DNA of 64,000 bases, from the NCBI RefSeq assembly GCF_000150955.2, contig NC_011681.1, positions 47,501 through 111,500 of the forward strand. The letters run 5' to 3'. Numbering within the stretch: the stretch's first letter is position 1; the number at the start of each line of letters is the position of its first letter. This document shows positions 1 to 64,000 of the stretch, in pieces. The notes under the pieces were generated by a model. It searched no databases, had not been told where the DNA came from, and saw only the letters and a program-made list of their open reading frames with translations. The stretch comes from Phaeodactylum tricornutum CCAP 1055/1 (lineage: Eukaryota > Bacillariophyta > Bacillariophyceae > Surirellales > Neidiaceae). A program made the position numbers and the translations under genes.

Positions 1-550
1 GGACCTATGCGTAGAATGCAATTTGGATCAATGAACTTATAAAACAATGAGTGGGTGATTACCTTCTACAAACTAGTCAATCTGTTGTTCAGTCCAGTGA
101 ACAATCCCACAAAATGCCATCGAATCTTTGATCTTCCACAGCTGCCATAATCTCAACAGGCAACCTTTCTTTCACATGTATATATACTTTCGGAACTATA
201 AGTTCCTAGCACGATACCTATGGTGAGTATAGGATCTTGTTCAATCCCACCATGTGGTTCGTGGTACCTCTTTTGTCCCCGCAATCGTATCTCCTATGTT
301 TCGATCGTATTTCACTGTACCCTTGGTCTTGTAAACTGACAAGTAAGGACTAAACACATGCGCCTCCGGAAACATAGCAATCGTACAAATGCACCCTTTA
401 TTGTGAGTCCACGTGGCCACGAAATAAGGCTGACAATATTTCTGTGCGCGCCTCCTTAACTCCATGTGCATAGTTTTGATTCACACTTGCGACATCCATG
501 TTATGCGAATCATGTCCATGAGACATGTCGCAAGGAGGCATACCGTAACA
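1..550 (-). repeat. 3' LTR of the first Copia element (partial)
   Basis: This stretch repeats 6969-7518 with the same spacing and no difference I could see. The outer 170 bases or so expected from the 721-bp partner lie left of the window. The repeat ends at 550 in CCGTAACA. Just inside it, on the element's own strand, is a purine-rich run (GATGGGGAG) ending at the LTR edge, as expected of a polypurine tract. Confidence 0.92.
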
Positions 551-3500
551 CTCCCCATCAGCCTGCTTGGTGGTCTTGAAAGTCTTCACCTCACAATTTG
601 ATGTATCACCTTGCCAGAACAAGAGTGGCTTAAGGACTGGCCATGCCTGTTGAAAACCCCAGTGCTTACTGAGCACATCTGCCACGTTTTCGGCTCCCAA
701 GATTTTCTGGAAATCAACAACTCCTGCTGCAATTGCCTCACGAACGCGATGATAAGACAATGCATTATGACGCTTGTTTATGGGCGACTGAGGTTCTGTT
801 GAGCTAGTAATCACTGACTGGTTGTCACCAAACAAGATTGTCTTTCCTGTCACTGGTACTCCAAGGTAACGGAGGGTAGTACGGATGTCCATGATTTGCT
901 CAACTGCAATCCGAGCTGCAACAAACTCAGACCCATAGGTGGCAGTCTCAACAGTAGCCTGACGCTTTGAGAACCATTCAAAGGGAGTCTTGTTGATAAG
1001 ATGGAGGACTCCTGTCACAGAACGACCTGTTACCATGTCGTGGTATAGGTTTGCATCAACGTAGCTTGTTAGAGTGACATGCTTTCCAAGTGCCGTTGGT
1101 GCATCATGAGGAAGAAGTTCTTTGACATCCCCGTATACAGAAGTTGCCCAGCTATGACGCTTGTCCGGTAGTTCTGAGTAGTCGGGCTCATCAGTACGAA
1201 CCCGAATAGCACCATTCTTCATCTTCTTGACGTAACCGTACATCCGCTTGAGTCGATCAAGATGTCCTTCACGGGGTGCCACTCGAAATCTTGACATACT
1301 CATAACAGCAGTGGCTATATCAAATCGACCTAGTGTGATGAGCCATTGCAAGCTCCCAATGAGTGACTGGTACTGCTTTATCCCGTCTTCACTGAGTTCC
1401 GATGTAGCATCTAGTTCCGGATGGTCTCCTTTCTCTAGTGGGGACACATACATCTTGGGCTGTTCACCATACATCCTCTCATACTGCTCCATCATACGTG
1501 CAATATATTTCTTTGGGTGGTATGAAAGAGTGCCGTCCTTGTCTCGCTCGAAAGTACATCCCAAGTGGTATTCAAGAGGACCAACACCTTTGAGCTTGTA
1601 CTTGTGTCGCTCCTTGAGTTGATCAATGATATCTCCAGGACTGTGAGCTGCAACGGCGATGTCGTCAACCCAGACCGCAATGTACTCGTATACTCTACCA
1701 TTGGCTCGTATCCAGACATCCGAGTCGGCCTTACTTGCTGTGAACCCAAGGTCCCGAAGGGTGTCCGCAAATCTCTCATGCCATCGGAGTCCACTGCTCC
1801 TGAGACCATACAGTGCCTTGTTGATAACAAGAATGTGTCCTTCTAGCTCAGCAAATTCCGGACCAGCTACAACAAAGACCTTTTCTTTGGTCTTGGCTTC
1901 CAGGTATGCATTCCCTATGTCTGCTCCCCATAGCTTTAGACTGTTGAGTTCAGCTAGGAATACAACAATACGCAAGCTTCGTAGCGAGACAACTCCAGAA
2001 TACACACTTTCAAGAGGTACAGGAGTAAGATGTCCGCCAGCTACCATCCTGGCCTTGTGCCTTCCATCGTGCTTGACATCATATACTGTATGGATTCGGA
2101 TCTTCTTGAACCCTTCTGGTGCATTCGACACATGTTTACCGTGTATAACAGCTTTACCTCTGTCAATGAAGGTGTTATACTCATGGAGCTGAGTCCTTTC
2201 AATGTTTTCAGCCTCCTGCCATTTGCTATTTCTATTCAACTTATCAATAGCTACCGCCTCCTTGTGGTCACGAGGGATCTGGTACCCAAACTTGAAGACA
2301 GGTGAATGCCTAGTAGAATGGAGTCGAGCTTGGTTAACTAGCCGTTGAAACTTCTTTTCCCTAGTTGCAAGCCGTTTAAACTGTTTCCATCCTGGAGTAT
2401 CTAGTAGACCTTGGCGTTTAGCATAGGCAGCACAAGTAACAGGATCGTCGGCCCGTATGACATCAAGGGGTTCATAGGTAGACTCCCCAGTTTCCCAGTT
2501 AACAAGAACGTTGTATTTAGAGCCTTTGTAATTCTCATCGTTCGTAGATAGGGGACCTTGGTGCGCGACGATGTCCTTAAAACGCCATTGTCGATCAGTA
2601 TCATGCAATTCTTTGTCTAGATCAGTTTCAAGTTTATCTAGAATTTCGTTGTAGGCAAGAATTTCATCATACTCGCCATCATTGATTTCGACTAAAAAAC
2701 GCACATCAGAGGGCTTGTCGGGATCTAAGATTTTCCTTGTGATACGTGCACGAAAACGCTCCCCATCATCCTGAGTATCGGTTAGGAACGTGCGTCCAAT
2801 AAGGTCGTCAGGGGTGAAACCGGGTAGATCCTTTAAGGCATAGGAATTTTTGTTTTCAGTTCTACGCGACTTGACAAAGTTGATAGGCTTAGAATTACTC
2901 TCCCCATCCTGTGGCGTAAGGCGTAGGTTGGTTTCTCCGGATTTCAAAGCGGAACGCACACTAGAGCGGTATAAGATCTTGTTGGTGTCGTCTGTGAGGA
3001 CTTTGTAAGTGAGAGCATCCCCAACAGATTCAGCAATGCCAACAAAGTGACCGCTCTTTTCGGTACCATCGGAAGGGAAAGATGGATCTTCGATACGGTA
3101 GTACACCGGTTCCCAAAAATGAAACTGGAGAAGTACGCTGATATCAGGGGTGCTACCAAGAAGAGTCTCGAGCGGTGTACGATCATGCAAAGATTCATGG
3201 GACAAATGGTTGAAGACATAGCAGATGTAGGCAATGCACAAGAGCCAAGTGGAATCAGGAGCACCGGTTTTGTTAAGAACGTTATTGGTATTAGCTTCAA
3301 TAGTAGCAATACGGCGTTCGGCAAAATTTTGATGTTGATGATGAGGTTCACTTTGCCATTGGTCAATGTTGTAGGCTCGTGTAATATCAGCAACCTTCTT
3401 ACTGATTTCGACTTGGGCTCGATCACTCAGAAGTTTATCCATAGCTCCACGATGGCGAATATTGTCTTCAAGGGCATTGACAAACTCCTTGTCTGTTTTC

Positions 3501-6109
3501 ATGGGATAAATATCGGTGACTAAGGAACGTCTCCCCACAAACAGTTGTGCAAACTTGGCTCCGTTGTCAACAGCAGGTGTGTCTGACCAGATAGTATCCG
3601 TTGCAACAGCCTCGTTGCGCCGATGCACATTTAGAGCCGGGAATCGCGATTTGAAGTGCTTTCGTAGCGGTGCATTGTAGACTTCGCGAGCGTACTGTGT
3701 CGTAGCCATGATGGTTTTTCGGACAGTGTCACCGGATACCCATCCCAAGCAGGGACGTAATGCTTCATAATCCCGTTCATTGCGTTTGACATTGTGCTTA
3801 CGACACTGGATAATGCAATCAATAGCGTCCTCGCGATCGAGATCGTAGTACGCTATATGGCGGTGGAGGTATTGGCCTGTGTTGTCAAATCGTGGTTCAA
3901 CATAGGCATTGCCCGGAAGATCTTGCATTGCATCGTACCAGTCGTTCACCATGTCAACTTCATTGTCTAGAATAGAAGGGTCCCAGTCAATATCGGAAGT
4001 CAACACAACATGCGGAAGAGATTCGAACTCGCTATCGGTAGGCTGCCGCATATCCATATACGGGAGGCCTTGTCGAACATGAAGAGGAATGATATAATCA
4101 TCCAAGGTAACAATCCGCTGTTGTCCTCCAACATTGCGAGACCGGTCTTCGACTGTGTTTCGGTAATGCTCAAGTTGGGCACTGGAGTGGATGGTCTTTC
4201 CCTTGCCAAGATAGGCGTATTGGTGCATAATCACAATGATAGGGCCTTTGTGAGACTCGACAAACCCAGCGGCAGTGACAATATCCAAATCTGACAGGGT
4301 ATGCTCGTTGATACCCGTTATACTAGCAGACCGTCCTGTCTTGTTCACAACTTTGACATCACAGCCAGCAAGTCCACCGTTGGCACCTCGATCGACTAGA
4401 GCAGCAGTCTTGTTCTCAACGGAATGACGAGAGACTTGATATTCCAGAACGTTGAGTTGAACAGACTGTTGTCGATTGTCCGATGACTGGGTACAATTGA
4501 TTGGTGTACGGCGGGATGCAGCAAGAACTTTTCGGATATCGCCATCTCCCATGTGACTCACACGGTCAGTCAAGTGTGCAAGGAGCTCCGTCGTTTGATC
4601 ACAGTCATGGAATGCTTCAGCTTGCTGGTTGTCTGGTTCGCTACGATTGAACTCGCCATTATCGTTCGATATCTTGGCGTGGGTATTCGCTTCCAACGCA
4701 CGTTGCGAGACATCGCCGGATCGAGTAGGGCCTTTGTCGGGTGCGGACAGGCCTTGGAGAATGGCTTTGGCATCATCTGAAAGCTGATTCCACATTTCGC
4801 GAGGGATATACGGACGCTCTCGATTGGTTGCCGGATCGCGATTACGGTGGCCAGATGGACTGACTTTGCGGTTGTGAGCATTGGCCTCATAGATCACTGC
4901 AGGAGAGAGATCAATATCATAGTCAATCCCATTGTCTTCGGTGAAGTCCGGTTGATCATACGAGAGGTCGGTCAGAAAGGCGCTACGCTTGCTCTTGACA
5001 CTACGAGAATTGGAAAGGTTGTTCCCTTTATCGTATAGAGAAGCAGATGCAAGCAATAGACTCAGGTAACCTTCGTAGTTGAGGGGAGTGCCTCCTTTAG
5101 CTAAGTCTAAAGTAGCGGTGATCTTGACCTGGCGGAGTTCAGGGATGTCGTGTACAGCGTTTTCAAGCATACTGAGGCAAAGCTGTTTAGGCAACTGCTC
5201 TGCCATAGGAACCATATCATTGTAGATGCGAAGATGGTTCTTCCAGTGAAGGATGAACCCTTCCGCCGTTCCTGTCCAGGATGTGCCATATTTTGCCGTA
5301 GTGAGGTAGGCCAAAGTGTTGGAGGACCCAATCTTGGCACTGGCAGACTCTGTGTAGTGCTTGACAACCTTACGGAAAACTTCTTGGGCATTGAAGTCAA
5401 AACTATGTTCGCGAACAAGGTTTTTCCCCATATCTGTCTGAAGTGTATGTTCCAAAGCAGAGTACACAAATTTCTTCTGTTCCTCAAAAAGAGACTTCTC
5501 TGAGGGGTCCGTCGGTGCATAGGATGGGTCAAGTACCTTTTCCACGTTATGGGATACCGCGGTGACCACGAAAGACCGGTAGAAATTGTCCCAGTATCGG
5601 TCATCCTTAAGGATAGGATAGTGGGTCTTGTCACGCTTGACTCCTCGCTTGAATTCGTCGACTGCCGATCGAGCTTTCGTGGACGTACTTAACTGGTTGT
5701 TCAGAGAAGGACTGATGGTGGCCGGAACATTAGAGACTTGTCCGAGTGCTGAGCGTCGATATAAAATGAAATCTCCACTAGTCAATGCAACAAGCTCCGA
5801 ATTTTCCAAAGGACTTCCCTTTTGCCGTTCAAGTGATGCCTGCCAACGCAGGAAATGACGAAGGATCTGTCGGTGCGCCATGAGCAATGGGGTCCACTGA
5901 GGGTCTTCATGGGTGTCAGGACTCGCTGAAGGCACATATCCAAGGGCATCTAGTTCGTTCTCAAAAATACTGAGGAGATCATCAACAGAATTATACCCTT
6001 GTTGTTCGAAACTAAGTCGGATTGGGTGCCCTTGAGGAAGTGAAAATACATTATCCAAAAAATGCGAGTAAGCAGCTCCGCTAGTCATTTGCCTGGTGGC
6101 CGGTACCAT
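398..6109 (-). CDS. Copia gag-pol polyprotein
   Basis: One long open frame of about 1,900 codons; the first in-frame ATG is at 6109. From 5' to 3' it shows a gag region (about 6100-4600), protease (about 4400), integrase (about 3850-2900), reverse transcriptase (about 2200-1400) and RNase H (about 1000-700). Reverse transcriptase is recognisable from YxDD-like WVDD and the GADIGNAYLEAK block. The frame ends inside the 3' LTR, so the last 50 or so codons are LTR-encoded. It looks whole. This is a transposable element gene, not a host gene. Confidence 0.92.
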   Translation of the reverse strand: MVPATRQMTSGAAYSHFLDNVFSLPQGHPIRLSFEQQGYNSVDDLLSIFENELDALGYVPSASPDTHEDPQWTPLLMAHRQILRHFLRWQASLERQKGSPLENSELVALTSGDFILYRRSALGQVSNVPATISPSLNNQLSTSTKARSAVDEFKRGVKRDKTHYPILKDDRYWDNFYRSFVVTAVSHNVEKVLDPSYAPTDPSEKSLFEEQKKFVYSALEHTLQTDMGKNLVREHSFDFNAQEVFRKVVKHYTESASAKIGSSNTLAYLTTAKYGTSWTGTAEGFILHWKNHLRIYNDMVPMAEQLPKQLCLSMLENAVHDIPELRQVKITATLDLAKGGTPLNYEGYLSLLLASASLYDKGNNLSNSRSVKSKRSAFLTDLSYDQPDFTEDNGIDYDIDLSPAVIYEANAHNRKVSPSGHRNRDPATNRERPYIPREMWNQLSDDAKAILQGLSAPDKGPTRSGDVSQRALEANTHAKISNDNGEFNRSEPDNQQAEAFHDCDQTTELLAHLTDRVSHMGDGDIRKVLAASRRTPINCTQSSDNRQQSVQLNVLEYQVSRHSVENKTAALVDRGANGGLAGCDVKVVNKTGRSASITGINEHTLSDLDIVTAAGFVESHKGPIIVIMHQYAYLGKGKTIHSSAQLEHYRNTVEDRSRNVGGQQRIVTLDDYIIPLHVRQGLPYMDMRQPTDSEFESLPHVVLTSDIDWDPSILDNEVDMVNDWYDAMQDLPGNAYVEPRFDNTGQYLHRHIAYYDLDREDAIDCIIQCRKHNVKRNERDYEALRPCLGWVSGDTVRKTIMATTQYAREVYNAPLRKHFKSRFPALNVHRRNEAVATDTIWSDTPAVDNGAKFAQLFVGRRSLVTDIYPMKTDKEFVNALEDNIRHRGAMDKLLSDRAQVEISKKVADITRAYNIDQWQSEPHHQHQNFAERRIATIEANTNNVLNKTGAPDSTWLLCIAYICYVFNHLSHESLHDRTPLETLLGSTPDISVLLQFHFWEPVYYRIEDPSFPSDGTEKSGHFVGIAESVGDALTYKVLTDDTNKILYRSSVRSALKSGETNLRLTPQDGESNSKPINFVKSRRTENKNSYALKDLPGFTPDDLIGRTFLTDTQDDGERFRARITRKILDPDKPSDVRFLVEINDGEYDEILAYNEILDKLETDLDKELHDTDRQWRFKDIVAHQGPLSTNDENYKGSKYNVLVNWETGESTYEPLDVIRADDPVTCAAYAKRQGLLDTPGWKQFKRLATREKKFQRLVNQARLHSTRHSPVFKFGYQIPRDHKEAVAIDKLNRNSKWQEAENIERTQLHEYNTFIDRGKAVIHGKHVSNAPEGFKKIRIHTVYDVKHDGRHKARMVAGGHLTPVPLESVYSGVVSLRSLRIVVFLAELNSLKLWGADIGNAYLEAKTKEKVFVVAGPEFAELEGHILVINKALYGLRSSGLRWHERFADTLRDLGFTASKADSDVWIRANGRVYEYIAVWVDDIAVAAHSPGDIIDQLKERHKYKLKGVGPLEYHLGCTFERDKDGTLSYHPKKYIARMMEQYERMYGEQPKMYVSPLEKGDHPELDATSELSEDGIKQYQSLIGSLQWLITLGRFDIATAVMSMSRFRVAPREGHLDRLKRMYGYVKKMKNGAIRVRTDEPDYSELPDKRHSWATSVYGDVKELLPHDAPTALGKHVTLTSYVDANLYHDMVTGRSVTGVLHLINKTPFEWFSKRQATVETATYGSEFVAARIAVEQIMDIRTTLRYLGVPVTGKTILFGDNQSVITSSTEPQSPINKRHNALSYHRVREAIAAGVVDFQKILGAENVADVLSKHWGFQQAWPVLKPLLFWQGDTSNCEVKTFKTTKQADGECYGMPPCDMSHGHDSHNMDVASVNQNYAHGVKEARTEILSALFRGHVDSQ

Positions 6110-6797
6110 GGTGGGCTGGATAGCCAAATCAATAAAAGGTTTCTTGGGGTTCTCAAAAGAAAATATCTAATTATGGGTTCGGGTCCTTCGCTGTTTTGTT
6201 ATAGCGGACTTCGTTAAATGACCCTACACCAGTGAACGAAGCTAGCACTGGTACACTCACTTCTACCTCCGTAGGCAGTGTCCTCGGGGACTGACGAGGG
6301 TTTGATTAGCCCCCCCGTACTACTTTACGCCGGGTAGTAAGTCCGTCCCAACCGGAATCAGGGTTCAAGTCCTTGAGCCTTTTGGTATTTCTACCTCACT
6401 CAACCAGAGTAACCCGTAGTCACGAAACAACTTGTCGACGAACCCTGAAGACTCCAAGGGGTTCTCGACACCAGTGATTCCGAGGAAGTAGGGAGGCCAC
6501 GAAAACTTATTGACAAACCCTGAAGCAGTACTAGTGGGTTCTCAATACCAGTTACCGTGAGGAAGTAGGGTAGCAGCTTCCAACCAATGCGTTACACAAG
6601 CCGATAAATACCCCACTTAAGGTGGCACCTCTGATACTTGATGTAACAAACAAAAGATGTCGGCAGTTAGTGACCAAACAATGTACGCCGAGTACGAAGT
6701 TCGGAAACCGTCTTGAGCGAAGACCTCAAGATGTGTTTACCACAAACAACTGTGCAATGGGCAGCAGTGGTTTGACGTGCTGTCAAGACTGTTAATC
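6110..6797 (-). other. Copia leader with internal direct repeats
   Basis: This is the untranslated leader between the 5' LTR and the gag-pol start. It holds two imperfect copies of a module of about 75 bases, at about 6430-6505 and 6506-6580, each carrying ACCCTGAAG, GGGTTCTC and GAGGAAGTAGGG. The second Copia element has the same two modules at about 22200-22340, so the leader arrangement predates the separation of the two elements. No usual initiator-methionine tRNA primer site was evident beside the LTR. Confidence 0.6.
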
Positions 6798-7518
6798 TGT
6801 TACGGAGTACTACCAAAGCACAACCGTAGGACAGATCGCTGTTAGGACAGTGAGTGGTAAACGAAGGTGGGCGTTGAGACGAACGACCTGCGATACACCT
6901 AAGAGACTTAGGGACTGTAAAACTCAACTCGTTGACGACGCTCCCCACGGGTTAGACAGCGGATACGAGGACCTATGCGTAGAATGCAATTTGGATCAAT
7001 GAACTTATAAAACAATGAGTGGGTGATTACCTTCTACAAACTAGTCAATCTGTTGTTCAGTCCAGTGAACAATCCCACAAAATGCCATCGAATCTTTGAT
7101 CTTCCACAGCTGCCATAATCTCAACAGGCAACCTTTCTTTCACATGTATATATACTTTCGGAACTATAAGTTCCTAGCACGATACCTATGGTGAGTATAG
7201 GATCTTGTTCAATCCCACCATGTGGTTCGTGGTACCTCTTTTGTCCCCGCAATCGTATCTCCTATGTTTCGATCGTATTTCACTGTACCCTTGGTCTTGT
7301 AAACTGACAAGTAAGGACTAAACACATGCGCCTCCGGAAACATAGCAATCGTACAAATGCACCCTTTATTGTGAGTCCACGTGGCCACGAAATAAGGCTG
7401 ACAATATTTCTGTGCGCGCCTCCTTAACTCCATGTGCATAGTTTTGATTCACACTTGCGACATCCATGTTATGCGAATCATGTCCATGAGACATGTCGCA
7501 AGGAGGCATACCGTAACA
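6798..7518 (-). repeat. 5' LTR of the first Copia element
   Basis: A 721-base LTR with perfect short inverted ends, TGTTACGG at 6798 and CCGTAACA at 7511-7518. The right part repeats 1-550. Related but longer or shorter LTRs occur at 18477, 19256, 22564, 26713 and, inverted, at 7841. Confidence 0.92.
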
Positions 7519-7840
7519 GTCACGACTCAAGGCATGCGCGCAATTTTGCAATGCGGTACTCAAAACCAACTTTCCAGTTGACACAATGATGTGATTATCT
7601 GTGGAGAGTAGTACTGATTCTACTGAGACTCCTAAGGGAGCTCCATGGGATTTGTTTGCACTCAAAAAGATTACATCCATATTTGTCTCTACTCACAATT
7701 CTAAATTTAGTCAAGTTCAAACCAATTGAGTTGCAGATTAATTACAATACAATTGGGGTCTTACAAGGCTTTCCCCTTTATTCATCTTACTCTCTCTTTG
7801 TATCAACAATACATTGCATGAGTATAGAAGAATTTGTTAC
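7519..7840 (-). repeat. Remnant of a second Copia-type element (LTR plus start of gag)
   Basis: Read on the minus strand, this starts with a TGTAACA-type terminus near 7840, followed by an AATAAA-bearing LTR stretch and the beginning of a short coding frame (MDVIFLSANKS). It is the reverse complement of the remnant at 25296-25620, with many scattered differences. It is cut on its inner side by the first Copia element, which therefore inserted later. Old and broken. Confidence 0.65.
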
Positions 7841-8510
7841 ACATGTCTTGTGGAAATTATTCACTAAACACGGATGTTGCAAGTGTGAATCAAAATTATG
7901 CACATGGAGTTAAGGAGGTATGCACAGAAATGTTGTCAGCCTTATTTTTTGGCCATGTGGCCTCACAGTAAAGGGAGCATTTGTACAATTGCTATGTTTC
8001 TGGAGGCGCATGTGTTTAGTCCTTACTTGTCAGTTTACAAGACCAAAGTACAGTGGACTACAATTGGAACAAAAGGAGTACCACAAACCACATGGTGGGG
8101 TTGAACAAGATCCTTTACTCACCATAGGTATTGTGCAAGGAACTTATAGTTCCGAAAGTATATTTACATGTGAAAGAAAGGTTGCCTATTGAGATTATGG
8201 CAGCTGCGGAAGATTGAAGATTTGATGGTATTTTGTGGGATTGTTCACTGAAATGAACAACAGATTGACTAGTTTGTAGAATGTCATCACCCACTCATTG
8301 TTTTAGAAATTCTTTGATCCAAATTGCATTTTACGCATAGGTCCTCATATCTGCTGTCTAACCGGTGGGGAGCATTGTCAACAAGTTGAGTTTTACAGTC
8401 CCTAAGTCTCTTAGCTGTACTGCAGGTTGTTTGTCTCAACACCCACCTTTGTTTACCACTCACTGTCCTAACAGCAATCTGTCCTATGGTTGTGCTTTGG
8501 TAGTACTCCA
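7841..8510 (+). repeat. Inverted Copia LTR remnant
   Basis: Diverged copy of the 6798-7518 or 19256-20133 type LTR in the opposite orientation. It can be followed from the CATGTCTTGTGG block near 7843 to the TAGTACTCC block ending near 8510. Terminal bases have been lost at both ends and there is no visible target duplication. It is clearly older than the neighbouring element. Confidence 0.75.
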
Positions 8511-8818
8511 CAAAAAAAAGCATCCACAATTGGTACACAAGAGCAAAAGACAATGCGCAATTCAGGTAAAAGTCATAAGGTAGGAAGCAATATCATACAA
8601 CATATACTGTTCTATTAACGGAATAATGCATTATTATTGAGATGTGGTCCTGTGTACTATGGATTGTTGGTTTACATCCAATATGCTAGCAGTAAGAATT
8701 TACATCGAAATTATCAAGGCACAAATTTTCTTGTAACAGGAAAAAGGCACGGTCCAGTAATGAGCCTCTTGGGTTTCAAAATCACGTCGAAATATGTACC
8801 GGTTCTAAGTCTTACGCC
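8511..8818. other. Gene-free AT-rich spacer
   Basis: It lies between the LTR remnant and the left end of the DNA transposon. It starts with an A-rich run. I see no gene, repeat copy or RNA gene in it. Confidence 0.6.
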
Positions 8819-8834
8819 CTAGTGTCTATTCTAC
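8819..8834 (+). repeat. Left terminal inverted repeat of the DNA transposon
   Basis: CTAGTGTCTATTCTAC, preceded by GCC. It pairs perfectly with 11478-11493. A perfect hairpin (CACCTGAGGAC, 2-base loop, GTCCTCAGGTG) follows about ten bases inside. Confidence 0.85.
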
Positions 8835-9145
8835 TTCTGTGCTCACCTGAGGACTGGTCCTCAGGTGAGGTCACTTTTCAGACCTATGGTAATAAACAAA
8901 GAAATCATTATGAAAGAAAGTTACCGCTACCGTTGTCTTCAGCATGCTCTAAAACGTCTTGGGGTAAAGTAGGAAGCTTTAATATCAAAAAGTGACAGAG
9001 AAATGACCGTCAACGGAAAGTTCATCGTTTTTTTTTCAAAATTTTTTGGCGGGTAAAATGGCTTGTCTGGACGTCAATGAAATGGCCATTACATCCCCAA
9101 TACTTGGTTTGAGTCATATAAGTTAGGCTTGGTGCATTGTCAGAC

Positions 9146-9817
9146 ATGCCAGTGAGGGATCCTAGGCTTGAAATTGGAGGGAAGGTGACGGCAAAGGCTT
9201 GTCATGTTGTGCATCTGAGCGAGTGCGCACGGAGATATGGCGCCAACAAACACACCAAGCGACTTGTTGGAACGGTTGTAGACGTCATGACCACCCCTGT
9301 ATCCCTTTCAACCGGGCGTACCTCTACTTTGATAACAGCAGTTTATGATTTTGGAGAGGATTTGTTCAAGGAAAACACACTGAACATTCGGAGTGTAAAG
9401 GCATTTGTACTGCCAGAAATGTCCTTAATTGAGGAAGTAGCAGCAGAGGCTTTGCGGGCAGCAGAAGCAGACTTTGACGCCGGAAACTTGATGGAAGAAA
9501 TGGTTGAAGCCCCAGTAGCCAAAATGGTTGAAACCCTGGCTGACATAGAGCCCGATACCTTGGTCGACACAGAGCCCAATACCCCGGTTGACACAGAACC
9601 TGATAGCCCGGTGGCCAAAATTGTCGAAACCCCGGTTTACACAGAGTCCGAAAACCCAATAGCCACAGTGCACCAAACAGAGTGGTATGTGAATAAAAGA
9701 AAAACCCGGCTGGATGTGAACGGCCATGTCTATATTAGGCACTTCCATATCCGTACTTCAGTTGGTGACCTTATTGGTCAAGACTCTGACAATTATCCAT
9801 CGCTTCGTTTTGGGTAG
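9146..9817 (+). CDS. N-terminal arm of a piggyBac-like transposase-type protein, truncated
   Basis: Open frame of 223 codons; the frame opens at 9137 on TTG and the first ATG is 9146. Residues 1-95 or so form a compact domain (SECARRYGANKHTKRLVGTV, STGRTST, LNIRSVKAF) that I associate with N-terminal regions of piggyBac-like proteins in diatoms; this is from memory and tentative. Residues about 120-170 are imperfect repeats around DTEPDTPV and VAKMVETP. The end reads WYVNKRKTRL...YIRHFHIR, where a DDE transposase domain would be expected to begin. The frame stops just where the antisense HSP110 segment starts, so the protein lacks a catalytic domain. Confidence 0.55.
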   Translation: MPVRDPRLEIGGKVTAKACHVVHLSECARRYGANKHTKRLVGTVVDVMTTPVSLSTGRTSTLITAVYDFGEDLFKENTLNIRSVKAFVLPEMSLIEEVAAEALRAAEADFDAGNLMEEMVEAPVAKMVETLADIEPDTLVDTEPNTPVDTEPDSPVAKIVETPVYTESENPIATVHQTEWYVNKRKTRLDVNGHVYIRHFHIRTSVGDLIGQDSDNYPSLRFG

Positions 9818-9819
9818 TA

Positions 9820-10775
9820 AAGGCGGCCTTTTCCGCGTCGGTACCGAACAATCCCAGAGCCGAATCCAAACCAACCTTGTCCTGCATACCGTAAATATAG
9901 GCCTTGAGTTTGTTACATTTGTCGGACGGTTCTTGCACAAGTTTGTCCTTGAGCACCATGGCCAGTTCAACCTGGTACGCCTTTTGAATTTTGCCATCGG
10001 TCCACTCCAACGAACGCGTCGTGGTAAAGACCAAATTGGTCTTTTTCACCTTCTTCTTGTTCTCCGGAGCGGCATCTTCCTCGCCATCCTTAAGGGGAGA
10101 AGGATCCGACATCTCGGATTCCTCCTTGTTGGCAATCTCTTCCATCATTTGTGCCAAACTCAGTTGGATGATACCGTGAATATCCTCTTTGACGTTGACG
10201 CAATTTTTTTTGGCTTCCTCGGATATGGGCGCCTGCACGGAAAAGGTCGCAATTGCGTTTCCAAAAGCCGGCAAGCCGTATTTGAGGGCCTTTTTATTGT
10301 ATTCCGCCAGCACGGCGAAGGTTCCCTGGTTCTGTTTAACGTCATCCGACGCACAATGGTAAAGGACAAACTGCGGTCAAACATGACAACGGCATTGGTT
10401 GGCTGGGCACCCGTGGTGGCATCCACTTCCATGCCTTGCGCCTCGTCGTTGGCGTCCTCGTCCCATCACAGTTGAAAGGGCCAGGCTTGGAATTTGTGAA
10501 TGTTGTAGGGAAGGACCTTGAACCGGGGTGACAGGATAGCGGATTGCAGGGCCGCGCCACGGGCGACGGCTTTGTTGGCGTTGATTGTCATGGAGAGTAC
10601 TTCCGTAGCTGCCGCGCCGGCTCCACTGTTGGTGAGGAATCCCGTGAGGGCCTATTTGACGGAACCGATGCGGGTCGAGCCACCCATAATTTCGACCGAG
10701 TGCAAATTGGCCGCCGTGAGTTTGCCTTTGGCCAAGGCCTGGACTAAGGGATCGAGTTGGACAAGGACAGCCCAA
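9820..10775 (-). pseudogene. HSP110/HSP70-superfamily chaperone fragment, captured and antisense
   Basis: On the minus strand this reads as the middle of an HSP110 (HSPA4-type) chaperone. First comes the end of the nucleotide-binding domain (LVQALAKGKLTAANLHSVEIMGG, ARGAALQSAILSPRFKVLP). Then comes the beta substrate-binding domain (VVMFDRSLSFTIVRR, YGLPAFGNAIATFSVQAPI), an acidic and lysine-rich linker (EDAAPENKKKVKKTN), and part of the alpha-helical domain (NKLKAYIYGMQDKV, FGTDAEKAAF). It begins mid-gene and ends mid-gene. In-frame stops (for example after GSVK and after PFQL) and at least one frameshift near 10320 separate the pieces, so it cannot make a chaperone. Both ends abut transposon coding arms. 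Confidence 0.85.
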
Positions 10776-10794
10776 CAATCTCAAGAACTGGAGA

Positions 10795-11036
10795 GCCGCA
10801 ATGTGGTCTCTATGCACATCTTACCCCCACCAAAAAAAGAAAGAAAGAACAAAGATGGTACTATTAAAAACCAAAGACAGCAGGGAAGGTGTTTGGTGTG
10901 TTCCAAGAAGACCACATATGTTTGCTCTGTATCCAAAGATGTTGCGACAATTGAAAGCAAAGAACAATGGATTTGCTACACAACAGGAGGGCAGCTATGC
11001 TTTGCCCAACACCTGACTACCTTGCATGGTAGTTAA
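10795..11036 (+). pseudogene. Cysteine-rich C-terminal arm of a piggyBac-like protein
   Basis: The plus-strand frame gives a lysine-rich stretch, then RCLVCSKKTTYVC, WICYTTGG and LCFAQHLTTLH before a stop at 11036. The spacing C-x2-C...C...C...C-x3-H resembles the cysteine-rich zinc-binding tail of piggyBac transposases. The same frame continues upstream through antisense HSP110 sequence to about 10518 with no ATG near its start. Part of this region is repeated at about 11196-11404. Confidence 0.5.
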
Positions 11037-11404
11037 AGACTTTATAGTACTAATTGGATACAAGTAACTCCTAGTATTTATGGTAAAAGTGTGTTTCTTA
11101 ACCATCATAGCTAAATCCCTATTATCTGTATAGTTTTGTACCGTGTCTACAGGATTGTCTACAGGATTTTGCCCATTTACTTATTTTTTTTGTGTCAATT
11201 GAAGGCAAAGAATCATAGATTTGCTACTTAACGGGAGGGCAGCCATGCTTTGCCCAACACCTGACTACTTTGCATGGTAGTTAAAGACTTTATAATACTA
11301 ATTGGATACAAGTAACTCCTAGTATTTATGGTAAAAATGTGTTTCTTAACCATCATAGCAAAATCCCTTTTACCTGTATAGTTTTGTACCGTGTCTACAG
11401 GATT
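10948..11404 (+). repeat. Tandem duplication inside the DNA transposon (about 248-base spacing)
   Basis: Bases 10948-11157 and 11196-11404 match closely, starting at CAATTGAA-A/G-GCAAAGAA and ending at GTCTACAGGATT. The unit covers the end of the cysteine-rich frame and its 3' flank. The copies differ by scattered substitutions, so the duplication is not new. Confidence 0.85.
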
Positions 11405-11477
11405 TGGCCCATTTGTTTCTCTATTTTTGCGTCCTCAGCTGAGGACAAATGCTTGCCTCAGCTGAGGACAAGGGCCG

Positions 11478-11493
11478 GTAGAATAGACACTAG
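11478..11493 (-). repeat. Right terminal inverted repeat of the DNA transposon
   Basis: GTAGAATAGACACTAG, the exact reverse complement of 8819-8834. It lies 237 bases upstream of the next gene's start codon, inside what should be that gene's promoter region. Confidence 0.85.
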
Positions 11494-11730
11494 ATCGCAA
11501 CTAACTGTAAACTGGTACGTCATATCTATTTTTACTGTTAGTCGCTCACAGTCAATCAGCAGCGAAGTCAGACAACCTCCGGGATGAACTTCAAATACTA
11601 ACTGTAACAAGGGATACTCCACTGCCTTTTTGCGAAACGAAGACATACCATGCAACCATGAACCACTAGAAAGCCAGCCTCTTGTGAACTCTGATAGTCA
11701 AAGTCATTGAAAATAGCGCAAGGGCGTAAT

Positions 11731-13134
11731 ATGGGCGAGCTTGTGGCTCGGCCCCCCATTCATACGGCGTCGTATGATCGCCTGCAGCCAGACCGTCTAT
11801 CCACAATTCTGCTTTTCCACGAAGACGATCCCGTCAACTATCGCTATAAAGTTGTAGTCGTGGACCGAATGCTGCTTCCCTCCACCCCCCTTCAATACGG
11901 GACTGCCGCATTTCTCATTCCAGCTGGACGGGAAGCTGAATACATCTTTGCTTCGGAGATTGGATTAAAATCAATAGCGGAATCTGCCAGCACGGCCCGA
12001 CTGATCGCAATCAGTTTTGGAAGACATCATAGGTTCGGCTCGCAGATAATCGTTCAGGAAGAACTGTCGTTCGTCGTACAGGTTCTCTCTCGCCAAGGCA
12101 CCTTTCTACCGAAACCACACCAGGAGCTGCTTGCCGAGGTTGAAATCCCATTCATGGCTGTAGATGGGATTGGAAATCGCCATATTGTTGCAGAAGGAGA
12201 GAGTCAAATTTCAGGCAAGTATCTTGTTGAGCAAGTCGATGTTGATGGAATGCAGGTCCGTCGACTATATTTTGCGAACAATCCTTTTGTAATTCAGTCA
12301 GAAGCTGTGCTGCGCGATCAGGGTCGGGTTGATAAGAGCTGTTCTGCGTTTGACTATCACAAAACTATGGCTGCCGGTATTCTGGCACTGGTTGATTCGG
12401 ATGTTTTGACGCACGGTCTTCTGGTTGGTCTGGGGGGTGGTTGTTTCGTCAACTTGATTGGGCATCTCCTGAATGATCTTGAATTGTCGGTAGTCGAACT
12501 TGACCCTGCTATACTGAAAATTGCCGAAGAGCACTTTGATCTAGATCTGGAGAGCAACCGCTTGGACATCCGGGTGGGCGACGGCCTAGAGATCATGCCA
12601 CTTACCCATGACGCCGTTTCGGGTTGTCCGACAACCTTCGCAAAAGAAAGTATGGCATTTGTTGCCATTGATGTTGATTCGAAGGACCAATCAGCTGGTA
12701 TGTCATGTCCGCCAGAATCTTTCGTAGAAATTGAGTATTTGTCGAGGTTGGCTGAGCTTATCCACCCACATGGAGTTCTAGTCATGAATATATCTGCTCG
12801 AGATCCTGAAAAGCTAGATCATGTTTGTCGAAGAGTGCAACAAGTTTTTCGAAACGTTGCGCTGGCAGCACCTCACGACGGAGAGGGCAATGGGAAAAAG
12901 AAAGATATAAATATGGTTCTATTTGGGAAGCACGCCGTCATGGAAGTGTCAACATCAAAGCTTTGTCCACTGGTGGAACCTCATACTACCTATGAATCAG
13001 GGCCTGACCTAAAGAGGGCATTGGCAAATCTTGTTGCATGGAACGAAACAAAATCAATTGACACTGGTTCATCAAACAAGATTGGGCGAACCAAGACCAC
13101 TCGACAGAAGAAAAAGCGTGGAAAGAGAAAATAA
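11731..13134 (+). CDS. METTL13-like class I methyltransferase (C-terminal half only)
   Basis: 467 residues from the ATG at 11731; the frame opens upstream at a TTG. Residues about 55-120 match the middle region of METTL13 (FLIPAGREAEYIF, a block of arginine/histidine and E-L-S motifs). The rest matches its second methyltransferase domain: RRLYFANNPFVIQSEA, DKSCSAFDYHKTM, the SAM-binding GLLVGLGGGCF, the acidic VVELDPAIL and VGDGLEIM. Human METTL13 methylates eEF1A at its N-terminus with this domain and at Lys55 with a separate N-terminal domain, which is absent here. The tail is lysine/arginine-rich (KTTRQKKKRGKRK), possibly for RNA or nucleolar contact. Substrate is inferred, not shown. Confidence 0.8.
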   Translation: MGELVARPPIHTASYDRLQPDRLSTILLFHEDDPVNYRYKVVVVDRMLLPSTPLQYGTAAFLIPAGREAEYIFASEIGLKSIAESASTARLIAISFGRHHRFGSQIIVQEELSFVVQVLSRQGTFLPKPHQELLAEVEIPFMAVDGIGNRHIVAEGESQISGKYLVEQVDVDGMQVRRLYFANNPFVIQSEAVLRDQGRVDKSCSAFDYHKTMAAGILALVDSDVLTHGLLVGLGGGCFVNLIGHLLNDLELSVVELDPAILKIAEEHFDLDLESNRLDIRVGDGLEIMPLTHDAVSGCPTTFAKESMAFVAIDVDSKDQSAGMSCPPESFVEIEYLSRLAELIHPHGVLVMNISARDPEKLDHVCRRVQQVFRNVALAAPHDGEGNGKKKDINMVLFGKHAVMEVSTSKLCPLVEPHTTYESGPDLKRALANLVAWNETKSIDTGSSNKIGRTKTTRQKKKRGKRK

Positions 13135-13587
13135 AACTGCGCTGAATCCACCAAGAAGTCGAGTTTGGCCGCAAACAAAATAGCGCAAAATTATTTTATC
13201 TGATCCCATCCAATATGCATTTGACAATGTAGAAGAAGCACAAACGTTTATATTTGATCCAGTCTAATTTATATTTGACAGGGTGAAGGAGCCCAATGTG
13301 AAAAGGGATGTGAACTCTGTAGAAATGAGAATACCGTATGTAATAAACTTCCCACTGGAGGTGTTCTGTTGAACAATTGGTTGGGAACCTTTGGCCCTGT
13401 CCAATCACAAACGTTCATTCAACTAACTCTTAACTTAGACTGAGAAAACTTTGTGTGTACAATGTAGAATTGCTAACCAATTTCACGGTCAGAGCTTGAC
13501 TTGGGCCTTCTTTTGAAGCATGTCAATAGAATGTGATCAGAAGATGGTGCGAGAAATTTGAGCCGTCCAAGTGCAAAGATTATGCTA

Positions 13588-14085
13588 GCTAGCAAAGTGA
13601 GCTTTTTCCTACTGACTGTGACAATAATGTAAATTGATATGCTACCCCTACCCTTCTTCTAGCAAACCTAACATGTCAAAGATGAGCCTTTTCGTCCTAG
13701 AAAACTGGAACGAAAACGGGCTTGAATCGTGTCTAAGGACCCTACCCTTCTTTGAGGCACTGACCCGACCAACAAATGGGGCTCTCTAGCAAACCTAACA
13801 AGTAAAAATTGAGCTTTTTCGTACTAGAAACCACAATGATAACGAGCTAGAATTGTGCCTAAGGACCCGAAAGGATCCCGCATACTTTTGGAGACGATCG
13901 AAGGCGTAAACATTAAGATTATAGACTGGTCCAATATACTTAGGGATATGAACCCCAAATGTAAAGTATACTGCTTGACAAAGGGGTTTCTGGTCCTGAC
14001 TGTGTGACTGTGACCTAAATTGATGATATGCTACTACCCCTACCTTACATTGTGGCACAGACCTGACCAATAAATGGGGTTCTCC
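13588..14085 (+). repeat. Imperfect direct repeats, AGCAAACCTAACA family
   Basis: Bases about 13660-13745 and 13788-13872 are diverged copies (AGCAAACCTAACA, GAGCTTTTTCGT, TCTAAGGACCC/GCCTAAGGACCC). Flanking blocks GACTGTGAC...TAAATTGAT...CTACCCCTACC occur at about 13610 and 14006, and a block reading GACC(C/T)GACCAA(C/T)AAATGGGG(C/T)TCTC occurs at about 13760 and 14060. This looks like an old compound duplication. Confidence 0.65.
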
Positions 14086-14989
14086 AATTGGAGGTCAAAA
14101 CCAACTCTGGCTATTTATTGATGAGGAAGAATTCTAAGAGTTGTGATATCCATTATTAGCAGTATCTACAAAACAATGTTGAACAATTCCCGAAACAATG
14201 TTGAACAACTCTGTCTGAAGCAGACTCATTGATGCATCAATGCTATCCTATCTATGTAACAATGGAAGAAAGAGAATGGTATAATTTTTATGGATGGAGA
14301 GAATAAATGGCAAGAGAAAAAAGGTATGTGGACAGAAAGAGACAATTTCTCTTGTGGAAAGAGAACCCACACGACACATCACCTGACCAGTCAAATGAGA
14401 GAGGTTCTATCATCTTGCTTTTTGTATGGGAGTATCCAAAATGTATATCCAAAGCATTTCACTAGTACCCAGTATCATCAGAGCCATTTCCAAGTCCTCA
14501 CGCATATAGCAGCATAAACTCTTTTGATAGCGTTACTGTGAAGTGATATTCATTAACATATTTTTGGAGCTGTGTACTTTCTTTTGCTTTCAATGTTCTT
14601 TGTTATCTATCTTATATCCATATTTCCTAAGGAAACTAAACTCTCTCTTTTGACATACAGATGATGAATACTAGGGATGCCCACTTGTGTGTGATTGATG
14701 CAGTTCATCATACTCACTCACCACAGTCAAAACCAATTTTTACATAACAAGGGGAAAACAAAAGAATATTGCGCAACACACAATATTTTGCATTTGACAA
14801 CATTCATATTCTCTCTCCGACAAAAGTAAAGGGGAATACAAAAATAATGGAACGCCAGGCCAAGCTTCACGGCCGTCGGTTCGGAAATACGCTTCCTAAA
14901 TTTCAGAGTTCTTGCTACACATTTCGATCAAACATTTTGAACATCATGAGGGACAGACAGATGCAACCTTGCTGTAAGATTCGAAGCAC

Positions 14990-15545
14990 TATGGACAGTT
15001 TCGACAGATAAAGTGATTGATATATTCGTAATACTGGGACAGTTTCGACAGATACAGTGATGATATTCGGGATACAACAGATAAAGTGATGATGTATTTG
15101 TGATAATGGACAGTTTCGACAGATATAGTGATGATATTTTCGGGATAAATTTGACAAGCACGTTCGATCGTCTGATCTACCAAACAAATCTATCATCAAA
15201 ATACACGGATGTAAAATGGAAAAGCATGGCTGAAATAATGGAGAGAAGATGACCTAACGGAACGGTATTAACATGCCGCCGAAACGTCAGTCTGAATTAA
15301 GATTCGAAGCACTATAGACAGTTTCGACAGATAAAGTGATGATGTATTCGTCGTGATAATGGACAGTTTCGAGAGATATAGTAATGATATATTCGGGATA
15401 AATCTGACAAGCACATTCGTTCGCCTGAGCTAATCTATCATCAAAACAAACGGATGTAAAATGGACAAGCATGGCTGAAATAATGGAAATAAGATGACCT
15501 AACAGTATGGTAAAAGATGCCGAAATGTCAGTATCAATTTGGATA
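14990..15545 (+). repeat. Cluster of GACAGTTTCGACAGATA repeats
   Basis: The motif GACAGTTTCGACAGATA followed by GTGATGATATTCG-like sequence occurs about five times, near 14994, 15038, 15110, 15318 and 15362. On a larger scale about 180 bases from 15111 are repeated from 15361 (shared GACAAGCAC, CATCAAAA, GGATGTAAAATGGA, CATGGCTGAAATAATGGA, AAGATGACCTAAC). Degenerate fragments of the larger unit (GGATGTAAAA...ATGGCTGAAATGTC) continue to about 15720. Confidence 0.75.
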
Positions 15546-17436
15546 TCGTGACAAATTTGAAAAACACGTTCGCCTGGGGATGTAAAATTTGTTTTAAAAA
15601 ATGGAAAAACATGGCTGAAATGTCTATATAATGTCTATTTTTTCGTGACAAACAAACACGTTCACGACTGGGGTTGTAAAAGTTTGTTTGTAAAATGGAA
15701 AATATGGCTGAAATGTCTAATTTTCGAATATCAGTAATTACAGATGCAATGATGCAATTTAAGCAATAGTCGTTGAAGGAAAGTCAATAGATATTTTCGG
15801 ATATCAGTAGATGCAATGATGCAATTAAAGCACTACATTGGGGGAAGCTCGATAGATGATAATTGAAAGCTGCAGGATCACGGTAGGCTTCTTGGAGAGC
15901 ACTTTCTGGCTATCTGAATGATACCAAAAATCTCCGAAATACTGCGTAGAATGAATGCTTGTGAAAAATTGACAAATATAGATAGTTTCTGTCGACGCTA
16001 GTTTCCAATACAATATGATGGCAAGAAAGATGATAAAAACTAGTAAACGAAACATTCGTTAGTAGGATAGAAAATACTTTTTAGATAGGACAAATAAAAT
16101 TTGACATCATTCGTTTATTTGGGATGTTAAAAAGTTTTTCTTCGAATGCAGAAGACCAAAGAAGGAACGTGAGCAGCTGATTGATTGATAAGGAGATAAG
16201 AATGCTAACAAGCCCAGAAAAAACGCACTAATAGACAATTTCAAATAAGACGTCCGTCAAAAGTTCTAACTTATGTTGCAACGCGCAATTTAAAAGGTAA
16301 AAACGGTGAAATCAAGGGCAAACATTCTTTTTTTCGAGAAGAATTCTGTTGTGCTTGGATACTCCAATCATTGATCTGACCTCTCCTCTCAAATGATTGC
16401 GGTCATAAAGGCTTTTTAGTGGAAGACATAGCCAATGTGCACATGGCTAAAGAGGATGTACAACAATTGCTTCTCAGATGAATTTGATGATGTAACAAAA
16501 TCAGGATTTTCACTTTGGACGAGAATAATCTTCTACCGGATGTAAACTGTCTCGATACGACCCATCCTGATATAATAATTCACTGTCAATTTGTCATTGG
16601 TCCTCGCTGGTACCTTTGCTCTGGACTCAGATGTGATCTGGCTGGAAATGCATCATAATTTCTTCAAAAAAAGTGGAAAGAGAGACCCGTACACCACCTA
16701 AAAAATTGATGCAACTGGGACATACAAAACAAAGAAACGTTGCCTTTTCACATCGTTTAATGAATACACTAATTTTTACAGAAACTGGTAAAGGTTTAGT
16801 GTATTCGACAGTAATCTAGGAAGCCTAACAAAAGTATAAAAATCTATTTCCAAACATACGATTGCAGCGTTCGAAGAGACTCAATAAAAATTTCACAAGG
16901 ATGCATGCAGATAATTTACAAATAGAAGGAGCTGGATATTCCTTTCCGTTTCATTTTAAATTCATTTACATTATGGACTGTGAGCAACGAGTTTTTTGAA
17001 ATTGGAGCAAAATGATAGAAAGAAAAACGTGGTTGTGAAGCAATAAGCGAGTTCAAGGTCCAAAGAAGTAAATGAAGAAGCGTTGTCAACTGAGCGAAAG
17101 AAAATGATTGTTTTGTTGTCAATTTCGGTTGCCACGTTAGTTTTCGTTGCCGCTACTGATTCTGCAAAAAATGGGTCTATTGCTTAATTCAGCTCTAGCT
17201 CACACATTTCTGACTTCATTTCTTTTTATAATTGTTAAGCAACATAGATTTCGAGTTCTTCTCGAGCTGGTGTGAATCTATCGCTTTCTATTTTCACCCT
17301 TTTTGCCCTGGCCAACCGTTGTGACTGCCATTAAGCACAACCACTTGCTATCTATTTCTATTTTACTGGATGTACCAAAAAGGTGGTGATTTTGTCTCAT
17401 CTCATCGAAATTGCACCTTTCGCCAAAGTATTTTCG

Positions 17437-17613
17437 ATGAATGGTCGACGCAATGAAAAAAGCCTAATTCCTTGCAAAATATCTTCGTGTGTCAAGTCAA
17501 TAAGTATATTGTGCTTTGCTGGTGAATGGTCGATCTAATAAAGTTTCCATTTTCAAGCTTAATTCTTTGCAAAGTATTCGTGTGTCAAAACGATAAGTAG
17601 ATTGTGCTTTGCT
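17437..17613 (+). repeat. Tandem duplication of about 85 bases
   Basis: The two adjacent copies share GATGAATGGTCGA or GGTGAATGGTCGA, CCTAATTCCTTGCAAA or GCTTAATTCTTTGCAAA, TTCGTGTGTCAA and ATTGTGCTTTGCTG. They differ by small insertions and substitutions. Confidence 0.7.
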
Positions 17614-17811
17614 GTTAGCCTCTCATCTCGTAAACATTGCAGGTGACAAAAATATATGTGTGGTGACGTACATTCCTTTTGCAAAGTACCTTTCATTGAT
17701 CTCTCCCGTCTCTGCCCCTCCGACACATTCACCTCGAGGATTTATTTGACTCAGATCATGTGAATTGCAGAGTTAAACGGATTCGGATTTTTATAAGAGA
17801 TTCGTCATTTT

Positions 17812-17951
17812 CATAACTTTTGTTTATCATTCATCTCTTGAGATTCTCTCAATTTGCGGCTATCAAATACAAAACAAACATACAATTTTTTCAAAACTTT
17901 TGTTCATCATTCATCTCTTGAGATTCTCTCAATTTTGCGGCTATCAAATAC
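17812..17951 (+). repeat. Tandem duplication of about 60 bases
   Basis: 17812-17870 and 17892-17951 share AACTTTTGTT-T/C-ATCATTC, ATCTCTTGAGATTCTC and GGCTATCAAATAC. They are nearly identical, so the duplication is recent relative to its surroundings. Confidence 0.85.
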
Positions 17952-18140
17952 ATACATATATTTCATCAAGCATTTCATTTCAGGGCGGCATTACAGGGCC
18001 ATGGGTTTCACAAGATCGCATTTCTCATATGTGTTAAAGGGAGTCTATGAGTAGTTCAGTATTATGAGATATTTACAAAATGCAAATTGCATTTATAATA
18101 TTAAAAGGGGACTGCATTGTAGTTTTGAGATTGCTACATG

Positions 18141-18260
18141 ATTATTTAGGACTATTGTCACTTGTCACAAAGTTCAGTTTGACAAAGCTTTGAGCAAATG
18201 ATTATTCAGGACTATTGTCACTTTAACACAAATTCAGTTTGACAAAGCTTTGAAGGGAAG
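18141..18260 (+). repeat. 60-base tandem duplication at the edge of the MULE remnant
   Basis: 18141-18200 and 18201-18260 are copies (ATTATT-T/C-AGGACTATTGTCACTT, AGTTTGACAAAGCTTTGA). The unit runs directly into the MULE-derived segment at 18261. Confidence 0.8.
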
Positions 18261-18476
18261 CCTAGAAATATTTGTTCCATTCATGTTGTTGTTACAAGCA
18301 ATGGTACATTACCACTTCACCTGTTTTCAACCACACTTTGCTGCTGGTTACTTATCATGATGGTAGCAATCAGCCAGATTTACTGGCCTATGCTGTGTGA
18401 CATTGAGAATGAGGCAAACTGGACATGGTTTTGAGAACAGATGCCTAGAAATATTTGTTCCATTCATGTTGTTGTT

Positions 18477-19157
18477 TGTTACGCGGTATACACCAGTGTG
18501 CACCATTCGGACAGAAGCGCTGTTAGGGACAGAGCTTGGTAAACAGAGAGGGCGTTATGACGAACAACCGGCAATACACCTAAGAGGCTTAGGGACTGTA
18601 AAACTCTACTCGTTGGCGACGCTCCCCTCGGGTTAGGCAGCGGATACGAGGACCTGTGCGTAAACTAGCAGTACGGATCAAAGAACTTATAAAACAATGA
18701 TTGAAGAATTAGTGCTATAAACTAGTTCTCGTTGCTTCTCTGATTTGCCAACAAAACAATAAAACTGAGAAACAAACTCAACCGTACACAAATATCTTTC
18801 TTCGGTCATAGTATTCCTATACCATGACCCGCGCTCACATATACTTATAGTGACACCGAGAATACCTTTCATAACATGCATGCCGTGGAAAATGGAGCGC
18901 ATCCATTTACATCCGTTAGGCAGGCAATAAGTATTGTCTGTCCCACTCCGTTGCAACCGTCAGAACACGACACGTTCCGTTGCGTTCTCTCCAACGCTTG
19001 ATACATCATTGTATCTAGGGACTCCATACAATAAGACCGAACTAACTCCCATACGACTCACTTCATTCTCAGGAACACTCCAACTGCCATTCACCGTGTT
19101 GACATCCAACTGACGGACATCATTAGAAGACATGTTGCATGGTACTATACCGTGATA
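18477..19157 (-). repeat. Solo Copia LTR with 5-bp target duplication
   Basis: It starts TGTTACGCGG and ends near ACCGTGATA, 681 bases, diverged from the other LTRs. It is flanked by TTGTT at 18472-18476 and 19158-19162. Removing it restores CATGTTG-TTGTT-ACAAGC, which is seen intact in the unit copy at about 18286-18300, so the insertion site is directly confirmed. No internal element sequence remains, as expected after LTR-LTR recombination. Confidence 0.85.
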
Positions 19158-19255
19158 TTGTTACAAGCAATGGTACATTACCACTTCACCTGTTTTCAAC
19201 CACACTTTGCTGCTGGCTTGTTGTTACTTACTTATCATGATGGTAGCAATCAGCC

Positions 19256-20133
19256 TGTTACGGAGTACTACCAAAGCACAACCGAGGACGGATCGCTGTT
19301 ATGACAGTGTGTGGTAAACAAAGGTGGGCGTTATGACAAACGACCTGCGATACACCTAAGCAAGCTTAGGGACTGTAAAACTCACTTGCTGACGACGCTC
19401 CCCACGGGTTAGACAGCGGATGCGAGGACCTATGCTATAATAAAATATTTGGATCAAAGAATTTCTAAAACAATGAGTGGAAAATTACATGCTACAAACT
19501 AGTCAATCTGTTGTTCAGTCCAGTGAACAATCCCACAAAGTGCCAGCGCATCATTGATCTTCCACAACTTCCATAATCTCAATAGACAATCTTTCTCCCA
19601 CATGTATATATACCTCCAGAACTATGAGTCCCATGCACAACACCTATGGTGAGTAGCTGTTCTTCTTCAGTCCCACCATGTGTCTTGTGATAGCCCCTTT
19701 ATTGCTTCAATCGTATTTTCGATGTTCCAATTATATCCCAGTCCATTTTGGTCGTGTAAACCGACAAGTGGAGACTAAGCACATGCGGCTCCGGAAACAT
19801 AGCAATTGTACAAACGCTTCGATTATTGTGAGTCCACGTGGCCACGGAACAAGGCTTTGGTATCATTTCTGTGCGTGCCTCCTTAACTCCATGTGCATAG
19901 TTTTGATTCACACTTGCGACATCCGTGTTTAGTGAATAATTTCCACAAGACATGTCGCAAGGAGGTAAACCACAACAGGGTAACTCAAATACGGTATATT
20001 TGCGCAATAAGGCCGACACAAACTCCATATGGGACACGTAACCGCTGCGTCCATCGGATTGGCTCACACTTAGACTTTCCTTACCAAGTGGAAACTGTCC
20101 GAGGGACATGCCGCAAGGTAGTGTACCGTAACA
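19256..20133 (-). repeat. 3' LTR of the second Copia element
   Basis: 878 bases, TGTTACGG to CCGTAACA. It is longer than the LTR of the first element, the extra length lying in the part that encodes the end of the polyprotein frame. A purine-rich tract (GATGGGGAG on the element strand) abuts its inner edge. Confidence 0.93.
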
Positions 20134-21966
20134 CTCCCCATCGGCCTGTCTTGATGCTATAGATGTCCTTGCCTCACAATTTGATTTGTCCCCCTTCCCA
20201 AACAGGAGAAGGTTGACAAGTGGCCACATTTGTAGAAAATTCCAAAACTTGCTGAGCACATCATCTTTGTTCTCACCACTAAGGATCTCACCACTTAGGA
20301 TCTTCAGAGCATAGGTAACATCATCTGGGATTGCCTTGCAAACTTGCGGGTAGGACAATGAGTTATGCCGTATGTTGATGAGACAAAGAACTCCTGTCAC
20401 GGAATGCACTGTTATCATGTCGTGAGAAATGTGCCTTCCGTCATGCTTGACATTGTAGACCATATGGATGAGGATATTCTTGTACTCTTCCGGTGCGTTT
20501 GAGACTTGGTTGCTGTGCACCAGATCCTCCTGTTTCGCAATAAAAATGTTATGCTCACAAAGCTTGCCCCTTTCAAAGCTCTTATCATCCTGCCAGTTGC
20601 TATTTCCATTTGACTTGTCAATAGCTACAGCTTTGTTAGGGTCATGAGGGAGTTGGCACTCAGATTTGAAGACAGGGGAATGTTTAAAGCACCTCAGACA
20701 ATCTTGGTCAAGAAGTCCTTGAAACTCTTCAACTCTAGTTGCAAACCAGTCGGAATGATTCCCTCCCAATGTGTCTAGTAGATCTTGGTGTTTAGCATAG
20801 GTAGCACATATTTCAAGGTTGTTGACCTGTATGGCATCTAGCAATCCGTAGCTAGGTCCCCAATCAAACACATGGTATCTAGAACTTTCGTAGATTTCTG
20901 ACATGTGTGAAGAGGGGAAAGGTCCTTTGCATGCGACAATGCCCTCAATACACCACGGTCCGTCTGTGTCTTGCAACTTTTCATCTAGATTGGTTTCGTG
21001 ATTGTCTAGAACTTCGTTGCAAACTAGAGTTTCATCATACTTGTCATCACTGATTACAAGTCCCTCCGAAATTTTTTCATCAGATGGTTTATCACATTCC
21101 AGAAATTTTCCTGTATTGCATTCACACAGTTGCTCCCCATCATCCTGAGTATCAGTTGGGAAAGTTTGCCGTTCACGAAATAGCTCCCCATCATCCTGAC
21201 TGTCGGTTAGAAAAGTTTTTCCAATGAGGTTGTCAGGAGTGAAACCAGGTAAACCCTTAAAGGCACAGGAATTGTTGGTTTCAGTTCCAAGGGGCTTGAC
21301 AAAGCTGATGGGTTTAGGAATACTCTCCCCATCCTGTGGCATAAGGTCAAGGTTGGTTGCTCCGGATCTCAATGCAGAATGTACACTCGAACAGTACGTG
21401 ATTGCATTGGTGTTGTTGACAGACAGGGTAGTTGCATCTTCTTTACAATAAACAGGTTTCTTCTGTCCGTTCAAAACCGACCAAGGTTTGTTAGGTATGC
21501 CCGGGGCGCTCGAAGAAGATGTTGTAGTGGTCAATACGCTTGAAACTTGGCCAAGTGCCGACCGTTTATAGAAGGCAAAGTCACTACTGGTCAACTCAAC
21601 GAGCTCAGAATCGTCTAAAGAACTTCCCTTTTTCCGTTCAAGTGAGGCCTGCCAACGTAGAAAATGGCGAAGGATCTGTCGGTGTGCCATGAGCAATGGG
21701 GTCCACTGGGGGTTGTCATTGGTGTCCAAGCTTGTTGGAGGAACATACCCAAAGGTACCAAGTTCATTCTCACAAATACCGAGAAGGTCTTCCACGGTAT
21801 CATACCCTTGCTGAGCAAAGCTAAGCCGAATCGGATGCCCTTGGGGAATTGAGAAAACTTTATCCAAAAGATGCGAGAAGACTGTGCTGCTGGTCATTTG
21901 TCCAGTGCTTGCTAACATGATGGGTTGGGTAGCCAAACCAATAAGAAAGGTTCTTGCGGTTCTCAA
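19699..21966 (-). pseudogene. Broken gag-pol of the second Copia element
   Basis: A frame of about 755 codons starts with a gag N-terminus clearly related to that of the first element (SIPQGHPIRLSFAQQGYDTVEDLL). It continues through short diverged pol-derived pieces and ends inside the 3' LTR. Protease, integrase and reverse transcriptase domains are not present as such. Treated as a fossil with several large losses. Confidence 0.85.
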
Positions 21967-22563
21967 AACGAAAAAAAAAAAAGAACCACTTTATGGGTTT
22001 GGGTCCCTTGCCCTGCCTCCGTAGGCAGTGTTTGTTCCGCACACACGCAAACACGAAGTGTCGGGCGTTTGATAGTCCCCCTGTACTATTTTAAGCCGGG
22101 TTGTAAGCCCGTCCCAACCGGAATCAGGGTTGGAGTCCTTGAGCCTATTGGTATTTCTACCTCACCCAACTATAGCAACCCGACGTCACGAAACAACTTG
22201 TTGTCAAACCCTGAAGACTCCAAGGGGCTCTCGACACCCGTGATTCCGAGGAAGTAGGGAGGCCACAGAAACTTATTGACAAACCCTGAAGCTGTACCAG
22301 TGGGTTCTCAATACCAGTTACCGTGAGGAAGTAGGGTAGCAGCTTCCAACCAATGCGTTACACAAGCCGATAAATACCCCACTTAAGGTGGCACCTCTGA
22401 CACTTGATGTAACAAACAAAAGATGTCAGCAGTTAGTAACCAAACAATGTACACCAAGTACGAAGTTTGGAAACCGTCTTGAGCGAAGACCTCAAGATGT
22501 GTTTACCACAAACGACTGTGCAATGGGCAGCAGTGGTTTGACGTGCTGTCAAGACTGTTAATC

Positions 22564-23441
22564 TGTTACGGAGTACTACCAAAGCACAACCGAGGACGGA
22601 TCGCTGTTATGACAGTGTGTGGTAAACAAAGGTGGGCGTTATGACGAACGACCTGCGATACACCTAAGCAAGCTTAGGGACTGTAAAACTCACTCGCTGA
22701 CGACGCTCCCCACGGGTTAGACAGCGGATGCGAGGACCTATGCTATAATGCAATATTTGGATCAAAGAATTTCTAAAACAATGAGTGGAAAATTACATGC
22801 TACAAACTAGTCAATCTGTTGTTCAGTCCAGTGAACAATCCCACAAAGTGCCAGCGCATCATTGATCTTCCACAACTTCCATAATCTCAATAGACAATCT
22901 TTCTCCCACATGTATATATACCTCCAGAACTATGAGTCCCATGCACAACACCTATGGTGAGTAGCTGTTCTTCTTCAGTCCCACCATGTGTCTTGTGATA
23001 GCCCCTTTATTGCTTCAATCGTATTTTCGATGTTCCAATTATATCCCAGTCCATTTTGGTCATGTAAACCGACAAGTGGAGACTAAGCACATGCGGCTCC
23101 GGAAACATAGCAATTGTACAAACGCTTCGATTATTGTGAGTCCACGTGGCCACGGAACAAGGCTTTGGTATCATTTCTGTGCGTGCCTCCTTAACTCCAT
23201 GTGCATAGTTTTGATTCACACTTGCGACATCCGTGTTTAGTGAATAATTTCCACAAGACATGTCGCAAGGAGGTAAACCACAACAGGGTAACTCAAATAC
23301 GGTATATTTGCGCAATAAGGCCGACACAAACTCCATATGGGACACGTAACCGCTGCGTCCATCGGATTGGCTCACACTTAGACTTTCCTTACCAAGTGGA
23401 AACTGTCCGAGGGACATGCCGCAAGGTAGTGTACCGTAACA
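22564..23441 (-). repeat. 5' LTR of the second Copia element
   Basis: 878 bases with the same TGTTACGG and CCGTAACA ends as its partner; about five differences from it were seen. It is followed immediately by the target duplicate CAGCC and the continuing MULE sequence. Confidence 0.93.
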
Positions 23442-24433
23442 CAGCCAGATTTACTGGCCTATGCTGTGTGACATTGAGAATGAAGCAAACTGGACATGGT
23501 TTTGAGAACAGATTGCAAAGAAGGATGGGGACCATGGCTTTTGTTGCTGATTGTGATGACTATGGTATTCAAAGTTGTGCATTCCAAGTTATTGTCAGAA
23601 ACATGGGAACCAAGGTTACTAACTCATGATGGTAATAATCAGCCAGTTTTGCTGGCCTATGCTGTGTGACATTGAGAATGAGGCAAACTGGACATGGTTT
23701 TGAGAACAGATTGCAAAGGAGGATGGGGCCATGGCTTTTGTTGCTGATTGTGATGACTATGGTATTCAAAGTTGTGCATTCCAAGTTATTGTCAGAAACA
23801 TGGGAACCAAAGTTACTTACTCATGATGGTAATAATCAGCCAGTTTTGCTGGCCTATGCTGTGTGACATTGAAAATGATGCAAATTGGACATGGTTTTGA
23901 GGACAGATTGCAAAGGAGGATGGGGCCATGGCTTTTGTTGCTGATTGTGATGACTATGTGGTATTCAAAGTTGTGCATTCCAAGTTATTGTCAGAAACAT
24001 GGGAACCAAGGTTACTTACTCATGATGGTAATAATCAGCCAGTTTTGCTGGCCTATGCTGTGTGACATTGAAAATGATGCAAATTGGACATGGTTTTGAG
24101 GACAGATTGCAAAGGAGGATGGGGCCATGGCTTTTGTTGCTGATTGTGATGACTATGTGGTATTCAAAGTTGTGCATTCCAAGTTATTGTCAGAAACATG
24201 GGAACCAAGGTTACTTACTCATGATGGTAACAATCAGCCAGTTTTGCTGGCCTATGCTGTGTGACATTGAGAATGAGGCAAATTGGACATGGTTTTGAGG
24301 ACAGATTGCAAATGAGGATGGGGCCATGGCTTTTGTTGCTGATTATGATGACTATAGTATTCAAAGTTGTGCATTCCAAGTTATTGTCAAAAACATGGGA
24401 GCCAATTTTGGGCATTTTGTGTGGCACATGATT
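23442..24433 (+). repeat. Tandem array of a 197-199-base piece of the MULE catalytic domain
   Basis: Units begin with CAGCCAG at 23442, 23640, 23837, 24036 and 24235 (spacings 198, 197, 199, 199). Each holds GGCCTATGCTGTGTGACATTG, ATTGGACATGGTTTTGAG-like sequence and GATGGGGCCATGGC. A further unit start is at 18374, and the block at 18261-18443 is a related unit of about 183 bases. The last unit runs into unique MULE sequence after about 24395. Units are very similar, so the expansion is recent or homogenised. Confidence 0.9.
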
Positions 24434-25295
24434 GCCACATATGATCATGGTGTCAAGAGAGAATTTCCTATAGAGTTTCTGCTGCAGTTAATTTGTCAGC
24501 GCAATGTTGGACAAACAAGTTGTTGGACAAATGGGTTGTACAATATTTTTCTACAGAATCTAGAACATTTGGATAAAGAAGTTGCAGATTGGCTTCATGA
24601 ATGGCAAGAGCAATTTGCAAGGTATTTATTCCCTTTTGAAGGGAAGCCATGCTTTGGAAAGCAGCCCAACAATGCTGCTGAATAAATGAATAGTACACTT
24701 GAGGAGCTCCAACAGCAGCCAATCCTTGACTTTCTTGTGGGTATACCTCATTGGATAATTTACTGTAAGAAACAACATGTGGGGTGTTCTTAACTTTCAA
24801 AACAATGGGTTCAAGAGGGTTTCTGCATGACAGAATTGCTCAACAGAAGCTTGTTTCTTGCAAAGATGTGGCTCGGAAGTGGGCTGTTCTTGTCACCTAC
24901 AATGAAGGCTACCTTTGGAGGTCTCAAGTTTCACATTCATGCAGCAATACTCCTGGGTCTACATTGGATGTTGAGGTCAAAGCAAGAGCTTTCCAAGCTC
25001 AATGTCCATGACATTATAAGGAGGAGTACGGCCAATCTTGTTTCCATTGCATGGCTCTTATTATCTTTGCTAAAATTGGACCAAATGACAAACAATGGTA
25101 CCACTCTGTTTATCACACCAGCACATACCAATTAATGCACAAACTACAAATTCTGTCAATTTTGTTGCTAGGAAAATTGGCTTTTTGAAGTGCTTTAGCC
25201 ACCAGAACACAAGGTCAGAGGAGGAAGACCCAGAAAAAACAGACATGAATCAACATCAGATGGCATGCATAGTGGCTGGGCATACACAGCACACT

Positions 25296-25620
25296 TGTAA
25301 CGGATTCTTCTATACTCATGCAATGTATTGTTGATACAATGAGAGAGTAAGATGAATAAAGGCGAAAGCCTTGTAAGGCCCCGATTGTATTGTAATTAAT
25401 CGGTAACTCAATTGGTTTGACCTCGACTGAATCTAGAATTGTGAGTAGAGACAAATATGGATGTAATCTTTTCGAGTGCAAACAAATCCCTTGGAGCTCC
25501 CTTAGGAGTCTCAGTAGAATCAGTACTACTCTCCACGGATAGTCACATCACTGGGATAGTAATGTTCTGGTCAATTGTATTCAAGGAGACCGTAGCCTCT
25601 GTACTGTCTTCTATGCATTG
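25296..25620 (+). repeat. Remnant of a second Copia family: LTR and start of a coding frame
   Basis: It begins TGTAACGG at 25296, has GATGAATAAAGG at about 25349, and reaches an ATG frame at 25457 (MDVIFSSANKSLGAPLGV). It is the same family as 7519-7840 in the opposite orientation. It terminates the MULE remnant exactly at the zinc-knuckle codons. Broken; no second LTR was found. Confidence 0.65.
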
Positions 25621-25626
25621 ATCCCG

Positions 25627-25695
25627 CAGAATCCAGATGACTGCAAATGAATGCATTTGAATGCAAATGAATGCAGATGAATCCAGATGAACATG
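25627..25695 (+). repeat. Degenerate minisatellite of 10-base units
   Basis: Repeated variants of AATGCAAATG and AATCCAGATG follow one another for about 70 bases. A simple-sequence tract at the edge of the LTR remnant. Confidence 0.8.
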
Positions 25696-26617
25696 AGACC
25701 CCTTGATTGTGTGCAGACTTATCTGCTTTGATTCAATCCCAGTTTGTAGACGTGGAGAAGGTATTTTCTTTACCTCTCAAGGGACAACCATAATAGAGAA
25801 AATTGCTTATGTAAAGATGATTTCTTGGTCGGCAAGACATGTCGTCTTGCGTGTCACAGCTGCTGCATCCTTAGATGCACACACATGTCACTTCGCACTG
25901 TCTTCGCAAATGACATTTCGGTAATGACCCGAAAAACATTGCCTCTATCCGCAGCGTTGTACAGACAACAACTGGGACAGTAATAAGGCTGGCAAACATG
26001 GCCAATATTCAGAGCTAGGCACTATGCTAGTTGAATGTTCCAACAACAATAGCTATGACAATTGCTCACCTTAGTGGCAAATTGCAGTATTGTGTGGCTA
26101 TACTTTATCACTTGCCCCAAACCAAGCACTGAAATAACATATTTCAATTATCAAAAATGTGTTGTGCAATATGCTGAGTCTGAGGCTACACTATCTAACA
26201 TGTAAACCAAAGAGAAGGAATCAGGAGAAGAGGCTTGTAATTTTCATCTGATAGAGAATAATTCTAGCATTGACTTGACAGTTGCGTAAACAAAAGCATT
26301 GATGGGAGCATCAATTGGCCTGGTGGGACTGCTCCTGGAAACACCCATACTGAGGTCAAAGTTGTATCCACTGAGAATACTACTAACTTGAACTTGGACC
26401 TTGGGTAGCATTGTGGATACCAAGCAATGTTCTCAATCTACATGGCTGTTACCTTTTTGGCCCTGACATCCTCTATGCCATCACTATCTCCATGGAAAAG
26501 CCCATTGAGATTTCCATTGGGCAGTCCAACAGAGGTGCCATTGCATATGCCCTTGGTTTCTCCACCATGACACCCCTCTGGTGTCCCCTTGCTATGCCTT
26601 CCCAACTGCCTTCCAGT
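25696..26617. other. Gene-free spacer between transposon remnants
   Basis: No family was recognised on either strand. A plus-strand frame at about 26411-26710 runs on into the Copia remnant and has no recognisable domain. The segment is probably decayed mobile DNA. Confidence 0.5.
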
Positions 26618-27279
26618 GGAAACTGTCTTGAGCAAAGACCTCAAGATGTGTTTACCACAAACAACTGTGCAATGGGCAGCAGTGGTTTGACGTGCTGTCA
26701 AGACTGTTAATCTGTTACAGAGTACTACCAAAGCACAACTGTAGGACAGATTGCTGTTAGGACAGTGAGTGGTAAACAAGGTGGGCGTTGAGACAAACAA
26801 CCTGCAATACACCTAAGAGACTTAGGGACTGTAAAACTCAACTTGTTGACAACGATCCCCATGGGTTAGACAGCGGATACAAGGACCTATGCATAGAATG
26901 CAATTTGAATCAATGAACTTATAAAGCAATGAGTGGGTGATTACATTCTACAAAATAGTCAATCTGTTGTTCAGTCCAGTGAACAATCCCAAAAAATGCC
27001 ATCCAATCTTTGATCTTTCACAGCTGCCATAGTCTCAAAAGGCAATCTTTCTTTCACATGTATATATACTTTTGGAACTATAATTGCTTGCACAATACCT
27101 ACAGTGAGTAGAGGATCTTGTTCAATCCCACCATGTGGCTTGTGGTACTCCTTTTGTTACTGCAATCATATGTTCCAATTGTATTTCACTGTACCTTGGT
27201 CTTGTAAACTGACAAGTAAAGACTAAACACATGCTCCTCCAAAAACATAGCAATTGTACAAAGGCTTCCTTTATTGTGA
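26618..27279 (-). repeat. Old Copia remnant: leader end plus truncated LTR
   Basis: 26618-26712 matches the leader next to the 5' LTR of both Copia elements (ACCTCAAGATGTGTTTACCA, GGCAGCAGTGGTTTGACGTG). The LTR starts TGTTACAG at 26713 and follows the other LTRs to about 27279, where it breaks off within CTTTATTGTGA. It is more diverged than the two large elements. Broken and old. Confidence 0.8.
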
Positions 27280-27865
27280 CAGAAAATGTATCAAAATTTT
27301 CTAAGACATTAGTTTGATGCCAATTTGGCTCAATAAAAACAATTGAGAATGGAGACAAATATATCAGATGTGACCAAGACTACTTGCAAGCCAGTTTTGT
27401 CACTTAAAGTTGTGGTCAGGGTAGGATGTATGAAAATTGCTGTTTGTAAATCTTTGAAGATACTTACTTCTTTCATTCCAGCTTACACTTTAAAAAGATC
27501 CAATGACAGTTAACTGTTCAGGGTTGTAGACTGGTGGGTTGAAAGTATGATGCCTTCCAGGAATGTAATACATATTTTGTGAACCATTTTTGCTCCATCC
27601 TTTTCTCCCATAAAGCTGAAATGTTAAGCAATGTAAACCAGTGAAAGTTATGCTGAGCAATTTTATACTGTAAGTGCCTCTTTCCACACAATTTGATCTT
27701 GCTGCAAAATAGGAAACTCTCTTTTGGTTTTTCCATGAAGAGCTGGTCTCCTGTGTGTGTGGTGTGTGGGTGGATGCTGTAAAGAACCCCCTCACTTGGG
27801 TTTGTTTGGATCCATTCCATCAGAACTTTTTGATGCTTCGATAATTTCCTTCCAATTTATGTCTA
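27280..27865. other. Gene-free spacer downstream of the acyltransferase
   Basis: Marks the change from the mobile-element region to the gene-dense region. I saw no gene or repeat. It must hold the 3' untranslated end of the acyltransferase mRNA. Confidence 0.5.
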
Positions 27866-30093
27866 TTATATGATGATTGTAAAAGTTGAGGCAGCTGTTG
27901 ATAAAGTAAATCATGCAAGAGCACAGCATTAAAGGTACATACCAGGTTTAAAGTAGATTTCCCCTAGACCAGGTCCAATCGAGCGGATAAAGGCTGCTCC
28001 GGATAAAACCGTGAAAGGAGGAGGATATCAAGGGTGAAAGGCCCAGTCAGAGGGAAAAGCCAATGGCCGCAGCATGGCTTCAGAACAAAGGTGTCCATTT
28101 CAGCTTACCTCGTAAATCTTTCTGTAGAATTCGGCGCTTTTCAGGCAATGCCGCAAGACGTCTACGAGCAGACGGGAACAGGCGCATGAAGAATGGGCGC
28201 AAATCCATCAAGTCCACCATCCCTTGAAAATGGTACCAACTACATTAGTGACAACAGAATGGGGCGCACGCTTTCGGAACCGCATCAGACAATACAATAC
28301 ATACCAGCCTCTGCAGCAACGATTCCTGTGTATGAAAACAGAGGCATCGAAAGAATCCCCAAAGCAATTGTCGGCCGATCCAATTCAGTTAGAAAAAAGA
28401 GAAGAAACCCGTAAAACATCCACATCAAGGGCACCATGACAATACAAAACATGACCTTCTCGGTTAGCATCACATCGTATCCATGAATTTTGACTTTTGA
28501 CTTGGCAAGGGCACGCTTTCGGCGCTGTTCGGCATACAAACCAGCTAGTACACCGACTGGGAGATTCAAAAGCATAACTGGGACGGCTGCTAGAGCGACG
28601 AGAAGCAGGAGGTGAACTATATGATACGGAAGCTGCAAGAAAGAAAGTACGACATCACCGTCGACTTCCTTGACGTTCATTGTCGCATCGAGATGTTCAC
28701 CGACCAAGGCATTCACTTGGTAGTCTTTCAATCCCAAATGCTTTAGCTCGTTTCTATACTCGACGACACGGCTTTGAAGATCTAACCATTCTGTCGGTGG
28801 CTTGCCGTTTGTCATGAGAAGAAGTCTCTTGTAACCTTCTGCAAACCGGCGACTCAGATCTTGCTTCTCCGAGATATTCATTGGGCCTGTCTTCCTTTGA
28901 TATAGACGTCTTGCGGTATGGATGAGTTCTAAAGTCTCAAAGTCTGGTGTCGAAACGATTACAGATTTCATTGAGGTCTCAATATTTTCAAGCAGTTGGT
29001 TGCACACGTTGCGTCTTCGTAGTCCTCCGGCTTCATAATCCGGCATTGTCTTCGGGTTGAGAGAGATTGGTTGGCCATATTCAATCACCGCCCGTCCGCG
29101 CCAGCGATGGGCCCTAAAATAGTTCAAGCCAACAGGAACAATGGGGACACTCTGTCCAATCTTCTCAAAAGCAGAATAAGCAATGAGGGCAACACCTGCT
29201 TTCAAAGGTAAAAGCTCCGTTCTGTCATGGCTACCTCCTTCCGGAAAGATTCCGACAGCCCCTCCTGCTGTAAGCTTATCCAACACCTTTTCGAAGACTA
29301 CCTTGGTATCGACACGTCCTAAAATGTCATAGCCAACATTCTCGTCAGGAAGTGGGACACCTTCAGGGAAATCAATACCATCCACAGTCATTTTATGGTC
29401 GCCTTCAATATTCAAGACTTTTAGCCCAACCGCACTACCTTCGATTCGAATCTTGTCTCCCGGGGATAAGTCGGCCACAAAAAATGTGTTTCTCCCAATG
29501 ACCAAAATCGTCCTTGTGTCTCTATCCAAAGTAGCAAGTGAAACCATCCCATTTCCTCGCTTAGCGGAGTCCTGCGCACGTTTGACCGGCACAACATCCA
29601 TTGCCCACGCGATATCACCAACAATACGGCGCCTCCATGAGGCCTCCGCCATAAGGTAGCTAATTTTATGTTCGCAAGTAGAAAATACCATGACAGCGTC
29701 CATGAACTGATTTGCATGATTGACCGTGAATATACAAGGACCAAACCGAGGTATGTTTTCTCTGCCTATGACTTGGACTTCCCGGAAGAATATGCTTAGT
29801 ATGGAATGAAAAAAAATTTTGACTGAAAAGTAGAAGACCTCCTTGATAGAGCTGAAGAAAATGTACGCCATCAATAAAATACACAAAGTTGCAAAATGCC
29901 ATGGAGCAATTGAAGGGAAAACATGAACGACGACCTTTACAGGATTGATTCTAACCAAGAGACAAGGGGAGTCAGATAGATGATTTGAAAGGATGGTCAA
30001 GCGAGTTTGCGACTTAAGTTGAACTTACTCATCGATTGTCAACAAAAGCAAGACGAAAAAGACTGCCAGCTGATTGACGGCTCGCATCGCCAT
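27866..30093 (-). CDS. Glycerol-3-phosphate acyltransferase, SCT1/GPT2-like, ER membrane
   Basis: It would acylate glycerol-3-phosphate to lysophosphatidate at the ER, the entry step of membrane lipid and triacylglycerol synthesis. The PlsC-type motifs NHANQFMD (about residues 99-106) and FPEGGSHDR (about 250) and the long insert between them fit the fungal SCT1/GPT2 type. Hydrophobic segments lie near residues 8-20 and 40-75, with two more after 460. I propose five exons: 30093-30029, 29950-28305, 28222-28109, 27993-27943 and 27894-27866. All junctions are GT-AG (GTAAGT or GTATGT donors) and the frame stays open for 634 residues. The long central frame alone begins only at TTG, so the small first exon (MAMRAVNQLAVFF) supplies the start. 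The start of exon 3 could be 3 bases earlier. Confidence 0.83.
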
Positions 30094-30993
30094 GATACGT
30101 ATTGCGAGGATAAAGCAGAAGGACTGAAAAGAATTAAGCTAGGCTCTTTCGTTACGCTATTTTGTTCCGTGACAAAAAAAATATTGTAAAAGCTGTACTT
30201 CCAAAGTGGCAGGTAGGAAGATTTGCGATTAGTACTGGCTACGATCGTGTCGTGTTTTTACCGATCGCATTGAAAGTGTACGAACAGAACAGTCTGTTCC
30301 AGACGTAGGATCGTCGAGATACGGATCAAGTGGATTATTATGTTACTACTTTTAGGAAGGAAATCGCGTAGCAAGTTATTTTGTTGATTTACCTGCCCGT
30401 GAATCTGACAGCGCCGGTCTCACAAAACTTTATAGTTAACTGTAATGTAACTGCAAATCCATGAATGTAAAACACCCGGAAACACTCCACTAACATATGA
30501 CTGACCGGAACGCTGTCTCGCGGAGCTACCTATGCATTCGCGTTTGATGCTAGATTCAAGCCATCCTCGGTTTTCTTTACAAAAAGTCTTCGATGAACAG
30601 CTCTCAACGTTCTGATTTGCAAATAGTAAGATTATTTGTAGAACACCTCTCCAGCATTTCCGTATAAGAATAGTATAACTGTAAGTATGAAGCCGACCGA
30701 ACTATCACATTGCTTCTATTGTTGTACATCATGGACAGGGAGCATCCAAGTAGCCTAGAGAAAGGGGATTTAAGGTGATTGCACTATTCAAAAATATTGA
30801 TGTCATATGCAGCAAAGATCTGACACCTGCGGCACTCATCGTAGGACGCTGTAGCTACCGTCTGTCTAGATGAAGTCTTTACCAAATCGCAACAGTGTGA
30901 TTTCTTGACGTCTGCTTTTGATTGGTCAAAGGCTTTGTGAATTCTATAATGAGGATTACCAAACTTGTTCGCTGTAGTTTGCTGAAGAAGATG
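30094..30993. other. 900-base intergenic region
   Basis: It lies between the acyltransferase start and the end of the next minus-strand gene, so it should hold the acyltransferase promoter and the 3' end of the neighbour. No ORF, repeat or RNA gene was recognised. Confidence 0.55.
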
Positions 30994-33033
30994 TCAGGTG
31001 CCTTGCTTCAAACGGTGTTTCTTCTTATTTGGTGTGCCAAAGTCAGCTGGTAGCTCTTTCGCCAGTATATGTTCAGCAGATAAGTTGTCTTTCGAAACGG
31101 CTGCCGCCGCTGTCGCGGATTCCGAGCGGGCTCGTTTCTTTTTCTCCTTTTTTGCGGGAGATTTCGTTCCTCTGGCTAGACTGTTGTCGTCATTCTCGGT
31201 ACCCTCAACGCTCTCTTCGACTTTCATTGGATAAGGTGATTCATGTCCGTCACTGGACGTGCTCTTTGTGAAGCTACCAGCCCCATGCCTCCCCGGAATT
31301 GCCGGCTGTCGCAATAAGGATTTTTTGTTAGTGCTGTTTTCCTTTCGGGAGTTGTAGGACCCACCGTCAGTAACCTGAAGTTTGGGCGCGGCCATGGGGA
31401 TCGCCGGTGTCGTAACATACCGGTCCTTCGTGGGTTCTCCGGCCGCTGATCCGTGCTGGCGGAGACCTTGGTTCATTTCTAGAAGCATTTTCCTAGCCTT
31501 TTCCACGTCTTTTTTGGTGACCTTCGAAGCATCCATTCGCAAATCCTTGTCCGTGAGCGTGTCTTCAAAAGCTTTCGCGAGGAGCAAGCATTCTTTGGCA
31601 TTGAAGTAGGTAGGGTAAGTCGCCCCTGTGTTCTTGCTTTTGCCGCTGTTCGAATTGATTTTGTAGTCGGACTCGGAAGGAGATGTAGAATCATGGGAGT
31701 TGGATTCCCCTCGGGCGGACATTTCGTCTTGGGCGTGCCTCATAATCTTGGAAGCCTCTCGCATGTCTTTTTTCGTGTACTTGGAAGCATCGATTTTCAG
31801 ATCATCGGCCGTCAAAATTTCATCGTATGCTTTGGCCAGCAAAATGTATTCCTTTGGATTGAAGGGCAAGATCCGCCGTCCCGCTTTGTTACCGGTAGCA
31901 GGTTTTGCTTCGGGACCGCTGCTTTTGCTCGAAGAGAGGTCAACAGAAATCCGGGGGCGGACTCGCTTGGAATCCGCGGTGGCAGAAAAGGGTTTCCTCT
32001 TTATGATATTGTCTTTTAGCAATGATTTGGGATCAGAGGCTTTCGTGGCTCTAGAAGGTTTTACATTTTTCAGTTTTGAGTCGGCGCCAGTGGTAGAAGG
32101 TGGTGTGGAAAGGGTTGCTAACTTTGGCTTCTTGGTGGCTACGGTTTTCTTGGAAGGTGCTGGAGCCTTGGCTTTCGACACAGTTGCAGACGACCCCATA
32201 AGGTCCTGAGTGATGCTTTTGCTTCTTGCGACCTTGGCTTTCAACGATGGGGAGCGATTGCTATCTTCGAGTGGCAACGACCGACCTTCTAGCAATTTCG
32301 TCTCCATTTCCTCCGACCGGGTCATCTCGTAAGTGTGATCCTCCCGAAACGACAAAAGAAGGACATGTTGACGGTCAGTAGGATGGTTATTCGCTGAGCC
32401 ACTTGTTTCCAATAGAGAGGGCGCACGACTGTTACCGCTGTTGGCGCGCCGGTCAACGTGTACAAAGACAGCTTGTGGTTGCGGATTGGGTTCCACAGCA
32501 GCCGCGGCCAAGTGTTCCCACAAGGGGTCGCTGGACAACACTTTTCCATAGTTCTGTATACGGGCGGTTTCGTCCGTATCCAACGGAGCCACGACGGCGT
32601 CCACACCAACGCGTGGAATAGATGAGCGATCCACCGGCAGATTAGCAATAGTAGGGGGTATTTCATCACTTCTTTTGAATAAGACGAGCGTAGCGTATCC
32701 GCACCCGTAGTCAATCCAAACGGCACCAGCTCCGGTACTACTACTCGCGCTGGTAGATGGTGACGTTTTTGCGCACTGGGCGAGTCTTGCTATCCAAGAG
32801 CCTTCCGATTCAACCGTTTGACGCAAAACTTCACTAACCGTAACGATTCGCCCATTGCGATTGGCTTGGACGGCAACGCGAATCAAGGGGACAAAGTTCT
32901 TGTCCTTTTCTTCATCATCGATTTGAAAACAAACCTTGGCGATGATAACGGAATCGGGTGGAGCGGTAACAGGAGCCGTCGGCGGCGGTGGTGGTGGATA
33001 GTACGACGACGGTGGCCAATGGGGGTGGTACAT
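30994..33033 (-). CDS. Unknown basic protein with a duplicated 45-residue module
   Basis: 679 residues from the ATG at 33033; the open frame extends upstream to a TTG at 33117. The N-terminus is proline-rich (a run of seven prolines), followed by a folded-looking part (residues about 25-230). A long basic, serine-rich region comes next. Two copies of a module lie at about 391-435 and 477-521: NPKEYILLAKAYDEILTADD and NAKECLLLAKAFEDTLTDKD, each continuing with a KID or RMD-ASK-TKKD-A-K pattern. The C-terminus has clusters such as KKEKKKRAR and NKKKHRLK. Composition suggests a nuclear protein, possibly binding nucleic acid. I do not recognise a family. Confidence 0.75.
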   Translation of the reverse strand: MYHPHWPPSSYYPPPPPPTAPVTAPPDSVIIAKVCFQIDDEEKDKNFVPLIRVAVQANRNGRIVTVSEVLRQTVESEGSWIARLAQCAKTSPSTSASSSTGAGAVWIDYGCGYATLVLFKRSDEIPPTIANLPVDRSSIPRVGVDAVVAPLDTDETARIQNYGKVLSSDPLWEHLAAAAVEPNPQPQAVFVHVDRRANSGNSRAPSLLETSGSANNHPTDRQHVLLLSFREDHTYEMTRSEEMETKLLEGRSLPLEDSNRSPSLKAKVARSKSITQDLMGSSATVSKAKAPAPSKKTVATKKPKLATLSTPPSTTGADSKLKNVKPSRATKASDPKSLLKDNIIKRKPFSATADSKRVRPRISVDLSSSKSSGPEAKPATGNKAGRRILPFNPKEYILLAKAYDEILTADDLKIDASKYTKKDMREASKIMRHAQDEMSARGESNSHDSTSPSESDYKINSNSGKSKNTGATYPTYFNAKECLLLAKAFEDTLTDKDLRMDASKVTKKDVEKARKMLLEMNQGLRQHGSAAGEPTKDRYVTTPAIPMAAPKLQVTDGGSYNSRKENSTNKKSLLRQPAIPGRHGAGSFTKSTSSDGHESPYPMKVEESVEGTENDDNSLARGTKSPAKKEKKKRARSESATAAAAVSKDNLSAEHILAKELPADFGTPNKKKHRLKQGT

Positions 33034-34404
33034 TGGAGATGTTGGAACCGGGCTGGTAGTCAAAACCCGGTCTATGAAAACGGTGCAAGAATACGTCCGT
33101 GTTGGTACTGGACGCAATCAGCGGAGTGCTGTGTAACTTACTACTGTAAATGATTTGGAACGTGAAAAAGTCTCGATCGCACAGTTGGCTGCCTTTCAAG
33201 AAAAAGGCCCAAAAAGTACGACGGCGCTTGGTACGTCTAACGTATTCTATTCAAGCGTGAAGTAATCGCGGTCAGCCGTCTCTAGTAATGGAAGACAGGT
33301 TTTTGTTGGGCGGGGTGTTACATTTCAGTGGTTGGGGAAGTCACGTATTTTCTCCCCAAACCGGCTCCCGTACTTTTTCTAGTGTATTTACGGGAGTTAG
33401 GGTTAGGGTTTTCGAAAATCCTGTGACACACACACACAAAGGGGATTTTTACAGTGCTCGAACTGCAAGGTATTGCTTGTGACTATTTTGGGAGGGAGCG
33501 AGATATCTGCGCGTAGAACGCGATTTTTTCGCGTGGCCAGGGATTTGCGAAACGTACCACCTTTACTTTTTTGGATTCTACGCGGTAGAAGAGACCAGAC
33601 GCCTACTCTTATACTATGAGTAAATCTCTGACGCGCAAAGAGAGTATTGATTTCTACCGTGCAAAAATACATGAATTTGACTTTTACCGTGTGCGATTAT
33701 AATAGCCAAAGTCGAAGTACAACGTGGCGACAGATCCATACCCAAATTGCTGGTAGAGGGGATTTCCTAATGAAACACCAATAAAACTATCCTCTCTCGC
33801 TAGCTTGTCATAATTACTTTTGACCTGACCGCGAGAGAAAATGCCACTGTGCAGGTTGTTGCTCCGCAGGAAAATAGTACTACGTACCAACCAACCTCGC
33901 ACTAGTAGTATGGTAGTCAGTAGATTTTTTGTCGTTCTCACAGTCAGTCACTGGCAGGTACAGGTTATATCGAAATTCACTGGCAGTCTGATCTCCCTCG
34001 CACTCAAATAGCGATCCTACACCGTACCTTGATTGGTCGACATTCTGTCATGAAATATTGGAGGGACGATCGACGAACGACACCCAACAAACGCAAATTA
34101 CGGTACGGTACGGAAAAACCAATCTCTAGCTAGCTAGCTAGCTCTAGTAGTAGTAGGGGAATATGCGAGGTGAGTGTCAAAGTGTCAAGCCTGGTTTTTG
34201 GCAAATAGGTACATGTGCGAGTGCCACCCTCGGCCCCCACTGAATAGTACGTTCGTCCAGGGTTCCGCTTTCGCAGTAAATGGCCACCTGCTGCTCACCT
34301 TCCAATGGACAACTTACTTACATACTTACAGATACTCTTATTATCCGGAGCAAAGAATAGCAGCGACGCACTCCGCACACGACCTTTCCATCAACAACGT
34401 GGCG
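33034..34404. other. Divergent intergenic region with short telomere-like and CTAG tracts
   Basis: It lies between two divergently oriented genes. TTAGGGTTAGGGTT occurs at 33407-33420, a CA-rich tract at about 33426-33437, repeated TACGG units near 34100-34115 and repeated CTAG near 34126-34145. The downstream frame is open from 34174, so part of the right end could be coding if an upstream start is used. Confidence 0.6.
33407..33420 (+). repeat. Interstitial telomere-like repeat, two and a half units
   Basis: TTAGGGTTAGGGTT. Its complement AACCCTAACCCTAA resembles plant telo-box promoter elements. With so few units it is more likely a promoter-type motif or chance than a telomere scar. Confidence 0.5.
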
Positions 34405-36085
34405 ATGACTCGTACCCTCCGGAGAGGAAATCAGCTTTTCTCCGTAGCCGCGGTGGTCTGGGCCTACGCGTACGTCAACTGGAATAGTAATCCCTACAAG
34501 TTGTTGAGGACGGCCGAGGCGTTGGCGCCTCCCATCAGCTACAGACGGACAGTGTCACCGCTGGGCTACACGTATCGGACGGATGCGTCTCGACGAATAC
34601 AGTTCTTTCCGTTGACTGCGACTAGAAGCACCGGTTCCGCCGTCGACACCGTCAAAAATGGCGACCAAGACTCTTCGATTAGCGTACCGACCGGCAAACG
34701 TTTCGTGGCGCGTCAACTAGCCTCGCTCCCCCAACGCGCCGTGCGCATCTATTCCGAATACGTCAGTCGACTATGGAGAGAAACCAATCCCGAAGCTCGT
34801 CAAATTATATCCCAAGACAAGGCCGCTACCGCTATTCGTCGGGTGCAGCATCTGATCCGAGGCGAGCAGCTGGCGGGGGTCGTCTCGTGGGAAGAAAAGA
34901 ACGGATTGGCACTTGCGTGTGACCACGTTTTGGAAGCCATTGAGCAGGCCCATCGAGAGACGGCGCGCAACATTTCCGCCCCCGTCACGAATGGAATGGA
35001 CATGTCCATCGAGTCAAAGCCCACAAGCAAAACAGCACCACCTCCTACGTTGCAGAAAAAAAGCCGCTCGGTTTTGTTCGGTGCCATCATGGGTGCCGTA
35101 GTAGCGTGCTGGGTCTTTTCGGGAAACTACATTTTCACCGGCTTATTCACGCTCATGACCTTGCTTGGTCAATTGGAGTATTACCGCATGGTCATGGGGA
35201 CCGGAGTCAATCCGGCACGGCGCATATCGGTCTTGGGGTCCTGCTCCATGTTTTTGACGGCCCTATTTACACCGAGTCTCCACGAAATTTGTTTGCCCAT
35301 ATTCGGTCTCTACGCCATGATTTGGTTCTTGACCATGAAACGGACCGTCACTACAATTCCGGAAATTGCCACGACTTTTACCGGTATGTTTTATTTGGGT
35401 TACGTTCCTTCTTTCTGGGTCCGTATACGGATACTAGGTACCCAAGAACCAACGCGATTGGCTTCGGTCGCCGAGCCCTTCTTGCGCTTTCTCGCGGACA
35501 AGTCGCAGGCTAAACTCGTGCCCAGCTTTATCCCACAAGCTGTGGTGCTTCCCATCACCACCGGGTCTATCTTTATCTTTTGGACTTGGCTGTGCCTCGC
35601 CTTTAGTGACGTCGGAGCTTATTTTGTCGGGCGACGGTATGGGAATACCAAACTGGGTGCAGTCGCGCCCGCCGCGGGAGCAACCAGCCCCAACAAGACT
35701 GTCGAAGGGGTACTGGGAGGGTGTGCTGTCAGTGGTCTATTGGGTGTATTCGGTATGTCGATGCTTTAGGAACTTTCGGCTCGGACAGAGAATACGCTGC
35801 TAACCCATCGTTTTCGTTTCTTTCTGTTACGTAGGAGCTTGGGCACAAAAGTGGCCGTATTGGGGCGTCACCGGGGCCGTACACGGAATATTATTGGGTC
35901 TCATTGGTCTCATTGGAGATCTGACGGCTTCGATGATCAAACGCGATGCCGGCGTCAAAGATTTCGGCGACTTGATTCCGGATCACGGTGGCATTCTGGA
36001 CCGCGTGGATAGTTTCATTTGGTCGGCACCCTACTCGTGGCTCGTCATCAACTCTGTCATACCGTTTTTGAAAAGCGTCGCTTGA
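34405..36085 (+). CDS. Phosphatidate cytidylyltransferase (CDP-diacylglycerol synthase)
   Basis: It makes CDP-diacylglycerol from phosphatidate and CTP for phosphatidylglycerol and phosphatidylinositol synthesis. The second half is a run of membrane segments. Exon 2 carries the family signature: [17 protein letters not shown] then [11 protein letters not shown] place exon 1 at 34405-35752 and exon 2 at 35835-36085, joined by an 82-base GT-AG intron (GTATGT...GTAG). Without splicing the frame stops before the signature. The start at 34405 gives 532 residues beginning [18 protein letters not shown], a basic plus hydrophobic leader. An in-frame ATG at 34213 would add 64 residues. Plastid or ER location cannot be settled from sequence alone. 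Confidence 0.87.
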
Positions 36086-36663
36086 ACACGGTGGGCGCCC
36101 TCTGATCTGAACGCGATAGACTGGAACTGTCGGAAGAAGGAACACATATACAATCGGAGAGCGAAGCAAACCTTGGTTCGCCTGGGAATTCCGTGTCCTT
36201 TCCAAACACTCAGGACCGCGTGCGCTTGGCGAGACGGGTCTCTGACTTTCTATACACCAGTGGTCCTGTAGTGTGGCCCGATGAACACCGCAATTATGTA
36301 TGCATTCTTCGGCCAATAAACCACAGCGATGCATACATACCAATAGTACATGTTGGACGAAGTGCAAATCAAAAGTATCGTGATAACACGCCCCTTCGAA
36401 CGGCGTTCGGGTCTGGTACTGGAGCCTCGCTTGCTGTACGGACTTGCTCTGCCGGTCCCAGATTCTATTTTTTGGTAATTAAATTAGTAGTCCGTAAGCA
36501 CCGGCTACAACACTTTCGTTCCTAGCTTTGTGTACGAGAAAGAGTTATATTACAGTATACTCGGAGCAGTATACTCGGAGAACCCTCACGGTTTCTTTTC
36601 CCGTACATTACGTCCTTTGCTCCGACCGAGTCCAACGCGATGGCCAAACTGGACCACACTATT
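36086..36663. other. Convergent 3' intergenic region
   Basis: Separates the ends of the CDP-diacylglycerol synthase and aminotransferase genes, which converge. It must hold both 3' ends. A short near-tandem repeat of AGTATACTCGGAG lies at about 36554-36580. No gene was seen. Confidence 0.55.
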
Positions 36664-37890
36664 TCAGGCACAAAAGTCTTCCGGTGACGCCAGGGGATCA
36701 CGCAACCATCCATTGCAGGGTCCGCCGTCCGCGCCTCGCATGCCCTTCATGGCCTCGCGGAGCATATCCAAGAGTTTGGCCGTCACGGGTCCACCGGGCA
36801 AATCCGCACCATGCGGAAAGGTCACGTCGACGGACGAGAAGTGGTCATCGGGTGACGTTGCCACTCGCGCGACGGGAACGACTTCGGCCGCCGTGCCCGT
36901 CGCAAAGAATTCCGTAGCGTGCGCGAGTTCGCCCACGGTAATATCGCGGGTCGATACCGTGACCCGGACATCCGGATTTTCCGTAGACTTTGCCATAAAG
37001 GGCTGCAACTCGTCCGCAAAGGCTTCAATCAACTCCACCACGGACCGTCGTGTGACACCGGGTAGAATGGTGCCCCGATCTAAACTAGGGGTGACGATCT
37101 CCCCCGTCCGGAGCACGACAAAGACGTTGGCTGCGGACAACTCTTGCAAGACCGCCTGCTCAATCCCGTGCCCATCTTTTTCCGGCAAGGTTTCCAATTC
37201 GAGAAAGACGTTATCGTGAAAACCGTGTTTTTTGGCGTCCATCAACGGTTTGAGCGCGACGGCGTAGTTGCCGGCACACTTGGTGGATCCCATGCCGCCA
37301 CGAGAGGCCCGTGCCCGACGCGTTTCCAGATGCAGGTTGAGTCCGGCCGTGGCCGAGGCAAAGTGGTTTCCCGTCGGCGAGACGTAAACGAGGAAGGACA
37401 CTTGCGGACTCGGGTAGAGTCCGAGCTGTTGTCCGGATCCCAGGAGCATGGGGCGGACGTAAAGCTTCATGCCGTCACCGACGGGAGGCAGCAAGTGCGC
37501 GTTCTTCTGGACAGCGAGCTGCACCGCTCGGAGAAACAAACGCTTACTCGGCATGGGTAGACACATTTCGTGTGCCCCTGCCCACATACGCGCATAGTTC
37601 TGGTCGGGACGGAACACGACGGCCTTGAGGTCGTCGACGCGGTACGCTTTCAATCCTTCCCACAAGGTGGTGCCGTAGTTGAGCGACGTTGTGGCGGGAG
37701 TCAGCGGGAGCGGACGGTCCTGGTACGAAAAGACACTGCTTTCCAATTCTTGCAGGAACTTTTCCTCCTCCGACCAATCCGTGGTAGTCGTCAAGTGGAG
37801 ATACACGTGCTGCGACGGAAGATTCAAATTCCACGGCAACGACGCAAAGTCAACGTTGTCGACGGATGGGGGCAATTCTAAGGGAGACAT
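36664..37890 (-). CDS. Branched-chain amino acid aminotransferase (class IV PLP enzyme)
   Basis: It interconverts leucine, isoleucine and valine with their 2-oxo acids using glutamate/2-oxoglutarate. 408 residues from the ATG at 37890; the frame opens 33 bases further upstream at a TTG. Family blocks are LNYGTTLWEGLKAYR (about 70-84), YVRPMLLGSG (about 144-153), the PLP lysine K204 in GGMGSTKCAGNY, ILPGVTRRSV, and EFFATGTAAEVVPV. Length and layout match eukaryotic BCATs. No clear transit peptide is present from this start, so a cytosolic location is the simplest reading; mitochondrial targeting is not excluded. No intron is needed. Confidence 0.92.
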   Translation of the reverse strand: MSPLELPPSVDNVDFASLPWNLNLPSQHVYLHLTTTTDWSEEEKFLQELESSVFSYQDRPLPLTPATTSLNYGTTLWEGLKAYRVDDLKAVVFRPDQNYARMWAGAHEMCLPMPSKRLFLRAVQLAVQKNAHLLPPVGDGMKLYVRPMLLGSGQQLGLYPSPQVSFLVYVSPTGNHFASATAGLNLHLETRRARASRGGMGSTKCAGNYAVALKPLMDAKKHGFHDNVFLELETLPEKDGHGIEQAVLQELSAANVFVVLRTGEIVTPSLDRGTILPGVTRRSVVELIEAFADELQPFMAKSTENPDVRVTVSTRDITVGELAHATEFFATGTAAEVVPVARVATSPDDHFSSVDVTFPHGADLPGGPVTAKLLDMLREAMKGMRGADGGPCNGWLRDPLASPEDFCA

Positions 37891-38353
37891 GAGGAACGGG
37901 AAGAACAGCAACAGTAGCAACAAGTAACCACAACAAAAGCGGGTAACAGGATGCGCAATTGGGGTGTATAACTAGATAGATTGGAGGATAGACACAGGCT
38001 ACGAGTCCGTGTCGGTCAATGTCGTTGCCAACTTGCCGTTCATACAGCTACGACGAATTGACGTTCGCTGGTACGGATTTGTCGTTCCACGGACAGTGAA
38101 AATGACCAGTGGAGGAGCGACGGTGTGACGGTACCTTGTTGCAAAGGGGGCACGGTTCGCGGAAGGATCGGGAACGATCTTTCCTGGTCACGGAACTCAT
38201 CTTCCGTAGTAACCGACGGAAGCACCCCAAGGCCTCGCGGTACCCTTATCCGAAGTAGGGTTTACGGTGAGCACCCCCATACAACACGTGTACATACACA
38301 CATACACACGTACATACATACACTTCTACCGGTAGTTACGTTCCCCAACGACC
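37891..38353. other. Divergent promoter region with a CA/TA-rich microsatellite
   Basis: It lies between the aminotransferase (minus) and the next plus-strand gene. A simple tract of ACAT and ACAC units occurs at about 38290-38325, 30 bases before the proposed start of the plus-strand gene. Confidence 0.6.
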
Positions 38354-39255
38354 ATGGAACCGACAATGGACAACGATCCCTTCGAAAGCACACCAGTCAT
38401 CCCCCGCATTGGTCGTTACGGTTTGCGACATGGACCTCCTTGTCGTAGCCATTGGTTAGACAAACGCGTAGCCGCACGAATCGGTGTTTGCGTCGAGCCA
38501 TGCAATTGTCGAAACGACGAACCTTTCTCGAGTTGCGTCTCGGTACGGACCAGTTGCTCGACGTCGTGTTGCACATTCGCGCCAGAGACTGGTCGTGGTT
38601 TCACGAGGAAGCACCATCGGTAGAACAAAAAACCAAATTCGAAGAACTGTTGGACCTACTCCAATCCAACATCGTTCCCCGTGTCTTTCAGGACGAAATT
38701 GAACTCCTCCACGAGACCGACAGTGTAACGAAGGAAGGGTCCACCCCGATGCCCCGCCATCTCGGTCCCGGAGGGATTCCGATCGTGACGGGGGAGAACA
38801 ACGACATTCCCGCCACCGCTCGCGGTAAGAAAGCTTCCAAGCGTCCGCGTCAAACCAAAAAGCAAAAGGAGCTCGAGCAGAGACAAGCATTGGAGGTGGA
38901 AAGGGAACAACGAGACGCCACCAAAGACGTGCGGTACGCGTTCGGGACCACCATGCGCCTCGCCTACCGTTTGGTCGTCATTCCGCCGGGTCGTACCGCG
39001 ACTCTGGTCTTTGCACCGCATGCTTCCCAATCCAACACTTCCATGCCGGCATTGCAGGCGTTGACCAAACTTTCTAAGCGTTTGCATATTTGGTGCTCGC
39101 CATACCGACACCACCACACACACTCACATTCCAGCAGTGGAAACCACGAAGACGCGTTGGCTACGGCTGTACGGGACGAAGGCAGCGGCTTCTATCGCCC
39201 AGAGATGATTCCCGTCTCCAATCTATTTCGCATGCCGGCTGAGGAGGAAACTTGA
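38354..39255 (+). CDS. Unknown protein, lysine-rich middle, possibly two exons
   Basis: The main open frame runs to 39255 and has no ATG before 38500. An ATG at 38354 opens another frame. It joins the main frame if a 65-base intron (38468-38532, GTAGCC...CGAG) is removed, giving a phase-0 junction MEPTMDN...LDKR then LRLGTDQLLD and 278 residues. If that weak donor is not used, the protein starts at 38500 and has 251 residues. Visible features are a short helical region (FEELLDLLQSNIV), a basic coiled stretch (KKASKRPRQTKKQKELEQRQ) and a histidine-rich loop (RHHHTHSHS). No family was recognised. Confidence 0.6.
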
Positions 39256-39877
39256 ACGAGGTCGATGGCCGTAGTCAATGATAGCGAGAATGAAGAAGGG
39301 GAGGCCACCACCTTGGTCAGTTAGAGGACACAGATTGTTGAGTTTATCGTAGTAGCGGAAGCGTATGGACTCCAGACGCAAGCGCATTGCCGGTACCGGA
39401 TCAGGAAGCTTTTTCCCTTTCGTTCTACTTTTTCGTAAGAGTGCATGCATCCTTCTTGTACAACAGCCTACTATCCTAGCCCTCTATGAAAGTGGCTCGA
39501 AAAAACAGTATTATGCGTATACCCATATGATTACTTGCTTTACACTTAGTGTGTTTCTAACAACTTGATTCGCCTGGCTTTGGTTAACACTTGATCGAGT
39601 ATAGGGATATAGTTTTACTCACACGGGGCAGATAGCTCCAAAAGTTGAAACTCACGCCAACCGACCAAAAAGATCACCCATTCGGTTCCAAAATCGTTAT
39701 CGCCGTCAAAGTATCGGATACTCCAAACCAAATTTCTGTGTGATCCGATCAGAGGGCTCCGTCGATACACATTGCCACATTCAGACTCTGGTTGGATATC
39801 CCTCGTTACGTACCAACGCATTGTTTTTGCCAGCCGTGGGCGTCTAGTATATTCTTTCATTGTTCCAAATCCAGACC
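39256..39877. other. Intergenic region of about 620 bases
   Basis: Two plus-strand genes flank it. No RNA gene or repeat was seen; it presumably holds a 3' end followed by a promoter. Confidence 0.55.
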
Positions 39878-40633
39878 ATGGACCAACGCACCAATTCCCT
39901 AGTGATAACATGCTTGGTCTTGTTCTCGTTTTGTTCGGCGTCTAGCCTAGCTTCGCTGACTTCGGAGTCTTTGGTAGTTGGGGATTGGCGCCTAAGCCTA
40001 GGCTGCAAAAGCCCGTCCATAGTATCGGAGCTCTTTCCTCCCCGTCGCACCGTGGAACCACTGCAACAGACCAAGCCTCGTCTGCCGCCCAACATCCTCA
40101 ACAGTGACTGCCAGCTTTCCATATACCCCAACGGGACATTTGCAATATTGCCAAGTCGTTTGCCGCAGACCTTCGGGAGTCTCGGTGCGGCACCGTGCTC
40201 TCAAGAGGACGAATTCGAGCACAATACGCTACTCGCGATTCGCGGTCGCTGGCAACTCCGGAAAAATCCCTATTGTGTAACAGACCGATCTTTCGACGAC
40301 CTTACTCTGCTATCCTTCGAACGCGTGCAGAGAAATACGCGTACGGATGACATTTTGCAGCGAGTACAATTGGAACTACATTGCCAACTGAGGGGTCGGC
40401 ATACGAGAGGAGGCCTGTGGCGTCGTCTGACTGGCGACCAACGTTACCATCGAGGTCGTCTGACGAGAGGGGTCATTCTTCTACGGCAGGTCAATAATTC
40501 GACGACTTGGTCGAGATGGATGGGGCACAAAACGATTGGCTCATTCCGTGCGCTTCGCCATATTCCATCGGACTTCCAATACAGCTTTGACGAGACCGAT
40601 ATTTGCAATACAGACTATGTGGCTTTTAAATGA
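39878..40633 (+). CDS. Unknown secreted or ER/plastid-targeted protein
   Basis: 251 residues from the ATG at 39878 (the frame opens 18 bases upstream at TTG). Residues about 8-27 form a signal-peptide-like hydrophobic core (LVITCLVLFSFCSASSLA). The mature part has cysteines in LSLGCKS, NSDCQLS, PCSQ, NPYCV, LHCQL and DICN, and arginine-rich stretches. The pattern GTFAILP...W.L..NPYCVTDR looks like a beta-rich small domain, but I do not recognise it. It ends 24 bases from the end of the convergent transporter gene. Confidence 0.7.
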   Translation: MDQRTNSLVITCLVLFSFCSASSLASLTSESLVVGDWRLSLGCKSPSIVSELFPPRRTVEPLQQTKPRLPPNILNSDCQLSIYPNGTFAILPSRLPQTFGSLGAAPCSQEDEFEHNTLLAIRGRWQLRKNPYCVTDRSFDDLTLLSFERVQRNTRTDDILQRVQLELHCQLRGRHTRGGLWRRLTGDQRYHRGRLTRGVILLRQVNNSTTWSRWMGHKTIGSFRALRHIPSDFQYSFDETDICNTDYVAFK

Positions 40634-40656
40634 TTTCACTTTTCGATACACAACTT

Positions 40657-42273
40657 TCAAACAAGCTCCTTGTAGTTTCCTACTTTCTCTTGTTCCCCTT
40701 CCTTGATGCTGGCAATACCGCGTGGATCGCTCGAAGACTTTGCTAAGATGGCCAACGTTTCCGGCATGAAAACAAGGTACAGCACTGCCGGCACGAGCGA
40801 CATAAACATGAGAATGAAAAAGGCTTGCTTGTAACCCAGATCTTGCGCGAGAGACTCCCCCAAATAACCAGACACTGTACCACCAATGGACATGGCTGCC
40901 GTCGTCAACCCTAGCGTCATACTGAATCGACCCGTGCCACCACTAATGTCACTGGTGACCAAAATATACATTGTCCCAAACACGCCAGCGCCGATACCGT
41001 CCAAGATTTGCGTCGATAGAATAGCAACCTCCATCAGTCTAGATGCGTCGCCAGCCCCTCTAAATTCTAACAGCACTCCCAGTATAAGACACCGGATAGG
41101 TACTATAAAAAGACCGACCAAAAAAAGTGTTTTTCTTCCGTACTTTCCGGAATATTCTCCGCAAACTTTCGCGCTGATGACCATGAAAAGCTGCGCCACG
41201 ATAATGCACGATCCACTCATAAGAATTCCAGCTCGCCCACTGCCGAGCGCCAGTGTTTGCATGACCAACGGTAGAACGGTACCATTCGAGGTGTGGAACA
41301 AGAAGCATACCAGGATAAAGGTCAATAGAATTGGATCTCGCAGAACCCGCAAAGGACTATCGGCCTTAAGATTGCTGCCACTCGAAAAGGCTGAGGCAGC
41401 AATGCTTTGCCAATCGGAATTCAGTGTAAAACTGGGCTGATCGTCCACGGCGGCTTTCCCGAAAGGCGCGTCACCAGCGTCTGTAGGAGTCGTAGTTGAT
41501 GGTGGCCTGTAGATTCCGTCCGTGGGTATTTTCACTTTCTGATCCAAACCTCGAGCGGCCTCGTGATCAATATCTTCCGGACGGATGCGACTCAAGAAGT
41601 ATACGACTCCGATACAAGCAATTGGACTGACTACAAAGAGAAGTTTCAAACTAGGATACATCAGGACCCCAATCAAACTGGCAGTTAGAACGACAATAGC
41701 CGTTCCCGTATGATTCATCATTTCGTTGACGGAAACTTGTGTCGTCATACCCGCCGAGCCAACAATCCCTTGTGTAATGCTGTTGAGTCCGGGTGGAATA
41801 AAGGAGGTTGCGGCGCCCTGACCGAACTTGACGAGCATCATAAAGGTCAGGTTGGCCCCCATGGGTTGGGCAAAGAATGCCGTGGCGAGAGTCAAACACA
41901 TGCTGACCGTGGCGGCGATCGACAACCACAACACTTTGCGTTCGGTGGAATCGTACAAGTATCCGGCCGGCGTCTGAAAGATAAATTGACTCATTCCAAA
42001 TACGAAAAAGAGAATGCCTGCCTGCTTTTCGGAGTATCCCTGGGATACGATCAAGTAAGCGCTCTGCATATTGATCATGGTTGGACTGCCGTCCCGCAGT
42101 TCTCCCAAAAAGAGAGCAGCCCATCGTAAATGAGATCTATACGGAAAGGAATGAGCAACGAAATTTGTGTGAGAACGCCTGAGAGTCCGGATATCTCTCT
42201 GATTCGTGAATGACCAAAGCAGTCGACTAGCGACGGTACAATTGAGAATGAGAAAGTATTTACGATGAAGCAA
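40657..42273 (-). CDS. Major facilitator superfamily transporter (5' end unresolved)
   Basis: The open frame encodes about twelve hydrophobic segments in two halves, separated by a hydrophilic loop around residues 240-305. MFS hallmarks include the loop GYLYDSTERKVLWLS after segment 2 and GEYSGKYGRKTLFLVG at the equivalent place in the second half. The substrate is unknown. The frame opens at 42273 without an ATG. The first in-frame ATG (42078) would remove most of segment 1 (RWAALFLGELRDG), so one or more small upstream exons are likely. Candidate splice sites on the minus strand are a GTATGT donor at about 42578 and an acceptor at about 42459, but I could not build a complete start. Confidence 0.78.
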   Translation of the reverse strand: MLHRKYFLILNCTVASRLLWSFTNQRDIRTLRRSHTNFVAHSFPYRSHLRWAALFLGELRDGSPTMINMQSAYLIVSQGYSEKQAGILFFVFGMSQFIFQTPAGYLYDSTERKVLWLSIAATVSMCLTLATAFFAQPMGANLTFMMLVKFGQGAATSFIPPGLNSITQGIVGSAGMTTQVSVNEMMNHTGTAIVVLTASLIGVLMYPSLKLLFVVSPIACIGVVYFLSRIRPEDIDHEAARGLDQKVKIPTDGIYRPPSTTTPTDAGDAPFGKAAVDDQPSFTLNSDWQSIAASAFSSGSNLKADSPLRVLRDPILLTFILVCFLFHTSNGTVLPLVMQTLALGSGRAGILMSGSCIIVAQLFMVISAKVCGEYSGKYGRKTLFLVGLFIVPIRCLILGVLLEFRGAGDASRLMEVAILSTQILDGIGAGVFGTMYILVTSDISGGTGRFSMTLGLTTAAMSIGGTVSGYLGESLAQDLGYKQAFFILMFMSLVPAVLYLVFMPETLAILAKSSSDPRGIASIKEGEQEKVGNYKELV

Positions 42274-43003
42274 AAAGGATTACCTGGATTTGGCTTTCTC
42301 TTCGGACCCCGTCCCCTGAGGAAGCAAGTGAAAGCCCATACCGTCCACGTGGATATTTGGTGGGTCACAACCGATGTAATCCGTGTTCTAGTTGCCAATG
42401 AAAGGTTTTCCAACGGGTCAACAGCTTCAAAGTTGACTTGAGTAATCAATGGCGAGAACTGTGGAAGAAAAGAACGGGATAGTATTGTCGGTCTGGAAAG
42501 AGAAGGTCTCGTTGATAAAGATAAAAACCAAAACCGGAGACCTTGTTTTTTTTTTCAAACGCCTGCGTCGCAACATACCGGTTGAGCCTCGATAATTCCG
42601 TCTGCACTCACAGCTTCGCCTCGTGTGGAAAACAGTTATAGAAGAGCGGTCAGGGTTTCGCCTAACAAGATAGACGAGCGTGACCGCCGACTGTCGCGAT
42701 GGAATCCCAGCACAAACGCGTCGAATCCGCCAGTCATACGTCCGTAAAACCAACTATGAGCACTTTTACAGTCAACAGGAATGAAAACCTCAGCCTTACA
42801 AGAGATAGTGACATCTCGCCAGATTTATTCTTGATAAATCTGCAGGTCATAATGAACGAAGGGGAACGGACCAACCACCATGGTGAGGAGATGCGCCAAA
42901 CCAGAAAACAGAAATCCTACTAGTACAAGCGGTTCTTGTCCTCTTCTCGATTGACGTATTGTTTCCTGGTGCGCTCTCGTGCAGAGTTCTTTTTTCGTTC
43001 CGA
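42274..43003. other. Divergent region, probably with 5' exons of the transporter
   Basis: It lies between the transporter (minus) and a glycosyltransferase (plus). It contains plausible minus-strand splice sites (see the transporter) and a T-rich run at about 42545-42556. No independent gene was supported. Confidence 0.5.
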
Positions 43004-44564
43004 ATGCTTTCAAGGCGGACTGGGTTGACCAGCCAATCGGCTGCGGCAAGCCCACGGCTCGTTCCGACCCCCTTGTCCAAAGCCCGCCGGAAAATTTCTG
43101 CCAGGAACGTTATTCTTGCTGTGATTGCACTTCCTATCGTTCTGTCTGGTCTTATTCTACTCGCGGGTCTGTGTTTGTACCGAGCGCAGCACGCAGCAGA
43201 ACGATCCAAGGCCCTGGCTTCCACGACACAACGATCCTCCCCTAGCATCATTGCGATCGACGATAAGGATGTCAAATATCACGTGATTTTTTCTACGGGC
43301 TGTTCGGCCTATCAGGATTGGCAAAGCTTCGTCTTTTTTCATCGTGCTTGGGTTGTCAAGCAACCCGGCATTGTCACACGCGTTGTCTCGGGATGTAACC
43401 CCGAAGATCAAGCGACCCTCCAAAGCTTCTTCGACTCTATGATTCTACCCATGGCACCGGAACGCTTTCGGATACATTTTACTCCGGATTTCAGTAGAGT
43501 GAAGCCTGGGACAAACTACAAATACTTCAACAAACGTAAGTTGAGCAGGACCTCTGCTGTAGATCGAATGCCAGCGATTGACAACGCGCTTACAATTGTC
43601 TTTGCTCTCAGCATTTGGTACCAAGCACTGGTTAGAAAGTGCACTAGGATTCCCTGACAATCCAATCGATGAGGATTCCATCGTCATTCTCATGGATCCG
43701 GATCAACTGATACTGCGACCTTTTCGCGACAACGACTTCAGCAACTCGCGGTGGATGTTTATGGCAAAAAGCTCGACACCGCGGACCCGTGTTGCTCACG
43801 GAGCACCTATGGGGCAGTTGTACGGCTTTGGACTGCAGTGGAAAGACAAAGTTGATATTACCAAGGTCGCTCCAGCCAATGAGCTTCCTTCGCCGATCGA
43901 GACCATGTCCAATCTAGACGCCCGGGCCGGCTACGGAGTGGGGCCACCATATATTGCCACGGCAAGGGATATGTACACTATCGCGTCCAAGTGGTCCGAA
44001 TTTGCTCCGGCGGTACACGATCAATACCCCCACCTTTTGGCGGAAATGTTTGCCTACTGTCTGGCAGCGGCTCATTTGAAACTTTCGCACCAGACGGCCG
44101 CCTCGTTTATGATCAGCGAGACAAAGATGGGAAATGGAGAAGGGTGGAATTACATTGCCGACATTCCCGACGAGCAGCTATGTCGCCGCGATTTGGATGA
44201 CGCGTCTTGGCCCAACCTATTGCATTATTGTCAGCGTTACGCATGGGGTCCCTACTTTTTTGGCAAGAATCGCTTTCCCAAAGACTTCTTGTCGTGCGAC
44301 AACCCCCTATTGGCCGAACCCCCCACGGATTCGGTGTCCTTTCTGAGCCAGTTCAACCATCCCCAATTCCCGGACGGAAGCCACAAAAGCTTTGATGCAC
44401 GACAAGCCAAAAACAACGTTTTTATACTCTGTCACATGATTCCCGCCATTAATGAAGCCGGGGCTTACTTTAAACAACAGCAGTGCGGTGACGGAGCCAA
44501 TCTTAACAAAACGCTTGTCTTCAACAAGAATATGGGGAACGAGTTTCAGTTGTTCAAAGGATAG
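43004..44564 (+). CDS. Golgi-type glycosyltransferase, SGT1/HPAT-like (paralogue A)
   Basis: Two exons, 43004-43535 and 43612-44564, joined by a 76-base GT-AG intron (GTAAGT...TCAG), give 494 residues. A type-II membrane anchor lies at residues about 35-59. The domain starts YHVIFSTGCSAYQDWQSFVFF. It continues through RVVSGCNPED and YKYFNKPFGTKHWLE, reaches the metal-binding ILMDPDQLILRP (DPD at 206-208), and later has AEMFAYCLAAAHLKL. The layout resembles plant peptidyl-serine galactosyltransferase and hydroxyproline arabinosyltransferases, which glycosylate secreted proteins. The acceptor here is unknown. The likely start is the ATG at 43004, because the frame opens upstream at TTG. Its paralogue is at 52762-54443. 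Confidence 0.82.
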
Positions 44565-44745
44565 GTCAGCGTCGGAAAAGCCTATGCAAGGGGAAAGCAC
44601 GGAAACGACTCTCGGCCCCTACTTTTTGGAGCCTGGTTATCTAGCATTATTGCTGGGAAGTCACGGACGAGTGTCTGTTCCTAATCACACTAGCTGTGAT
44701 CCCTTTCCCTTTTTAAGGAGAACATCTACAGACGATTGGGGTAGT

Positions 44746-45987
44746 CTAACCGGATTCGTATTCTAAATCCTTCTTCAAATACAATAACGGCACTCCTTCA
44801 ATGACAAAGACACTTGAAGTCAACGGACTCGGACCCACGGCGCCATCGGTACCATTCATCCATTCGTACTGCGTTTCGCCTTGAAGTTTACGATAGCCTT
44901 GGCCGTCGTATAAATTCTGCGATACTTTACCACTCACGCTATCGGCGTCACAGTGTAAATGAATTGAGCTGGTACCCCAGGTACGGGCCACTCCCTCGGC
45001 CGCTCGCACGAGTAGTTTGCCTACACCTTGTCCACGCCATTCGTCGCTGACCAATAGATTGGCAATCCATCCTTGCGTCGTCGTGTAGGGCATCTTGGAC
45101 GGTCCACGCACTACGTGGAGCACTTGACAATACAAGTTTTTCATCCACAAAGGAATGGGGACAGGCCCCGGATTGTTTTCTGGCAAAGCTGGCTGATTCG
45201 AAATTTCAATCATGCCGACGATGGTGGATGATGGAGACGGCCGCGATACTGTATCACTGTTGACCTTGTCAACGGTTGCTACCAGCACGACGTGGTCCGG
45301 AGGAAGTTTTTGAGACTTGGATGGCACCTTCATTTGCAGTGTCACTTGTACGAGAATCCGAAGGGATGCCACGTCTAATATGGATTCTACCGCTTGCACA
45401 CTTTCTTTCTCGTCCCACGTCGTGCCGTATTCTCGACAGCACATATCCGTCAGGAACTCAATGTCTCGTTTTTGCATCAGTCGAACCGTCACGCTTTCGC
45501 TGGAGGAGAGTTTGGAAAAGGCCTGACCCGAGCACCGGTAGGGGAGCCGTGCATTGGGTTGGGCGAGATCCGTCAGCACGGTTTTGAAAGCGGGGTTGTA
45601 ACTCTTGTTACTCGTTGTACCCGACAACGACGATTCTGTTTCGGATGAAGTCTCTTCCGTTGATCGAAAGAATAGACTGCAACGAGTGCTGCTGCTAGCA
45701 GTAAAGGTAGTAGCCCAACAGGACGTTGGGGATATCCCACGAGTCAAAGCTCGTCGTTCTCCGAGCGTTCGCTCGTCCGTAGAAGTTGCAGTTGCAGCCG
45801 ACCAGAAAGCAGTCGATGACGTCGGGACGAAACCGTTTACCATCACGCCCAGAAGAAGCAACATGATATTCCCAACAAGGAATGGAAGCTCGAATCTTTG
45901 AAAAGAAAATTTCTTATGAAAGCTGCTGTAGCGCAAACTCTGCTTTCGTTGTCGTTTCATGGATGTAGTCTCACGGTGGCGTATCAT
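44746..45987 (-). CDS. GNAT-family N-acetyltransferase, probably organelle-targeted
   Basis: 413 residues from a true ATG at 45987. A long N-terminal region with a hydrophobic segment at about 36-53 (LPFLVGNIMLLLLGVMVNGF) and a serine/threonine-rich stretch suggests signal plus transit targeting. The catalytic domain spans about residues 165-405 and carries the acetyl-CoA motif LLVSDEWRGQGVGKLLVRAA (R/Q-x-x-G-x-G/A) and the later LYDGQGYRKL. The substrate cannot be read from sequence; organellar GNATs of plants acetylate protein N-termini, lysines or metabolites. It converges with the glycosyltransferase to its left, with 181 bases between the two ends. Confidence 0.85.
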   Translation of the reverse strand: MIRHRETTSMKRQRKQSLRYSSFHKKFSFQRFELPFLVGNIMLLLLGVMVNGFVPTSSTAFWSAATATSTDERTLGERRALTRGISPTSCWATTFTASSSTRCSLFFRSTEETSSETESSLSGTTSNKSYNPAFKTVLTDLAQPNARLPYRCSGQAFSKLSSSESVTVRLMQKRDIEFLTDMCCREYGTTWDEKESVQAVESILDVASLRILVQVTLQMKVPSKSQKLPPDHVVLVATVDKVNSDTVSRPSPSSTIVGMIEISNQPALPENNPGPVPIPLWMKNLYCQVLHVVRGPSKMPYTTTQGWIANLLVSDEWRGQGVGKLLVRAAEGVARTWGTSSIHLHCDADSVSGKVSQNLYDGQGYRKLQGETQYEWMNGTDGAVGPSPLTSSVFVIEGVPLLYLKKDLEYESG

Positions 45988-46396
45988 AGTGTTTCGGTTC
46001 TGCCTAAGGAAAGTATGGCAATCGGCTGGTAGGAAGCAACGTCAGGATTCCCCAACCAAGAATCTGTTAGAGAGCTTCTTCCAAATAAGGGCAATGACTC
46101 GGAAAAACCTCGGTACCAAAATTGCGTAGCAGTTGGGCAATAGGCTCCTTGCCAGCAGCGAGCCTTTACTATACCTTGACTGTGGATCCAATGCAAATTC
46201 GCTGGCTTCCTTTTCTTAGAGGCAATGGTGCAGATACTGGCCTCTCGTCATCTCGAAAACGCTGGGAAAGCATAAGCTAAAACTTCTATAGTCTGTCCGC
46301 CATTCCACCTGGAAAGGAGGTTCCACAATGGGGAAAACAGGGATGATCGGTACAAAACAAGGCAAGTTGCGTCAGAATAGACCGTGAATTGACATA
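45988..46396. promoter_or_regulatory. Shared divergent promoter region of the GNAT and CCB-like genes
   Basis: 409 bases separate two divergent start codons, both of genes with organelle-type leaders. It contains a TTGACTGTGG copy near 46177 of a motif seen at several other gene starts in the window. Shared regulation is an inference. Confidence 0.5.
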
Positions 46397-47530
46397 ATGA
46401 AACGCACACGCCTAGCGATCTACGCTGCTGTCACACTACAGACGTCTACAACTCTGACGCTTGCACTAATGCCCTCGGCAGCATTCTCCTGTTCGAGGAC
46501 AAGGGATTATCGGCTCCGATCCACAGTAAAACCTCCTCTTCATCAGTTCGGTAAACTCACTCGTCCTCCAAAAGCTCCAAAATCACAGTCTCATATCCTA
46601 TCAACAAACAAGTGCCTAGTATCGTTACGATCCTCCAATTCTGACGACGAATTATTGTCAACGACAACAACGTCGAAAGCCAAAGTACGGTTTTCCACAA
46701 GCAAGGTATCCTCTCCGGGCGAGGCGTCAAACAGTAATTTGTTGGATTCAATTTTGTCTTGGATCACTTCGGATGTGGGTTCGGTCATTCTGGGATTCTC
46801 GGGATTGATAGCCCTATTGGTGGGTCGTCTGCTATTGTCGTCTTTGTCGTCAGACGATACTATTGCATCGTCACCCGACGCCCAGTCGGAGGAAACCCGG
46901 GCCAATTTGCTGGCTGTCTTCGCCACAGGAGCTGTTTTGCTGAACGGTATTAGCAAGTTAGACGTGGAATCAGCTTTGGCACCACTGGTAGAACTGAGTG
47001 GACAAAAATTGTCCGAGCCCGTCTACGTTGGCGTGGACGAATCTCAATCCACCGCGGCGCAAATTGGTTGGACATTGAAAGCGCTTCTGGCGGCCACGCC
47101 GGCACAATCTGCCGTTCTCTTGGCGACCACTCTCCACCCATTCTCCAACAGCAATGTAAAGTCTCCTTCTTCAGTTGGTTGGCAAGTCGTCGCTCTGGCA
47201 GGCATTGTGCCTTCCGTGTCCCCCTCGTTGCCGACCGGTACCGCTATTTTGGATCGGTTCCGGAACAGTGCCACTGAAAGTACGGACGAAACCTACTTGC
47301 CGACGTTACAAGCCTTGCCGGGTCGCACCGAATTCACCTACTTGCCCCCCAACACGCAGGCCGTTTTGCTCGTGCCGGTGAGACTCCAACAACAATCAAT
47401 TGACGGTCGCGATACCGTCACCTACGCACTAGTGTTGGGTGGAAACAGGGCTCGAGTCTTTACCCCCAAGGATATTTCGTGGTGCCAGAGTGTCGCTCAG
47501 CGCCTCGGCCGAGATCTGTCCGTGGATTGA
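46397..47530 (+). CDS. CCB2/CCB4-like cytochrome b6f haem-assembly protein, plastid
   Basis: 377 residues. In plants and green algae CCB2/CCB4 help attach haem ci to cytochrome b6 on the thylakoid. The N-terminus is a signal-peptide-like stretch ending LALMPSAAFS, consistent with the diatom bipartite plastid signal with an F after the cleavage site. A transmembrane helix lies at about 125-145 (GSVILGFSGLIALLVGRLLLSS) and a second hydrophobic stretch at about 165-180. The C-terminal part has LPGRTEFTYLPPNTQAVLLVPV and LVLGGNRARVFTPKDISW, which fit the conserved end of the CCB2/CCB4 family. Assignment is from remembered motifs; CCB2 against CCB4 is unresolved. Confidence 0.65.
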   Translation: MKRTRLAIYAAVTLQTSTTLTLALMPSAAFSCSRTRDYRLRSTVKPPLHQFGKLTRPPKAPKSQSHILSTNKCLVSLRSSNSDDELLSTTTTSKAKVRFSTSKVSSPGEASNSNLLDSILSWITSDVGSVILGFSGLIALLVGRLLLSSLSSDDTIASSPDAQSEETRANLLAVFATGAVLLNGISKLDVESALAPLVELSGQKLSEPVYVGVDESQSTAAQIGWTLKALLAATPAQSAVLLATTLHPFSNSNVKSPSSVGWQVVALAGIVPSVSPSLPTGTAILDRFRNSATESTDETYLPTLQALPGRTEFTYLPPNTQAVLLVPVRLQQQSIDGRDTVTYALVLGGNRARVFTPKDISWCQSVAQRLGRDLSVD

Positions 47531-47667
47531 GCTTATAAGCAACAAGCGCCCTTGGTGAATCTCCGCAATTAAGCAAGCAACGCTCCAGCTACCAACCAGA
47601 ACAATACGAATAAAAATCTGTCGTACTATATGCTTTACACCCTTTGCCTAAGATAAAGAACCTCACT

Positions 47668-49494
47668 CTACGGATCCGACATGAGAAATTTGAATAGTTC
47701 ATCATCCACCATATCGGTGTTCCAGAATTCTTCGGCATTCGCGATAGATAGCCCACGATTGCGGCCATGTTGCTGTTGCCCGCGAGTGTGGTCCCCGTCT
47801 ATTTCGCCAGCCCCCTGGTAGTCTTGCGACACAATGCTTTCGTGCGTGGCCAAATGATGCGGATGCTCCGTCTTGTCGAAGGACAGTTCGCCACCATCGA
47901 GACCTTCTTGGTGTTGTTCTTCCATTCTAAATCCATCGCCTTTGTATTTGTTCACCTCCTGTTGTTTTAATGCCCGCATTTTATTCTGAAAAGCCATCTG
48001 GCTTTCCATTTCTCGTTTCATCATGGTGCTTTGTTCCAAATTACTCCTGGTGGAGGAACCTCCGACAGCGGTGGCCGTGCTCGGTAGAGCGCCGGAGTCG
48101 TTTGAACCTGTCGCGTGACCGTGCACGAACGAGCTAAAGACGTCGGCCACGGGCTCGCTGGAGAGTTTGCGGGCGGCAACGGCCAGGGCTGCATGCTCGC
48201 GTTGGGCCATCAGTTGTTGCCGCAACGAGAAAAAAAGGCCCATGAGATAACTCATGGACGTCCCCAACGGAGAATTTTTCTCTTTTTCTGTAAGTTGCGG
48301 AAGCATCAATGCATCATGTGGTAAACTTCCCTTTTTTCGATTGTGTGCTGGTGGGTGGGTCTGGTGTGGTTGCGATTTGCTGGACGCGTTGTCGTTGGAC
48401 TCGCTCAACTGGCTAGGATCAAGATCGGTTGGGTGATTGTGGACGGTGGCGTGCATCAAGTGTGCCGCTACTTCCGCATCGGCTAGACTCTTGAGAGCGC
48501 CCGTACCATTCTTTTGTAGTTTACGGACAGTCGCATCGTAGGCTGTCATAAAGTCCTGTTTGGACTTGATTCGATGCAGACGGTACTTTTGTAAATGACT
48601 CTTGATCCGTTCGCTGGTGACGTCTGCATGCTTCGGCATGGTTTCCAAAATGGCTGCCGAACGAAATGAGAGGATACGCGGTTAGATACAGCCGAAGCTC
48701 AAAGACAATTTCATACTCGCGACTTCTAAGGTCTTGGGCACACTACACGTACTGGACGGTGACGACTGTTTCAAGCCGACATCAAAAATTGCCGATACAA
48801 AATCCCGGTGTAAGTCTTCGGGCCAGGTGAAGCGTTTGGACCAGCGTCCGTCCGTGTCCTTGCCTTTTCGCCGCACTTTGGACGAACGTGACGACTTTCC
48901 ACCGCCACCGGAAGACGAAGATTCGTTCCCATCCTTGCTGTCGGGGGGCGCTGGAGCGGAACGTTTGCGCAGCGAACGACCGCCGACGGTAACGTGGTCG
49001 GAGGACTCGGACACGGAGCCTTCTCGTAACCGTATACCGTTACCATTCACGCCAGTCGGTGCTCGGTAGGGCAAATCAGTAGTCTCGTAGGACCAGGTGG
49101 CGGATTCCGTGTTGCTGCCGATGTGTAGAGGGTAGCTAGATTTATGAATGGCGGTGTTGTTGGAGGGATGACCTTGTGGCAGGGGAGTATGTTCTGAAGG
49201 ACTTGGCCCTTTGCCGTAGGAGTTGCTAAGGTCGGTTTCTCCGTCTCCGTGCCCCGTCAAGCTTTCGTATACGCGCATCAAATTCGACACCACGCTGCTA
49301 CCGTTGTTGCTGAGATTGGCAGCATCGGGCAACGTTAGTGGTGCTTCCACGGTAACGGGAGTTGCTACCGTTTCCGGAGTCTCTATGGGCATCGTGACGC
49401 TGCTGCCGTTGACGTTGGGGGGTACGGCCGCGAACGTGCGGGCCAAGGGGTTGAAGGGAGGTGGGGACGGGAAAAGATTCGCGGACGCGGACAT
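47668..49494 (-). CDS. GARP/SHAQKYF-type Myb transcription factor
   Basis: Two exons, 49494-48753 and 48653-47668, with a 99-base GT-AG intron (GTACGT...GGCAG) inside the DNA-binding domain, give 575 residues. Splicing restores the GARP-type single Myb repeat at about 217-276: RFTWPEDLHRDFVSAIFDVG, then SPSTILETMP and HADVTSERIKSHLQKYRLHR. This type binds DNA in plant phosphate, nitrogen and light responses. Flanks are low-complexity. The N-terminal side has serine/proline-rich sequence and a basic KSSRSSKVRRKGK. The C-terminal side has a possible LXY-like helix (SYLMGLFFSLRQQLMAQ) and an acidic end. The frame extends upstream to a TTG at 49578, but the first ATG is 49494. Confidence 0.87.
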
Positions 49495-50937
49495 GTTGTC
49501 TTCGGTAGCGGCGACAATTTCTTCGGAATGATCTGCTTTGTCTTGCGGATCTTCCTGGGTTTGTTGCGATTGTTGCAATGCGGAGTTTATGTTAGATTGT
49601 TTTCAGCCATGCCGGTAAATCTCTAACGGTCGGAAGATTCGCCCAGTGATAAAATGAGCAAATCTTTTTGATTTGCGAAGGAAGAAGGTAGCTAGGCTTC
49701 GATGGAAGAAATCTTGCCAAGCCAAGAATAGCTACTAGTCCCAAATGACAGACGGTTGGTAGTGTGCGATAGTAACTTTGCTTTCTTTCAACACGGTCCT
49801 CGGCGTGGTGATGGGAGAGTAGAAGTTATCCGGTAGATACCTACGATGAATCTCGAAAAGACTTCGCTGATTCACAGTCAACGCTGTAGAGAGAGCGCCC
49901 AACCGAAAAAAGCGGGGGTCGACACCCGGTACCGGGGGTACTTGCAGTTACTCTCTACAGCGAGGACGTTCGCCAACACGGTCACGGAATCAAACGGACC
50001 CGCAGGCTATATGGCTCGAGTGAGACGCAATACGGGTGCGCAACGAATCTTCGTCGTCCGCGACGAATCTGCGGCCCGGAAGTCACAGGGCTTTCCCCCC
50101 GTGCCAGGCGTTCGCGCGGTTTCGTGCGTTGCCGCCAGGATGGGTTGCTACCTATTCTCTAGCTAACTAGCTAGCTACTACTAGTAGGGTACGTTCATCC
50201 TTCTTGATTCCGAAGCGTCTGACAGTGATACCGTTTCGCGCTCGGTCACTGTTAGTTCTCCGTACTTTCAGCAGGCCTACGGACAGACGATTGGGTAAGA
50301 GTGGTTGGTGCATTGCTGTCGGAGGACTCACTGGAAGGATTGTAGAACCGGGTATTTTCGATCAGACAGTCACACGAGCCCGGTCATCATTGCAAGGGGG
50401 TTGCAGATGGAATTCCTGACAAGAGTCGATACTTTCATTAACTGTAGTTACCGTTGACTGTCTTTGGCTTGATATCTGGCCACCTCCCCGGTTGACGCAC
50501 CGAGAATCAGCCGGGGTCGTTGTTATCATCTCGTTCATGGCGAAGCGCGGAAAGACCGGAGTTCCTTACGACGCAAAAGGAACTACGGTGCGTGCATCTA
50601 AATGAAACTGTAATGCCGTTCTCATCCGCAGAATGTTAGGTCTCGTCAAAGGATATCTCACTGTCAATCCATATGCTGAAAACTTTATTTGAAAGGATGC
50701 CCTTACGAGTTTGCCAAATTTGACGACCTATTTGTAACCACTCTGCTGTCTAAGTGTTTGTTATATACTTCACATTTACAGTTAGTCATTGACCCCTATG
50801 AAAGTGCGGGTAGACGGCATAGAAAAACCCCAAAGTCCATGATATAAAAACATACGTTCGGAAAAATCTCCAATATTCACGGTCAATCACTCACCGTCAG
50901 GCACTGAAATTCCTGCCGCCACGATGCATTTTCAAGA
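49495..50937. other. 1.4-kb divergent intergenic region
   Basis: It lies between the Myb gene (minus) and a glycosyltransferase (plus). It has CTAG/GCTA-rich tracts near 50158-50185, A/T-rich sequence after 50600, and repeated TCACNGTCA-type motifs just before the start at 50938 (about 50878-50902). A plus-strand frame with an ATG at 49846 (106 codons) has no recognisable feature and I do not call it a gene. Confidence 0.55.
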
Positions 50938-52476
50938 ATGACCAGACGAGCCTTTTTGGCCGTCGCCTTTGTGTTGTCGCTCTTGGCGCAATTTCATATC
51001 CACCGCTCGGGTATATCAATTGCCGTATCGCCATTTTTCGATGACCAAGCTGTCATTCCATCTTTATCGGTAACGGCAAGAGAATGGGAGTATCGAACGA
51101 ATCACCAGCCAGCCGCAACCAATACAGACCCGACGACGGAAAGGGGAATGGATGCTGGTGACTCCGTGTCGAATCTACTCGAGGGCCTTCCCGATTGGGT
51201 GCGCACCTACATTGACTGGCATCAGCTCCAACGCCAAAAATTTCCTGGCACAAAACTGTTTACCGACCCCGCTGCTCCTCCTGTACTCCTGCGGACGTGT
51301 TACCGCATATGTGGCGGCCTACACGATCGATTGGGCAAGCTACCCTGGGATCTGTATCTAGCCAACCAAACGGGTCGCGTCTTGCTCATGAATTGGTGCC
51401 ATCCGGCACCACTTGAAGAGTTTTTGCTGCCTAATTTGCTGGATTGGACCCTACCACGGGATCTAAATGCTGCCTCCGTGGATGACGGAGTCCCCGCTGC
51501 CATGAGGTTGTTTCACAACGAAACAACGTGCCTATGGACCGAAAAGATGATTCCTACTTTGTTCGACGAGGCGTCACACGAGCATAGACCTCGGCCCGAG
51601 TTTTGGTCACACTACTTGGACGAGGGCATTCGCCAAGATAACGTTGCGAGAGGCGATCAGAAACGCCTTCAAGAGAAAAAGGTTGTGCGGCATCGCATTC
51701 TGGGGGGAGAATTGGAGTTTCAGAAGCGACTGGAAATGGCTGGGGAAACGACCGATTTGATCGACTGGACACCGTCCTTTGGCAAGATATTTGGGGTTTT
51801 CTTTCAGCCCAGCTTTGGTGTACAGCGAGAACTGGACAAAGTGTATCGAGATCTGCGTCTAATACCGGGTCAATATTCGGCCGTCCACTGCCGGGTTCGT
51901 CATCCCAAGGGAATAAAAAAGTTTTCCAAAGGAAAAACACCCGTACCGGGCGGCCCTGATCGAGTAGGCTTACTGTGGGAAGGTGAGGGCCGGGAATTTG
52001 CAATTGAAACGGCGGTCCACGCCCTGCAATGTGGACAAACCTTGCTCCACCAGGGCGCCAATGAAATGGAACCCATATACTTTTACTCTGACTCGGAAGA
52101 CTTGGTGCGCTACGTGACGATCGAGCTGCATGACCCCATGTTTGAGAAAAATTACTCGTCCATTTTAGATTCCAACAAGATCCACGCCACAGCTCGCAAG
52201 GTAGTGCAAAGGAGTCGCATTGTGGGGCGGCACGATGGGACAGCTAATCTACATATTGATCGACAAGGGGGAGCTAAACCGACAGCGTATTACGGATCCT
52301 TCGTTGACCTAATGGTTGCGGCACAGTCTCGTTGCGTCACTTACGGAGTCGGCAACTACGCCATGTTCGCTTCCAAAATATCTGGCTCCAGTTGTCGCCT
52401 TCAACACCAAGAAGAATCATGGGGGGTAGACGAAAACAAGAAGGAGCGGACAAAGCTCTGCTCACTCCCGTCGTAG
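50938..52476 (+). CDS. Fucosyltransferase-like glycosyltransferase, secretory pathway
   Basis: 512 residues, no intron needed, starting at ATG 50938. Residues about 3-18 form a signal anchor (RAFLAVAFVLSLLAQF). The block YRICGGLHDRLGKLPWDLYLA, with its GGLxDRL-type motif, followed by RVLLMNW and later PGQYSAVHCRVRHP and FVDLMVAAQSRCVTYGVGNYAMFAS, has the order of GDP-fucose-binding GT-B enzymes (O-FucT/NodZ-like). Potential N-glycosylation sites include NQT and NET. Donor and acceptor are inferred only. It precedes paralogue B of the SGT1/HPAT-like pair by 285 bases on the same strand. Confidence 0.68.
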   Translation: MTRRAFLAVAFVLSLLAQFHIHRSGISIAVSPFFDDQAVIPSLSVTAREWEYRTNHQPAATNTDPTTERGMDAGDSVSNLLEGLPDWVRTYIDWHQLQRQKFPGTKLFTDPAAPPVLLRTCYRICGGLHDRLGKLPWDLYLANQTGRVLLMNWCHPAPLEEFLLPNLLDWTLPRDLNAASVDDGVPAAMRLFHNETTCLWTEKMIPTLFDEASHEHRPRPEFWSHYLDEGIRQDNVARGDQKRLQEKKVVRHRILGGELEFQKRLEMAGETTDLIDWTPSFGKIFGVFFQPSFGVQRELDKVYRDLRLIPGQYSAVHCRVRHPKGIKKFSKGKTPVPGGPDRVGLLWEGEGREFAIETAVHALQCGQTLLHQGANEMEPIYFYSDSEDLVRYVTIELHDPMFEKNYSSILDSNKIHATARKVVQRSRIVGRHDGTANLHIDRQGGAKPTAYYGSFVDLMVAAQSRCVTYGVGNYAMFASKISGSSCRLQHQEESWGVDENKKERTKLCSLPS

Positions 52477-52761
52477 ATTTTATTCAAGTAAATTAGTTGT
52501 GTATTGCACAAGATTTGGCTAGCCAAAACAAAGAAGAGATGTTCGTTAGAGCACAAACTCGTTACTGTAACCGCTGCCTTTCGATAGATAGCTAGCTAGA
52601 GAGAGGAAATAATATCCTGTGGTCTCTTCTTCAGACCTTGAAGTTTCAGGGTTAGGGGCGAATCTTGTCGTCGAGCATGTGTATTTATTACACGGAATTC
52701 TGGAGTGTCGTCACAAATTGCGCCAGGCAAAAGGAGAGTCCCACAAGTGGTCGATGCCACC

Positions 52762-54443
52762 ATGGCAGCCACGACGATTGCGACAAAAGGAGCGTCGCGA
52801 CAAGGCTCCAACTTTCAGTGGGCGTTCATGATGATTGCGTTGTTTTTGGTCGGTACCATGGTATTGCAAATTCAGCAAATTCCGTTCGAAACCGCAGGCG
52901 ACGCCTTGTCCCAGTCCAAGTTCGCGTTTTTGCACCCCAATCAACAAGAATCCCCCGTAGCTCTGCCGTACGAACAGCGAGTTTCGAGTCCCGTGATTAA
53001 CGATGATTCTCCGCCGTATCACGTAGTCTTCAGTACCAGTTGTTCCGCTCAACAGCACTGGGAATCCATGGTCTTTTTCTATCACGCCATGCGGGTAGGA
53101 CAGCGCGGCACCGTGACGCGCATTGCGAGCGGTTGTTCCGAAGAGGAAAGCCAAAGTCTCAAAACCTTCCACGAACGGTACATTCAACCCATGTCCCCTA
53201 ATTTCTTCGTGCACTTTACGCCCGATTATTCCCGACTTCGTCTTTCCGGAGGGAAAGACGCCTACAAGTACATGAACAAGCCCTACGGCCTGCGCCACTG
53301 GATGGAACACGCGTTGGGGATGCGCACCAATCAAACCAATTCCGCCGCGGTCGAGGATGGTATCGTCTTTCTCATGGATCCGGATATGATACTGTTACGG
53401 CCGATCGTGCACGACTTTTCGGACGTCAACAATCACCTTTGGGTGGAAAATGAACCCCTTACCAAGGTTGTGAGGCACGGCTTTCCCATTGCTCAGCAAG
53501 ACGGTTACTTGAATAACGAATGGATGAAGCTCAACTTTTCGTACATAGTGAACCGTCCCGAGGGGGCTTTCGTCAGTCGTCCCGCTTTGGAAGACGGCCC
53601 ACGCTTGTGGAACACGGGTCCTCCGTACCTGGCGACCGTCAAGGATATGTATCAGATTGCCGTCACATGGACCGAGTACGCACCTCGAGTACTCGACGTC
53701 TACCCGAAACTGTTTGCCGAGGTATGTCAAATGTAGATCTTTGTGTCTTAAGAAAGAGAAAGACCGTAGGATATCCGTCTGGTAGTCAACAAAGCCGTGT
53801 TCTAACTCGAGATGGGTGTGTCCCCTGTGTTTTATTTTTCATAGATGTACGGCTTTATCATTGCCACTGTACAGCTCAAGCTACCGCACACTTTGCTCAA
53901 ATCCATTGTAGTGTCAACAACTACAGCCGCGTAAGTTGCTTTACAATCATTTGATGGAGGCTGTCTGATGCTGTGGTGGACCAACCCATTGTCGATCGTT
54001 GTTACAGAAATCGGGAAGGTTGGCCGTTAGTGGACGCGATCCCAGACGACCAGATTTGTGATCCGTCAACGACGGCTAACATGCCGATTGGCTTACACTA
54101 CTGCAAACGGTACATTTTGGAGCGCAACTTTTTTAGCAAGTACCGGCTGCGGAAAAACATAATGGACTGCGATAAGCCCCTGTTGCAGCCACCACCCACC
54201 GATATGGTGGTCCGGAAAATCGACTGGGGGATCTGGCCCCCACGAGCCGATCTTAGCGATCGTAACATCTACAACGAAGAACGCTCCAAAATTCGCAGCA
54301 AGCCGAAGCGAGAAGCTTTTATGCTGTGTAATTTGGTAAGATCCATTAACGAGGCACTACGGTATCACAAAGAGCTGGCGTGCGACGGAAATGCGAATTG
54401 GAACGAAGTGTACAATCTCTATGACGATCCAGCACGACATTGA
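52762..54443 (+). CDS. Golgi-type glycosyltransferase, SGT1/HPAT-like (paralogue B)
   Basis: Three exons, 52762-53721, 53845-53930 and 54008-54443, with GT-AG introns of 123 and 77 bases, give 493 residues. The ATG at 52762 has a good CACCATGG context. A membrane anchor lies at about 20-38. The domain repeats the motifs of paralogue A: YHVVFSTSCSAQQHWESMVFF, RIASGCSEEE, YKYMNKPYGLRHWME, FLMDPDMILLRP with DPD at 206-208, and GPPYLATVKDMYQIA. After splicing it has AEMYGFIIATVQLKL. The introns are placed differently from the single intron of paralogue A, so one copy gained or lost introns after duplication. Confidence 0.84.
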
Positions 54444-54716
54444 AACTACCTTGCTTACTATTAATTGCCGAAACCCATGGCGGAGACACTAAGCTGCACG
54501 CTTCTTTCCGACAGTGAGCTCAACCAAGCGGGATTTATAAACCGCTGTTCCTGCTTACGAAACAGGCAAAAGGATTGGGAGGAATCTTCTGGTATAGAAA
54601 TAAACCTTGTGGTAGAGACGCGTCAAGCGACAGCGTAAGTCAGTTAGTTACATTTTTTTCGCTTGATACTTCGGGATCGGTCTGGGCAGGGCAAAGGATA
54701 AGCCGCTGCGTCATGT

Positions 54717-57626
54717 TCACTTGATACTTTGCGATCGCGATCTGTTCTTCCGTTCTTCGTTCAATTCCCTTTGAGTGCGCTCCAGTATCTCTTTTGAACT
54801 CTTGGCGACCTTTCCCTCTGGAGAGACCTTTGCACTGTCGCAAATTTTCACAGCCGCCCGTGACTGGCCATTGTGATGTCGTTCATCGTCCTTACCGCCC
54901 GATCCAGCAGATCTTCGCCTCTCCCTTGCCTTTCGGTCGTGGAAAGGGGAGGATCGACCCGTGCTGAATCGTCTCTCGCCTCGGCGATCTTTCTGGTGAC
55001 TGTCACCTCGTGCCCGACTGCTACTTCGATGGCCGTCACTTTGGCTTCGAACCTTGCTACGACTCCGCGCCGATCGATGATCGGATCTCGACGTTGGTGC
55101 TCGAGGATCAGCTTTGCTCTCTGACTCGCAGTCCATATTTGCTGTGATGGACATAACATTGGTGTTACCCATCTCAAGCTGATGTATAAACTCCGTAAGG
55201 TTCTTATCTGCCGTCGTTACACGAAGCTCAAAGTCTACACGTCTGTAGCCTTCCTCAATCGTCGGGTTCTCTGCTCCCCAGGTCCGTTTGATTTTTAACA
55301 ACTCCCGTCTAGCTTCCTCTGGCTTCCCTAACGCAGCTAGAACTTCCGCACGAACGGTCCATGCAGTAGCGTTTTCTCGTTGAATCAAAATAACTTCTTG
55401 GCAGTCTTTGAGTGCTTCGAGGTACTTTTTTGACAAAAGCCACGCTTCTGCTCTTTCTGTTCGAAGCATCTCGAACAATGGACAACGAGTTGGTATCAGT
55501 CCAGTTTCCTTAATAGCAGCGGAAAAAAAATCGGCAGCCTCGGCATAGCGGCCACGCTTTACAGAAGCGCGGCCTTTGGTAATGGCGACATGGGTATTCT
55601 GGCATCGATTTAATTCAGTCTCCAGATTGCCATTCTGTTTGTCTCGGTTAAATGTTTCTTGCAAAATGTGGACGCCTTTTTCAGTATCTCCCGAAAGAAA
55701 CAGAGTGTGCCCTCGCAATTCCAGTCCATCCGAATGAGTAGGGTTGAACCTCAGTGCCTTGTTGATCTTTTCCAAGGCAGACTCCACGTTGCCAAGGCCT
55801 ACATCGGCTTTGGCCGCGAGAAACAAGAGTCCTATGTTGTCTGACGTCCTTGCGTGCGGCTTCAAAATGTCTTTACTCCTCTGAAAGTCCCCAATATCGA
55901 GTGCCTGTTTTGCCTCGAAGAGCAATTCCTTTTCGCCTTGAGTCTTGGTCAGTTCTGCTTGAATACGACGAGAGTCCGGGACAACTCTCGACCCTGTTTC
56001 TAGACAATTGTAGGCCGCTTCAAAGTCACCTAGAGCCATTAGTGCCCTCCACTTTCGAATCCATGACTTCTCGTAGGTTGGCAGTAGTTCGATCGCTTTG
56101 TCACAGTCCAACGCACAACTGTCGAAACGCTTTTCTCGAAAGTAAGTAACTGCTCGATTGGAGTACATCTGTGAAACTAGTTCTTTGTGTTGTTCCGACT
56201 CCATGGGAATCTTTCGCATGATTTTTATTCCGTCCGTATACAGCTCACGAGAATTGACTAAATCTCCCTTGTTGAATTTGGCGTTGGCTTGTTTCTTCAG
56301 TTTCTCTGCCTTGTCGATCATTTTCTTTACCCGCTCTGGAGAAAAAAGGGCCCCGTCCGCCACCCCTGCAGAGTCCAAAAGCTGCTTGAAGTCGATTTCG
56401 TCGATTTCGTTCACGGTTTCCATTGGCGATACAGAATCGTTGGTCAGAGCAGAAACGTTGGCACCAAGGCTGTTGATGGACATATTCCAGTCCGTCGATT
56501 GACTGTAAGAAACTTCCAGGTCGTCGTTTTGTTCGTCGTGAGATTGCCTTCGATTCAATTTCCGCTTGAAATCGGTCTTCTCCTCGGACTTGGTGCGTTT
56601 CACGAGATTCGGCGCTTCGTCTCGTTTGGGAGTAATGGGTGCTTTGGCCGGCGAAGGATTCGTCGAAATGGAGTCGTTGATTCCGTTGGTGGTCCAGCGG
56701 GGAGATTCTGGTTGAGGCGAGGCGGGTACCCGATCCGCCACATCTTCTCGCGGTGGAGTATTGAGGAGACCATGGTCGGCCTCGTTGGTGGCCCACCTTT
56801 CACCCATTCCGTGGTCACCACAGCTCGATGCCTTTCCGGGAGTAACCGGATCGTCGGGAGTATTGGATACATCCGTGTCCACCGGCGATGGTGATCGAAG
56901 CTCATTGTGCCCATTTGGTACCATCCGCATACTGTCTTCCGCGGAGGCGTTGGTCGCGGATTCCGTCGAACCCATCCACGCGGTGGGGTCTACTAGCTGT
57001 TCCCCCGCGAGCAGTCCGCGCAAGCTCCGGCTCTTGCGCTGCGGCGTAGCCGGCGCGTGCGTCCGAGCCACCACCGGTCGTGGATTTGTGTTCCTCCTCT
57101 CCTGTACCTTTTGGCGACAGAACAAGGCGGACATGGAATGACTCTGCGAGTCCCTCAACGAAGGCCGTCCGGGTGTGTGTGCGACCGTCGTGTCGGCCGA
57201 TCTTGTTTCCTCCGCCGCGTGACCTTCCGCGTGTGCCGACACGTCCCCGTAGTCTCCACTCCAATCGCAACGGTTGCCGTGCAAACACGCGACTTGCACT
57301 TGTTGGAGTGTTCGAAACGCCAAAGGCTGCGTTTGTGCGAGTGGTTGCAGAGCCAGGTTGACCCCGTGTATCCGGAGCGCCGTCGTCCCTGGTGTCACTG
57401 GGTCGGGCAGCGTCACGTTGACGCGGCACGTGGGACAGAGACATTCCGCCGGCCGGTGTTGCCGACAGTGTTGTTCCACCCACACGTGCCAGCACTGCCG
57501 GCACGACGCGTGGGAACACGGAGCGGTCACGACCGCATCGAGGTCGACCAAATTCTGACAGAACCCGCACACAAACACACTGTAGTGCTTGTCGTCCGAT
57601 AGGACTTGCGTGAGCTCAAACCCCAT
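54717..57626 (-). CDS. RING finger - TPR protein with an RS-like tail
   Basis: 969 residues from the ATG at 57626; the frame opens upstream at TTG. A C3HC4 RING-type finger occupies residues about 20-67 (C20-x2-C23, C37-x-H39-x2-C42-x2-C45, C64-x2-C67). A TRAF-like zinc-finger stretch follows (ACLHGNRCDWSGDYGD, near 115-135). A disordered region runs to about 430. Several TPR repeats follow (AEKLKKQANAKFNKGDLVNS, YSNRAVTYFREKRFDSC and later copies), like those of DnaJC7/TTC co-chaperones. The tail is rich in SR/RS and basic residues. It may be an E3 ubiquitin ligase acting with chaperone clients or RNA-processing proteins; the combination is unusual and its function is inferred. Confidence 0.8.
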   Translation of the reverse strand: MGFELTQVLSDDKHYSVFVCGFCQNLVDLDAVVTAPCSHASCRQCWHVWVEQHCRQHRPAECLCPTCRVNVTLPDPVTPGTTALRIHGVNLALQPLAQTQPLAFRTLQQVQVACLHGNRCDWSGDYGDVSAHAEGHAAEETRSADTTVAHTPGRPSLRDSQSHSMSALFCRQKVQERRNTNPRPVVARTHAPATPQRKSRSLRGLLAGEQLVDPTAWMGSTESATNASAEDSMRMVPNGHNELRSPSPVDTDVSNTPDDPVTPGKASSCGDHGMGERWATNEADHGLLNTPPREDVADRVPASPQPESPRWTTNGINDSISTNPSPAKAPITPKRDEAPNLVKRTKSEEKTDFKRKLNRRQSHDEQNDDLEVSYSQSTDWNMSINSLGANVSALTNDSVSPMETVNEIDEIDFKQLLDSAGVADGALFSPERVKKMIDKAEKLKKQANAKFNKGDLVNSRELYTDGIKIMRKIPMESEQHKELVSQMYSNRAVTYFREKRFDSCALDCDKAIELLPTYEKSWIRKWRALMALGDFEAAYNCLETGSRVVPDSRRIQAELTKTQGEKELLFEAKQALDIGDFQRSKDILKPHARTSDNIGLLFLAAKADVGLGNVESALEKINKALRFNPTHSDGLELRGHTLFLSGDTEKGVHILQETFNRDKQNGNLETELNRCQNTHVAITKGRASVKRGRYAEAADFFSAAIKETGLIPTRCPLFEMLRTERAEAWLLSKKYLEALKDCQEVILIQRENATAWTVRAEVLAALGKPEEARRELLKIKRTWGAENPTIEEGYRRVDFELRVTTADKNLTEFIHQLEMGNTNVMSITANMDCESESKADPRAPTSRSDHRSARSRSKVRSQSDGHRSSSRARGDSHQKDRRGERRFSTGRSSPFHDRKARERRRSAGSGGKDDERHHNGQSRAAVKICDSAKVSPEGKVAKSSKEILERTQRELNEERKNRSRSQSIK

Positions 57627-58672
57627 CACGTCCTTTGGGTGCGGCCCGGAACGAACGACACGCAACAGAACAAATCACTAGTGGACAACCCACGCGACAA
57701 CGATGACGAGGAGAAACGCGGACGACTCTAGGCACGCTTGGGTATTTCGTGCTCCTACTAGTGAGGGGGGAGGGAGGGGAATGCCACCCAAGAGTCGTGA
57801 CGGGTGCGGGGACGAGCGTTCTCCCGAGGAGACTGTGTCTCTGTGCGACTATATGTATATTTGTATGTGTGTATGTGTTCGCTGGTCCAGGATTGAATTC
57901 TACTGTAACCCTGGAAACACATACAAAGCATGGACCAGTTATTAGGTTCTCGTACGGCAATGGCGGTAGTGTATATACGCGCGTAGCTGTATCATACTCC
58001 GCAGGTTCGTTCGATTGCTCGGTACCGTACGGTACGGTACGGCCCCAGTACACACACAGTTTGGTTTTTGGATGGGCGGACTGGACTCCTTGGACGTGTC
58101 GCGTCGTGATGCGAAACAAACAATTTGGTCCTTGAGTGATGTGGGTGTGGGTGGGATCGGGTCACCTGGTCATTCCTATGTAACTCTACAACAACTAAAG
58201 CCTTTCGGGGAATGAATTGTGACTCCCCGAATGTCCAACTGACGGACGTTCCATAAGAATCCAAAATCCAACGTCGGCGCAGAGATTGGACCGACAAAGT
58301 GCCTCGCCCCTTACCTTGTTTCATGATCGAGAAGTGTCCCGTAAACTATTCGGGTGCATGTGCTCCTCAAGGAACCCCTTCCCCCTTTCGATCCGAGATC
58401 GGCCATTCTCCGGCTAGGATGGCACTACTTCCTGCTTGTAATCTGACAGTACCGGAGTACCCGTCACCACCATCCAAAAATATCGCCCCCCAATCTCTTT
58501 CTTTGGTCGGTCGGTCGGTCGGTCGCGAGAAGGAAAACGACGCCCAAAAACGCCGTTCCGTCACACTCACCGATCCACAGTGGTGTGTTCCATGCATGCC
58601 TTGCATACTCCTCGGTTTGCCTTGACTGTGAAAACACCCATCTCGAGAAGCCCCTTTTTCCGCATCACCAAC
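57627..58672. other. 1-kb divergent promoter region with simple repeats
   Basis: It separates the RING-TPR gene (minus) and the arginine methyltransferase (plus). It has ACGGT-type repeats at about 58020-58041 and four GGTC units near 58506-58522. A TTGACTGTGAA copy lies at 58622-58632, about 40 bases before the methyltransferase start. No gene was seen. Confidence 0.6.
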
Positions 58673-60068
58673 ATGTCGTCGTCCGCTCCGGAAACACCGT
58701 TCTTCGTCAACGCCACTGCCGCAGGCGAGATTCCGTCCTACAACGGAGACGAAAAGGCCAAGGCGACGGATTTCGCCAACTACTTTTGTTCGTACGCCCA
58801 GCTCTACCACCAGAAACAAATGTTGGCGGATCACAATCGAATGGCGGCGTACCACAGTGCCATTCTCGGCAATCAGGACGTCTTCCGGGACAAGGTCGTC
58901 ATGGACATTGGCACCGGCTCCGGCATTTTGGCCGTCTGGGCCGCCCAGGCCGGAGCGCGCAAGGTCTACGCCATCGAATACACGGACATGGCCAAACACG
59001 CCGAGCGAGTCATGAAAGCCAACGGTGTGGATCATATTGTGACGGTTATTCAATCGTCCGTGGAAGACGTCGTTCTCCCCGTGGACGAGGACCAATTGGA
59101 TTGGGAACCCGCCCCCGACGGCCAAGACCAGAAACAGCGCTGCGTGGACATTATCGTGTCCGAATGGATGGGCTACATGTTGTTGCGAGAGTCCATGTTG
59201 GATTCGGTCATTCGGGCTCGTGACAAGTTTCTCAAGAAAAACACGGGATTGATGTTTCCCTCGCACACGACCATGTTTGTGGCACCCGTCAACGACGAAG
59301 ACGAACGCAAGGCTGCCGCCAACGACTACGGGAGGTACGTAGGACGAGAATACGTGTGTGTGTGTACATATGGACCAGCAGCTGTCTAGACCGCGTCTCA
59401 ACCAAATAATTTGTTCTCCACCACTTTTGTCTTTCAACAGCTCCATGTCGGATTGGGCCGAGTTTGCGCAGACCACGAACCAAGTATACGGCGTCAATAT
59501 GGATTGTCTCGAAAAGGAATTTGACCGCGAGCAAAAAGAGTACCACATGCTCAGCTCACGGTGGACCGAACTACCCCCTGAGGCGGTTTTGGCGGAACCT
59601 GCCATGATCAAACAACTCGACATGACCACCTGTACGTTGCAAGATTCTCGTGGGATCGACAAGGACGCCGAGCATTCCGCCTTCGACTTTGAGATCGACG
59701 GTGACGAGATCAACAATCCAATCAGTGGAATCGCTGGTTGGTTTACGGCTGATTTTCGCAGTCGCACCGATGCCGGAGGAAGAGACGCCCCAAAACTGTC
59801 GCACCCAGCCTTTTTATCGACGGGCCCCGAAAATGGATACACACACTGGGGGCAACAAACGTTCTACTTTCTCAGCAGCATTCCTATTTTGAAAGGAGAG
59901 ATAACGCGCCTTACAGGGGCACTCGAGATGATGAGAACGAAAGAAAATTCTCGTCTCTACAATTGCCGTCTAACGTACAGTACTTCTCGCAGAAGAAACG
60001 ACGAACCGCAAGACGGATCCGTATTGATGAAGAGTGGAAAAATCGAACAAGTTTATCAGATTCCGTAG
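58673..60068 (+). CDS. Protein arginine N-methyltransferase, PRMT10-like
   Basis: It transfers methyl groups from SAM to arginines of histones or RNA-binding proteins. Exons 58673-59334 and 59441-60068 with a 106-base GT-AG intron (GTACGT...CAACAG) give 429 residues. Landmarks are the N-terminal YFCSYAQLYHQKQML, the SAM motif D78-IGTGSG-84, acidic E102, and the double-E loop with E164 and E173 in SEWMGYMLLRESM. A THWGQQTFY loop lies in exon 2. The YFCxY opening, LLRESM and the HWGQQ loop resemble plant PRMT10 more than PRMT1. The end reads NSRLYNCRLTYS, also PRMT10-like. The start is the ATG after a TTGACTGTGAA motif; the frame is open further upstream. Confidence 0.9.
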
Positions 60069-60182
60069 TAAGATTGCCATGTGGACAAGCTATCAATTTT
60101 TAATCGGAAGTATCCAAAGCTACGTCTGACTTGCAAATCTTCCCTTCGTTCTTTGCATATGCCAACATTGTCTTTCAATGGT

Positions 60183-60343
60183 CGTTTTCCCCATCTTGCA
60201 AAAAATAGAGGAACTATATACTGCTACTCTACGTATCGTGCTAACACAAAAAGGCTTGTCGGCGTTTTCTCCATTTTGCAAAGAATAGAGGAACTATATG
60301 CTGCTACTCTATGTATCGTGCTAATACACAAGAGGCTTGTCGG
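60183..60343 (+). repeat. 80-base tandem duplication between convergent genes
   Basis: 60183-60262 and 60263-60343 match closely (CGTTTTC-C/T-CCAT, TTGCAAA, AATAGAGGAACTATAT, CTGCTACTCTA, GTATCGTGCTAA, GGCTTGTCGGC). They fill most of the 309-base gap between the arginine methyltransferase and the NOP9-like gene, so they may lie in both 3' untranslated regions. Confidence 0.88.
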
Positions 60344-60377
60344 CTAAGACCTTCTGTCAAATTTGGCAATCTTGGTC

Positions 60378-62597
60378 TTATTCTTTTTCTATCCGAGTCG
60401 GAATAGAAATTGTATCCATTATTGTATCTACCGAGAGATCGCCTTTGCTTTGGGCTCTTTTGTCCGTAGCGTCTCTATCAAGTCGCTTTCTCTTGCGATC
60501 CCGTTTCTTCTTTGGAGCTCGATCAGCGAGGTCTTTCTCGACCATATCCTTAAGCCACTGTTCCCTCTGCAGTTGTTTTTTGACAATGCTACTCCACTCG
60601 CTATAGCCGACTTCGTTGTATTCCCGGACGGAGCAGACATCCAGAACATTTCGTCCCATGGAGTTTCCCGTCAAACGATGCATTCCTTCGGAAAGCTCCA
60701 CTACTAGCTTCTCTCTATCTCCCATGTCAACGAGCCTTCGAAAAAGTTTGATCACGGAGTGGTGGCCGACACGATCTGCCGCCAGACCAACCCATCGACC
60801 TTGTAACTTCTTCAGTATTCGCTTCAAAGCGGTAGAGAAGTGTGCTTCTTGGACCGGCCCCTCCAAAACACCGTCCCATATACATCTGCTTCCGAGACCA
60901 TCCTTTGCAAGTAGTTCCAAGTCGTCCTGTTCAAGTTTATCGGCAATACCAAGTAATACCTCTTCGCAGTATTTAGCTTCGAATCGAAGTAAGTGAAATA
61001 GAGTCCGTGTGCCAGCTACATCCAAAGTCAAGTGTCCGCCGGTTTCTTCAGCTTTTTTCATATTCAGAAGCTTGGGTACGCAGCCAACCAATCCATTGGA
61101 TTTTGATTGCACTTCGCCAGCAATAACGAAGCCTTCGCGAATGACCTTTAAGGTGGCCTTCTGGATTCCGGGGAACCTAGCTGCCATCTCTGTCAACCGC
61201 CATAGAATGCCACGTCGACGATTGGATCCTCGAATAACGTAGCCATTGACAACAAGAGGTGCGACGACTTCGAGGAACTTTTCAGCCTGCTTTTCATTTC
61301 GAATTGTTGCAAGAGCGCTTTGTATTACAAAGTTACTGACGTCGTGCTCTACAAATTCTTGGAGACTCTGCTTCGACAGGAAGCCCCCGACTTCCAGAAT
61401 GGATTCGTAGAACTCGTCCGAACTTAATCGCAAAACGGTCTCCAGGATGTGTGACCCTCGAGTTTCCCCGGATAGACCATAAATTACATCAGGCGCCCAT
61501 TTTTGTTCGCTAGTCGAATCTTGCCAGCAGAGTAATCGTTTTGCTAAATTGTGGGCTTGTGATCCAGCGACGAACTTGGGCTCCGGTTGCAGTATGCTCA
61601 AATGATGATCTACTCTTCGTTCCGACCCAGATTCTTCTAGGTTCCGAGCTTTCGTCTTACATTCGCCTACTGCTGCTGAATATGTCAGTACTCGTAAAAT
61701 CACAATGAGGAGCGGGCTTGCACTTGCATTACAGGCCAGGTGTTGCAGATCACCAGGCTCTCGTACTTGATTGCCAGAAATAGCGCTAACCAATTGCTCC
61801 AGAGAATTTCGTATCCTCTCATCGGACGTCGACACCCGAGAGTTTGATATATATTTCAAATACTGGTGTAAATTGCTCTGAGAAGATTCCTTGGCATACG
61901 GCGCAGCAGATTTTGATTTCTTCCGTTTCGGCTTCACCTTTCCTCGGCGTATCGGTCCTTGGCTCCCGAATGAGCCAGGTTGTTGAACAACTTTGACTCC
62001 GCCAAGAATACATACGAGTGACCGTAAAACATGTGAGCCACAGATGTGGATAGCCAAGTCATCAGTAAAGGGGACAATCTCTTCCACGATCTGCAAAAGA
62101 AGTTCGGCCAGTGACGGCAATTCCTCATTTACCAAGTCGAGCGGTGGGGCCTCGCGATGACTAGCCAAATCGATCTCAGAATGCGACGTAGCCGCCAACT
62201 CTAAGATTGTCTGTAAAACGTGCGATCCATATCGGTGTGTTGATAAGTGAAGAGCATATCCCGTTGTTCCAAAGAGAAGCTTTCGAATCGCGATCTCCGA
62301 ATGTGGCCCAGCAATATGAGCCAATACTTCGATAGCTTCGGCGGCTACTTCATCCCCCGCCAAAGATGCAATTTCATTGCGAATTTCGTCAATGGCAGAC
62401 AATGCTGCAGCCAACATGTGGGGGTACTCTACGGTTTCTTCCGTATCGTTGGGCTGTGCGAGAAAAACGGTAATTTGGTCGAAGGCTGCGTGAAGATCCA
62501 AAGGAAGTGAACGTAGGTATGCAATAGTATCGGCGTCTGGTCGACGGGGTCGATTGTATTCGCCTTCAACCTTTCCAACATCTTGTTTAACCGTCAT
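60378..62597 (-). CDS. NOP9-like pumilio-repeat protein (ribosome biogenesis)
   Basis: 739 residues from ATG 62597, no intron needed. NOP9 is a nucleolar Puf-type protein needed for 18S rRNA maturation. Puf-like repeats appear across the chain: YGSHVLQTILEL (about 122-134), CGSHVLRSLVCI, RGSHILETVLRL, VSNFVIQSALAT, LGSRCIWDGVLE, VGHHSVIKLFRR and MGRNVLDVCSVRE. A basic insert (KVKPKRKKSKS) lies near residue 220 and a basic C-terminus (KKKRDRKRKRLDR) fits nucleolar localisation. Spacing and length (600-750 residues) match NOP9 better than cytoplasmic pumilio or PUM3 proteins. Confidence 0.85.
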   Translation of the reverse strand: MTVKQDVGKVEGEYNRPRRPDADTIAYLRSLPLDLHAAFDQITVFLAQPNDTEETVEYPHMLAAALSAIDEIRNEIASLAGDEVAAEAIEVLAHIAGPHSEIAIRKLLFGTTGYALHLSTHRYGSHVLQTILELAATSHSEIDLASHREAPPLDLVNEELPSLAELLLQIVEEIVPFTDDLAIHICGSHVLRSLVCILGGVKVVQQPGSFGSQGPIRRGKVKPKRKKSKSAAPYAKESSQSNLHQYLKYISNSRVSTSDERIRNSLEQLVSAISGNQVREPGDLQHLACNASASPLLIVILRVLTYSAAVGECKTKARNLEESGSERRVDHHLSILQPEPKFVAGSQAHNLAKRLLCWQDSTSEQKWAPDVIYGLSGETRGSHILETVLRLSSDEFYESILEVGGFLSKQSLQEFVEHDVSNFVIQSALATIRNEKQAEKFLEVVAPLVVNGYVIRGSNRRRGILWRLTEMAARFPGIQKATLKVIREGFVIAGEVQSKSNGLVGCVPKLLNMKKAEETGGHLTLDVAGTRTLFHLLRFEAKYCEEVLLGIADKLEQDDLELLAKDGLGSRCIWDGVLEGPVQEAHFSTALKRILKKLQGRWVGLAADRVGHHSVIKLFRRLVDMGDREKLVVELSEGMHRLTGNSMGRNVLDVCSVREYNEVGYSEWSSIVKKQLQREQWLKDMVEKDLADRAPKKKRDRKRKRLDRDATDKRAQSKGDLSVDTIMDTISIPTRIEKE

Positions 62598-63879
62598 GCG
62601 TTACCTGTTCTAATCCAGCCGATTGCGTTTCAGATTTGCAAGTGATGCATGAAAGGAACACTCACTGTAAAACTACTTTTGACTTGACTGTGAATATTCT
62701 TTGACTCTCTCTCGGTACCGTGTTCCGAACATGTTGGTTGGTGTTGCAGCTCGGTTCGATGCATTGCGCGTCTGTCTGTCGCAAGGTATGGCAATCCGTG
62801 ACACTATCAAGTCTTGGGAACCGCTTTATCTCATCGAATTCGTAGCAAGCTTTTTGTCGACTTGTATTTGGAAGGGCACGCATATTGCTGTTGTTGATCA
62901 GGTGGTCACTACCTCTCATCTTTGGTACCAACTAGCTAGAGTAATATTTCGCTCCGTAGCTGTACTTTGTTCGTCATCAACTCCCATTTTTACATTCGAT
63001 AAAGTAGATGATGGCCTCACCGAACTGTTTATCTTAATGTAAGAGAGGACCGACCCCCACCCCTACTTAGAAAATGTGACATTTCTGGTCTATCGCGTCG
63101 ACGACAGAACCTGACAGTGATTTACCGGTACGTTATTGACCTCTGTGCCAATGCAGTATGCCACACGATTCTTCTAGCTAGGCTTTTCCAAGGCAAGGAA
63201 GGAATACCGTCAGGCAACTATGATAGACTATTCATAGGCTAACGATCTCTGGGAATAGCGATAGCAATATCTTTTCGAGTAGAAATCGGCCCTTTTTTTG
63301 CTGAGCGGTCTCGCAAGATGGGGGCGAAGCGTCCCAAGATCAAACAAGAAATGACTCCACAAATCAATCTATATATGCAACGTTTCTCGACCGATTCATA
63401 GAAAGACTTCATCAGACTGTATGAAAAGGAATCGGGAAAGTCTATGCCAATGTTCGACATATTCTACAGGTAAACTGCGAACAATATTCAAAATTATGCT
63501 TGATGACTATTATAATCAAAGGTACCAGCCGAAGCAGGCAAGATACGTTTGCAGTACAGCAAAGTCCGATTTGTCTAGTAGGTCTTTTTGCTACAGCAGT
63601 CAAGATCGTGCCAAATCGGTTAATATTAACTGTAAATCACTAGAGTCGAAAGGAAGATGAGTCAAAATATTCCTTTTAATTAAGCACAGGGCCAAATGTC
63701 TCTTTTAACTTATGATCGCATATCCACGACCACGTGCAAAATAATGACCTTTAAATTCAATACTCCCTACCAATATTCCTCCTTCCTATTTGTCGAATCC
63801 CATATCTCATCACCTTTCCCACAGATTGCGTAATTTTGATGCAGACAGCTTTTTGTTGTCCAGTAGAAATCCGAACACC
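62598..63879. other. 1.3-kb divergent intergenic region
   Basis: Upstream of NOP9 it carries TCACTGTAAAAC at about 62662 and TTGACTGTGAA at 62684-62694. An open plus-strand frame to 63042 (first ATG 62731, 104 codons) has no recognisable domain and is not called. After 63050 the DNA is AT-rich with no feature seen. Confidence 0.55.
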
Positions 63880-64000
63880 ATGCGCACCCAAGGCAGCAAA
63901 CACTCGCATGCCTTTGTGCTGTTCCTTTGCGCAGTTTGTGGCTTGGTGCAAGCCGCTTCAGCCGTGGGAGCTGACTTCTTTGGGTTAAGCTGTGGAAATG
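63880..64000 (+). CDS. Start of a secreted or plastid-targeted protein, cut by window end
   Basis: From the ATG at 63880 the frame is open for 40 codons to the window edge. It reads MRTQGSKHSHAFVLFLCAVCG, then LVQAASAVGADFFGLSCGN. The basic start, hydrophobic core (about 11-24) and small-residue AASA-V site are a textbook signal peptide. Nothing can be said about the mature protein. An intron or an early stop just beyond the window is possible. Confidence 0.55.
   Translation, partial: MRTQGSKHSHAFVLFLCAVCGLVQAASAVGADFFGLSCGN

Follow-up and report, generated by a model that had tools for sequence, protein, structure and literature searches.

A stretch at 8819–11493 of the Phaeodactylum tricornutum DNA analysed here (64,000 nucleotides of contig NC_011681.1, hereafter the 64-kb window) is probably a non-autonomous, piggyBac-like cut-and-paste transposon in which ~0.95 kb from an HSP110-type host gene, lying in reverse, has taken the place of the segment for the catalytic core. 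This reading draws on the inverted ends and the palindromes next to them, on two open coding arms, the right one with a piggyBac-type cysteine/histidine pattern, and on the truncated chaperone fragment between the arms.

Inverted ends and subterminal palindromes

The repeats that delimit the element are as follows.

8819–8834, plus strand: left terminal inverted repeat, CTAGTGTCTATTCTAC, 16 bp and perfect, made up of the 12-bp TGTCTATTCTAC and an outer CTAG
11478–11493, minus strand: right terminal inverted repeat, the exact reverse complement of the left CTAGTGTCTATTCTAC
8842–8869, no strand assigned: left subterminal palindrome with 13-nt arms at 8842–8854 and 8857–8869 (CTCACCTGAGGAC and GTCCTCAGGTGAG), a candidate transposase binding site
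11431–11469, no strand assigned: right subterminal palindromes, with arms at 11431–11444 and 11456–11469

A preceding sequence-only reading had described perfect 16-base inverted ends with palindromes beside them, and both were found at these positions. In 300 dinucleotide shuffles of 8400–11900, the longest separated perfect inverted repeat measured 14 bp (four shuffles) and none attained 16 bp, while the real window holds one longer inverted pair, of 45 bp, within LTR-like repeats (7601–7645/25492–25536). The 12-bp core TGTCTATTCTAC and its complement have one site each in the 64 kb with up to one mismatch and five each at two mismatches, their own site counted. The exact 16-bp end also occurred once in each of seven viral-contig stretches, which we read as chance by judgement and not from a computed expectation. 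Because CTAG is its own reverse complement, four of the 16 end bases are uninformative as to inverted symmetry. The outer CTAG may be a target duplication and the true ends the 12-bp repeats, in which case the element may comprise 2,667 bp (8823–11489), flanked by CGCC-CTAG on the left and CTAG-ATCG on the right. Outward of the ends, an imperfect match goes on for 20 of 23 bases, so that the true tip is not fixed by a single copy.

Measured from the 12-bp tip, the left palindrome occupies bp 20–47 and the right arms lie at bp 21–34 and 46–59, the latter containing two CCTCAGCTGAGG sites at 11433–11444 and 11456–11467 (bp 23–34 and 46–57). With up to one mismatch, CCTCAGSTGAGG was found at three places in the window, all three within the element, and with two mismatches at six, four within it and two outside. 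The palindromic repeat to which the cysteine-rich domain attaches in Trichoplusia ni (T. ni) piggyBac lies at bp 17–33 (PMC7351741). Palindromic repeats close to the tips are thus shared with piggyBac in layout, the one aspect compared, and by analogy the left palindrome is a candidate binding site for the transposase.

A reversed HSP110 gene fragment

Within the ends, the following features were mapped.

9146–9817, plus strand: left coding arm, with 223 codons counted from the first ATG in a frame that is open as of 9122
9825–10753, minus strand: HSP110/Sse1-type pseudogene fragment, with junctions estimated at ~9815–9825 and 10753–10800
10652–10654, minus strand: in-frame stop in the HSP110 fragment
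10466–10468, minus strand: second in-frame stop in the fragment
10800–11036, plus strand: right coding arm, with the piggyBac-type pattern followed by a stop at 11036; the start is approximate
10942–11427, plus strand: imperfect tandem duplication comprising the right-arm end and its 3′ flank, spaced by 248 and then 236 bases

The earlier claim of about 955 bases of HSP110 coding sequence in reverse, mid-gene at both sides, was corroborated by two matches to yeast SSE1: minus strand 10753–10355 aligned with residues 318–440 (E 4.8e-13) and 10148–9825 with residues 490–598 (E 8.7e-7), and both ends of an HSP110-type gene are absent. For the first part, SSE1 outscored the best HSP70-type chain (E 6.2e-7), HSP110 thus being the better fit, and Pfam HSP70 matched here as well (7.8e-12); for the second, all three matched chains were SSE1. 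The fragment thus spans the last portion of the nucleotide-binding domain and a large share of the substrate-binding part. Its reading frames had the best host-like codon scores of the six frames (0.305 and 0.249), on a score that was trained on ten open frames and whose control gene belonged to that training set. A plus-strand open frame at 9720–10475 (251 codons) was not adopted as a new gene, since the opposite HSP110 frame scores better (0.305 against 0.019 over 9825–10335).

The fragment had been said to lack introns, and by eye no intron-like interruption is present in it; what went unreported is its broken state, with the two in-frame stops and a frameshift between 10355 and 10148 (near 10340 by eye). 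The fragment is therefore a pseudogene, and a functional chaperone piece was rejected: two stops and a frameshift leave it unable to encode its part of the chaperone, with antisense RNA still possible. With a transition bias of 2 assumed, the two stops within 957 bases translate into ~5.9% substitutions per site (95% Poisson range 0.7–21%); between the internal tandem copies, 16 of the 215 bases aligned are different (7.4%, or ~93% identical). Both values fit an old, decaying copy, and the duplication may predate the capture.

A retroposed HSP110 copy was not preferred, given that both sides are mid-gene, that no poly(A)-type tract could be seen by eye at the 3′ side of the fragment and that 9790–9840 and 10740–10800 share no 6-mer in direct or inverted orientation. 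The absence of such a tract and of a shared 6-mer likewise speaks against a target-duplicating nested insertion. Within the 64 kb, the fragment had no other match below E 0.06 and no further copy with HSP110 cargo was found. A tblastn search of the viral collection (viral_contigs) for relatives of the second HSP110 part confirmed none of 24 pattern-matched stretches.

Two coding arms

The sequence-only reading had further described two transposon-like coding arms. This stands for the right arm, by its cysteine/histidine pattern; the left one is open and coding-like, with no family match to make it transposon-like. The left frame runs for 231 codons without a stop (9122–9817), compared with at most 185 codons stop-to-stop in 300 single-base shuffles, and its own frame had the best codon score of the six (0.10). 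Searches with the left arm gave no Pfam match (whole frame at E ≤1, two pieces at E ≤10), no match among solved structures and no tblastn relatives, with none of two pattern-matched stretches confirmed in the viral collection and none of 45 in the prokaryotic collection (genome_contigs). Being viral and prokaryotic, these collections tell little about the element's relatives. By its position only, the left arm is probably the N-terminal portion of a transposase. No case for selection on this arm can be made, since at 5% divergence 0.9 stops are expected and zero stops has a probability of 0.41.

In the right arm, the pattern CxxC-x7-CxxS-x13-C-x7-CxxxH at 10890–11012 reads CLVC-x7-CSVS-x13-C-x7-CFAQH. 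The piggyBac cysteine-rich domain has the form CxxC-CxxC-CxxH-CxxC in T. ni, with a variant CxxC-CxxC-CH-CxxxH, and in PiggyMac the intervals between the seven ligands Cys712 to His749 run 2-7-2-10-7-3 (PMC8086355). The right arm reads CxxC-CxxS-CY-CxxxH with ligand spacing 2-7-2-13-7-3, and so keeps six of these seven ligands, with Ser in place of the fourth Cys; the His ahead of the first Cys is 24 residues off as against 10. This pattern, which was written after inspection of the right arm and permits Ser, matched once in the six frames of the window and not at all in 300 residue shuffles. The best codon score of the arm was slightly negative (−0.025). Pfam gave no transposase or zinc-ribbon match (whole frame at E ≤1, two pieces at E ≤10), comparison with solved structures nothing convincing (the best, at E 0.46, being an unrelated lectin), and tblastn against the viral collection no confirmed relative among 59 pattern-matched stretches. 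Structure models of the two arms were unusable (pLDDT 48.8 and 36.9).

Superfamily assignment

The element resembles the piggyBac superfamily in its short inverted ends, its palindromic subterminal repeats and, less clearly, its C-terminal cysteine-rich pattern; it differs in having no TTAA, no catalytic core and an HSP110 cargo. piggyBac ends are inverted repeats of 12–19 bp with a CC[C/T]T tip (PMC2872659). The ends here, whether 12 or 16 bp, fall within that range, and such a tip occurs on the left only (CCCT, 8817–8820), the right one being ATCT. At the element ends CTAG stands where a piggyBac target duplication would have TTAA. The catalytic DDD core (Pfam DDE_Tnp_1_7) was found neither in five element stretches at E ≤1 nor in six pieces at E ≤10, a limit to be read with the HMMER filters in mind, which discard most matches above 0.1. 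Pfam matches to a herpesvirus UL92 family and to an adenovirus protease were under their cut-offs and taken as chance. The piggyBac-like label given earlier thus holds for the right-arm pattern and the layout of the ends and goes no further, with no TTAA at the ends and neither a core nor a Pfam transposase match found. We describe the element, from its sequence, as a DNA transposon with piggyBac-like anatomy, and claim no formal membership in piggyBac.

The same data could be accommodated if the element belonged to a different superfamily of inverted-repeat transposons, perhaps with CTAG as a 4-bp target; any piggyBac likeness would then be superficial, and the capture would still stand. CTAG on both tips and the lack of TTAA and of Pfam support would suit such an assignment; we consider it unlikely in view of the right-arm cysteine/histidine pattern, single in the window and absent from the shuffles, and of palindromes close to the place of the piggyBac binding site. 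As in Pack-TYPE elements, and irrespective of superfamily, inverted ends here enclose a host-type coding sequence.

Origin of the chimeric element

That a DNA transposon had captured HSP110 sequence, as first proposed, agrees with the inverted ends and with a reversed fragment truncated at both sides; the proposal has to be amended for a fragment that is broken. With no recognisable catalytic core, the element could have moved only with a transposase from another copy. The core was probably replaced during faulty gap repair, in a Pack-TYPE-like capture for which the repair mechanism itself is inferred. A full element would have been excised and repair of the gap would have begun by copying from a sister copy; copying would then have broken off, switched to the HSP110 gene and returned, leaving a core-less element with filler DNA whose HSP110 fragment later decayed. 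Comparable products are known from P and Ac/Ds, internally deleted transposons with filler DNA in which the core was lost through interrupted gap repair with the ends intact. The element resembles these deleted forms in its lost core and intact ends, and differs from them in that its filler consists of an extended stretch, in reverse, of a single recognisable gene.

The fragment might instead have entered a dead, immobile transposon copy by break repair or rearrangement, as a local scar and not as mobile cargo. Only one copy is known, it sits beside a nest of LTR-like repeats over about 1–27 kb, and both the fragment and the tandem duplication show decay, all of which such an origin would explain. 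It accounts less readily for a recognisable core missing where the fragment sits and for ends still perfect over 16 bp, and we give it a minor though appreciable chance; that the left frame is open says little against it, as a lack of stops at 5% divergence has a probability of 0.41. Faulty gap repair, our preferred route, has a further competitor in a second path to the same kind of element, tandem insertion followed by re-mobilisation, which has been put forward for Pack-CACTA (PMC8903248); here, partial elements on either side of an HSP110 gene portion would have been joined into a single unit. The left and right arms could derive from two elements in one orientation; no inner pair of inverted ends was found between them, however, and with up to one mismatch the 12-bp end occurs at the two outer places only, which makes this path distinctly improbable. 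Finally, repeat-rich surroundings and a single record might raise the suspicion that the junctions are an artefact of assembly or cloning, which is hardly credible for a fragment that carries its own stops and frameshift like a resident pseudogene, unlike an intact gene piece.

Comparison with known systems

Gene captures in plants have been reported for MULE, CACTA, hAT, PIF and Mariner elements (PMC8903248), and the main text of that article mentions piggyBac 0 times. The Pack-TYPE elements (Pack-MULE, Pack-CACTA, Pack-hAT, Pack-PIF and Pack-Mariner) likewise have inverted ends, an internal host coding piece and no complete transposase; what sets the present element apart is that open arms flank the piece, that the ends are piggyBac-like and that a plant is probably not the host. 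Elements with a weak relationship to piggyBac occur in P. tricornutum (PMC2806351), and the Phatr3 annotation includes 65 PiggyBac copies covering 79,036 bp and places 302 repeats in a class of putative host genes (PMC5859163).

Teratorn of teleost fish is also a piggyBac-like element with foreign genes between its ends, differing in its size of 41–182 kb, its fusion with a herpesvirus and its active transposase (PMC6431247). The giant DNA transposons of the brown alga Ectocarpus, another stramenopile, carry accessory genes unrelated to transposases and were compared to Pack-MULEs by their authors; they form giant families with mostly unknown genes, and the one named, Sola1-1_Ec32, is not piggyBac (PMC12477816). 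Coral CMITEs are piggyBac-related and non-autonomous, and a host origin by capture has been suggested for the region inside them, although they are only ~100 bp long, have no recognised donor and show TTAA duplications (PMC2872659). That suggestion is the nearest earlier case among the open-access matches listed. Capture of a named host gene by a piggyBac-type element was found in none of the matches listed from the open-access literature, and this agrees with the earlier statement that no piggyBac-like gene capture was known in diatoms. The capture is thus ordinary in kind and new, as far as the open-access matches listed go, for the piggyBac-like superfamily. Should it be confirmed, a piggyBac-like element, probably algal, would join the plant superfamilies of cut-and-paste elements for which capture of gene fragments has been reported.

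Antisense potential

A transcript running along the transposon strand could contain antisense HSP110 sequence. In P. tricornutum, transposon regions covered by small RNAs are mostly Copia-like or PiggyBac-like, although LTR retrotransposons account for 98% of the repeat-aligned reads; silencing with methylation has also been linked to antisense constructs (PMC4247016). It is conceivable, if very unlikely, that a mobile diatom piggyBac-like family has spread the reversed HSP110 piece and that its transcripts feed a small-RNA/methylation pathway, transposon silencing thereby tuning a stress chaperone. If true, transposon control and the heat-shock response would be connected through a captured gene piece. 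A reversed chaperone piece within such an element offers a concrete, checkable case of possible cross-talk; the element itself is one decayed copy and probably an inert relic.

Genomic surroundings

The window is eukaryotic in its protein content, encoding a reverse transcriptase of Copia type (RVT_2, 3.7e-28) along with a PUF protein of NOP9 type (2e-50). The former belongs to a Copia-type retrotransposon with a minus-strand ORF of 1,903 codons (398–6109), whose flanking copies at 1–553 and 6969–7521 are 99.8% identical over 553 bp, suggesting that it inserted recently; the left copy starts with the first base and may extend beyond the window. A nest of related repeats in both orientations (6292–8509, 18346–24405 and 26617–27279; ~81–99% identical for the longer matches) appears to be LTR-like, and an inverted copy ends ~310 bp to the left of the transposon. 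Adjoining LTR-like sequence, 23442–24405 forms a tandem array of ~198-bp units that are 92–97% alike.

At 19699–21918 (minus strand), a 739-codon open frame lies in DNA related to the Copia element, with 67% identity between 20430–21396 and 2056–2971 and 78% between 21542–21974 and 5733–6163. It had no Pfam match at E ≤0.001, and is perhaps a rearranged Copia derivative that has kept a long open frame. Diverged direct repeats, 75–88% alike, are clustered at 14975–15719.
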